Shown piece after piece: positions 1 to 39,026 of a stretch of DNA of 39,026 nucleotides (the first letter of the stretch is position 1; each line of letters opens with the position of its first letter). The stretch is taken from positions 1 through 39,026 of the forward strand of contig PSRA01000083.1 in NCBI GenBank assembly GCA_003175695.1, written 5' to 3'. Position numbers and translations under genes: made by a program. The stretch comes from Bacteroidota bacterium. GTDB taxonomy: Bacteria; Bacteroidota; Bacteroidia; Chitinophagales; Chitinophagaceae. The notes below the pieces were generated by a model, which was not told the DNA's origin, did no database searches, and worked only from the letters and a program-made list of their open reading frames with translations.

Positions 1-1817
1 GTAATGGCTCGATGAAATCTCCCGATGCCATGGGAAAGTCACGACTTTCGGGCAAATTAGGCTCGGCTATGGATCCCTGTGGTGCCATTCAGGCAGTTGT
101 AGAGCTGGAGGAAAATGAAGAGAAAGAACTAGTGTTCAGATTAGGAGCTGGTAAGGACTGGCCTGAAACAGCCGCTATGGCCAAACAATGCCAGGGATTG
201 GCAGTGGCACAACAAGCTTTCAAGGATGTCAAGTCTTACTGGGACAAAATCCTTGGTACTATCCAGATTGATACGCCTGATCAGGCGTTGAATATCCTGA
301 CCAATGGATGGCTGAATTACCAAACCATTGCATCGCGGATTTGGGGCAGGAGTGGGTTCTATCAATCTGGTGGAGCATTCGGATACCGGGACCAGTTGCA
401 GGATACAATTTCATTGCTACACAGCAATCCTTCATTTGCGAAAAGGCAACTGCTTCTTTGTGCGTCCCGACAATTCAGAGAAGGAGATGTGCAACACTGG
501 TGGCATCCTCCTGTTGGCAGAGGCGTGAGAACAACCTGCTCAGATGATTTTCTTTGGTTGCCATTCGTAACCTGCCGTTACGTGTTCCATACGGGTGATG
601 TCGGCATTTTGCAGGAGCAGGCATTTTTCATCGAAGGCCGGCCGCTTAATCCAGGTGAAGAATCTTACTACGATCTTCCGACAAAATCTGAACCATCCAC
701 ATCACTTTATGATCATTGTGTGAAGGCGATCGACCATGGACTCCGGTTCGGTGAACACGGCTTACCCCTTATTGGTTCAGGGGACTGGAATGACGGACTA
801 GATAAAGTGGGTAACCATGGCAAGGGCGAAAGCGTTTGGCTGGCATTCTTCCTTTACAACATTTTGACCGACTTCGCTGAAATTGCGAAAACGAAAGGTG
901 ATCAGCCTTATTCGGAAAAATGCAATCGGGAAGCAGAACAATTGAAAAAAAATATTCAGAAAAATGCCTGGGATGGCGGATGGTATCGGCGGGCATATTT
1001 TGACAATGGAGAACCTTTAGGATCGAAGGAAAATACCGAATGCAAGATTGATTCTATCCCACAAAGCTGGTCCATTATTTCTAACGGCGGAGATCCCGAC
1101 AGGAGCAGGACCGGCCTGGAGGCTGCTTACCAGAAACTCGTCCGGAAAACAGATTCTCTCATTCAGCTGTTTGATCCACCATTCGACAAATCGAATCTTA
1201 ATCCGGGATACATCAAAGGGTATGTGCCCGGTGTGCGGGAAAATGGGGGACAATATACACATGCGGCAATATGGCTGATCATGGCATTTGCCAAATTGAA
1301 TGATAAAGAGAGAACCTGGGAGTTGTTAAATATGATAAACCCTATTAATCATGCAGATCAAAATGATTTGTCACAGATTTATAAAGTCGAACCTTATGTA
1401 ATAGCTGCTGATGTTTATGCTATGTCGCCTTTTGTTGGCAGGGGAGGTTGGACCTGGTATACTGGTTCGGCTGGATGGATGTACCAATTGATCATTGAAT
1501 CTTTCATTGGACTAAAACGAAAAGCAAATAAACTGGTGATTGAGCCTTGCATTCCCGAATTTTGGCAGACCTTAACTATCAGGTATCAATATATGGAGAC
1601 TAACTATCATATCCGGCTTATTCAGGATCTACATCCTAATGAAAAAAAGATGATCCTTGTGGATGGGGCCTTGCAACCAGATGGATTTATTTACCTTGTT
1701 AATGACAAGGAGCAACACTCAGTTGAAGTTCGTTTGCCGCTCGCAGCATATAGACCAGAAATCAGGACGGGGGCGGTAAAAGAGTTGGAATATAAGATGA
1801 GAGACAGTGGAAAATAA
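1..1817 (+). CDS. GH94 domain of a cyclic beta-1,2-glucan synthase-like protein (5' partial)
   Basis: The reading frame is already open at base 3, so the gene begins upstream of the window and about 605 C-terminal residues are visible. The sequence follows the glycoside hydrolase/phosphorylase family 94 domain as found at the C terminus of cyclic beta-1,2-glucan synthases (NdvB/Cgs). Signs are an NGWLNYQ...GRSGFYQSGGAFGYRDQLQD block, GSGDWNDGLDKVG (codons near 775-810), NGGQYTHAAIW, and YKVEPYVIAADVY followed by GRGGWTWYTGSAGW. The Asp of WNDG is the general acid in this family. In Cgs proteins this domain phosphorolyses or trims beta-1,2-glucan chains, and the GT84 and membrane parts would lie off-window. 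A stand-alone 1,2-beta-oligoglucan phosphorylase, also GH94, cannot be excluded from this fragment. No frame break is seen. Confidence 0.85.
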   Translation, partial: NGSMKSPDAMGKSRLSGKLGSAMDPCGAIQAVVELEENEEKELVFRLGAGKDWPETAAMAKQCQGLAVAQQAFKDVKSYWDKILGTIQIDTPDQALNILTNGWLNYQTIASRIWGRSGFYQSGGAFGYRDQLQDTISLLHSNPSFAKRQLLLCASRQFREGDVQHWWHPPVGRGVRTTCSDDFLWLPFVTCRYVFHTGDVGILQEQAFFIEGRPLNPGEESYYDLPTKSEPSTSLYDHCVKAIDHGLRFGEHGLPLIGSGDWNDGLDKVGNHGKGESVWLAFFLYNILTDFAEIAKTKGDQPYSEKCNREAEQLKKNIQKNAWDGGWYRRAYFDNGEPLGSKENTECKIDSIPQSWSIISNGGDPDRSRTGLEAAYQKLVRKTDSLIQLFDPPFDKSNLNPGYIKGYVPGVRENGGQYTHAAIWLIMAFAKLNDKERTWELLNMINPINHADQNDLSQIYKVEPYVIAADVYAMSPFVGRGGWTWYTGSAGWMYQLIIESFIGLKRKANKLVIEPCIPEFWQTLTIRYQYMETNYHIRLIQDLHPNEKKMILVDGALQPDGFIYLVNDKEQHSVEVRLPLAAYRPEIRTGAVKELEYKMRDSGK

Positions 1818-1948
1818 AATGCCGCCATTCGTGTAGTCTTTCGCAAGTTGCTCACTCATTCCTGCAAATTATCCTCCATTTTCCACAGGCAATTCAAACT
1901 AGTTACGAATTCTTCATCCCAAAATTTAGATTTGGCTATGGGGCTGTG

Positions 1949-1968
1949 GGTGCAAATGCGCCTTTTTT
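1949..1968 (+). terminator. candidate intrinsic terminator after the GH94 gene
   Basis: A five-pair stem GGTGC/GCGCC (one G-U pair) with an AAAT loop is followed directly by six T residues. It lies about 130 bases after the GH94 stop codon and before the TPR gene. The stem is short, so the call is moderate. Confidence 0.4.
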
Positions 1969-2069
1969 AGTATTTTTAAAAGAGGTCTTATTGTAGACTT
2001 CTAATCCATCCCGGCATCACATTTTTTAAAGGATATTCCTCACCGTTTCCTGCAAGTGAAATTTTATAG

Positions 2070-3534
2070 ATGAGGTTGTATTTGATCATATCACTCCTTC
2101 TTTTGCCTCTGATTTCCATTTCGCAAAATGGAAAAAGTGACAGTCTCAAAAAAATATTGGCTTCATTTCATGATAGCGACAGAGTTGATTGTCTCAATAA
2201 AATTGGCTTTTCATATTTTCAGAGATTTGACCAGGATTCCACAGAGTTCTATGCAAAAAAAGCATACGATGAGTCAACATCTCTGCAATATGCCCATGGT
2301 ATCGCTGTGTCTCTAATGCTAAAGTCCAATATATATTTTCAATTCTATAGTGATTTCGGTTATGCGGAAACGTTGGCAAGAGAGTCGCTTTCCTGGTTTA
2401 AAAAAACATCCAATAGAGATGGCTTTGAATCTGCAGAAGCTGCATTGGCCAATTCACTTTTTCCACAAAGCAAATATGATGAGTGCTACTTGTATGACAA
2501 AAAAAAGTATGCTGATTGCCAAAAGAGGAATGACAACGATGGCATGTTTGACGCGTTATGTGGTTTAGGTGTAATCCATTTTCAAAAAGGAAATTATGAC
2601 AGCTCTTTTTACTTTTTCATCCAGGCACAACAGTTGGCACAAAAGATCAAAAACCATATAATGACAAACTGTGTTTTATTTAACCTGGGAACTATTTATA
2701 GGGCAATTGAAGATTATCCGACTGCGTTGAATTGTTACCGCCAGGCCTTTCAAACGGACGATCCTGAAAGTATTGAAGCCCGAAAAGGTGAAAATTGGGA
2801 TGTTTGGGTGCATATGGAATATGCTGAATTGTTCGCATTGGAACACCGGTTTGATTCTGCCTGGTATTATTACAATCAATTTGATACAACCAAGATTGAT
2901 AAGAAAATTCTAAGAATATATCTTGTAAGTACGGGTGAAACTTATTTTTTGCAAAAGAAATATCGCGAGGCGCTGCAAAATTTTCTTCGGGGACTCGTCA
3001 CCCATAAAGAATTAAAGGACTATAATGAGGTGAAGCGAACATTACTTGATATTGCCAGGATCCATTTGAATTTAAATGATAATGAAGCTGCACTTCGATA
3101 TGCGCGTGAGGGCTTGGATTTGTCCCTTCAGACAAAATCAAGACAGTTTATCAGAGACGCCTACCAGATCCTATATTCCGTCTATGACGGTTTGTCAAAA
3201 AGGGATAGTGCTTATTACTACTATCGCCAATACATTGCTATGAAGGAGGCGGTGACAAATTGCATTCAGCCTTGACCGGGATATTCTTGTTTGTAAAATA
3301 ACTGATAACGGGATAGGTAGGAAAGCTGCCAATGAGCTAAAGAGTAAATCCCTGGGTAAACCGAAATCTTTGGGATTGAAAATTACAAAGGAACGTCTGG
3401 AATCTACAAATCTAAATTCCGAAAGCAATGGCTTTTTTGAATTTGAAGATCTTTTTGATGAAGAAGGAAAAGCTGCCGGAACCAGGGTAATCATAAAGAT
3501 TAATACAAAAGAGTTAACGCGGTCCCAGGTTTGA
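2070..3534 (+). pseudogene. TPR sensor histidine kinase (LytS-like) with internal deletion and frameshift
   Basis: The 5' part (2070-3275) reads as a signal peptide (MRLYLIISLLLLPLISISQ) and about 380 residues of TPR-like helical repeats with many Tyr/Ala pairs. This is the usual sensor half of Bacteroidota TPR histidine kinases. It stops out of context after KEAVTN with four junk residues. From about 3256, in the +1 frame, the sequence encodes the end of a HATPase_c domain to a TGA at 3532-3534: FSLDRDILVCKITDNGIGRK (G1 box DNGIG), SLGLKIT (G2-like) and GTRVIIKI. The transmembrane segment, coiled coil, phospho-accepting His region and N box expected between them are missing, a gap of perhaps 200-300 residues by comparison with the family. 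It lies 21 bases before its likely partner LytTR regulator. A true deletion or an assembly collapse would look the same here. Confidence 0.85.
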
Positions 3535-3555
3535 AATCATTCAAATGGCAAATTC

Positions 3556-4308
3556 ATGATTAAAGCAATTATCGTTGACGATGAACCCTATTGTTGCGAA
3601 ACCCTGTCAACTTTATTGACGCGTTATTGCCCGGATGTAATGATTAGTGAAATCTGTTACAATGGTGCAAGTGCATTAAAGGCTATTGAGGTAAACCGGC
3701 CTGACCTTCTTTTCCTTGACATTGAAATGCCTCAGATGAATGGCTTTCAATTGCTCGAAAAATTGCCCGAATTGAACTTTGAATTGATCTTTACAACCAG
3801 CTATGATCAATATGCGATTAAAGCCATCCGTCTTAGTGCTTTGGATTATCTTTTAAAACCAATTGATAGAGAGGAATTGCAAAAGGCAGTTCAAAAAGTA
3901 ACTCAGCGCCTGAAAAAACCACTTCCTCAGCAGCTGGATATTCTTCTGAAAAATTTGCATCAACCTTCTTCCTCATTGAATAAGATTGCCATACCAACGA
4001 TGGAAGGGCTCCTGATGATTCACGTTGATTCTATTATCAACTGCATCTCTGAGAGAAATTATACGATCCTGATACTTAAAAATAAACAAAAGGTTATTGC
4101 CTCCCGGACTTTGAAAGAAATTGAAGAGATGTTGGAAGATTACTCTTTCACTCGCGTTCATCATTCCCACGTCGTAAATCTAAATGAAGTTGAAAAATAC
4201 GTGAAAGGCGAGGGCGGTTACCTGCTTATGAGCAATGGAACTACTGTGGATGTTTCACGCAGCCGAAAGGAAGCCCTCCTGCAAAAACTACAACCCGGAC
4301 GATCTTAA
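3556..4308 (+). CDS. LytTR-family DNA-binding response regulator
   Basis: A 250-residue two-domain regulator. Residues 1-120 are a receiver: acidic pair VDDEP near 8-9, phospho-acceptor Asp55 in LLFLDIEMP, TTSYDQYAIKA with the usual Thr/Ser position, and Lys101 in LLKPI. Residues about 145-245 form a LytTR DNA-binding domain (IPTMEGLLMIHVDSIINCISERNYT, then TLKEIEEML and FTRVHHSHVVNLNEVEKY), typical of AgrA/LytR-like regulators. It sits 21 bases behind the remains of a LytS-like kinase and was presumably its partner. With that kinase lacking its His box and most of its ATPase domain, the regulator is either orphaned or served by another kinase. The frame is intact and all key residues are kept. 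Confidence 0.93.
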   Translation: MIKAIIVDDEPYCCETLSTLLTRYCPDVMISEICYNGASALKAIEVNRPDLLFLDIEMPQMNGFQLLEKLPELNFELIFTTSYDQYAIKAIRLSALDYLLKPIDREELQKAVQKVTQRLKKPLPQQLDILLKNLHQPSSSLNKIAIPTMEGLLMIHVDSIINCISERNYTILILKNKQKVIASRTLKEIEEMLEDYSFTRVHHSHVVNLNEVEKYVKGEGGYLLMSNGTTVDVSRSRKEALLQKLQPGRS

Positions 4309-4396
4309 TCGCGCACTACTACTCAATCAAGTCGACTAATTGTCCACCGTTTCAGCGAACTATTCAATATAGCAAGCTTCTGAAAGTTTGCCATTA

Positions 4397-4404
4397 TATT
4401 TTTG
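4397..4404 (+). promoter_or_regulatory. possible -7 element (TATTTTTG) for the PepSY-like gene
   Basis: TATTTTTG matches the Bacteroidota -7 consensus TAnnTTTG and lies 57 bases before the ATG at 4461. No convincing TTTG/TTG -33 element is found at the usual distance, so this is only a weak candidate. Confidence 0.25.
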
Positions 4405-4460
4405 TTTTCGTAGGCCGCTTATAAAAACAAAATCAATTCTTCACAATTAAACTTTTGAAA

Positions 4461-5006
4461 ATGAAAAAGAATATTTTAACCACCGCTTTAGTTTTTACGG
4501 TTGCAATTTTAGCCGTTGCGAGTAAGGCAAATGCCCAGGGTAGTGCAAACAAACAAAAAGTTTCTTACCCCGAAAAGCTGATTATTTCAGACAATACGTC
4601 TAATCCTGCAGCAGTCAAAGATGCCTTGGCAAAAAGCAAAATCAATGTGAAAGCTCTCCTGGATTTTCAAAAGGCTTTTACTAACATAGGTAATGAAAAG
4701 TGGTATAAAGAGAACTATGGTTATAGCGCCAGGTTTTTTGAAAATGGGATTCAAAATGATGTTAGTTATTCAGACAAGGGCGAAAGGCTTTATCAAATGA
4801 AGCAATTCAATGAAAATAATTTGTCGCGGGAACTAAGAACTCAAATTAAAACAGCTTTTTACGATTGCTCAGTTAAATGGGTGCACGAAATCATATTTCC
4901 CCACAAAACCGTTTACATCGTTCTTATTGAAGACGAAGCTACCCTGAAAAATATACGGATTGGAGATGACGAGATGGAAGTCGTTGAAGAAGTTACGAAG
5001 TCTTAG
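4461..5006 (+). CDS. secreted PepSY-like protein of unknown function
   Basis: I place the start at ATG 4461; an in-frame TTG six bases upstream is less likely. The 181-residue product begins with a clear signal peptide (KKNILTTALVFTVAILAVASKANAQ), so it is exported to the periplasm or surface. The rest has the look of small Bacteroidota PepSY-like proteins: a short helix region (LLDFQKAFTNIGNEKWYKENYGYSA), then beta strands with FFENGIQNDVSYSDKGERLY and YIVLIEDEATLKNIRIGDDEMEVVEEV. The family assignment comes from overall pattern only, and no catalytic motif is visible. A terminator follows at 5142-5173, so it is probably a single-gene unit. Confidence 0.7.
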   Translation: MKKNILTTALVFTVAILAVASKANAQGSANKQKVSYPEKLIISDNTSNPAAVKDALAKSKINVKALLDFQKAFTNIGNEKWYKENYGYSARFFENGIQNDVSYSDKGERLYQMKQFNENNLSRELRTQIKTAFYDCSVKWVHEIIFPHKTVYIVLIEDEATLKNIRIGDDEMEVVEEVTKS

Positions 5007-5141
5007 ATCCCTCAATGTGAGTACCAGCGTCAGGATTTCACACGCAGCCGGAAAAAGCGATCAAGATTTTAGGAAATAAAAGCAGAAGTAAAAAATAATT
5101 CAAGATGGTTTAAGCAATAAAGACGATTTCTTTAGCGCTAA

Positions 5142-5173
5142 GGAGTAATAGTTGGTCCTATTGCTCCTTTTTT
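5142..5173. terminator. strong intrinsic terminator between the PepSY-like gene and ku
   Basis: A ten-pair stem, GGAGTAATAG with CTATTGCTCC (one G-U pair), has a six-base loop and six T residues after it on the plus strand. AA before the stem allows it to work in the other direction too. It sits between convergent genes ending at 5006 and 5194. Confidence 0.85.
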
Positions 5174-5193
5174 ATTTCACCGCCTTCAACTTG

Positions 5194-5970
5194 TCAAGAC
5201 GCCTTTTTCTTCTTCACATCCAGGCTTGCTTTCAATTGCGACATAAGGTCCTTTGCCTTACTATGCACTACGCGCAATTGCGGTGTCTCGAGTTTCTTGC
5301 CTTTGGCTTTTGCATTTATTAATTTAAGGAGGGCTTCTGTATAGCTGTCTTTATACTTTGAAATATCAAAAGGACCAGTCAGTTGATCAATAAGTGTCAT
5401 TGCCATTTTCAATTCATTTGGCTTAATATTGTCTTTGCCTGGCATATTCAGTTCAGACATATCGCGAATCTCCTGGGCAAACCTGATCTTATTTAAGACA
5501 ATTCCATTTTCCAATGGCTTTAGAACGCAGAGACTCTCTTTAGATCTCATCACAAAATTTCCCAGGCCCACTTTCCCACTCTTATTCAATGCTTCTCTCA
5601 GTAGCGCATAAGCTTTTTCTCCAGCTTTTTGTGGTTCCAGGTAATACGGCGTTTCAAAATAAATACATTGAATTTCATTCTCTTCAACGAATTCATTGAT
5701 CTCAATAATCTTTGATTTCTCCGGGCTTGCTTTTTGAAAGTCTTCATCGGTAAGGATTACGTATTTGCCATCAACATCATATCCCTTGACAATATTCTCC
5801 CATGGTACTTCCTTACCGGTTTCTTCATTCACCCTTCTAAAACGGATCCTCGCGTTATCTTTTTTGTCAAGCATATCGAGGTTCAATTCACTTTGTTGAG
5901 TGGCGCTGAATAATTTGACTGGTATATTGACCAGTCCAAAACCAATGGCACCCGTCCAAATGGCTCTCAT
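5194..5970 (-). CDS. ku: Ku, DNA end-binding protein of non-homologous end joining
   Basis: The 258-residue product matches bacterial Ku in length and from the first residue: MRAIWTGAIGFGLVNIPVKLFSAT, then RIRFRRVNEETGKEVPWENIVKGYDVDGKYVILTDEDF, IDEF-like INEFVEENEIQCIYFETPYYLEP and KAYALLREAL. It ends in a short Lys-rich tail (KKKKAS), which in this family helps DNA contact. Bacterial Ku forms a homodimeric ring on double-strand ends and recruits LigD. No ligD gene is in the window. A 49-residue basic protein gene ends 14 bases upstream on the same strand, so the two probably share a transcript. A sigma-54-like site lies upstream of the pair at 6262-6277. Confidence 0.95.
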   Translation of the reverse strand: MRAIWTGAIGFGLVNIPVKLFSATQQSELNLDMLDKKDNARIRFRRVNEETGKEVPWENIVKGYDVDGKYVILTDEDFQKASPEKSKIIEINEFVEENEIQCIYFETPYYLEPQKAGEKAYALLREALNKSGKVGLGNFVMRSKESLCVLKPLENGIVLNKIRFAQEIRDMSELNMPGKDNIKPNELKMAMTLIDQLTGPFDISKYKDSYTEALLKLINAKAKGKKLETPQLRVVHSKAKDLMSQLKASLDVKKKKAS

Positions 5971-5984
5971 GGCAACGATTTTTT

Positions 5985-6134
5985 TTAGTGATGTTTAAAG
6001 TACTGAACCGCTCTTTCGTGTTTTTTTGCCGCTTCGAGTGAATCAAAAGTTCCAAGATTCCTTCGCCTTCCAGTCTTCGGATTGGTTTTCCGTGAGTACA
6101 GGCGGTATTTGCCGGATTTAAGTTTACGTATCAT
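5985..6134 (-). CDS. 49-residue basic protein upstream of ku
   Basis: ATG at 6134 to TAA at 5985 gives a compact basic protein: MIRKLKSGKYRLYSRK, then NPKTGRRRNLGTF, DSLEAAKKHERAVQYFKHH. Both halves are dense in Lys and Arg. The pattern (LKSGKYRLYSR, then a KTG turn and RRNLGTF, then a helix with AAKKHERAVQYFK) resembles short conserved proteins I recall from other bacteria, and it looks like a small beta-beta-alpha fold similar to integrase arm-binding domains. I do not know a proven function. It lies 14 bases ahead of ku, which suggests co-expression and perhaps a role in DNA end handling; that is inference. Protein-like composition and conserved order make a chance frame unlikely. Confidence 0.8.
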   Translation of the reverse strand: MIRKLKSGKYRLYSRKTNPKTGRRRNLGTFDSLEAAKKHERAVQYFKHH

Positions 6135-6160
6135 AAAGATAAATTAAAGTATGAAGAATC

Positions 6161-6185
6161 AAAAGCCAGGCGTAACCTGGCTTTT
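6161..6185. terminator. perfect 10-bp hairpin between the receiver gene and the small protein-ku operon
   Basis: AAAAGCCAGG and CCTGGCTTTT form a perfect ten-pair stem with a five-base loop, and either strand ends in four T residues. It could end transcription of the receiver gene (6302-6646, minus). If the sigma-54-like site at 6262-6277 is real, it instead lies inside the leader of the small protein-ku transcript, 27 bases before the start codon, where it could act as an attenuator. Confidence 0.6.
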
Positions 6186-6238
6186 ACCTGTATAAACCCG
6201 TCTGATGATTCTAAAAATTTATCTTTTTCATATCCTTT

Positions 6239-6250
6239 AGATGATCATCT
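6239..6250. promoter_or_regulatory. perfect 12-bp palindrome AGATGATCATCT
   Basis: A perfect inverted repeat without spacer, just downstream of the sigma-54-like site at 6262-6277 (predicted start near 6251) and about 105 bases before the small-protein gene. Its position on a predicted transcription start suits an operator, but no regulator is known and chance is possible. Confidence 0.3.
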
Positions 6251-6261
6251 GCTAAGTTATA

Positions 6262-6277
6262 TGCGAAAAAAATGCCA
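6262..6277 (-). promoter_or_regulatory. sigma-54-like promoter for the small protein-ku operon
   Basis: On the minus strand the site reads TGGCATTTTTTTCGCA. GG and GC are ten bases apart as sigma-54 needs, and 10 of the 12 defined positions of TGGCAYR-N4-TTGCW match. The predicted start is near 6251, giving a leader of about 116 bases that contains the 6161-6185 hairpin. The run of T residues makes it easier to match by chance than the two perfect sites. Confidence 0.4.
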
Positions 6278-6301
6278 GTGAGGATGGGGGGGATGAAAAC
6301 G

Positions 6302-6646
6302 TCAGGAGAGATAATTATTGAGCTCCCGCATGCTGATTGGTTTCTCCCAAATCCTCACAGTGGGGAATTTGGTCAATAAAGAAGGATTGTATTGGTAGGC
6401 ACTTATGAGATTCAATTGTGCCTGATGATGGTTTTTGAGAATGAATTCAGTTTTTTCCCAACCCAATCCATCAGGCAGATTATTATCGAGGAAGATTATA
6501 TCAGGTTCGAATTGATCCAATTCACTCAAACCCTCTTGCAGCGTATGAGATATATGGACATCGAAGTTCTTCCGTACAAAGTAGGTCTTTAATAACAGGC
6601 AGAAATCTGCTTCATCATCAATTATCAGGACTTTCTTCTTTGGCAT
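6302..6646 (-). CDS. stand-alone receiver-domain response regulator
   Basis: The 114-residue product is one receiver domain and nothing else, like CheY or Spo0F. Visible features are VLIIDDEADF with the acidic pocket at 10-12, phospho-acceptor Asp54 in IIFLDNNLPDGLG, SAYQ at the switch Ser/Thr position, and Lys102 in IWEKPI. There is no output domain, so it should act by protein contact or as a phosphorelay shuttle. No kinase is adjacent; the nearest is the PAS kinase at 14593, which belongs to the sigma-54 cluster. A sigma-54-like site (6750-6765) lies about 100 bases upstream. Confidence 0.9.
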   Translation of the reverse strand: MPKKKVLIIDDEADFCLLLKTYFVRKNFDVHISHTLQEGLSELDQFEPDIIFLDNNLPDGLGWEKTEFILKNHHQAQLNLISAYQYNPSLLTKFPTVRIWEKPISMRELNNYLS

Positions 6647-7089
6647 GTCAAGAGTTCTGGTGATTCCGATGATCTGTGATCCAATGATCCACGACCATCA
6701 TTGATGTGTATAGTTAGCGATTTTTCGGGCAAGCAGTCAAATGAAAGGGCGCAACTATAACGCCAGTATTCAAATATAGACATCGTTATGGTTGAAACAG
6801 ACGGTTATTTAATATTTTTTCTAATTCTTGTGGAAAAACATCTACAAACGAATTTGTTATGCAATAAAACTGGCAATTCCTCCCTAAATAGATCGAGACC
6901 GCCTGACTGTCGTATTTAAGCCTTCTTCCCATTATTGGGAAAATATTGCACTTTAACGTGTAATGTTTTTCTTCCTACGTATTCAAAATAAAATTCAAAC
7001 TTACAGTAAGGTTTAAAAATGCGGGTCTTTTATAAATGGCACGAAATTGATACTATATCATATTTGATTCACCCTCAAAAAAATCCTTC
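6647..7089. other. intergenic stretch between divergent receiver and DUF5670 genes
   Basis: No credible gene is seen. It holds a sigma-54-like site at 6750-6765 (minus), a short hairpin TTCCCA-TTAT-TGGGAA at 6926-6941, an inverted repeat CAATGAT-N8-ATCATTG close to the receiver gene, and a near match to the -7 consensus (CATATTTG, 7059-7066) 24 bases before the DUF5670 start. The rest is AT-rich and unremarkable. Confidence 0.4.
6750..6765 (-). promoter_or_regulatory. sigma-54-like site upstream of the lone receiver gene
   Basis: Minus-strand TGGCGTTATAGTTGCG has GG and GC ten bases apart and a perfect TTGC at -12, but only 9 of 12 defined positions match. The predicted start is near 6739, about 93 bases before the receiver start codon. 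Confidence 0.3.
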
Positions 7090-7236
7090 ATGAAAAGTCT
7101 GTTCTTTTTTGTTGCAATTGTTCTGCTCATTAGTTGGTTCATAGGTTTTTTGGTCTATAACGTTCCTGGACTTATTCATATACTATTAGCAATTGCCATC
7201 ATTTCTGCCCTTCTCGGATTGGTTCAACGAGCGTAG
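7090..7236 (+). CDS. DUF5670 / lmo0937-family small membrane protein
   Basis: This 48-residue frame has two hydrophobic helices: MKSLFFFVAIVLLISWFIGFLVYNV, then GLIHILLAIAIISALLGLVQ. The order, with a GFLVYNVPGLIHILL-like turn between the helices, is that of the small lmo0937/DUF5670 proteins, which are widespread in Bacteroidota beside stress genes. Molecular function is unknown. It sits 70 bases ahead of the gene at 7307 and may be transcribed with it. The hairpin-forming, AT-rich stretch upstream gives only a weak promoter match. Confidence 0.75.
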   Translation: MKSLFFFVAIVLLISWFIGFLVYNVPGLIHILLAIAIISALLGLVQRA

Positions 7237-7306
7237 TTATGTCCTTATTGGTCAACTTGTGAGTTAGAGTTTCGTTTTGAGATTACATTCATTTAAACTT
7301 AAAATT

Positions 7307-7861
7307 ATGGACAATATCATAGATATGATACGAAAGAACCTCGGATTTGATGAATTGCATAAAGTGGATCCCAACACACAAGATGTTCCGTCCGGGTTGA
7401 AAATATTTGGTATGACCACATTGGCGCAGGCTGCTATTCCGTCGATTGTTTGTGCCATCTCCAATCACTTGGAAACTCCGGGCAACCGTGAGCTGATTCT
7501 TTCTGGTGAGTCAAGTAACTGGATGTCGACTATTTTTGGAGATAAGAAAAATGAATTACTGGATAAATTGGCGGAATACTCGAATATGCCTGTGTCTACA
7601 GTTCAGCAGGAAGCGGAGCACATTGCTAATGAAGCCATAAGAGTTGTTCGGGTGGCCTTACCTGATAGCAGTCACGAAAGTGCAATTCAAAGCTTCGCGG
7701 CTGCCAGCCGCAGGGAAGCGCTCCTATATTTGCCAGCTTCATTGCAGTTAGGATATTTGCTGGATAATAATAATATTGACGACCGTACCAATAAAATGGA
7801 AGGTCCCATTTCCAGCCTTATGCATAAACTGGAAAATAAACTTAATAGTGGAAACTGGTAG
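7307..7861 (+). CDS. hypothetical protein, 184 residues
   Basis: I start at ATG 7307 because the frame upstream offers only a TTG with a non-conserved-looking lead. I do not recognise the family with confidence. The product is soluble and mostly helical, with MDNIIDMIRKNLGFDELHKVDP at the N terminus, a hydrophobic stretch at about 31-45 (GMTTLAQAAIPSIVCAI), a middle with FGDKKNELLDKLAEYSNMPVSTVQQEAEHIANEAIR, and LPASLQLGYLLDNNNIDDRTNKMEGPISSLMHKLENKL at the end. The STVQQEAEHI part recalls the helical pattern of DUF937-like proteins, but this is weak. It faces the YtxH operon, with a shared terminator at 7892-7946, and probably belongs to the same envelope/stress group. Confidence 0.7.
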   Translation: MDNIIDMIRKNLGFDELHKVDPNTQDVPSGLKIFGMTTLAQAAIPSIVCAISNHLETPGNRELILSGESSNWMSTIFGDKKNELLDKLAEYSNMPVSTVQQEAEHIANEAIRVVRVALPDSSHESAIQSFAAASRREALLYLPASLQLGYLLDNNNIDDRTNKMEGPISSLMHKLENKLNSGNW

Positions 7862-7891
7862 ACCGGATGTCGGTCAGTCATCACTGCCAGC

Positions 7892-7946
7892 ATATCAGCC
7901 GGGTCATTTTTCTTCTTCGATTATATCCGGCTGATATCTTTTTTTT
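7892..7946 (+). terminator. intrinsic terminator reaching into the convergent gene
   Basis: Exact 11-base arms ATATCAGCCGG (7892-7902) and CCGGCTGATAT (7927-7937) flank a 24-base loop and are followed by eight T residues (7939-7946). It ends the plus-strand gene at 7861. The right arm and T tract lie inside the last codons of the minus-strand gene ending at 7904. Confidence 0.7.
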
Positions 7947-8317
7947 CTGCCGAATATTCGTCCAATTAATTCTGCAGCCTTTTCCTTTATTTTTTCTGAA
8001 TTCTTGGCGATGACGCCTGCAACGCCGAATTGCACAAGTGAACCAATTGTCTTACCTAAAATACTGGTCGACTTACCTACGAGAAGTTTACGGGATAGAA
8101 GGCCGGAACCCAGCCCTATGGCCGATCCAAGCAGGTTATTCCTCGCCGAAGGGGAAGATAATATATCCTGAAAAGTGTGTTTGACGAGGTTCGCTGGCTT
8201 AAGATTTTCTACCAACCCTTCAAAATGGTCATGAATATCCAATTCCTGGTTGATTCTTTTTCTCTCCAGCTCATCGATTGCTTCCTGAAGCTCGGCTGCT
8301 GAATAAATGCTTTTCAT
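7904..8317 (-). CDS. hypothetical helical protein of the YtxH operon
   Basis: The 137-residue product opens with a charged helix (AAELQEAIDELERKRINQELDIHDHFEGLVENLKPANLVKHTFQDI), then has a Gly-rich, weakly hydrophobic middle (NLLGSAIGLGSGLLSRKLLVGKS, IGSLVQFGVAGVIAKNSEKIKEKA) and a basic then acidic tail (GRKKRYQPDIIEEEK). No enzymatic motif is visible. It is the last gene of a three-gene operon: its ATG overlaps the TGA of the holin-like gene (ATGA at 8314-8317), so translation is probably coupled. Similar trios with YtxH and DUF1469-type proteins are common in Bacteroidota; function is unknown, and membrane-associated stress response is inferred from neighbours only. Confidence 0.75.
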   Translation of the reverse strand: MKSIYSAAELQEAIDELERKRINQELDIHDHFEGLVENLKPANLVKHTFQDILSSPSARNNLLGSAIGLGSGLLSRKLLVGKSTSILGKTIGSLVQFGVAGVIAKNSEKIKEKAAELIGRIFGRKKRYQPDIIEEEK

Positions 8318-8655
8318 TTCAATATTTTTTTCACGATTCCATCATGAATGGGGGTCTTGATCCACTGATTCCTAAAAATGTAAATCAACAATGTAGCGAG
8401 CGCGTAAAATCCTGCCATAATAAAAAAACCATAGTACGTATTGCCCAGCAAATGCCCAATAAAGTAGGCCAACCCAAATGAAAGCGTGGCAAGAAATGCA
8501 AGCAATCCAATCAGAATTGCCAGAAAGGCCGCTGCCGAAGATAATACATCAGAAGATTTATAAACGGTTTTCATTCTGATCAGATCGATCCTTGTTTCAA
8601 GATATGCATGCGATTTCTCGAACAGGGAACCGAGTGAATGTTCTTGATTTGACAT
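8314..8655 (-). CDS. phage-holin superfamily-like (DUF1469 type) membrane protein
   Basis: I choose ATG 8655 (MSNQEHSLGSLFEK), 13 bases after the upstream stop; a longer reading to 8718 would overlap the YtxH gene. The 113-residue protein has a short helical head (LFEKSHAYLETRIDLIRMKTVYKSSDVLSSA), two transmembrane helices close together (AAAFLAILIGLLAFLATLSFGLAYFIG and YGFFIMAGFYALATLLIYIF), and a basic tail. This is the layout of the DUF1469/holin-X family, which despite its name is found outside phages in stress operons. It overlaps the next gene by four bases. Confidence 0.8.
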   Translation of the reverse strand: MSNQEHSLGSLFEKSHAYLETRIDLIRMKTVYKSSDVLSSAAAFLAILIGLLAFLATLSFGLAYFIGHLLGNTYYGFFIMAGFYALATLLIYIFRNQWIKTPIHDGIVKKILK

Positions 8656-8668
8656 GGAGTTTTTTATT

Positions 8669-8869
8669 TCATTTTTTGGCCATTTGTATTTTTTCATCGA
8701 CAGTATCAATAAATTCACTGAATTTATTTTTCAGATTCTCGGCAACATCTGTTCCTTTCGTGTACATTTTCTTTCTGATTTTCTTTCCTTTTTCTGTAAA
8801 GAGGAGGCTTATTATTGCTCCTGCTGCTATGCCGGTAAGCAGACCACCGACGACTCTTTTTGTATTCAT
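8669..8869 (-). CDS. YtxH-domain protein
   Basis: The 66-residue protein starts MNTKRVVGGLLTGIAAGAIISLLFTEKGKKIRKK: a single Gly/Ala-rich membrane helix, then the TxxGKKIRKK-type basic stretch of YtxH domains, then a helical tail (VAENLKNKFSEFIDTVDEKIQ). YtxH proteins are small general-stress membrane proteins of unknown biochemical role. It is first in a minus-strand operon with the holin-like gene 13 bases downstream. A sigma-54-like site at 9020-9035 lies about 150 bases upstream. Confidence 0.88.
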   Translation of the reverse strand: MNTKRVVGGLLTGIAAGAIISLLFTEKGKKIRKKMYTKGTDVAENLKNKFSEFIDTVDEKIQMAKK

Positions 8870-9204
8870 GATTTTAGTATTTATTGGTAACAGGCAATGA
8901 TAATTAATAAAAAATCAGGCCATTTTGTATTTATAATTCATTCTATTTTGATTTATTTAATGTGAAAAATATTCCCCATTTACTATTTCTTCTTCCAGCA
9001 AACAAATTCCTTTCGCACGTGCATCAGCTATACCATTTCGGCATGATCTTTCTAATAATTCAAAGAAGGCATCCGCCAGGTTCGAATCCGTTAAACTTCC
9101 ATTTTATGCAAAGATCATCATTTTGCTGTTTCCGATTATCTCAATGGATATCCATGCAGGTTAATGTCAGCATACGGCAAACAAACAATTTGTAAATCAT
9201 TAGT
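8870..9204. other. intergenic stretch between divergent ytxH and mlaE-like genes
   Basis: AT-rich, with no credible gene. It contains the minus-strand sigma-54-like site at 9020-9035 and a GGTTCGAATCC string near 9079 that is not part of a tRNA. I found no convincing promoter for the mlaE-like gene. Confidence 0.4.
9020..9035 (-). promoter_or_regulatory. sigma-54-like site upstream of the YtxH operon
   Basis: Minus-strand TGGTATAGCTGATGCA keeps GG-N10-GC spacing and matches 10 of the 12 defined consensus positions. The predicted start is near 9009, giving a leader of about 140 bases, which is long and lowers confidence. Confidence 0.3.
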
Positions 9205-9990
9205 ATGGAAACTGCCAGGCATAATAGGAACAGGACGATCAGCCTAACCAGGAAGTGGATGACTGACACGGGAGATTTTTTATTGTTTACGCTGAGATAT
9301 TTTAGGGAATTGATCAAGCCACCATTCGAGTGGAGAGAAACCATCTACCAATGTTATAAATCCGGTTATACTTCCTTGCCGCTAGTTGGAATCACTGCGT
9401 TTATCATGGGACTTGTACTTACCCTACAATCCAGGCCTTCGCTCTCGGTATTTGGCGCCGAATCCCTGTTGCCCGGAATGGTGTCGGTTTCGGTCGTCCG
9501 TGAGATTGGGCCCGTTATAACGGCGCTCATATGCGCTGGAAAAATTGGTTCGAGAATGGGGGCCGAGTTAGGTGCTATGCGTGTGACTGAACAAATTGAT
9601 GCGATGGAAGTTTCTGCCATCAACCCTTACAAATACCTGGTTGTAACCCGGGTCACATCGACAACGCTTATGTTGCCACTTTTGGTTGTCGTGGCTGACG
9701 CCATTTCCTTATTTGCGTCTTTTATCGCAGTGAATATCCACGCTGACGTATCGCTGCTTCAATTTTTCTCACAAGCCATGGAAAAGCTTTCTTATAAGGA
9801 TGTTATGCCAGCTTTAATAAAATCTGTATTCTTTGGATTTGCGATTGGCACCATAGGATGTTATAAAGGTTTCAATGCCGCGGGTGGAACTGCAAGTGTT
9901 GGCAAGGCTGCTAACACGGCTGTAATTGTTTCATCCCTGTCGATTTTTATCATTGATTTGATAACCGTTCAAATTACTGATCTTCTTTAA
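9205..9990 (+). CDS. mlaE: MlaE-type permease of an MCE lipid ABC transporter
   Basis: The 261-residue product has the permease signature of the MlaE/YrbE family: a pre-helix (REL.KPPFEWRETIYQCYKSGYTSLPLVGITAFIMGLVLTLQ), then LPGMVSVSVVREIGPVITALICAGKIGSRMGAELGAMRVTEQIDAME, the cytoplasmic coupling helix with its conserved EIGPV...GR-like and MRVTEQIDA motifs. Several transmembrane helices follow, ending FIIDLITVQITDLL. Together with the next two genes it forms an inner-membrane transporter that moves phospholipids between membranes. The stop codon overlaps the next ATG by one base (TAATG), so the genes are translationally coupled. Confidence 0.93.
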   Translation: METARHNRNRTISLTRKWMTDTGDFLLFTLRYFRELIKPPFEWRETIYQCYKSGYTSLPLVGITAFIMGLVLTLQSRPSLSVFGAESLLPGMVSVSVVREIGPVITALICAGKIGSRMGAELGAMRVTEQIDAMEVSAINPYKYLVVTRVTSTTLMLPLLVVVADAISLFASFIAVNIHADVSLLQFFSQAMEKLSYKDVMPALIKSVFFGFAIGTIGCYKGFNAAGGTASVGKAANTAVIVSSLSIFIIDLITVQITDLL

Positions 9991-10748
9991 TGCAAAATTT
10001 TAGATTGGTGGCAACAGATAATATAGTAAAGATCTCAAGTCTGAAGAAATCGTTCGATAGTATCACTGTATTGAATGATATCAATCTAAATATTTCGGAA
10101 GGTGAAAACCTGGTCGTCCTGGGCAAATCCGGCGCAGGCAAATCAACACTCATCAGATGCCTGATCGGGCTGATAAAACCGGATGAAGGTGAAATATGCA
10201 TATTCGGGAAAAAAATGTCCGAGATAAGCTACGAAGAGCTGAATGAACTCAGGCTAAAAATGGGGTTTCTGTTTCAAAATTCTGCCCTATATGATTCTAT
10301 GAGTGTCCGACAAAATCTTGCTTTTCCGCTGCGACGTCACAAAAAAGAATATTCGAAAGATCAGGTAGACCTTATGGTAGAAGATATGTTGGAGCACGTG
10401 GGGTTGAAAGGGGCCATAGACAAAATGCCTGCGGAACTCTCCGGTGGAATGAGTAAAAGAATTGGACTCGCAAGGACGCTCATGTTGAATCCCGCCATCA
10501 TGCTTTACGATGAACCTACCGGAGGCCTGGATACCGTAACGGCAAAGGAAATCATTCAACTCATTCTTGATCTTCAAAAAAGGAAAAAGATTTCCTCCCT
10601 CATTATCACCCATGATTTAGCCTGTGCCCGAATGACGGCTGACAGAATTGTCATGATAAAAGAAGGTTCCATTGTAGCGGAGGGAACGTATGAGGAATTA
10701 GAAAAGAGCAAAGACGAAGGGATTTGTTCATATTTAGAAAAATCATAG
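9990..10748 (+). CDS. mlaF: MlaF-type ATPase of the MCE lipid transporter
   Basis: A 252-residue ABC ATPase with every expected motif: Walker A GKSGAGKST (45-53), Q-loop FLFQNSALYDSMSV (about 93-106), signature LSGGMSKRIGLAR (150-162), Walker B AIMLYDEP with catalytic Glu175, D-loop GGLD, and switch His208 in IITHD. The LSGGM signature and NSALYDSMSV after the Q-loop are typical of MlaF-like subunits. It powers the permease encoded immediately upstream and is three bases from the MCE gene. No MlaB or MlaC homologue is adjacent, which is common in Bacteroidota. Confidence 0.95.
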   Translation: MQNFRLVATDNIVKISSLKKSFDSITVLNDINLNISEGENLVVLGKSGAGKSTLIRCLIGLIKPDEGEICIFGKKMSEISYEELNELRLKMGFLFQNSALYDSMSVRQNLAFPLRRHKKEYSKDQVDLMVEDMLEHVGLKGAIDKMPAELSGGMSKRIGLARTLMLNPAIMLYDEPTGGLDTVTAKEIIQLILDLQKRKKISSLIITHDLACARMTADRIVMIKEGSIVAEGTYEELEKSKDEGICSYLEKS

Positions 10749-10751
10749 TTT

Positions 10752-11492
10752 ATGAAAAAGGAATCCTCTATCAGGTGGAAATTGGGCTTGTTCGTGACAA
10801 TTGCTGTTATACTATTGATTGCAGGTTTATATGTAATTGGCAAACAGAGGAATCTTTTCGGATCCGTCTTTCACCTGAGGGCAATGTTCAGCAATGTAGG
10901 TGGGTTGAAAATGGGTAACAATGTCAGATTCGGTGGAATTAATATAGGGACCGTCGATGGTATCGACTTGATAACTGACACATCGGTCCTGGTGGAAATG
11001 ATCATTCACAAAGATGTTCAGAAATTTATTAAGAAGGACGCATTGGCAAGTATCGGTTCCGATGGTTTGATGGGCGATAGGGTAGTTGTTATATCTCCAG
11101 GAACTATGACGCTTGTGGCTGTAAAAGAAAATGAAACGCTGGCAACGCATGCGCCAGCGGAAACATACCAGATTCTTGAAAGTTTGAAAACTTCAGCGGA
11201 CAATGCCGCCGTGATAACAAAAGATCTTGCAGATATATCGAGAAAAATCAATAAAGGCAACGGTGTAGTCGCCAGGCTGATCGGCGATACAGCACTTTCA
11301 TCCAATTTGAAGAAAACTGTTGTCAACCTGAAAAAAGGCTCGGAAGGTTTGAATGAGAATATGGAAGCTGCCAGGCACAACTTTCTTTTGAGAGGATATT
11401 TCAAAAAGAAAAGGCGCGAGGAGGACAAAAAGAAACAAGAGGCCAGTGAAGCTGATAACAAACAAAGTGAAAAGCCGGCCGGTAATCATTGA
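10752..11492 (+). CDS. mlaD: MlaD-like MCE-domain protein
   Basis: The 246-residue product has one N-terminal membrane helix (about 9-27, WKLGLFVTIAVILLIAGLYVIG) and then an MCE domain (about 38-118) with FSNVGGLKMGNNVRFGGINIGTVDGI, the conserved core of the family, and GSDGLMGDRVVVISPG. After it come helical residues with KGNGVVARLIGDT and a strongly charged tail (FKKKRREEDKKKQEASEADNK). MCE proteins form hexameric rings in the periplasm that carry lipid substrate to the permease. It closes the three-gene operon starting at 9205. Confidence 0.93.
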   Translation: MKKESSIRWKLGLFVTIAVILLIAGLYVIGKQRNLFGSVFHLRAMFSNVGGLKMGNNVRFGGINIGTVDGIDLITDTSVLVEMIIHKDVQKFIKKDALASIGSDGLMGDRVVVISPGTMTLVAVKENETLATHAPAETYQILESLKTSADNAAVITKDLADISRKINKGNGVVARLIGDTALSSNLKKTVVNLKKGSEGLNENMEAARHNFLLRGYFKKKRREEDKKKQEASEADNKQSEKPAGNH

Positions 11493-11646
11493 GCTTTCGA
11501 TTTAGTTTTGTCAAATCCACAACTACAAGTCGTTTCCACAACTTGTGTACTAATTTCCCCAAGAGATTTTTGTATCCTAATGATTTTCATTCTGATATCT
11601 TTTTGGAGTCTAATTTGATTTACGCTTGTTAACAAATTGTTGCTGT

Positions 11647-13068
11647 ATGCTTAATCAGGTTCAGGCTCAAAAACTTCAGCATAAGATTTTGCCTCATCAT
11701 ATCGCTCTTCTGAATCTTCTTCACCTGGATTCAATGGCCCTGGAGCAAAGAATAGAAGATGAAATCAATGACAATCCCGCATTAGAAGAGACCGGATCGC
11801 AGGATGACATTTCCACGGAAAAATTCAGCAAAGAAACTGTGCAGGATTTTCAAAATTGGGAAGAATACGGATATGATGATATTCCTGATTATAAAATGGA
11901 ATATGAAAATTATCTTCCCTCAGACAAAATGCCTGACCGGCAATTGGCAGAGGTAGTAGATTTTCGCGCAGACCTGAAAAAACAATACAGGTTTGCAGAT
12001 CTCCAGGAAAAGCAATATTCATTGGCTGATTTTCTGATTGATTCCCTCAATGAAGACGGATTCCTGTGCCAGGATCTGGAAACGATTGCTGAAGAAATTT
12101 CATTCAAGCAAAATGGCTGGGTAAAGGCTGAAGATATCGAGGGAATATTACTGACTATTCAGCAACTGGACCCCGCCGGAGTGGGATCCAGAGATATCAG
12201 GGAATATTTCCAAATCCAGCTTAAGAAGATGAAGCCGGCACCAGTCGTCGACTTGGCCATTGAACTACTAAATAACCATTATTCCGACCTGCAATGCTGC
12301 AACATAGAAAAAATCAGGCGGGACATGAAAATCCAGGAGCACGACTTCAAAAACATTTTGCATTTGCTCGGTACTCTTAGGAAAAGACCCATTGCCGGCT
12401 CAACGGATACTATTCAACCCAACAACACAGTCGTGCCTGATTTTATCGTCACGATGGAAGGAGAAGATATGAATGTCAATCTTTCCCGGCAGAGATCTGC
12501 GACGCTTCATGTGAGTCAATCGTGGATGGAAACGGTCCAGCAACTCGACCAGGATAAAAGTACAGACAAAAGCGCCAGACAATACATGCGAAGCAAATTG
12601 GCCTCTGCACAATGGTTCATCAAAGCAATTCGTGAAAGGGAATCGAATATGCTCAAGGTAATGAAGGCAATAGTTCAATTTCAATTCGAATATTTCAGGT
12701 ATGGTGATACGATGCTTCTTAAACCGATGGTGCTAAAAAATATTGCAGAGATGGTGGGGTTGGATATCTCGACCGTATCCAGGATAACCTGCAATAAATA
12801 TGTGGATGCGCCATTCGGCATTATTCTTCTTAAAAACTTATTCACGGAGGGATTAGCGAACAAAGAAGGCAATATTATCAGCAACAAAGTGATTCAGACA
12901 ATCGTGGAAGAAGTGGTGAACAAGGAAGACAAGAAAAATCCTTACACGGACCAGCAATTAGCCGATATTTTATCGGGAAGAGGATACAATGTGGCTCGCC
13001 GGACGATCGCAAAATACAGGGACCAGTTAAATATCCCGGTGGCACAAATGAGAGCCGTATTGTTTTAG
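11647..13068 (+). CDS. rpoN: RNA polymerase sigma-54 factor
   Basis: I start at ATG 11647 (MLNQVQAQKLQHKILPHH), which fits the family N terminus; a TTG 21 bases upstream adds a Cys-rich lead that does not. The 473-residue product carries region I (QKLQHKILPHHIALLNLLHLDSMALEQRIEDEINDNPALEE), an acidic region II, the core-binding region (LADFLIDSLNEDGFLC...QQLDPAGVGSRDIREYFQIQL), a helix-turn-helix (LKNIAEMVGLDISTVSRITCNKYVDAPFGI) and the RpoN box ARRTIAKYRD near the end. It directs RNA polymerase to -24/-12 promoters and needs an AAA+ activator, one of which is encoded 38 bases downstream. Two perfect -24/-12 sites occur in this window. Confidence 0.97.
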   Translation: MLNQVQAQKLQHKILPHHIALLNLLHLDSMALEQRIEDEINDNPALEETGSQDDISTEKFSKETVQDFQNWEEYGYDDIPDYKMEYENYLPSDKMPDRQLAEVVDFRADLKKQYRFADLQEKQYSLADFLIDSLNEDGFLCQDLETIAEEISFKQNGWVKAEDIEGILLTIQQLDPAGVGSRDIREYFQIQLKKMKPAPVVDLAIELLNNHYSDLQCCNIEKIRRDMKIQEHDFKNILHLLGTLRKRPIAGSTDTIQPNNTVVPDFIVTMEGEDMNVNLSRQRSATLHVSQSWMETVQQLDQDKSTDKSARQYMRSKLASAQWFIKAIRERESNMLKVMKAIVQFQFEYFRYGDTMLLKPMVLKNIAEMVGLDISTVSRITCNKYVDAPFGIILLKNLFTEGLANKEGNIISNKVIQTIVEEVVNKEDKKNPYTDQQLADILSGRGYNVARRTIAKYRDQLNIPVAQMRAVLF

Positions 13069-13106
13069 CTATTTCAAATATCAACACACTTATAATCTAA
13101 AATTTT

Positions 13107-14570
13107 ATGAAGAAAATACTTGTAATTGATGATGACAGGGACATCTGCTTGTTGCTGAACCGGTTTTTATCAAGACGAGGTTATGAGGTAACGGAAATGT
13201 ATACGGGAAAAAAGGCCCTGCATTGGCTGGATACCGTTCAGCCTGATTTGGTCATGTGCGACTACAGGCTGGAAGATATGGATGCCAGCACCATTTTGCC
13301 CGCCATTAAATCGAAATACCCCGATGTGCCCGTAATCATAATTACAGGTTACAGTGATATGAGGACAGCAGTGCGCGTGATGAAGATGGGCGCATATGAT
13401 TATGTGACAAAGCCCCTTTTGCCAGATGAAATTGTTTTTACCATTCAGCAGGCTATTGAACACAGTGAAAAAAGTATGGGTCAACCACAAGGCAAACATG
13501 AATCGTCAAAAGAAGAAGCGGAGTCGAATGAATTTGAGCATCCTGAAGATGGCAGGTATGTTTTTGGTGATTCGGAAGCGTTCAGGAAAATATTAAAACA
13601 GGTTTCACTGGTCGCGCCAACTAACTACAGTGTGATTATTTACGGTGAAACTGGCAGCGGAAAGGAATCGGTTGCACAGGACATCCATAGTCGAAGCAAA
13701 AGAAGCGAGAAGCCTTTTGTCGCGATAGATTGTGGAGCGCTTTCAAAAGAGCTGGCAGCAAGTGAATTATTTGGGCATGAAAAAGGTTCATTTACGGGGG
13801 CGCTCAACCAAAAAATAGGAAGTTTTGAAATTGCAAATGGCGGAACGATATTTTTGGACGAGGTGGCTAATTTGTCCTATGATGTCCAGGTTTCATTATT
13901 GCGGGTAGTGCAGGAGAGAAAGATGAGAAGAGTAGGGGGTACGAAAGATATTGATCTCGACGTCCGCATCATTGTGGCCAGTAACGAATTATTGTGGAAT
14001 GCTACACGGACAGGAAAATTCAGGGAAGATCTTTACCATCGTTTCAATGAATTCTCAATTGACCTGGTGCCGCTTCGGGAAAGAAAGGAAGATATCATGC
14101 TCTTCGCCAATCACTTTTTACGTTTGACAAACGAAGAACTCGGCAAAAGAGTAAAGGGCTTTACACCGGAAGTGGAGGAAATTTTTAAGAATTATGTCTG
14201 GTACGGAAATCTCAGGGAATTAAAAAATGTTATAAAGCGGGCTACCTTGTTGACCGAATCTGACTTTGTGGAAGCAAGGTCATTGCCGTTTGAGATATCT
14301 AATTTCAATAAACTTCAATTCTCTGACATGGCTCAGGCGGTGTCATCACCTATTGCTCCCAGCTACAATGAATTAAAAACCCGCCTGCCGAAATATTCCA
14401 TCAATGAAACTTCTTTGAAGGAAGCCAGTATAGACGCAGAATACGAAATGATCCTGCAGGCGCTGAAAGAGGCGAACTACAATAAAAGCAAAGCAGCTCA
14501 ATTACTCAAAATTGACCGCAAGACTTTATACAATAAGATGAGCTTGTATGAAGAATTGAGAAATCATTAA
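13107..14570 (+). CDS. NtrC-family sigma-54-dependent response regulator
   Basis: A 487-residue, three-domain activator. The receiver (1-120) has DDD at 8-10, phospho-acceptor Asp52 in VMCDYRLED and Lys102 in VTKPL. The AAA+ domain (about 150-390) has Walker A GETGSGKE (180-187), a sigma-54 contact loop reading GSFTGA (227-232, where most members have GAFTGA), Walker B GGTIFLDE (245-252) and an R-finger region near RFNEFSIDLVPLRERKEDI. A Fis-type helix-turn-helix ends the protein (NYNKSKAAQLLKIDRKTLYNKM). It lies between rpoN and a histidine kinase and is the obvious activator of the sigma-54 sites found here. The GSFTGA variant occurs in known activators. Confidence 0.96.
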   Translation: MKKILVIDDDRDICLLLNRFLSRRGYEVTEMYTGKKALHWLDTVQPDLVMCDYRLEDMDASTILPAIKSKYPDVPVIIITGYSDMRTAVRVMKMGAYDYVTKPLLPDEIVFTIQQAIEHSEKSMGQPQGKHESSKEEAESNEFEHPEDGRYVFGDSEAFRKILKQVSLVAPTNYSVIIYGETGSGKESVAQDIHSRSKRSEKPFVAIDCGALSKELAASELFGHEKGSFTGALNQKIGSFEIANGGTIFLDEVANLSYDVQVSLLRVVQERKMRRVGGTKDIDLDVRIIVASNELLWNATRTGKFREDLYHRFNEFSIDLVPLRERKEDIMLFANHFLRLTNEELGKRVKGFTPEVEEIFKNYVWYGNLRELKNVIKRATLLTESDFVEARSLPFEISNFNKLQFSDMAQAVSSPIAPSYNELKTRLPKYSINETSLKEASIDAEYEMILQALKEANYNKSKAAQLLKIDRKTLYNKMSLYEELRNH

Positions 14571-14592
14571 TAAAAATCATAATCCCCTTACC

Positions 14593-16080
14593 ATGCCTTT
14601 ATCGATGACTAACAAAATTGTTGAGGAAGTGCCGAATAATACCGATTTAACACCGATTCGCGTTCTGATCGTTGATGACGACGAAGAAGATTTTTTTATC
14701 ACCAGTGAATTCATAAGGAATATCAAGACCAAGAATTTCATTATTGATTGGTCCTATTCTTACCAGGATGCATTGGATCGGATTTGCAGTGCCGGATATG
14801 ATATCTATTTCATCGACTACTACCTTGGTGCACACACGGGCCTCGAGCTTCTTAAAGAGGCTATTGCAAGGCAATGTGAACAACCGCTCATCCTGTTGAC
14901 GGGAATGGGAAATCCAAGAATAGATGTAGAGGCAATGCAGGCAGGTGCATTCGATTACCTGGTGAAATTGGAATTGAATACCGAGAAAATAGAAAGAACG
15001 ATCCGGTATGCGATTGAACGTGCCACAACGCTGAAAATATTAAAGGCCAAAGAAAAAAAATTTCGCAATGTTTTTGAGCAGTCGCGCGATGCTGTTTTCC
15101 TTACCGACCCGGAATTGCGATTTAAGGATGTAAACTTAATTTCTGCTGAATTATTCGGCTATGGCCAGGATGAATTAATCGGGATGAGCTTATACGATTT
15201 CCTGGTCAATAAAGATGAAAAAAGGTCGATCCAGGAAAATCTAAAGCGAATAGGCCATGTTGAAGACAAAGAAGTAGAGATCATGTCAAAAAGCCTTGAA
15301 AAAATCTCCTGCATTATTTCGCTCTCAATAGAAAAGGACGGGGAAGACTATATTTATGTACAGGGGATTTTACATGATATTACCAATCTAAAAAATTCTG
15401 AGAAGATCACATTGCAAGCGGAGAAGTTGGGAGCTGCCAACCGTTTGGTAAGGACACTGGCCCATGAGGTAAGAAACCCGCTAAATAATATAAATCTGTC
15501 CATCGATCAGCTTTTGCAGGAAAATGGCGGAGAAATCACGCAGTTGTATTTGGATATCATAAGAAGGAATAGCAAAAGGATCAACGATCTCATTTCTCAA
15601 CTATTGGATTCCTCCTCTTACCAGGAAGAAAACGCTCTGGAGAGGAAAGCTTTGCAGGCCATCCTCGACGAGTGTATTTCCACGATCATGGATCGGATTC
15701 TGCTCAAGAAAGTAAATTGGAAAGTAATTTACCCGGATGAACCTGCATACATCATGGCAGATCCGCCAAAATTGAAAATTGCATTCACAAATATTATCAT
15801 CAATGCAATAGAAGCAATGAAAGAGGAGCAAGGCCAGCTGGATATCAGTGTCTCGATCCAGAATGGGCACCATCTTGTTTACATTAAAGACAATGGAAGT
15901 GGCATCAGCCCAGAGAATCTACCGCATTTGTTCGAACCCTACTTCACATTTAAAAGAAATGGCCTTGGGATAGGATTGGCCACGACTTTAAATATCATTC
16001 GATCACACAAAGGAAGTATCGATGTGCAGACCAGCCTGGAAAATGGATCAACATTCATCCTAAAATTCGAACGTGCCTGA
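14593..16080 (+). CDS. receiver-PAS-histidine kinase
   Basis: The 495-residue protein has an unusual order for a kinase: an N-terminal receiver (about 20-145, phospho-acceptor Asp75 in IYFIDYYLG, Lys125 in DYLVKLEL without the usual following Pro), a PAS domain (about 155-265, FEQSRDAVFLTDPELRFKDVN...GYGQDELIG), then HisKA with His291 in TLAHEVRNPLNNI and HATPase_c (N box NIIINAIEAM, G1 DNGSGI, F box, G2 NGLGIGLA). There are no membrane helices, so it senses a cytoplasmic signal, or takes input as phosphate on its own receiver. It starts 22 bases after the NtrC-type gene and is its likely kinase; the rpoN-activator-kinase trio is probably one operon. Confidence 0.93.
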   Translation: MPLSMTNKIVEEVPNNTDLTPIRVLIVDDDEEDFFITSEFIRNIKTKNFIIDWSYSYQDALDRICSAGYDIYFIDYYLGAHTGLELLKEAIARQCEQPLILLTGMGNPRIDVEAMQAGAFDYLVKLELNTEKIERTIRYAIERATTLKILKAKEKKFRNVFEQSRDAVFLTDPELRFKDVNLISAELFGYGQDELIGMSLYDFLVNKDEKRSIQENLKRIGHVEDKEVEIMSKSLEKISCIISLSIEKDGEDYIYVQGILHDITNLKNSEKITLQAEKLGAANRLVRTLAHEVRNPLNNINLSIDQLLQENGGEITQLYLDIIRRNSKRINDLISQLLDSSSYQEENALERKALQAILDECISTIMDRILLKKVNWKVIYPDEPAYIMADPPKLKIAFTNIIINAIEAMKEEQGQLDISVSIQNGHHLVYIKDNGSGISPENLPHLFEPYFTFKRNGLGIGLATTLNIIRSHKGSIDVQTSLENGSTFILKFERA

Positions 16081-16268
16081 TCTCACAATGCAAAGGCTCT
16101 GATTAACCTTCATACTTAGGCGAAAAAGCCTGATGCGTTTGCGGGGATATAGGATTTAACTGTAAAATAGATTCCCGGAATTATAATATTCCCGGCCTCC
16201 TCCAAATAGGTTTAGATTTACTACCAGAATGCTCCTGAGGCACTTCTGGAAAGTAAAACTGCTAATTT

Positions 16269-17639
16269 ATGTTCCAGGATAAATACAATCTGGGAAAACA
16301 ATACAGAAATAAGGTAGGCAGAGGCAGCCATGCAGATTGGAGAGTCCCGGCGGACCGTCCATCTGTTGTGAACATGATTGGTTTATCCAATTATGACCGG
16401 GTTCCCGAATTGGTGCCTGTTCGCCATGCGAGGATGAGTGCTTCGCCTTTCGTTTTTTACAGGGCTACGGCCTCATTAATGGCCCGGGACCTTTCTCATA
16501 CACAATCGTCGGGGATCGTTACCCAGGTCTGTGGAGATTGTCATTTGATGAATTTTGGCGGCTTTGCCACGCCGGAGCGTCATTTGATATTAGACATCAA
16601 TGATTTCGACGAAACTATTCCTGGCAATTGGGAGTGGGATTTGAAGCGGCTTGCAGTCAGCTTCGTACTTGCCGCCAGAGAAAAGAAACTCAATAACGGA
16701 AGCGGTGATGATTTGGTGCATGCTGTAGTTACTTCCTACCAAAATGCCATCAACGAATTTTCGGAAATGAATTTTTTGGATCTGTGGTATCTGAAATTTG
16801 ATATTGAAGAACTGGTTCAAAAATCGAAGTCTGTCGAGTTAAAGGCTCGTCTCGCCAAGACCTTATCAAAAGTGAATAAGCAATCGCATGACACGGTATT
16901 CTATAAGATGACGAGCGACAATATGGGCAAATTTTCAATAACCGAACAAACGCCCCTGATTTTTCATCCTTTCAATGTGGAAGAATCCATGGACATGATT
17001 AACATCTTTCTTGGCCAGTATAAAGATACTCTTCAGCCAGACAGGAGAATTTTGTTTGAACAATATCGTGTTATAGATGTAGCCTTGAAAGTAGTTGGCG
17101 TGGGAAGTGTAGGGACGAGATGCTTTGTAGTTCTTCTGCTCAATGATAATAAAGAGCCACTCTTTTTGCAGGTTAAGGAGGCCAGGCAATCGGTACTAGA
17201 GCCATATATTGCACCTAGTCAATTTAAGCACCAGGGAGAACGCGTAGTCTATGGGCAGCGACTGATGCAATCGGCCAGCGATATTTTCCTTGGATGGACA
17301 ACTGGTCCCTTAGGGAGATATTACTATATTCGTCAGTTGAGGGACAAGAAAATTTCACCTGTCATTGAAACCATGGACAAGAACCTGCTAGGCATTTACG
17401 CAGGTTATTGCGGAAGGATACTCGCAAAAGCTCATAGCAAGACTGCTCAGGGTCCACTGATTTGTGGCTACATAGGAAAGAGCGACGCCCTGGCAGACGC
17501 CTTCATTCTCTTTTCGAGGAAATATGCTGATCAGACGGAGAAGGATTATTCGGACTTTATGAAAGGAATTCGGACCGGCGAAATTCATGCAGATGAAAAC
17601 TCGAACATCAAGACTGTCTCTCTGATCCCTCACAATTAA
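16269..17639 (+). CDS. DUF2252 family protein
   Basis: The 456-residue product has the landmark DUF2252 motifs: RMSASPFVFYRATASLMARDL, GDCHLMNFGGFATPE (the family's GDxHxxNFG), LDINDFDETIPGNWEWDLKRLAVSF, and YYIRQLRDKK near residue 360. The GDxHxxN and DxNDFD patterns are laid out like the catalytic and metal-binding loops of aminoglycoside-phosphotransferase-like kinases, so a phosphotransferase fold is likely, but no substrate is known. Length is normal for the family and the frame is intact. The next gene begins 54 bases downstream and may be co-transcribed. Confidence 0.92.
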   Translation: MFQDKYNLGKQYRNKVGRGSHADWRVPADRPSVVNMIGLSNYDRVPELVPVRHARMSASPFVFYRATASLMARDLSHTQSSGIVTQVCGDCHLMNFGGFATPERHLILDINDFDETIPGNWEWDLKRLAVSFVLAAREKKLNNGSGDDLVHAVVTSYQNAINEFSEMNFLDLWYLKFDIEELVQKSKSVELKARLAKTLSKVNKQSHDTVFYKMTSDNMGKFSITEQTPLIFHPFNVEESMDMINIFLGQYKDTLQPDRRILFEQYRVIDVALKVVGVGSVGTRCFVVLLLNDNKEPLFLQVKEARQSVLEPYIAPSQFKHQGERVVYGQRLMQSASDIFLGWTTGPLGRYYYIRQLRDKKISPVIETMDKNLLGIYAGYCGRILAKAHSKTAQGPLICGYIGKSDALADAFILFSRKYADQTEKDYSDFMKGIRTGEIHADENSNIKTVSLIPHN

Positions 17640-17693
17640 AATCGTTCAAGGCCTTGCACTTCATCAAAAAAATTCCAATCTAAAATTGCTGAT

Positions 17694-18872
17694 ATGGCGG
17701 ATGAGAGCGCCCACTCGTTAACAGATTTTTCATTTATTCAAAATGGGATATTCTATAGCTGGCTTCAAAGGCTTAATCTGGCGGGTCCGTCTACCCGAAG
17801 TTATTTACTCCGGATACTTGCAATTTGCGGAATTGTATGGCTGCCTTTATTAATACTTACTCTTTTGCAAGGTTTGACCTTCGGTCGTCAAGTAGAAATA
17901 CCTTTCGCACACGATTTTGTAACGCATGCCCGGCTGCTGGTTATTATTCCGATCCTTGTTTTTTCTGAAAGATCTGTGGATTACCGGCTGAAAGAATTGA
18001 GCCGTTTTTTTTTCACAGCGGGAATCCTTAATAAAGATGACTATTCAAAATTTGCGAAGATCAAACAGGCCATCGTCCGATACTCATTATCCTGGTGGGC
18101 CGACCTTGTCATTCTTATTTTAATTGCTTCTAATATAGTCATCAGGTGGAAAAGTCAGCCGCACGTCTCAAGCTTTTGGGTACTCCGTCCTGAGAACGGC
18201 ACCGAAGTCATATCATGGGCGGGAATATGGTATCTCTATATTAGCATTCCCTTATTTCAATATTTATTGTTGCGCTGGCTCTGGCGCTGGATCTTGTGGC
18301 TGATCTATTTTAGAAAAATTGCACATCTGCCTTTGAAATTGAATCCCTCACATCCTGATAAGGCTGGTGGCCTAGGATTTCTCGGCATTCAGCCGGCGCC
18401 GTTTCTTTCTGTCACCCTTGCCATGTCGATGCTTGTATCAGTCGCCATTGCAGGACAAATTTTCTTCTTTAAGGTCCCATTGAGAGAATATTACGTTTTG
18501 CTGGCGGGGGTGGCTTTTCTCGCCATCATTTTAAATGTATTACCTCTTCTCATGTTTATGCCAACTATGGCTAAGCACAGAAGGAAAGGCATCTTTGAAT
18601 ATAGTGCCCTGATCCAGGAACATCATCGTGAATTCGACCAGAAATGGCTCAATAAAAAAACAGATGAACAAATTCTGGGTACAAGTGACCCATCTTCCAT
18701 GATTGATATCAATAGTTCTTTTGAATCGGTCATCAATATGCGCTTTTTCCCTTTTGATATTCGGATCATGTTCACAACTATCTTAATCGTGATTCTGCCG
18801 ATATTACCATTGATGTTTTTTGAGTACAATTTAATGGACGTGATAAAGGAAATCATGAAACTATTGCTCTGA
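17694..18872 (+). CDS. polytopic membrane protein of unknown function
   Basis: The 392-residue product has about seven hydrophobic segments, near 41-62 (LRILAICGIVWLPLLILTLL), 80-98, 138-156, 180-202 (YLYISIPLFQYLLLRWLWRWILWLIYF), 236-258, 268-292 and 362-386. Conserved-looking soluble parts are LNPSHPDKAGGLGFLG between helices and a cytoplasmic stretch LIQEHHREFDQKWLNKKTDEQILGTSDPSSMIDI before the last helix. I recognise no family with certainty; the HPDKAGGLGFL stretch recurs in similar-sized bacterial membrane proteins I recall without function. It follows DUF2252 closely and is convergent with topoisomerase IB. Confidence 0.75.
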   Translation: MADESAHSLTDFSFIQNGIFYSWLQRLNLAGPSTRSYLLRILAICGIVWLPLLILTLLQGLTFGRQVEIPFAHDFVTHARLLVIIPILVFSERSVDYRLKELSRFFFTAGILNKDDYSKFAKIKQAIVRYSLSWWADLVILILIASNIVIRWKSQPHVSSFWVLRPENGTEVISWAGIWYLYISIPLFQYLLLRWLWRWILWLIYFRKIAHLPLKLNPSHPDKAGGLGFLGIQPAPFLSVTLAMSMLVSVAIAGQIFFFKVPLREYYVLLAGVAFLAIILNVLPLLMFMPTMAKHRRKGIFEYSALIQEHHREFDQKWLNKKTDEQILGTSDPSSMIDINSSFESVINMRFFPFDIRIMFTTILIVILPILPLMFFEYNLMDVIKEIMKLLL

Positions 18873-18890
18873 TTTTTTAATCCGTTGTTG

Positions 18891-18921
18891 TCAATGGCAA
18901 ATTTGACTCATTGATTTTTTT
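18891..18921 (+). terminator. weak intrinsic terminator between convergent genes
   Basis: Six-base arms TCAATG (18891-18896) and CATTGA (18909-18914) are followed by seven T residues. The right arm overlaps the stop codon of the convergent topoisomerase gene. The stem is AT-rich and short. Confidence 0.4.
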
Positions 18922-20008
18922 GGTTGGGTGGTTGTTTAAGAATTTTCATTAGTACCTGTTCTGTTGCAGTAAGTCCCGATTTGTCGCGGGAGCTTTCTTT
19001 ATCATTTAACTCAGAGATGTATTGCGATAAATTGTTTTCTTCATAGAGCTGGATTAATCCTGGCAACACATAGTATTTTTTACAGATAGCCCTGGAGTTT
19101 CCCAACTTTTTACTTACGATATCCAGCACCATAACGGTATTTTTCTTGCGTTCGGCGTCGGAGATTGCCTCATCGAGAGAACTAAATGCTTCAAGAGCGT
19201 GTATGGAACCTGCCCAGGTCCTGAAATCCTTGGCAGTAAAATCCATTCCCGTTGCCGATTTTATGTAATCGTTGACCATACCCGATTCCACTGGTTTTCT
19301 TTCTCCCTTGTCGTCATAATATTGAAACAATTCTTTCCCTGGTATATCCCTGCATTCCTTCACCAGCCTGGCCAGCCTTCGGTTTCGGATAGTGACTGAT
19401 TGCTGGATTCCTTTTTTGCCCTTGAACGAAAATCGAAGTTGGTCTCCCCTTATGTTCACGTGTCTATCCTTGAGAGTCGTCAGGCCATAAGAACCATATT
19501 TTTTTTCATAGTTATTGTTTCCAATCCTGATATATGTCCGCTCCATCAAACTGATGACTGCAGCCAAAACTTTTTCCTGGGTCAGTTCTTTTTCAGCTAA
19601 ATCTTTTTCCAGTCTGGTTCGCAGGCGGGGAAGTGATTTCCCGAATTCATACAAGTGATGAAATTTAGTTTCTCGTCTTACCAGGCTCCAGAGCTCGTGG
19701 TATTTGTATTGTTTTCTTTTCATGAGGTCTAAGCCTGTAGCCTGGATATGTCCATTCTCTAAAGCGCAGATCCACACTTCAGTCCAGGCGGGGGGGATGG
19801 CCAGTTTCCGAATGCGATTGAGTGTTTTTGGATCTGAAAGCTTTTTGTTGTTGAGAACATAATAAAATCTTTTCCCTTTTTTGATCCGCCTGATACCGGC
19901 CTGGCTATCTCTCACGTATATCAACTCGGCGGCGGAGGCCGATTTCTTATAGTCTCTATTGGCCTGAAGAAACTGCTTATGTGATAATTGAATTTCGGAT
20001 TCATTCAT
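18908..20008 (-). CDS. type IB DNA topoisomerase (poxvirus-like)
   Basis: I start at ATG 20008; a TTG nine bases upstream is the only alternative. The 366-residue enzyme has the bacterial/poxvirus topoisomerase IB layout: N-terminal domain with GKRFYYVLNNKKLSDPKTLNRIRKLAIPPAWTEVWI and GHIQATGLDLMKRKQYKYH, then the catalytic domain with RTYIRIGNNNYEKKYGSYGLTTLKDRHV, an active-site Arg in that block, KDFRTWAGS with the second Arg, and the nucleophile Tyr in AICKKYYVLP. It relaxes supercoils by a 3'-phosphotyrosine intermediate, without ATP. Such enzymes are accessory in bacteria and often lie near Ku or stress genes, as here. Confidence 0.94.
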   Translation of the reverse strand: MNESEIQLSHKQFLQANRDYKKSASAAELIYVRDSQAGIRRIKKGKRFYYVLNNKKLSDPKTLNRIRKLAIPPAWTEVWICALENGHIQATGLDLMKRKQYKYHELWSLVRRETKFHHLYEFGKSLPRLRTRLEKDLAEKELTQEKVLAAVISLMERTYIRIGNNNYEKKYGSYGLTTLKDRHVNIRGDQLRFSFKGKKGIQQSVTIRNRRLARLVKECRDIPGKELFQYYDDKGERKPVESGMVNDYIKSATGMDFTAKDFRTWAGSIHALEAFSSLDEAISDAERKKNTVMVLDIVSKKLGNSRAICKKYYVLPGLIQLYEENNLSQYISELNDKESSRDKSGLTATEQVLMKILKQPPNQKNQ

Positions 20009-20142
20009 ATAAGTCAACTATATCAAAAATTAAATGCCAATGCCTTTCTTTACTATTTCTTGTAGAGTTTTCTCCACGTATGAATTCTTTTTTCTTTTTT
20101 TGACAAAATAAAAATCGGGGTACGCAATTTGTCATATCTATC

Positions 20143-20436
20143 ATGGAATGGCTATGCGAAATAATTAATACAGAGTTTATGAATATCCAGGATTTTAATT
20201 ACCTCGACGGCATTGCAAAAACGGAAGTGTTATCGATAATGGGCGTTTACCTGGCTGAAAGATTTGAAGGGTGTTTTAGAATAACCTTGTACCAGGTGGA
20301 GAATTTTTATGTTGAGATTTATTACCACACAACCCGGTACTTTTATATCTGCATCAGGAGCTTTGAAGACGTTGGTGAGCTATCTCCTTATTTGCAAGAC
20401 GTAGATATTTCGGAGGCTTACAGCGTTTTAGATTGA
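20143..20436 (+). CDS. small hypothetical protein, 97 residues
   Basis: The reading frame opens at ATG 20143, with a second ATG at 20179 (MNIQDFNYLDGIAKTE) that may be the true start. The sequence looks real: alternating beta-like and aromatic-rich residues (FRITLYQVENFYVEIYYHTTRYFYICIRSFEDVGELSPYLQDVDI) on a scaffold with few low-complexity runs. Proteins of this shape are common lineage-specific hypotheticals in Chitinophagaceae. No motif, signal peptide or membrane helix is seen, so it should be cytoplasmic. It stands alone between topoisomerase IB and the DUF3606 gene. Confidence 0.65.
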   Translation: MEWLCEIINTEFMNIQDFNYLDGIAKTEVLSIMGVYLAERFEGCFRITLYQVENFYVEIYYHTTRYFYICIRSFEDVGELSPYLQDVDISEAYSVLD

Positions 20437-20579
20437 TAACCGGGGGAATTCAACTTAGAAACAAATAATTTCAAAAGCGGAAGCTGACACTGCTTATTGA
20501 TTCGCGGAGTAACAAACGATTAACTATACTGGGCAGACTTCGTCACTCAAACCATTAGCATCATATTTTCAATCTGCAC

Positions 20580-20768
20580 CTAGAGAGCGAAACCCCTACT
20601 AATCAACCAATTCCTTATTTTCAGAATGCGATTACTCTTTGTTGCCTGAACCGCAATTAACAATTGATTGGGTGATATTTCCCATCTTTTTGCCCAGTAG
20701 ACGACCTCTTCTACTCGCGTCATATCAAGACGCCTGTTTCTTTCTTGTTTTTCCATTTCTTTTCCCAT
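20580..20768 (-). CDS. DUF3606 domain protein
   Basis: The 62-residue product has the DUF3606 pattern: RRLDMTRVEEVVYWAKRWEISPNQLLIAVQATKSNRI, where the family has a (D)xxEVxYWxKxxGVSxxQLxxAVxxxG core. It is a small helical, basic protein of unknown function. ATG 20768 has AAGG four bases upstream, and a transcript from the promoter at 20790-20805 would start near 20779, leaving an 11-base leader. The next in-frame ATG (20756) is the alternative start. The gene is divergent from the formylglycine-enzyme-like gene and is directly behind a perfect sigma-54 promoter, which is the clearest regulatory assignment in the window. Confidence 0.82.
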   Translation of the reverse strand: MGKEMEKQERNRRLDMTRVEEVVYWAKRWEISPNQLLIAVQATKSNRILKIRNWLISRGFAL

Positions 20769-20789
20769 TCTACCTTTTTAAAATACAAA

Positions 20790-20805
20790 TGCAAGGCCTG
20801 TGCCA
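20790..20805 (-). promoter_or_regulatory. perfect sigma-54 (-24/-12) promoter of the DUF3606 gene
   Basis: Minus-strand TGGCACAGGCCTTGCA matches all 12 defined positions of TGGCAYR-N4-TTGCW with GG and GC ten bases apart. Transcription would begin near 20779, 11 bases before the start codon. rpoN and an NtrC-type activator are encoded 5-9 kb away in the same window. Confidence 0.8.
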
Positions 20806-20883
20806 ATGCGTGTTTGAGTTAAGACTATTTCAGGCACCGGGATTTGATTAATTCGCGTAAATTTATCAGTCAAAAGATTGGTC

Positions 20884-22089
20884 ATGCGGATTCAAGTAAT
20901 TTTTCCTTCAGTTGCCTGTATTTTATTATTTTCCTGCCACAATACGAACAATACAGATTCGGTAAATGATATTTTCAAAGTAAGGGTCGACGGTGCAGTT
21001 TCCTGTACCTCAATAGGTTTGATTCCCGCCGACAGCGTTTTATACATGCATGGCGGAGGCAATGATTTTAAACCAACGATCGCCAATGAAATAAAACCGG
21101 TAGCTGATATTAAAGGAATGGTCTGGATCCCCGGGGGAGAATTCAGTATGGGGGGTGTCAATCCGGTAGGCATGCAGGACGGCGGTAATCAAGCCATGAA
21201 TGATGCCAGGCCAGTTCATCGGGTTTATGTCGATGGTTTTTTCATGGATGAATCTGAAGTGACCAATGCAGAATTTGCTGCATTTGTAAATGCCACAGGT
21301 TATATAACGGTAGCGGAAAGAAAACCTACAAAAGCCGAATTCCCTGATGCGCCGGAAGAAAACCTGGTTGCAGGTTCTGTTGTCTTCACACCGGCAGTTG
21401 TAACAGATTTAAGCAATCATTATCGCTGGTGGAATTATGTCAAGGGTGCCAGTTGGAAGCATCCGACAGGACCCGATAGTGATCTGAAAGGAAAAGAGAA
21501 TTATCCCGTCGTCCAGATCTCTTGGGAAGATGCGGTTGCATATGCCCGTTGGGCCGGGAAGCGATTGCCAACGGAAGCCGAATGGGAATTTGCAGCACGT
21601 GGCGGCAAAGCAGGTGAACTTTACCCATGGGGTAATCAGTTCAAACCTAACGACCGTTATATGGCAAATATTTACCAGGGCCAGTTTCCTTCACATGATG
21701 AAGGCAGTGATGGCTTTCCTGGTATAGCTCCAGTCAAACAATTTCCGGCAAATCCATACGGATTGTATGACATGGCCGGCAATGTTTGGGAATGGTGCAG
21801 TGACTGGTACCGTCCCGACTATTATGCAAGACTCGCTGCTTGGGGACTTTCAAAAAATCCAAAAGGGCCCGATGCATCGTTCGACCCGGCAGAACCCGGA
21901 CAAAAAAAGAAAATACAGCGCGGAGGTTCATTCCTTTGCACCGATCAATATTGTACAAGGTATATGGTAGGAACCCGTGGCAAGGGAGAATACCGCTCGG
22001 CTTCCAACCACGTGGGATTCCGATGTGTCAAGGATATTGTCAAGAAGGAACTTGCCTCCAAGCAAAACACGAATCACCACGGCAGTTAA
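20884..22089 (+). CDS. formylglycine-generating-enzyme family lipoprotein
   Basis: Start at ATG 20884; TTG six bases earlier is less likely. Residues 1-18 are a lipoprotein signal with lipobox LLFSC. The FGE-sulfatase (SUMF1) domain spans about 75-390: GMVWIPGGEFSMGG, HRVYVDGFFMDESEVTNAEFAAFV, YPVVQISWEDAVAYARWAGKRLPTEAEWEFAARGG, GLYDMAGNVWEWCSDWY and GGSFLCTDQYCTRYMVGTRG...NHVGFRCV. The two Cys in CTDQYC occupy the spacing of the copper-binding catalytic pair of true formylglycine-generating enzymes, which many relatives lack. A real enzyme would turn a sulfatase Cys into formylglycine in the envelope. No sulfatase is in the window, so the partner is unknown. Confidence 0.9.
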   Translation: MRIQVIFPSVACILLFSCHNTNNTDSVNDIFKVRVDGAVSCTSIGLIPADSVLYMHGGGNDFKPTIANEIKPVADIKGMVWIPGGEFSMGGVNPVGMQDGGNQAMNDARPVHRVYVDGFFMDESEVTNAEFAAFVNATGYITVAERKPTKAEFPDAPEENLVAGSVVFTPAVVTDLSNHYRWWNYVKGASWKHPTGPDSDLKGKENYPVVQISWEDAVAYARWAGKRLPTEAEWEFAARGGKAGELYPWGNQFKPNDRYMANIYQGQFPSHDEGSDGFPGIAPVKQFPANPYGLYDMAGNVWEWCSDWYRPDYYARLAAWGLSKNPKGPDASFDPAEPGQKKKIQRGGSFLCTDQYCTRYMVGTRGKGEYRSASNHVGFRCVKDIVKKELASKQNTNHHGS

Positions 22090-22254
22090 CAGTTAAATTC
22101 ATCAATAATATCTGATCCTTCCCTGTCTACAGATAAATTAAATAATTTGTCTAAGGAAATGTATGTCGAAAGCTGTGATGGCTAGATCTGTTTGTCCAAA
22201 TTAATCCTGCTCTTGAAATAATCAAACCTTGTATCAATTACCTAAAGAATTGCT

Positions 22255-23049
22255 ATGAAAAATGAGATCAACTTAAAGCTTTCGGGAGGCAAAATGCTTT
22301 CCCTTAGATCAGCTTTTCTTATTCTGGTATTGTTGGTTTCTTGTCTTTTCACGACGGCTCAAATGAAAGATACGACTGGCAGGAACCGAAAGAATGTGAT
22401 CAGGTATGATCTTTCGGGAGGATTGTTATTTGGTATTGACAAGTATATTGTTTTCGGCTATGAGCGCGTAGTGGGGAAGCATCAAAGTTTTTCAATCAAT
22501 ATTGGCAGGGTAGCTCTTCCTAAATTCATCTCTGTCATCACAGACAGTTTCAATTTAACCCAGAATTCAAAAAGCAATGGCTTTAACATTTCTGCTGATT
22601 ACAGATTTTACTTGGCAAGTGAAAATAAGTTTGCGCCACCTCATGGCTTATATATAGGACCTTATTTTTCATTTAACGAGTTTGATCGCGACAACGAATG
22701 GGATTCCAGAAACTCTAATTCAAGCACCTTTATTAAAACCCATAGTAAGTTGACCATTCCAGCTTTCGGTGCTGAATTAGGGTACCAGTTTGTTTTATGG
22801 AAAAGGGTTGCATTGGATTTGATGATGCTGGGGCCTGGACTTGCTTCATATAAATATGCGGTGACTTTTGATGAGAATATTGATGAAGCTAAGAAACAAC
22901 AAATCCTGGACGCATTAAAGCAAGTGATCTCTCAGAAATTTCCAGGGCTGAACTATGTTTTTTCCAACCAGGAATTTAAGGCTAACGGTGTGATACGAAC
23001 CTGGAGTCTCGGATATAGATTTATTATTCATATCGGATTTGTGTTCTAG
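22255..23049 (+). CDS. secreted outer-membrane beta-barrel-like protein
   Basis: The 264-residue product has a signal peptide ending near CLFTTAQ. The start may be ATG 22255 or the later ATG 22294 (MLSLRSAFLILVLLVSCLF), which gives a more standard signal peptide. The mature part alternates hydrophobic and polar residues in strand-like blocks (YDLSGGLLFGIDKYIVFGYERVVG, HQSFSINIGRVAL, GFNISADYRFYL, LYIGPYFSFNEF, AFGAELGYQFVLWKRVALDLMM) and ends in an aromatic residue (IIHIGFVF), as outer-membrane barrels do. It resembles DUF3575-type proteins, but this is a pattern match only. Nothing nearby indicates a substrate. Confidence 0.7.
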   Translation: MKNEINLKLSGGKMLSLRSAFLILVLLVSCLFTTAQMKDTTGRNRKNVIRYDLSGGLLFGIDKYIVFGYERVVGKHQSFSINIGRVALPKFISVITDSFNLTQNSKSNGFNISADYRFYLASENKFAPPHGLYIGPYFSFNEFDRDNEWDSRNSNSSTFIKTHSKLTIPAFGAELGYQFVLWKRVALDLMMLGPGLASYKYAVTFDENIDEAKKQQILDALKQVISQKFPGLNYVFSNQEFKANGVIRTWSLGYRFIIHIGFVF

Positions 23050-23146
23050 CCGGAAGTGAACTGAGGTCAATGGTCAGGACTAGATACACACAGAGACTTT
23101 TGACTCCCAATCCTGAGTTTCGACTTTTTGTAGTAACTTATCGCGG

Positions 23147-24730
23147 ATGTTTCTTTATCATAGAAAGTCGATTTTAATTTGCGTTTTTTTTGTTACCAGC
23201 TTTTTTCTTTCGCAATTTTTTGTTGCCTGTAAAAATAGAAATGAGGAAGCTTTAGACGATTATGGAGCCAGGGGAAAGTTATTAGCTCACCAATACTGTC
23301 AAAGTTGTCATTTGTTTCCGGAACCCGACCTGGCCAACAAGAAATCCTGGACAGATGGAATCTTGCCACAAATGGGGCCTCGACTTGGAATATTCAGGTA
23401 CAATGCCGTCAATTATCCATCGAGTCGTTATGATATTAACATAATCGGAAAAAATTACTATCCAACTCATCCGCTAATGAGTGATGAGGATTGGGGAGCG
23501 ATATTAACTTATTACGCTGAAGCGGCTCCCGATTCTCTTCCTTCTCAAAAAAGGGATGAGCCGATTTCCCCGAATACACCACTTTTTCAACCGATCGTGC
23601 CTGCCGTAAAGTATCCTAATCCTGTCACCACATTCCTTTCCGTCGATACTTCGGATTTGCCTCACCGTTTATTGCAATCAGATGGACTAAAGCATGCCTT
23701 GTATATGTACGACAGTCAGCTGAATTTGTCCGACTCCACTTCTTTTTATGGTACGCTGCTGGATGTGATTGTGAAAAAGGATACTATGCTATTTTGTAAT
23801 GTGGGGATCATTAATCCAAATGACGGAAGATTCGGTACTGTTGAAGTTATTGCGACCAATAAGAAAAATGAAAATCTGAAAATAACATCCCGGGGTTCTG
23901 CTCCGAGGATTGCTGATAGTCTTAGACGTCCGGTTCAAATCACGGAAGCCGACCTGAATGGTGATGGTCGGAAAGACTTAATTGTTTGTGAATTTGGCAA
24001 CTTGTTAGGTAGCTTGACCTGGTATGAGAACGAAGGAGGCACAACATACAAACGGCATGTATTACGCGCACAACCTGGAGCGATCAACGCTATTGTTCAG
24101 GATTATAATCATGATGGATTACCTGATATCTGGGCCCTCTTCTCACAGGGAGATGAAAGTATCGTATTATTTACTAACAAAGGAAACGGCGTTTTCGATC
24201 AGGAGCAGGTATTGCGCTTTCCTTCCATCTACGGATCTTCTCATTTTGAGTTAAATGATTTTAATGGGGATGGATTTCCGGACATTTTGTATAGCTGTGG
24301 TGATAATGCAGACTATTCGCAAATATTAAAGCCCTATCATGGCGTTTATATCTTTTTGAATGATGGCAAGCAACATTTTACGCAAAAATTCTTTTACCCT
24401 ATCCATGGCTGTTATAAGGCCGTTGCCAGGGATTTTGATGGAGACGGTGACCTGGATATAGCCACGATTTCATTTTTTGCCGACTATGCCCGCGATCCGT
24501 CAGAAGGATTTGTTTACCTGGAGAACAAGGGTAACTGGAAATTTGCACCTTCCACCTTGCCAGAAGCGGAAAGTGGCAGATGGCTCACTATGGCCGTTGG
24601 AGACCTGGATGGAGATGGGAAAGATGACATCATTCTGGGTAATTTTTCTGTTGGTCCCACGCCGCTGAAATCCAGGTCAAATTGGAAGGAAGGGCCGCCC
24701 TTTCTATTCTTGAAAAATAAAGGGAAATAG
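23147..24730 (+). CDS. FG-GAP/VCBS-repeat lipoprotein with a haem c motif
   Basis: The 527-residue protein starts with a lipoprotein signal (lipobox FFVAC at about 24-28). Residues 45-125 look like a small cytochrome c: CQSCH haem motif with a possible axial Met in LPQMGPRLG. From about 190 on, FG-GAP/VCBS repeats with DxDGDGxxD calcium-type motifs follow: EADLNGDGRKDLIV, DYNHDGLPDIW, DFNGDGFPDILYS, DFDGDGDLDIATI and DLDGDGKDDIILG. It should form a surface or periplasmic beta-propeller carrying one haem. Similar domain fusions occur in Bacteroidota and Planctomycetes; their electron partner and substrate are not known. It is convergent with the dehydrogenase gene, ten bases away. Confidence 0.88.
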   Translation: MFLYHRKSILICVFFVTSFFLSQFFVACKNRNEEALDDYGARGKLLAHQYCQSCHLFPEPDLANKKSWTDGILPQMGPRLGIFRYNAVNYPSSRYDINIIGKNYYPTHPLMSDEDWGAILTYYAEAAPDSLPSQKRDEPISPNTPLFQPIVPAVKYPNPVTTFLSVDTSDLPHRLLQSDGLKHALYMYDSQLNLSDSTSFYGTLLDVIVKKDTMLFCNVGIINPNDGRFGTVEVIATNKKNENLKITSRGSAPRIADSLRRPVQITEADLNGDGRKDLIVCEFGNLLGSLTWYENEGGTTYKRHVLRAQPGAINAIVQDYNHDGLPDIWALFSQGDESIVLFTNKGNGVFDQEQVLRFPSIYGSSHFELNDFNGDGFPDILYSCGDNADYSQILKPYHGVYIFLNDGKQHFTQKFFYPIHGCYKAVARDFDGDGDLDIATISFFADYARDPSEGFVYLENKGNWKFAPSTLPEAESGRWLTMAVGDLDGDGKDDIILGNFSVGPTPLKSRSNWKEGPPFLFLKNKGK

Positions 24731-24740
24731 CTGTTTGGGT

Positions 24741-25757
24741 TCAATCAAATTCGACTACAGCCTTGAGCACCCCCAACTCAGGCTTGTTCAAATCCGGAAA
24801 AATATCTTTCAATTTCGCAAATGGAATGCGATGAGTGATGAATGAATTGGGACTAACGAGTTTTTGTCGAATGCATTGTATGACCCAACTAAAATCCTCC
24901 CTGGTCGCGTTTCGGCTACTCATGAGCGTTGCTTCCCGCTTGTGAAATTCGGGATGACTGAAACTTATCTTTTCCTTTTGAAGTCCCACCAATACGAATC
25001 TGCCTCCAAATGCGATATACGGAAACAACGATTCAATGGCTTTGAGGTTGCCTGTTGCATCCATGATAACCTGGGGCATCGATCCGCCGGTCCATTCCCT
25101 AAGTTGTTCAAAAGAGTCGCGTGATCTGCTGTCTAGTAAATATTTTAAGTTTAAAATAGACTTTGCAAGCCTGAGTCTTGCTGCATTTACATCCATGAGG
25201 ATAACCTGCGCCCCGGCTATTTGCGCGAACGCTGCAGTAGCCATTCCGATTGGACCCGCACCAGCAATCAAAACAAATTCTCCTCTTTTAATCCCTGCTC
25301 TTCGAATGGCGTGGGCGCCGATGGAGAGTGGTTCAACCAATGCCAACTCGTCCATAGTTAAACCTTCAGCCTTTATGAGTGAATTAATTGGGACCTGGAA
25401 AAAATCCCGCATGCCGCCATCCACATGAACGCCACAGACTTGCAATTTTTCGCAACAATTTTCTTTTCCTGATAGGCAGGGCAGGCAAGAGCCGCAATTA
25501 AAATAGGGAAGTATAGTAACGGACTCGTTGTCGTCATATCCTGGGATATCCTGATTGCTGACAAGTACTCCCGCAAGCTCATGGCCGAGTATCCTTGGAT
25601 ATTCAAAAAAAGGTTGGGTTCCTTCGAAAGCATGTAGATCTGTGCCACAGATTCCGACGCGGCTCATTTGCAAGAGTGCCATATCGCGCTTTGGAACTGG
25701 CATATCTGCAGATATAAATTCAAATTGTCGTGGTGACCGGCAAACAAGGATATTCAT
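24741..25757 (-). CDS. zinc-dependent alcohol dehydrogenase family protein
   Basis: The 338-residue medium-chain dehydrogenase has catalytic-zinc ligand Cys37 in VGICGTDLHAF, GHE at about 58-60, the structural-zinc Cys cluster CGSCLPCLSGKENCC (about 88-102), EPLSIGAHAIRR, and the nucleotide-binding GAGPIGMATAAFAQIAGA with Asp in LMDVN for NAD preference. The overall sequence resembles sugar-acid dehydrogenases such as L-galactonate or L-gulonate 5-dehydrogenases and threonine-dehydrogenase-like enzymes, but substrate cannot be fixed from sequence. It is divergent from the acyl carrier protein gene; the 158-base gap holds a sigma-54-like promoter reading the other way. Confidence 0.92.
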   Translation of the reverse strand: MNILVCRSPRQFEFISADMPVPKRDMALLQMSRVGICGTDLHAFEGTQPFFEYPRILGHELAGVLVSNQDIPGYDDNESVTILPYFNCGSCLPCLSGKENCCEKLQVCGVHVDGGMRDFFQVPINSLIKAEGLTMDELALVEPLSIGAHAIRRAGIKRGEFVLIAGAGPIGMATAAFAQIAGAQVILMDVNAARLRLAKSILNLKYLLDSRSRDSFEQLREWTGGSMPQVIMDATGNLKAIESLFPYIAFGGRFVLVGLQKEKISFSHPEFHKREATLMSSRNATREDFSWVIQCIRQKLVSPNSFITHRIPFAKLKDIFPDLNKPELGVLKAVVEFD

Positions 25758-25795
25758 ACGTTAAATTTTACATTATTTTTTGATTGCAAAAAATT

Positions 25796-25811
25796 TGGCA
25801 TTCAAATCGCT
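25796..25811 (+). promoter_or_regulatory. sigma-54-like promoter for the acyl carrier protein gene
   Basis: TGGCATTCAAATCGCT has GG-N10-GC spacing and matches 10 of 12 consensus positions, the same two deviations as the site ahead of ku (6262-6277). Predicted start near 25822, giving a leader of about 94 bases. Confidence 0.5.
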
Positions 25812-25861
25812 GGATTCAGGCTTTATTATTTTGATGATATGGTGAGAAATAAGGAGTTTGA

Positions 25862-25882
25862 CTGCGTACTTTCTGTGCGCAG
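25862..25882 (+). promoter_or_regulatory. leader hairpin upstream of the acyl carrier protein gene
   Basis: CTGCGTAC (25862-25869) can pair with GTGCGCAG (25875-25882), with one T-G pair and a five-base loop, 33 bases before the start codon. The 8-mer GTGCGCAG also occurs at 26235-26242, about 50 bases upstream of the promoter at 26290. Function is unknown; it may be an mRNA stem or part of an activator site. Confidence 0.3.
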
Positions 25883-25915
25883 AATTCGTTTTAGAAATCT
25901 AGAAAATCCGAACTT

Positions 25916-26155
25916 ATGATAGCAATTGGTTCTGCAGAAAAGATTAAATCTATCGTCGCTGCCAAGTTGGGTCTTGAAGAAAACAATATCCGTCCGGACA
26001 CGACCTTTCACAAGGATCTGGGCATAGATTCTCTGGACCTGGTGGAAGTGATTTGGGAGGTTGAAAAGAAGTTTAAAGTAACGATTCCAGACGAGGAATT
26101 AGAGCGTTTGCACACGATTGGCGATCTGGCCGATTTCGTTGATCAAAGAATATAA
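25916..26155 (+). CDS. acyl carrier protein
   Basis: The 79-residue protein is a complete ACP: helix 1 (SAEKIKSIVAAKLGLEENNI), then FHKDLGIDSLDLVEVIWEVEKKF, with the phosphopantetheine-accepting Ser39 in DSLDLVE, then IPDEELERLHTIGDLADFVDQ. ACPs carry acyl chains as thioesters for fatty-acid, lipid or secondary-metabolite synthases. There are no fatty-acid synthesis genes beside it, so it looks like an extra copy rather than the housekeeping one that normally sits by fabF. A sigma-54-like promoter precedes it, and it is followed by a non-coding stretch with a second, perfect sigma-54 promoter. Confidence 0.92.
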   Translation: MIAIGSAEKIKSIVAAKLGLEENNIRPDTTFHKDLGIDSLDLVEVIWEVEKKFKVTIPDEELERLHTIGDLADFVDQRI

Positions 26156-26289
26156 CCGGACTTGGTTTCTTAAAAGATTGGAATTCAATAAGAAATGCAA
26201 TTCATGCTGCTAGTTCGCTGGCAATCAGCCACCCGTGCGCAGCGAATAAAGTGCTAAGATTTTATCAGTAAGGCTTTTTTTTGTTCTAC

Positions 26290-26305
26290 TGGCATGTGAA
26301 TTGCA
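26290..26305 (+). promoter_or_regulatory. perfect sigma-54 (-24/-12) promoter with no gene behind it
   Basis: TGGCATGTGAATTGCA matches all 12 defined positions of TGGCAYR-N4-TTGCW with correct spacing. Transcription would start near 26316 on the plus strand. The only downstream element before the convergent hydrolase gene is an intrinsic terminator at 26366-26393. Confidence 0.8.
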
Positions 26306-26315
26306 GCTATTAAAG

Positions 26316-26393
26316 TGGACATGGACGGTTTTTTTAGAAATTACATGTCAATAAAAATCAATATGCCCCGGAGTCTCTACTTCGGGGTTTTTT
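26316..26393 (+). ncRNA. predicted sigma-54-dependent small RNA, about 78 nt
   Basis: Bounded by a perfect sigma-54 promoter (start near 26316) and a terminator hairpin with six T residues (to 26393). The stretch has no convincing gene: the only reading frame, ATG 26321, runs straight through the terminator and stops after it, so it is unlikely to be translated as such. Other sigma-54-driven small RNAs are known in bacteria (for example GlmY/GlmZ in Enterobacteriaceae), but I see no similarity of sequence. It lies downstream of the acyl carrier protein gene and runs convergently into the 3' end of the hydrolase gene at 26400. This is a prediction from position alone and awaits expression evidence. 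Confidence 0.6.
26366..26393 (+). terminator. intrinsic terminator of the predicted small RNA
   Basis: CCCCGGA and TTCGGGG (seven pairs, one G-U) flank an eight-base loop and are followed by six T residues (26388-26393). It is seven bases from the stop codon of the convergent hydrolase gene. It may also end the acyl carrier protein transcript, for which no other terminator is seen. Confidence 0.8.
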
Positions 26394-26399
26394 CATGAG

Positions 26400-27434
26400 C
26401 TATAAGTTCCACCATTCTTTTTGTGGAATGGGTCCCTGCAAATAAAATGGTTCACCAATCATAGGCGTAGCTACCTGAAGACCACAGGGACCAGCTTTGA
26501 TTAAAACCCGCTTAATGGGTTCATCCCAGGGATGGAGCGAGAGACTGAACTTACCCCAGTGCACCGGCAACAAAACTTTCGCATTAAGATCCATGGCCGC
26601 CTGCACCGTCTCCTCTGGCATCATATGAATCTGAGGCCAGGACTGATTGTACTGGCCCGATTCCAGGATCGCTAGATCCATGGATCCAAATTTCTCTCCG
26701 ATTGCTCTGAAATGGCTATCATATCCGCTATCGCCACCAATATAAATTTTGATGGCATCTTTTTTCAGAACAAATGAAGACCACAATGTTTTGTTTCTGT
26801 CAAAAGTCCTTCCTGAGAAATGGCGCGCAGGCGCTGCCGATAATTCAAGGTCTTGATTTATTTGAATCGATTCCCACCAATCCAGCTCTTGGATGAATTT
26901 CTTTTCCAGACCCCAATATGCCAAGTGAGAACTCACACCCAGCGAAGTGCAAATTTTTTTAATAGAAGGTTTCAATGCCACGATTGTTCTGTAGTCAAGA
27001 TGGTCGTAATGATCGTGCGTGAGGATAAGTAGATCGATATCGGGCATATCACCCGGGCCATATTTCTCTGTGCCAGGAAAACTTTTTGTCAATAGTGGAA
27101 ACGGCGATGCATATCCGCTAAACACCGGGTCTACCAAGACATTAAATCCATCGAGATGTATTAAATAAGATGAGTGACCGAACCAGCACAAAAAAGATTT
27201 CCCCGGGACCGGATATCTCAGGTCGGTAATGACGGAAGGAATTTCTTTGGGAGGCTTTGTATTCGCAGGTTTATTCATGAAGCGCCACATGATAGTCAGG
27301 AATGACTCATTTCCCGCCATCATGATTGTGTTGGAAAAGTTATGAAATTCACCGTCTTTGTATTGACTTGATTTCTTAAGTTCTTCTAACAATTCTCCGC
27401 TGGGCTTTTTACCGAAGGCTTTCAATAACTGCAT
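26400..27434 (-). CDS. metallo-beta-lactamase-fold hydrolase (NAPE-PLD/UlaG-like)
   Basis: The 344-residue protein keeps the metal-binding motif THDHYDHLD (His140, His142, Asp144, His145), FGHSSYLIHLDGFNVLVDPVFSGYASP before it, a distal His in ARHFSGR, the bridging Asp in YIGGDSGYD and a last His in PVHWGKF. The LVDPVF, WWESI and ARHFSGRTFDRNKTLWSSFVL segments are typical of the N-acyl-phosphatidylethanolamine phospholipase D-like group, which in bacteria is largely uncharacterised. The substrate may be a lipid or a phosphodiester, but that is inference. No signal peptide is seen. It is convergent with the predicted small RNA. Confidence 0.9.
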   Translation of the reverse strand: MQLLKAFGKKPSGELLEELKKSSQYKDGEFHNFSNTIMMAGNESFLTIMWRFMNKPANTKPPKEIPSVITDLRYPVPGKSFLCWFGHSSYLIHLDGFNVLVDPVFSGYASPFPLLTKSFPGTEKYGPGDMPDIDLLILTHDHYDHLDYRTIVALKPSIKKICTSLGVSSHLAYWGLEKKFIQELDWWESIQINQDLELSAAPARHFSGRTFDRNKTLWSSFVLKKDAIKIYIGGDSGYDSHFRAIGEKFGSMDLAILESGQYNQSWPQIHMMPEETVQAAMDLNAKVLLPVHWGKFSLSLHPWDEPIKRVLIKAGPCGLQVATPMIGEPFYLQGPIPQKEWWNL

Positions 27435-27546
27435 AAAACTTCCTCGATTTTTTTGGTTGCCGATGTTTTGTAGATAACCATCTGTCGTCTCATTTAGAAA
27501 ACCATCAAAAACTTCGACCGGTATGGAAATGCAGGAGATCTCAAGT

Positions 27547-28056
27547 TTATTGTATTAACGCCGAATATATTGACCCCCGTCGATAAATAGATGGGACTGA
27601 ACTTAATTTCCTAACAGTCATGTACCCCGCTTTTTCAAATATTTTCTTTAGCGATTCAAACGATACCGGGAAAGGCACCCACCGGTTTGCCTCATCCGTA
27701 TCGTATTCTACCATGATCCAAACCCCATTTTTATTCAGCATCCTGCTTATATTTCGGACGAATAAAATTTTGTCTTTTACAAAATGAATTGAATTTGCCA
27801 TTAAAATTCCATCTATGGTCGTGAATGGCAGCGGCGACTCGACGAAATCCATCTGAACATTTTCAATTTGGACACCGTTCATAGACTCTATATGAGGTTT
27901 ATGCTTATCTATAGCATAAATCGTTGAACCGTTCGATAGTCTGCTAGCCAGAGCGCGGGTAAACAAGCCAGCACCACAACCCAGGTCAGCCCATTTCTTG
28001 TGAGTTGCAAGATCTAATCCTGTTTCAATTAGTGCTAAGGCGTCAGATAGTTTCAT
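27547..28056 (-). CDS. class I SAM-dependent methyltransferase
   Basis: The 169-residue protein has the methyltransferase core: motif I WADLGCGAGLFTRALA (about 22-37), the acidic end of strand 2 in IYAIDKHKPHI, motif II-like VQMDFVESPLPFTTIDGILMANSIHFV and the post-core LNKNGVWIMVEYD. It is short, missing the extended C-terminal parts of many relatives, but complete in frame. The N terminus starts straight at the helix before motif I. The substrate is unknown. It is 211 bases downstream of the EXPERA-like gene on the same strand and 112 bases upstream of the hydrolase gene. Confidence 0.88.
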   Translation of the reverse strand: MKLSDALALIETGLDLATHKKWADLGCGAGLFTRALASRLSNGSTIYAIDKHKPHIESMNGVQIENVQMDFVESPLPFTTIDGILMANSIHFVKDKILFVRNISRMLNKNGVWIMVEYDTDEANRWVPFPVSFESLKKIFEKAGYMTVRKLSSVPSIYRRGSIYSALIQ

Positions 28057-28267
28057 TGATTAGCTGAATGATTCTGAGCATAGGATAGGATAAATTATGC
28101 ATAACACGTGTTTTTCTATATTGTTTCGGATTAAATGATCAATTCTCGCCGTCTTTTCACGGCGGACTGCATTAGAATAAATGGCAGACCCTGTCCTACA
28201 CGGGTTTAAATTTTATAGATTTTCCCAATGCCAGTGGTCCATATTTGTTCTGAAAGTCGACATGCAG

Positions 28268-28792
28268 TTAATTTGATCGATGAGCCGGACTTGCAAATGG
28301 ATATATAGATCGCCACATCCTATACAGGACTATGCATGGAAAGATTATCCAGGCCGAATTTGCCAGGAATACACGAAATAATGCAGGCGATGCATGTTCG
28401 CCCCTGACTTCTTCAAATAGAATGATCGTAACGTTCGTCAACATCACTGAAGCCCAAACAATGCTCCCAAATCTGATCCAGTTTTTCCCTTTCAGGTAGG
28501 CATATATCGCAAACACATAGAAGGGACCAAAAAAAATGGCGTCAATCCATATTGTCGCCCTCCACCAGGCGGGCCTCGTTATTAATAGCGGATCGAAATT
28601 TCGCCCGTACCAGTGAACGAGATCGACCATTTTAGCGGGAGGCCATTGGGGGTAAGCAAAATGATTGGCATCTGAAATGACCAGTTGCTCTAAATCCACG
28701 ATATATGTGACAAAGAATAGATTGATAATGAAAAAAATGATCACTGCAATATCCACAGGGCGTTTAGCAAGCGGAAGAGAAGGAGGCGGCAT
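28268..28792 (-). CDS. EXPERA-like four-helix membrane protein
   Basis: The 174-residue protein has four hydrophobic segments (about 12-30, 82-102, 108-128 and 140-160). Their order and the motifs between them resemble the EXPERA domain of sterol isomerase EBP and TMEM97: a first helix followed by VDLEQLV, a periplasmic loop with YPQWPPAKMVDLVHWYGRNFDPLL and PAWWRATIWIDAIFFGPFYVFAIYAYLKGKNWIR, and an acidic residue in the third helix region (ILFEEVRGEH). Family membership is by pattern only. In eukaryotes the fold serves sterol isomerisation or lipid binding; bacterial members have no known role. Confidence 0.65.
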   Translation of the reverse strand: MPPPSLPLAKRPVDIAVIIFFIINLFFVTYIVDLEQLVISDANHFAYPQWPPAKMVDLVHWYGRNFDPLLITRPAWWRATIWIDAIFFGPFYVFAIYAYLKGKNWIRFGSIVWASVMLTNVTIILFEEVRGEHASPALFRVFLANSAWIIFPCIVLYRMWRSIYPFASPAHRSN

Positions 28793-29209
28793 ATTTAAAA
28801 TTCGGTGCCTTAAAATACTTAAAATGTATGAATTTCAAATTGATGTTTAGAGCCACGGGTTCGAAAATAAGAAAAGGGCGGCTTTGCAACCTGGCAATAA
28901 GAATTTGCCTCATTTTTTCAAATAAATCACAGCCCCTGGTTATGCAAAATCAGAGGACCGATTCATCCGGTAACAGTGCGGGTCAAACGAAAATTATTCA
29001 TGTGGTATTTAGTATACTATTAAAGTGTGGCCGGAATTTAAGTTACTCAAAGCTCCCGGGCAATTATTGAGGTCGCGATAAGCCCGAAAATAGTCGTTTT
29101 TGCACCCCAATTGAATATTTAGTTGGCAGTAATTTTGTTATCAACAATAGGGTTCGCATTCAAAGAACTATTCATTCCAAATCTTTTTATCAAATTAAAC
29201 TTTATTAAA
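28793..29209. other. intergenic stretch between EXPERA-like and VOC genes
   Basis: About 417 bases between divergent genes, with no credible gene; a frame at 28828-29070 has a composition unlike its neighbours. The only feature is the candidate promoter at 29111-29137 for the VOC gene. Confidence 0.45.
29111..29137 (+). promoter_or_regulatory. candidate housekeeping promoter of the VOC gene
   Basis: TTG (29111-29113), 16 bases, then TAATTTTG (29130-29137), a full match to the -7 consensus TAnnTTTG with a slightly short spacer. It is 73 bases before the ATG. A TGGCA string here (29124-29128) also gives a poor sigma-54 match (GG-N10-GT). Confidence 0.4.
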
Positions 29210-29635
29210 ATGGCAACGATCAATCCTTATCTGAATTTTCCGGGCAATACTGAACAGGCCTTCAATTTTTACAAAACCATTTTTGGTGGCGATTTTGCTG
29301 CCATCCAGAGATTCAAAGACACGGAATTTGGAAAAAACTTAACTCCTGCCGAGCAGGAAAAAATAATGCATGTCTCTCTGCCAATTGGTAAGAATGTTTT
29401 GATGGGAACCGATGCGTTGGAATCGATGGGCCACAAAGTAAATGCCGGGGACAATTTTTCAATTACTGTGGGTCCTGAAAGCCTGGACGAGGCGCATCGT
29501 GTTTTTGATGGACTTTCCAAAGGCGGGAGAGTGATTTCTCCATTGAAAAAAGAATTTTGGGGTGATTATTTTGGTCAGTTGGTGGATCCATTTGGTATCC
29601 AGTGGATGATTAATTATCACGAAGAGCAGAAGTGA
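29210..29635 (+). CDS. VOC-family (PhnB-like) protein
   Basis: I start at ATG 29210 (MATINPYLNFPGNTEQAFNFYKTIFGG), which is the standard start of PhnB-like proteins; the upstream in-frame extension is unlike the family. The 141-residue product is one VOC domain of paired beta-alpha-beta-beta-beta modules, with FFNGNTEQAF-type opening, GTDALESMGH in the middle and GGRVISPLKKEFWGDYFGQLVDPFGIQWMINY at the end, the usual FWG...G.x.DPFG.W pattern. Members of this family bind a metal, but no substrate is known for PhnB-like ones. It is often found beside YCII proteins and ECF42 sigma factors, as here. Confidence 0.88.
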   Translation: MATINPYLNFPGNTEQAFNFYKTIFGGDFAAIQRFKDTEFGKNLTPAEQEKIMHVSLPIGKNVLMGTDALESMGHKVNAGDNFSITVGPESLDEAHRVFDGLSKGGRVISPLKKEFWGDYFGQLVDPFGIQWMINYHEEQK

Positions 29636-29671
29636 TTTGTCTTTGCTTTTGGGAGAAAATACCGGCAATAT

Positions 29672-29698
29672 TGTCCGGTTTCAATTGAAGCTTGTGTC
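29672..29698 (+). promoter_or_regulatory. ECF-type promoter candidate (TGTCC-N18-TGTC) before the DUF899 gene
   Basis: TGTCC at 29672-29676 and TGTC at 29695-29698 are 23 bases apart start to start, ending 21 bases before the ATG at 29720. The same pair at the same spacing lies ahead of the second YCII gene (33868-33894). As recalled, ECF42 sigma factors of Streptomyces use a TGTC-starting -35 and a CGTC/CGAC-like -10, which this resembles. Confidence 0.45.
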
Positions 29699-29719
29699 TT
29701 TCCTATATAATTAACTATT

Positions 29720-30541
29720 ATGGAAATCTCATCAAATCCTCCGAAAAATGGGTTGCTACAGCACCATCCGGTTGTAACGACACAGGAATGGCTTGAAAAG
29801 AGAAAAGAGCTTCTTATAAAAGAAAAAGAGCTCACCCGTCTACAGGACGCCATTGCCGCAAAAAGGAGAGAGTTGCCCTGGATCAGAATTGAAAAGAATT
29901 ATGTCTTTGATGCACCAGAAGGGAAAATGACATTCTCCGAACTATTCAAGGGCCGCAGTCAATTGATCGTTCAACACTTTATGTTTGGTCCAGGCTGGCA
30001 GGAAGGTTGTCCAGGCTGCTCTTTCAGTGCAGATCATGTAGATAGTGCATTCATGCACCTCGTGCATAATGATGTGAGCTTTGTCGCAATTTCCAGGGCT
30101 CCTCTCTCCGAGTTATTGCCTTTCAAAGAGAGAATGGGCTGGAAGTTTGATTGGGTATCCTCAAATGAGAACGAATTCAATTTTGATTTCAATGTTTCAT
30201 TTTCGCCTGAACAAAAAGAAAAGGGTTTCGTCTATTATAATTATGACAATCAACCATTCGAAAGTGATGAGCTTCCGGGTCATAGTGTCTTTTACAAGAA
30301 TGAAGAAGGAGAAATCTTTCACACTTACTCAGCATTTGCCCGTGGAGCTGAGCATCTGTCATCTGCCTTTAGTTTTTTGGATATGACGCCAAAAGGCAGA
30401 AATGAAAAAGGTCCATATTTTAACCTGATGGATTGGGTAAGGCACCATGACAAATATCCTTCTAACACTTCGGATCAACCAAAAGGGAAATCATCCGCGC
30501 AGGCTGGAACCTGCTGCGGCGCGGAGGGCCATTCAAAATGA
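29720..30541 (+). CDS. DUF899 thioredoxin-like protein
   Basis: The 273-residue product is a DUF899 protein: WLEKRKELLIKEKELTRLQDAIAAKRRELPW near the start, then a thioredoxin-like half with FSELFKGRSQLIVQHFMFGPGWQEGCPGCSFSADHVD (CxxC at 97-100) and FVAISRAPLSELLPFKERMGWKFDWVSS, and YFNLMDW near the end. The Cys pair is placed like the active site of peroxiredoxin-like folds. The extra tail is Cys- and Ser-rich (AGTCCGAEGHSK) and overlaps the next gene, whose ATG lies in the stop (ATGA at 30538-30541). The family is uncharacterised and often lies in ECF42/YCII clusters. Confidence 0.9.
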   Translation: MEISSNPPKNGLLQHHPVVTTQEWLEKRKELLIKEKELTRLQDAIAAKRRELPWIRIEKNYVFDAPEGKMTFSELFKGRSQLIVQHFMFGPGWQEGCPGCSFSADHVDSAFMHLVHNDVSFVAISRAPLSELLPFKERMGWKFDWVSSNENEFNFDFNVSFSPEQKEKGFVYYNYDNQPFESDELPGHSVFYKNEEGEIFHTYSAFARGAEHLSSAFSFLDMTPKGRNEKGPYFNLMDWVRHHDKYPSNTSDQPKGKSSAQAGTCCGAEGHSK

Positions 30542-30903
30542 AAAATTGCTCATGCCATATTAATAATGCGGTTGAGCCTGGTCGTAATACAGAAAGGACT
30601 CAACCAATTAATGATCAGGAGAAACGAAGAGGAACCTTCCGTTGGCGGTTTATGTTAAAGTCAGTTGCACCGGGTGCGGCATTTGTTTTCATCCCAAAAT
30701 GTCCGCTTTGCCTGGTAGCGTATATTTCGTTGATTTCGGGAGTTACCGTCTCGTCTACAACGGCCGGCTTTTTGCGATATTTCATGATTTTGCTTTGTCT
30801 TGGATCTTTTGTTTATTTTGTATATAGGGCGTTTTTTAATGGAAAATGGATATGGAAGAAAAGGATTGGATTCAAAAGACTCTTAATAAAAACCAGGTTT
30901 TGA
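30538..30903 (+). CDS. two-helix membrane protein with CxxC motif
   Basis: The 121-residue product begins MKNCSCHINN, with Cys4 and Cys6, is polar to about residue 37, then has two membrane helices (about 38-68 and 75-98). The first carries Cys55 and Cys58 in FIPKCPLCLVAYISL, a CxxC placed inside or at the edge of the membrane. The FIPKCPLCLVAY block recalls small membrane proteins I have seen in other Bacteroidota, function unknown. Its start overlaps the DUF899 stop by four bases. Pairing of a thioredoxin-like CxxC protein with a membrane CxxC protein suggests a thiol relay or metal handling; that is inference. Confidence 0.75.
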   Translation: MKNCSCHINNAVEPGRNTERTQPINDQEKRRGTFRWRFMLKSVAPGAAFVFIPKCPLCLVAYISLISGVTVSSTTAGFLRYFMILLCLGSFVYFVYRAFFNGKWIWKKRIGFKRLLIKTRF

Positions 30904-32068
30904 ACAGGGCAAAACATAAACGTTGCAGGTTGTCAGTCTTTGTGTCGATTTTTATTGGCATAGTAATTTGCTTTCAACTATTCTCACCTGTCTATAGTCA
31001 AATTCCAAAGAGCGCCTCTGAAGGGATCGTTACTGAAAGCCTTGAATCTGCGGGTATTGATTCCACACTCTTGGATAAGATGACTGCTGCGATTGAATCA
31101 AACGAATATCCAAATATTCACAGCGTACTCATCCTGTCAAACGGGAAACTTGTGTATGAACATTATTTTCCTGGCAAGGACGAAATTTGGGGTCATCCCA
31201 TTGGGATTGTAAATCATGATCGCGATAGTTTGCATGATATGCGAAGTGCTTCAAAAAGTGTTGTTTCGGCTTGCATTGGCATTGCGATAGGCAAAGGACT
31301 GATCAGGAATGAAAATGAAAATATCTGGAAATTCTTTCCGGAGTACGCAGATCTGGATTCAGGTGACAAAGCAAAACTAACATTGAAGGATCTACTCACC
31401 ATGTCGAGTGGATTGGACTGGGATGAGAGTATTTCATACAATGACCCGACAAATAGCGAAATTCAAATGGATTACAGCATTGATCCAATCCGTTATGTTC
31501 TTAGCAGGCCTCTTGCTCATCCAATTGGAGCTGTATGGAATTACAATGGTGGTGGGACTGAGGTGCTTGCTGCCGTAATTCATAAAGTGGACTTTATATT
31601 GATGCTTTTGCAGAGCAATATCTGTTCAAGCCAGTTGGAATTGCACATTACTATTGGACGAAACTGCCATCCAAAGGCCCCAATAAACAGATACCTGCGG
31701 CTGCCTCAGGGTTGAGACTTCGCTCAAGGGACCTCATGAAATTTGGAATGCTTTATATGAACGGCGGAAAATGGGAAGGAAATCAAATTATACAGGCTAA
31801 CTGGGTTTCGGCTTCGCATCAATCATACATCAATCGGAACAAACCTGACCAGGGATATGGCTATCAATTTTGGACATGGGACGATAAAGTTGGACCGCGA
31901 GCTATACACCTTGTCGCAGCGGTCGGCAATGGTGATCAACGGATATTTTTTGATCATGCAAATCAATTGATGGTCGTGACTACTGCAGGTAATTACAACC
32001 AATGGACAATCAAGAATAATACCAGGGCATTGTTGATGAATTTTATTTATCCTGCATTTCTTCACTAG
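30846..32068 (+). pseudogene. serine hydrolase (beta-lactamase-like) broken by a frameshift
   Basis: The first part reads in one frame from ATG 30846 to about 31588: a signal peptide (RLSVFVSIFIGIVICFQLFSPVYSQ), YEHYFPGKDEIW, the catalytic SxxK in RSASKSVVSACIG and the second motif region WNYNGGGTEVLAAVIHKV. It then shifts: from 31589 the next frame continues without break (GLYIDAFAEQYLFKPVGIAHYYW, then LRLRSRDLMKFGMLYMNGGKW, YGYQFWTWDD and HLVAAVGNGDQRIFF) to a stop at 32066-32068. One base (or four) is missing near 31587-31591. An in-frame TTG at 30900 overlaps the upstream TGA (TTGA), so it may be the true start. A sequencing error cannot be excluded; with it repaired the gene is a full class C/EstB-like enzyme. 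Confidence 0.85.
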
Positions 32069-32109
32069 CACCTGGAGGAAATTGAAACTTATTTTACAAA
32101 CCTATAACA

Positions 32110-32463
32110 ATGGAAAAATTCTTATTAATAGTTCGGGAAGAAATGGAGATCCTCAGCAAGTTAACCGAAGAGCAACGACTAGAAGGTATAAGAGACATGA
32201 CCAAATGGGTAGAGGAGTTGACTCTGACAGGGAATTATATCATGGGCGAACCCTTGACGACAGCAGGTACCTATGTCAGCAAGGATAAAGTTTTGACGGA
32301 TGGACCTTTTATAGAAGCCAAGGAAGCTGTGAGTGGTTTTATGATGATAAATGCAGAAAACCTTAACCAGGCCATTTCCATTGCGCAAAATTGTCCGAAA
32401 GTCTTGAACGGTGATCTGACACTTGAGGTGAGACCCATATTAGTGTACAACATCAATGTCTAA
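32110..32463 (+). CDS. YCII/DGPF-domain protein (first copy)
   Basis: The 117-residue product has the YCII-related DGPF pattern: MEKFLLIVREEMEILSKLTEEQRLEGIRDMTKWVEELTLTGNYIMGEPLTTAGTYV, then LTDGPFIEAKEAVSGFMMINAENLNQAISIAQNCP and LEVRPI. The family is small, dimeric and of unknown function. The DGPF in VLTDGPF is intact. It overlaps the following ECF sigma-factor gene by eight bases, an arrangement typical of ECF42 sigma factors, whose neighbour is a DGPF protein. The gene sits 41 bases behind the serine hydrolase and probably belongs to the DUF899 operon. Confidence 0.92.
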   Translation: MEKFLLIVREEMEILSKLTEEQRLEGIRDMTKWVEELTLTGNYIMGEPLTTAGTYVSKDKVLTDGPFIEAKEAVSGFMMINAENLNQAISIAQNCPKVLNGDLTLEVRPILVYNINV

Positions 32464-33754
32464 CGTCGACAACAAGACCGTAAATCAACAAATAGATCAA
32501 TTGTATCGTAGCCATTTTGGTAAAATGGTGGCGTGGCTACTTTATTTTTCCAAAGATATTCAGTTGGAAAGAGCGGAGGACATCGTGCAGGACGCATTTG
32601 CCTCCTCATTGATTGCCTGGCAAAAGGACGGCATGCCGCAAAATCCTCCAGGATGGATATTCAAAGTGTGCAGGAATAAGGCAATTAACCAGATTAGGGA
32701 TAAAAAAAAGATTCTTCATACTAACGGTCAGATACACGATCCTTTTGTAGATTATGAAATCTCCGAAACAATTCTTGATGATCAGCAGTTACAATTGTTA
32801 TTTGCCTGTGCGCATCCTGATCTCTCACCCAAAGCACAGGTTGTCATAACACTGAAATATATTGCAAGCCTGAAAGTAGAAGCCATCGCAAACGTGCTTG
32901 GCATGACCATCGACGGGGTCGATAAATTGCTGTCAAGGTCCAGACAGAAAATCAGGGAAGAAAGAATCATGCTTGAATTGCCATCCAAATCCAAACTCGG
33001 CGAAAGATTACCCATCGTCCATAAAATCATATATCTGATCTTCAATGAAGGATATAAATCATCATCCGGAAAAGAATTGTTGAGAGAAGAACTCTGTGAA
33101 GATGCTTTACTGTTGACAAAGGAATTGATAGATAAGAACCTTGGCAACAATGAAACGCTGGCGCTTTATTCCTTAATGCTTTTCAACGCAGCAAGATTTA
33201 AAGCGCGATTCGGTCCTGCAGGAGAAATAAAGGATTTGGAAGAACAAGACCGCTCTCAATGGGACAAGAAATTAATTCTGATGGGATGTCATTACCTCGA
33301 GCGATCGAAGGGCGAGGTTATATCTAGTTTTCACTATGAGGCTACTATTGCCTATTTCCATAGTCGCGAGACCCATTTCCGCGATACCAATTGGCAAGCC
33401 ATTACACAGCTCTATCTGCAACTAATGCAAATTAATGCCAGCCCTTTCATTGAGCTGAACTATGCGATTGCGCTTTATTATGCCGGTCAAAAGCCACAGG
33501 CTATTCAGAAATTACATGAGCTTGAACAAAGAGCGTTGCTGAATCAATATTATCTATTAAACGCAAGCCTGGGAAAAATATATTTCAACGAAGGAAATCT
33601 TGATCGGGCAAAAAGTTATTACCTAAAAACATTACACCAAACCAACTTTCAGGTTGAGAAGGACTATATCAGCAAAATGATCGATAAAATCGAGGCCAGG
33701 CAGAACGGAACGCAAAGAAAGAGTGGAGAAACTGAGTGGAGAACAACGGGTTAG
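32456..33754 (+). CDS. ECF42-type RNA polymerase sigma factor
   Basis: The 432-residue factor has sigma region 2 (LYRSHFGKMVAWLLYFSKDIQLERAEDIVQDAFASSLIAW, then PPGWIFKVCRNKAINQIRDKKK) and region 4 (LSPKAQVVITLKYIASLKVEAIANVLGMTIDGVDKLLSRSRQKIRE), then about 240 extra residues with helical TPR-like repeats (LGERLPIVHKIIYLIFNEGYKSSSGKELLREELCEDALLL, NYAIALYYAGQKPQAIQKLHELEQ, ASLGKIYFNEGNLDRAKSYYLKTL). This long tail and the DGPF protein beside it mark the ECF42 group. No anti-sigma factor is adjacent, as expected; the tail is thought to control activity. The last dozen residues are low-complexity and run into a repeat region, so the native end may be shorter. Confidence 0.92.
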   Translation: MSNVDNKTVNQQIDQLYRSHFGKMVAWLLYFSKDIQLERAEDIVQDAFASSLIAWQKDGMPQNPPGWIFKVCRNKAINQIRDKKKILHTNGQIHDPFVDYEISETILDDQQLQLLFACAHPDLSPKAQVVITLKYIASLKVEAIANVLGMTIDGVDKLLSRSRQKIREERIMLELPSKSKLGERLPIVHKIIYLIFNEGYKSSSGKELLREELCEDALLLTKELIDKNLGNNETLALYSLMLFNAARFKARFGPAGEIKDLEEQDRSQWDKKLILMGCHYLERSKGEVISSFHYEATIAYFHSRETHFRDTNWQAITQLYLQLMQINASPFIELNYAIALYYAGQKPQAIQKLHELEQRALLNQYYLLNASLGKIYFNEGNLDRAKSYYLKTLHQTNFQVEKDYISKMIDKIEARQNGTQRKSGETEWRTTG

Positions 33755-33787
33755 GCGCCCTCTGCACTGTTTCTCCGCTCTTTCTCT
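33714..33787. repeat. 19-base inverted repeat across the sigma-factor stop codon
   Basis: Arms at 33714-33732 and 33769-33787 pair at 17 of 19 positions with a 36-base loop that holds the TAG stop. The left arm also has a tandem copy (GAGTGGAGAAAC at 33721-33732, GAGTGGAGAAC at 33734-33744). No T tract follows. It may be a mobile or repetitive fragment that has altered the end of the gene, or an mRNA stem. Confidence 0.55.
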
Positions 33788-33867
33788 GTTATTGGCTAGT
33801 TTTGGGATGCCGGATGGCCCGTTTCGTCTCCTCCTTTCTGGATCCCCAAAAAATAATTTCGTACCCA

Positions 33868-33894
33868 TGTCCCTATTGGTCTTTTTCATTTGTC
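33868..33894 (+). promoter_or_regulatory. ECF-type promoter candidate (TGTCC-N18-TGTC) before the second YCII gene
   Basis: TGTCC at 33868-33872 and TGTC at 33891-33894, identical in spacing to the pair ahead of the DUF899 gene. It ends 43 bases before the ATG at 33938. Confidence 0.45.
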
Positions 33895-33937
33895 ATTCTC
33901 TCAACAATGCATTTTAGTCACTTCTAAAAATAATCAT

Positions 33938-34315
33938 ATGAAAGAATACATGCTTTTAATCCGCAACAATGCGGACATTAAAGACCAAATGACGCCAGAT
34001 CAGCAAAGGGAATTTTTGAATGAGTGTATGGTTTATATCGAAAAATTGAAAAAAAATGGCAATTTAAAAAGTGCACAGCCTCTGGTGAGAGAAGGTGTCA
34101 TGGTTTCCGGTACGCCGGAAGCATGGAAAGACGGACCTTATACCGAAACCAAGGAAGTCATCGTTGGCTATTATCATATTTTAGCGAAAGACCTCAAGGA
34201 TGCCATTTCTATAGCCAAGGGAAATCCGGAATTTGCTTATACAAAAACAGCCAAGGTGGAAGTGCGCCCCATCAAAATGGTTGAGGAAGCTACCGCGTAT
34301 ACCTACCCGAAGTAA
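33938..34315 (+). CDS. YCII/DGPF-domain protein (second copy)
   Basis: I use ATG 33938 (MKEYMLLIRNNADIK), the usual start of the family; the upstream extension is spurious. The 125-residue product shows FLNECMVYIEKLKKNGNLKSAQPLVREGVMVSG, then WKDGPYTETKEVIVGYYHILAKDLKDAISIAKGNPEFA and VEVRPI. The motif reads DGPY in place of DGPF. It differs clearly from the first copy (32110-32463), so it is an old paralogue, not a recent duplicate. It lies behind its own ECF-like promoter, so it is probably a second target of the ECF42 factor. Confidence 0.9.
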   Translation: MKEYMLLIRNNADIKDQMTPDQQREFLNECMVYIEKLKKNGNLKSAQPLVREGVMVSGTPEAWKDGPYTETKEVIVGYYHILAKDLKDAISIAKGNPEFAYTKTAKVEVRPIKMVEEATAYTYPK

Positions 34316-34347
34316 GTTATCCATCAGACTTATTTTGCAATGATATT

Positions 34348-34383
34348 GGTCACAAAGGACACAACGTTGTCACCTTTGTGACC
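34348..34383. terminator. 36-base near-perfect palindrome between convergent genes
   Basis: GGTCACAAAGG and CCTTTGTGACC (11 exact pairs) enclose further pairing around a central CAACGTTG, with four mismatched bases overall. It lies between the YCII gene (ends 34315) and the MG2 gene (ends 34406). No T tract follows on either strand, so it may stop transcription through a strong stem or be a protein site. Confidence 0.5.
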
Positions 34384-34405
34384 TGGCTGACCGGATTCGA
34401 GTCGC

Positions 34406-36829
34406 CTAGTCCTTAGTAATTCCTGAGTCTTGCCTCTTGACAGAAAAGAATGTGCGGTAGAACAATGGCGTCCCATCATCCGAAATGCCCTGAACTATCA
34501 AATCGTATTTTCCCGGAATATCCGAACTGTAGCATTCTAATGTAGATTCCTGACCGAGGATTACTTTAATAGAGGGATTCCAGTAAAGCAAAGTCCGAAA
34601 GTCGGGCATTCGGCTGGCGCGATCTTTTGCGGACCCATAAGATGGCTGATAGAATTCCCTGTGCTCTTGCAGCCCATCAAAGTTTACAGTGAGTATTTTC
34701 GGATCCAAGGAATAACCATCCAAGTCGCCCTTGTATGTTTTGCAATCTATAATACCGTTAAAACTTGTATTGCCCAGATAATATTTTTTTGTCACTACAT
34801 TGATGGACTTTACTTTCAAAGGATCAAAATTCATGAAAGAGTTTACATCAAGAATAGGCAGTCCGTCAAGAAGAATCAATGGATCGGTTAGAAAAGGTCC
34901 TTTGGTTAGTTGATTCATCACATGCAGATGAAAACCAGTGGAGGGGTTGACGACATTTACCTCCCTTACATATTCCCGCATCACTTCTTCCATCGACGAA
35001 AATCGGGTATAACGATCCAGCAGATAAACAACATCAGGCTTCTCGTAAAAAGGTGGTGGTTGTACTTTAGTAACAAAGCTGTCAAGGTTTTTCTTGTGAT
35101 ATACATCCTGCACTTGCTCATAAATGCTTTTTCTGACTATTGCGTTAGTGCTTTCGGAACGAACAGCTATCGGAGGGAAATGTCTTTCGCTTTGAATATT
35201 CGAGAATGGAGATATGAATTCAATTCTTGCGTTTGGATCAGGGGACTGCAAAACAAATTCACCTTTCCCGAAATAATCTTTGAGCTCAAAATCTGCTTTT
35301 CCTTTTTCATCAGTGACAGATGACCAGAATTTTGTCTCTTTGCCCAGAACTGAAAGATAAACGGGTATATCGTCCTTCACTAAACCCGATAATTTGTCAG
35401 TGACCCGAACTGAAAGAATGGCCCCATGGATTTCGGGGGCAAAGCTGAAAATTGGTTTTTCACTGGCAAGGATATCCTTCCATTGAAACCTCCTCCATCC
35501 ATGGGTCATCATAAGCAGGTCCATCGTTTTCTCCTTTTCCGAATTGTTTTGATCAAAACACCATCCTGGATTTTCAATATATCCTGTTAAGTCCGAGGAC
35601 AACAATAAATAGTTTTGGATATTTATTTCATTTTCCGAAGGCTGATTGAGATCATCTGTCCGAATTACTGCTAAAGAGAGGTGCGCGAGATTTGGTGTAT
35701 CTGCCTCTGTGTTAGAAATTATGTTAATCTTTATTTTTTCTCTGGTTTCATATACAGCTGTATCAGTAACTGCTCTGATGAAAACTTGTCGGCGAGGGTA
35801 TGAAAAGATTAACCTTTCACATATTGGTCGAAGGTTTTGGAAAACTGTAATATGGGTGATTCCTTCATCCAGGCTCCTTTTGTCGATATTCAATCGCCCC
35901 AGGCCATTTATGACCGGCACACTGGAAGCGACGTTGACGATTCCACGGGTATGTGCAAATAAGAAAATGGATTCGGTGTTCGCATCATTAGTTTTAATAT
36001 AGACTTCTATTTTCTCATTATTCTCCTTCACCTGCAATACAACTCCTGTCGGATGAGCGTCCGGAATTAATTTTTCGATCGTGCTTCCGTCCGGCAACAG
36101 GAGCATGGCTTTGTATTTTTTGCCCTGCTCAGGCTTCAGCGAAAATTCTCCCATTCCAAATCTTGCGGATTCTATTTGAGTTAAGGTATCATTTGCATCA
36201 TTCAATAACCATCCCCGACTTTGTATTCCCTGGCCATACTGATTGGTCAAGTGAAATGCCACTCTGCTTTCAATTCCATTGACCAGGTCGCCAGCTTCCG
36301 GAAATATACCAAGGTCATAAGAAATTGCATTTTGGGCGGAACTGTCTTTCAATGCATTTTGGGGATGGTAGATCAGGATTGTTTTTTCGAAAAAATAATC
36401 AGCGGAATAATTTTTCATCCACCGCGTGTAACTTCGGAATCGATAGTAACCGCTGGCAAGATTTTTTGGAATCTCCAGGGAACCATTTGCTCCGTCAGTG
36501 TTGAGTGATAAGCTGCTTTGTGAAACTGGTTTGTTCGACTCATCGATTAGCTCAACATATGCAATGTTGCTTAAATGCAAGGGGCGATGAAAACTGGCAT
36601 CTACATAATAAAGCTTGAACCACATGATTTCCCCGGCCAGATATTGATCTTTATCTGTATGAGCGAATATCTTTTCCTGTAGGTTATCCTTGCGCCAAGT
36701 GTCGAATGAATTGACCGGACTTGCAACAGCCGGCTGCGCCTTTAAGCGAATATGCGAGATCACACAGATGGAGATGAACAGCGCAATCTCACGAATGAAA
36801 GGGATCATATTTTTAAGTGCAGTACTCAT
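34406..36829 (-). CDS. MG2-domain / TonB-plug-like secreted protein
   Basis: The 807-residue product has a signal peptide (about 1-31) and then a macroglobulin MG2-like domain (about 45-155) with EKIFAHTDKDQYLAGEIMWFKLYYVDAS and SLEIPKNLASGYYRFRSYTRWMKNY. The middle carries further beta domains, including a carboxypeptidase-regulatory-like piece (LSVRVTDKLSGLVKDDIPVYLSVLGKE). Residues about 650-715 resemble a TonB-receptor plug (DPLILLDGLPILDVNSFMNFDPLKVKSINVVTKKYYLGNTSFNGIIDCKTYKGD), with no beta-barrel after it. Such proteins are common in Bacteroidota surface clusters, and their role is unknown. It lies seven bases after the DUF4249 gene on the same strand, so the three genes probably form one operon. 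Confidence 0.8.
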   Translation of the reverse strand: MSTALKNMIPFIREIALFISICVISHIRLKAQPAVASPVNSFDTWRKDNLQEKIFAHTDKDQYLAGEIMWFKLYYVDASFHRPLHLSNIAYVELIDESNKPVSQSSLSLNTDGANGSLEIPKNLASGYYRFRSYTRWMKNYSADYFFEKTILIYHPQNALKDSSAQNAISYDLGIFPEAGDLVNGIESRVAFHLTNQYGQGIQSRGWLLNDANDTLTQIESARFGMGEFSLKPEQGKKYKAMLLLPDGSTIEKLIPDAHPTGVVLQVKENNEKIEVYIKTNDANTESIFLFAHTRGIVNVASSVPVINGLGRLNIDKRSLDEGITHITVFQNLRPICERLIFSYPRRQVFIRAVTDTAVYETREKIKINIISNTEADTPNLAHLSLAVIRTDDLNQPSENEINIQNYLLLSSDLTGYIENPGWCFDQNNSEKEKTMDLLMMTHGWRRFQWKDILASEKPIFSFAPEIHGAILSVRVTDKLSGLVKDDIPVYLSVLGKETKFWSSVTDEKGKADFELKDYFGKGEFVLQSPDPNARIEFISPFSNIQSERHFPPIAVRSESTNAIVRKSIYEQVQDVYHKKNLDSFVTKVQPPPFYEKPDVVYLLDRYTRFSSMEEVMREYVREVNVVNPSTGFHLHVMNQLTKGPFLTDPLILLDGLPILDVNSFMNFDPLKVKSINVVTKKYYLGNTSFNGIIDCKTYKGDLDGYSLDPKILTVNFDGLQEHREFYQPSYGSAKDRASRMPDFRTLLYWNPSIKVILGQESTLECYSSDIPGKYDLIVQGISDDGTPLFYRTFFSVKRQDSGITKD

Positions 36830-36836
36830 TATTTAA

Positions 36837-38042
36837 TTATGGCCAGAAAGCTGGTTTTGATTTAGTGCCAACGGCAGTGCAATCAACACATCTCACTGCA
36901 GCAGACGTAAAGGTGACTATATATCCATTATAAGGATGTGAAGCCAAGGTTAACCACTCAATGGGAAGCAGGAGGGTAGTTATACCATCGGCAGCATAAT
37001 TATTGAATTTCCCATTAGTTTGAATCTCTATCGGACAATTGGATTGATAATTCCAGTCCGGCAAATCTGAGTTTGAAATAAAAGTCCTTTTTTCCTGTAT
37101 CGGGCAAATGGACACATATCCAATTACCATTTCTGATGGATCAGAAACAGAATGAATATTGCCTTGCAATTCGGAAGGCTGTGCGTCGAACACAGTACCC
37201 AATTGTGTAGAATTTTTTTGCATCTTTTGGAGAAACTCATATGCATCCTTTGTCAATGCAAATTGCCGGGCATTAATACTATACAATACGCTCATTTTGA
37301 CAGACCCCTTTTCTACTAAATTAATTGGTGCAGAAATAGTATCAATACTGTATTTAGCTGTTGAGCCCAACAAAATTGTTTGAGAAGTGTCACTATGCCA
37401 GCATTGGTATTTAGAACTATCGTGAACATAATAAAATAATCCATTGAAATGAATGACTTCACCTCGGTTATTTGGATTGTACAAAATATCGGGTATATAT
37501 TGGGAATGAATCTCCCAGGTTTCTGTAAAATCCCACTGAAAATATTTGGCTATGTTCGACGGGTCATGTGTATTTGCGAATATATGGACACCGTCTGAGC
37601 GGTAAGCCCAGGAAATTGAATCAATAGGTGGATTTCTATTGACAGGCACGAAATCAGAATCGTATTCTTTCTGATTCGAAACTATCCTTAACCGGTATTT
37701 AGAATTTGGATCCAGGGTTAAACCACCAATCATGTATTGGCCCTTGGCCGTCTCCGTTAGTGTGTAATTGGTGCTGTTATTTCCTTCAATAAAGACCTGA
37801 GCGCCTGTCTCCACTGTTCTTGAGCTATCTGACAGGGCAGTTGTTCGCGATAATTTTATGAGTGTACTTCCAGGTCCGCTATTGATTATCCCTTCTACCA
37901 CCAAATACCCCAGGTTCGGCGAAACATAGGGCGACACATAGTGCTCCTTACAGGCAATCACCAGAACAGATGATACATATATCAAATATTTTTTGACTGC
38001 TGCATGAAGAGAACTGATCATATTTATATGCGCGAAGCTCAT
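36837..38042 (-). CDS. DUF4249 lipoprotein, copy 1
   Basis: The 401-residue protein has a lipoprotein signal with lipobox VLVIAC; ATG 38021 (MISSLHAAVKKYLIYVSSVL) is a plausible alternative start. It shows the DUF4249 pattern: YLVVEGIINSGPGSTLIKLSRT...ALSDSSRTVETGAQVFIEGNN, then YRLRIVSNQKEYDSDFVPVNRNPPIDSISWAY, FQWDFTETWEIHSQY, SVKMSVLYSINARQFALTKDAYEFLQKMQKNSTQLGTVFDAQPSELQGNIHSVSDPSEMVIGYVSICPIQEKR, and a Cys-rich end (RCVDCTAVGTKSKPAFWP). These surface lipoproteins accompany MG2/plug proteins in Bacteroidota; function is unknown. It is three bases from a near-identical upstream copy. Confidence 0.9.
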   Translation of the reverse strand: MSFAHINMISSLHAAVKKYLIYVSSVLVIACKEHYVSPYVSPNLGYLVVEGIINSGPGSTLIKLSRTTALSDSSRTVETGAQVFIEGNNSTNYTLTETAKGQYMIGGLTLDPNSKYRLRIVSNQKEYDSDFVPVNRNPPIDSISWAYRSDGVHIFANTHDPSNIAKYFQWDFTETWEIHSQYIPDILYNPNNRGEVIHFNGLFYYVHDSSKYQCWHSDTSQTILLGSTAKYSIDTISAPINLVEKGSVKMSVLYSINARQFALTKDAYEFLQKMQKNSTQLGTVFDAQPSELQGNIHSVSDPSEMVIGYVSICPIQEKRTFISNSDLPDWNYQSNCPIEIQTNGKFNNYAADGITTLLLPIEWLTLASHPYNGYIVTFTSAAVRCVDCTAVGTKSKPAFWP

Positions 38043-38045
38043 AAG

Positions 38046-39026
38046 TTAGTTTGGCCAGAAAACTGGTTTTGATTTAGTTCCAACGGCCGTGCAATCGACA
38101 CATCTCACTTCAGCGGATGTAAAGGTGGTGACATATCCATTAGGAGGAGGAAATGAAGTCCTCGTTAGCCATTCAATGGGAAGCAGGAGGGCAGTTATAC
38201 CATCCGCTGCATAATTATGGTCACGTATGAAAGCAGCATCGTTCTGTTCAATCTCTATCGGACAATTGGATTGATAATTCCAGTCCGGCAAATCTGAGTT
38301 CGAAATGAAAATCCTTTTTTCCTGTATCGGGCAAATGGATACATTTCCAATTACCATTTCTGACGGATCAGAAACGGAATGAATGTTGCCTTTCAATTCT
38401 GAAGGCTGTGCGTCGAACACGGTACCCAATTGTGTAGAATTTTTTTGCATTTTTTGGAGAAACTCAAATCCATCTTTTGTCAATGCGAATTGCCGGACAT
38501 TAATACTGTACAATACACTCATTTTGACAGATCCCTTTTCTACTATAGTAGTCGGCGCTGAAATTGTGTCAATGCTGTATTTGTCTGTTGAACCCAGCAA
38601 AATTATTTGAGATGTGTCAGCTTGCCAGCATTGAAATTTTGAACTATCATGAATTTGTAAAATAAATGGATTGAAGTAAACCACATCATAGGGGTCAATT
38701 GAATTGTACATTGTATTGGGTACATATTGGGAATGAATCTCCCAGGTTTCTGTAAAATCCCACTGAAAATATTTGGCTGTGTTCGATGGGTCATGTGTAT
38801 TTGCGGATATATGGACACCGTCTGACTGGTATGACCAGGAAATGGAATCAATTGGTGGATTACTATTAACGGGTACAAAGTCTGAATCGTATTCCTTCTG
38901 ATTCGCAACTATCTTCAACCGGTATTTAGAATTTGGATCCAGGGTTAAGCCGGCGATCATGTATTGGCCTCTGGTCGTCTCCGTTAGTGTGTAATTGGTG
39001 CTGTTATTTCCTTCAATAAAGACCTG
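38046..39026 (-). CDS. DUF4249 lipoprotein, copy 2 (5' part off-window)
   Basis: The frame is open to the window edge, so the gene continues beyond 39026; about 326 C-terminal residues are visible. They align end to end with copy 1 and differ little except in three patches: the region around PYDVVYFNPFILQIHDSSKFQCW, the IEQNDAAFIRDHNYAADG segment, and the RTSFPPPNGYVTTFTSAEV segment. Its Cys-rich end (RCVDCTAVGTKSKPVFWPN) is the same. It is a tandem duplicate, only three bases from copy 1, and very likely in the same operon. The full start and lipobox lie outside the window. Confidence 0.9.
   Translation of the reverse strand, partial: QVFIEGNNSTNYTLTETTRGQYMIAGLTLDPNSKYRLKIVANQKEYDSDFVPVNSNPPIDSISWSYQSDGVHISANTHDPSNTAKYFQWDFTETWEIHSQYVPNTMYNSIDPYDVVYFNPFILQIHDSSKFQCWQADTSQIILLGSTDKYSIDTISAPTTIVEKGSVKMSVLYSINVRQFALTKDGFEFLQKMQKNSTQLGTVFDAQPSELKGNIHSVSDPSEMVIGNVSICPIQEKRIFISNSDLPDWNYQSNCPIEIEQNDAAFIRDHNYAADGITALLLPIEWLTRTSFPPPNGYVTTFTSAEVRCVDCTAVGTKSKPVFWPN

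Follow-up and report, generated by a model that had tools for sequence, protein, structure and literature searches.

The stretch of DNA analysed here, referred to as the window (39,026 nucleotides from a Bacteroidota bacterium of the Chitinophagaceae), contains a complete sigma-54 promoter motif that is followed by an intrinsic terminator and by no gene. The question raised by this locus is whether these two elements delimit a small RNA gene or have come together by chance. To our knowledge, little work has been done in Bacteroidota on either regulatory RNAs or sigma-54 regulons. The unit is probably a genuine sigma-54 small RNA specific to its lineage, with chances put at about even because it is known from a single sequence for which no relatives were found. 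Judged by other families, it is very likely that the sigma-54 small-RNA plan is real in this order.

Sigma-54 promoters follow the degenerate -24/-12 consensus TGGCAYR-N4-TTGCW. The element TGGCATGTGAATTGCA at 26290-26305 of the forward strand matches this form, searched as TGGCAYRNNNNTTGCW, with 0 mismatches, and it deviates from the strict form TGGCACG-N4-TTGCA by one T for C, which bears out the complete consensus reported in the first-pass annotation. Two exact sites are present in the window versus 0.03 expected under a base-composition model (P ~0.0005), and at up to two mismatches there is no enrichment (19 sites found versus 21.6 expected). The second full site, TGGCACAGGCCTTGCA (20790-20805, reverse strand), precedes a small DUF3606-like gene (20580-20768, reverse strand; PF12244, E 5e-5, 23.5 bits, just below the 24.3 cut-off). 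Upstream of the promoter, a 7-bp inverted repeat read from the sequence, TTCGCTG-N19-CAGCGAA (26214-26246, forward strand, centre near -86), is a possible activator site, the alternative being chance. TAnnTTTG, given as the house-keeping promoter box in PMC9723704, is absent from 26151-26400 on both strands and from 25758-25916 on the forward strand.

In the whole assembly (4.58 Mb, 78.8% complete), the exact consensus occurs at 6 sites versus 3.7 expected from base composition and 2 in a reversed-pattern control, so the number of sites alone is weak evidence. Five of the six are non-coding (P ~0.0002 at a non-coding share of 12.5%, estimated from the genes accepted in the window; L004 is taken as non-coding with its start read as a downstream ATG, though a longer TTG frame covers the site). 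Four of these five precede ORFs, namely those of a GRVDKK-family protein (L002), a polysaccharide-deacetylase-like protein (L003) and a LolA-like protein (L004), the latter two named by eye, and of the DUF3606-like protein in the window (L005, the site at 20790-20805); the remaining one is the site at 26290-26305. The sixth (L007) lies inside a gene. With up to one mismatch, 136 sites were found in this genome versus 61 in the control. Across the 33 genomes of the genus there is no excess of the exact consensus (87 sites versus 93 in the control), and 39 of 89 exact sites, in loci mostly from the genus and a few from outside such as L072, lie outside frames of 130 aa. Nevertheless, certain gene families, assigned by eye, are found repeatedly behind like promoters: the GRVDKK family in 6 genomes including the own one (L002, L138, L147, L230, L246, L264), LolA-like proteins in 4, again including the own one (L004, L140, L145, L160), and a 105-aa family in 3 other genomes (L135, L136, L248). 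The DUF3606 promoter is retained in the relative G006 along with the neighbouring topoisomerase IB gene. Since the sites are mostly non-coding and recur in relatives ahead of the same families of genes, the -24/-12 motif is very likely in use in this genome.

Concerning the transcript itself, the C of the -12 GC is at 26304, and adding 12 places the start near 26316. Together with the terminator this predicts a small RNA of ~78 nt (26316-26393, forward strand), the same figure as had been proposed before. The terminator, GCCCCGGAGTCTCTACTTCGGGGT followed by a T run (26365-26393, forward strand), begins ~50 bases past the predicted start. The hairpin and T run previously noted were confirmed as a strong terminator, although the stem (26365-26388) has 10 pairs rather than seven when a G-U and the closing T-A pair are counted; the T run covers 26388-26393. 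Both for pairs and for G-C pairs it is the strongest of the 24 terminator-like sites in 20000-39026, where shuffled sequences gave 16.0 (sd 4.0). A 5' hairpin, GACAUG...CAUGUC, is predicted from near +3 (26318-26349, forward strand) and is weak evidence, a start stem of this type being present also in 108 of 2000 shuffles. Between both hairpins lies an A-rich linker (26350-26364, forward strand) that is single-stranded in the predicted fold. The fold of 26315-26393 has a z of -3.6, to which the terminator contributes most; the 5' part alone shows a mild signal (z -2.1, with 3.7% of 2000 shuffles equally stable). No match above any family's gathering threshold was obtained with Rfam in the window.

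The statement that no gene stands behind the promoter held when the forward strand was read from the preceding gene to 26399, with no frame of 80 aa and none of 60 aa. There is an open frame of 25 codons, MDGFFRNYMSIKINMPRSLYFGVFS (26321-26398), and a very short protein gene could be proposed on this basis. The only match of the RNA region among 395 other genomes of the order (36 bases in G338, a genome of the same family as the window; E 4e-4, with ~0.2 such matches expected across the sampled genomes) has the first codons of this frame, ATGGACGGTTTTTTTA, and opens a longer one there. However, the frame starts ~5 nt from the 5' end of the predicted RNA, its last codons are the terminator stem, the T run ends before its stop codon (26396-26398), and the two frames diverge after MDGFF, with which the frame in G338 begins. 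The 25-codon peptide was rejected since its frame runs through the terminator to a stop codon beyond the T run, and this explanation is regarded as highly improbable.

The match in G338 (L349:1501-1535) was likewise rejected as a relative of the RNA. Its 18 bases in common with the window RNA, ACATGGACGGTTTTTTTA, directly follow a 502-aa frame and open another frame, and no -24 element is present there. The search in these 395 genomes therefore gave no convincing relative, and neither did a DNA search of 57 near genomes, where the best other match was 24 bases long (E 0.001).

The promoter lies behind an acyl carrier protein (ACP) gene on the same strand (25916-26155, forward; PF00550, E 1.1e-18), and the terminator at 26365-26393 may also end the ACP mRNA. 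The hairpin could thus be simply the ACP terminator, 210 nt past the ACP stop codon, and the sigma-54 match a chance or non-functional one. The ACP gene needs a terminator, and none was found in the scan of 26156-26290. Given the 3.7 exact sites expected per genome and the 2 in the control, a chance site is plausible, and a parallel case occurs in G031, where the site of L185 lies within the end of a frame and is followed by that frame's own terminator; L185 was rejected as a small RNA for this reason. On the other hand, chance would hardly give the non-coding position of five out of six exact sites, and a small RNA fits the spacing, the position of the 5' hairpin near +3 and the gene-free interval. 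In favour of the latter there is a full consensus and the best terminator of the window's right half with no gene between; against it, there is no sequence relative, and the ACP gene makes a terminator expected here anyway. Chance overlap is quite conceivable, and the small RNA, at its even chances, is put somewhat above it.

A related explanation is a 3'-UTR-type RNA, in which sigma-54 would start transcription in the ACP 3' UTR and both transcripts would share the terminator, the RNA being made by its own promoter plus processing and having a role tied to ACP expression. This would fit a promoter that lies on the ACP strand, 134 nt past the stop codon of ACP, with one terminator for both, and also a weaker -24/-12-like site upstream of ACP (25796-25811, forward strand, GG and GC kept). 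However, this site is just 10/12 and may be chance, and within 1 kb behind ACP a 10/12 site was found in 5 of 40 related loci (L195, L207, L208, L210, L312) and a fuller one in none of them, and such an RNA is considered unlikely.

Opposite to the promoter lies a metallo-beta-lactamase-fold hydrolase gene (26400-27434, reverse strand; PF12706, E 1.3e-39), which confirms the convergence on the 3' end of a hydrolase gene that had been described; the earlier label of that gene was NAPE-PLD-like, whereas the Pfam match gives the metallo-beta-lactamase fold. Transcription from the promoter might hinder this gene or destabilise its mRNA, and the convergent orientation would allow it, together with the absence of a reverse-strand terminator-like site for the hydrolase in the scan of 26150-26400. 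Nevertheless, the predicted RNA misses the hydrolase coding sequence because the terminator ends 7 nt short of the hydrolase stop codon, and an antisense or interference element is still less likely than a 3'-UTR-type RNA.

The small-RNA reading needs a sigma-54 factor and an activator, and the first-pass annotation had placed both in the window. They are indeed encoded there, by rpoN (11626-13068, forward strand; PF00309, PF04963, PF04552) and by the gene of an NtrC-type response regulator with receiver, AAA+ and Fis-type HTH domains (13107-14570, forward strand), adjoined by a sensor kinase gene with a receiver domain (14593-16080, forward strand), the latter two identified by domain search. 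Orthologues of this RpoN, 51-77% identical, were found in 21 of the 32 other genus genomes, and a different RpoN, 31-43% identical to it, in 31 of 32, some being fragments in both cases. According to these identities, the window RpoN is the second RpoN type of the genus; only this type was found in the own genome, which is incomplete. The block formed by rpoN, ntrC, the kinase, topoisomerase IB and a 97-aa gene is kept in G015, G008, G003, G018 and G006, and in the first three MlaEFD adjoins it. The shared order stops somewhere in the 20.4-22.1 kb interval of the window, short of the RNA locus. At the end of the window, the neighbouring genes 36837-38042 and 38046-39026 (reverse strand) are apparent near-copies with the same terminator-like hairpins in both.

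Regarding the surroundings of the RNA in relatives, hydrolase orthologues were detected in 20 of the 32 other genus genomes (best 56% identity) and ACP-like proteins in 31 of 32 (best 50% identity), and a hydrolase search among named relatives kept 80 of 592. None of the 145 related loci (105 hydrolase, 40 ACP; flanks up to 1.5 kb or 6 kb) carries both genes, nor does the neighbouring dehydrogenase or methyltransferase appear in any of them. The refuting condition proposed with the first-pass annotation, a loss of promoter and hairpin between retained flanking genes, did not arise in any of these loci. The promoter-plus-terminator pattern gave 109 rows in the genus versus 43 in the control. 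Of 30 contexts inspected (at most one per genome), 23 lie in frames of at least 100 aa, and no clear small RNA was seen among the rest. A separate observation concerns L141 in G019, where a full sigma-54 site (at 1501) stands directly behind a thiolase-like gene, named by eye, with no gene after the site, and a strong hairpin ~99-122 nt after the predicted start is followed by eight T; it is a possible second small-RNA candidate in the genus.

The pattern was also searched in 396 genomes of the order as an exact consensus followed by 50-80 bases, two G/C, N and TTTTT. It was found in 63 rows (55 distinct sites and 8 one-base shifts) from 46 genomes, versus 17 in the control. In the window's own family, f1, there were 12 rows in 10 of 136 genomes versus 3 in the control, which is compatible with chance and so with an ACP terminator that merely follows a fortuitous site. 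Six of the 11 contexts inspected out of these 12 lie in frames, and only the window RNA combines a compact, G+C-rich hairpin with the lack of a gene; L330 (G247), also in f1, has a looser long stem with a response-regulator frame directly behind. In other families, many pattern sites belong to units that hold no gene and have a real terminator at their end. We infer that f1 and f18, the family in which most of what follows was found, are families of the order that holds Chitinophagaceae.

The largest set, family A, has at the predicted start the 5' end GUAAGUUUUGGUUAA(A)AAUUGUAAGAUUCG or a near form. A search with a relaxed sigma-54 element joined to GTTTTGGTTA gave 33 matches in 26 of the 396 order genomes, versus 6 in the control, and none in f1. 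Thirty were inspected, leaving out L346 (the same as L345 over 80 bases), L386 (contig end inside the terminator) and G264:C41, and 27 of them end in a hairpin and T run. L370, L391 and L392, which lack these and look like chance matches, were dropped. All 27 members belong to f18 (family A loci L338, L340, L343, L344, L345, L351, L355, L359, L360, L365, L371, L373, L374, L381, L382, L384, L385, L387, L388, L389, L390, L394, L397, L399). Frames of at least 100 aa overlap four of the 27: by two bases in L399, through an early TTG start with a better start downstream in L344, through a repetitive frame in L340 and through an opposite-strand frame in L360. The RNAs would be ~56-75 nt long, and by eye some lie near genes for an SPCPNDT-motif protein and an alanine-dehydrogenase-like protein.

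Two alignments, A2 (15 sequences) and A3 (9 sequences), cover 24 of the 27 members. The 5' part is nearly invariant, whereas the terminator varies in sequence and keeps its pairing: pairs changed on both sides number 8 of 9 in A2 and 5 of 8 in A3, and an inner terminator pair is broken in at most 4 of the 15 sequences of A2. None of the 6 predicted 5' pairs in A2 is changed on both sides. The conserved GTTTTGGTTA core is given by construction because the alignments were drawn from pattern matches, but the covariation and the remaining conservation of the 5' end are not. When 20 family A loci were compared with Rfam, only tRNAs were found and the small RNAs stayed unmatched. On the level of sequence, then, family A is a conserved sigma-54 small-RNA family with covarying terminators and no Rfam match.

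Moreover, G264 carries three tandem family A copies, and sister copies lie ~70-215 bases upstream in four loci (L384:1681-1745, L373:1390-1455, L355:1780-1844, L385:1327-1395). The sister copies have no -24/-12 element (best 7 or 8/12), and TATATTTG, immediately 5' of their start, is the TAnnTTTG box. As read from these sequences, one RNA type is placed in family A under two kinds of promoter, -24/-12 and TATATTTG.

Two smaller sets follow the plan of family A. Group B (L319, L320/L366, L321) consists of sigma-54 units that carry GTGTGTGTTTTCATGGGGATAGC and a strong terminator but no gene; L320 has two tandem copies and adjoins a guaA-like gene, named by eye. Group C (L356, L357, L358) shows a sigma-54 site, a 5' hairpin, a C-rich linker and a terminator, again without a gene.

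The window RNA resembles family A in its -24/-12 element, predicted start, short length, own terminator and usual lack of a gene, but differs in the conserved 5' end GUAAGUUUUGGUUAA, so that the layout is common and the sequence is not. The family A motif pattern is absent from the own genome (G000), and the family A covariance model R1 matched the window RNA at 26337-26396 with 10.3 bits and E 4.6, the fifth of 8 chance-level matches.

Sigma-54 promoters (SM4) with mapped starts are reported for Flavobacterium psychrophilum in PMC9723704 (2021), chiefly in front of genes for protein quality control, envelope stress and gliding. Among those listed in its Table 2A, again with the start mapped, is the promoter of 'Putative regulatory RNA Rfp36'. 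The first-pass reading of the window unit as a sigma-54 small RNA stands as the best single reading, given the promoter, the terminator and the lack of a gene. Its novelty does not, because this published case contradicts the remark that no sigma-54-driven small RNA had been described in Bacteroidota. By description, Rfp36 is like the window RNA in being a putative regulatory RNA of Bacteroidota with a sigma-54 promoter; its start is mapped whereas that of the window RNA is predicted, and the parts of PMC9723704 consulted give no function for it. Titles and abstract openings of the literature revealed no further case in Bacteroidota, and the main text of PMC12316311, which surveys sigma-54 regulons and touches on chaperones of Bacteroidota, yielded none of the terms sRNA, small RNA and non-coding. 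The recurrence of the layout in the order and the existence of Rfp36 would both count in favour of a small RNA in the window. In other bacteria, Qrr1 of Vibrio (PMC10162802) and CrcZ/CrcY of Pseudomonas (PMC8871633) are small RNAs whose transcription is described as the work of sigma-54 polymerase together with an activator of the enhancer-binding type. The same transcription scheme is proposed for the window RNA, which has no Rfam match and therefore no sign of kinship to them.

If the unit is a small RNA gene, sigma-54 polymerase at 26290-26305 would fire upon activation by the NtrC-type regulator or some other enhancer-binding protein, transcription would start near 26316 and halt at the terminator, and the RNA would base-pair with mRNAs encoded elsewhere. 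It could also pair with the hydrolase mRNA 3' UTR, if that mRNA extends past its stop codon. By analogy with Qrr1 and CrcZ, such a short RNA would act on mRNAs or on a protein. We infer its transcription, length, mode of action and targets; the promoter motif, the terminator, the lack of a gene, the RpoN and activator genes and the -24/-12 sites before other genes are seen directly. A broader proposal, which we regard as tentative and rather doubtful, is that this order routinely uses sigma-54 small RNAs in its regulation, with family A as a widely conserved member and groups B and C and the window RNA as separate, fast-evolving ones, the last being the output of the rpoN2-ntrC-kinase cluster 10 kb away. 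Within that proposal, family A spans many genera of one family, with its tandem copies and its sister copies under a sigma-54 or TAnnTTTG promoter.

If true, the window RNA would tie a regulatory RNA to the sigma-54 regulon in a lineage that is uncultured and carries a second type of RpoN. Family A, with its covariation and no match in Rfam 15, outweighs it in importance and is a clear target for experimental work in cultured relatives. Finally, full sigma-54 sites were also seen in L337 and L367 upstream of a gene that by eye is rpoN-like, and their position suggests self-control of rpoN.
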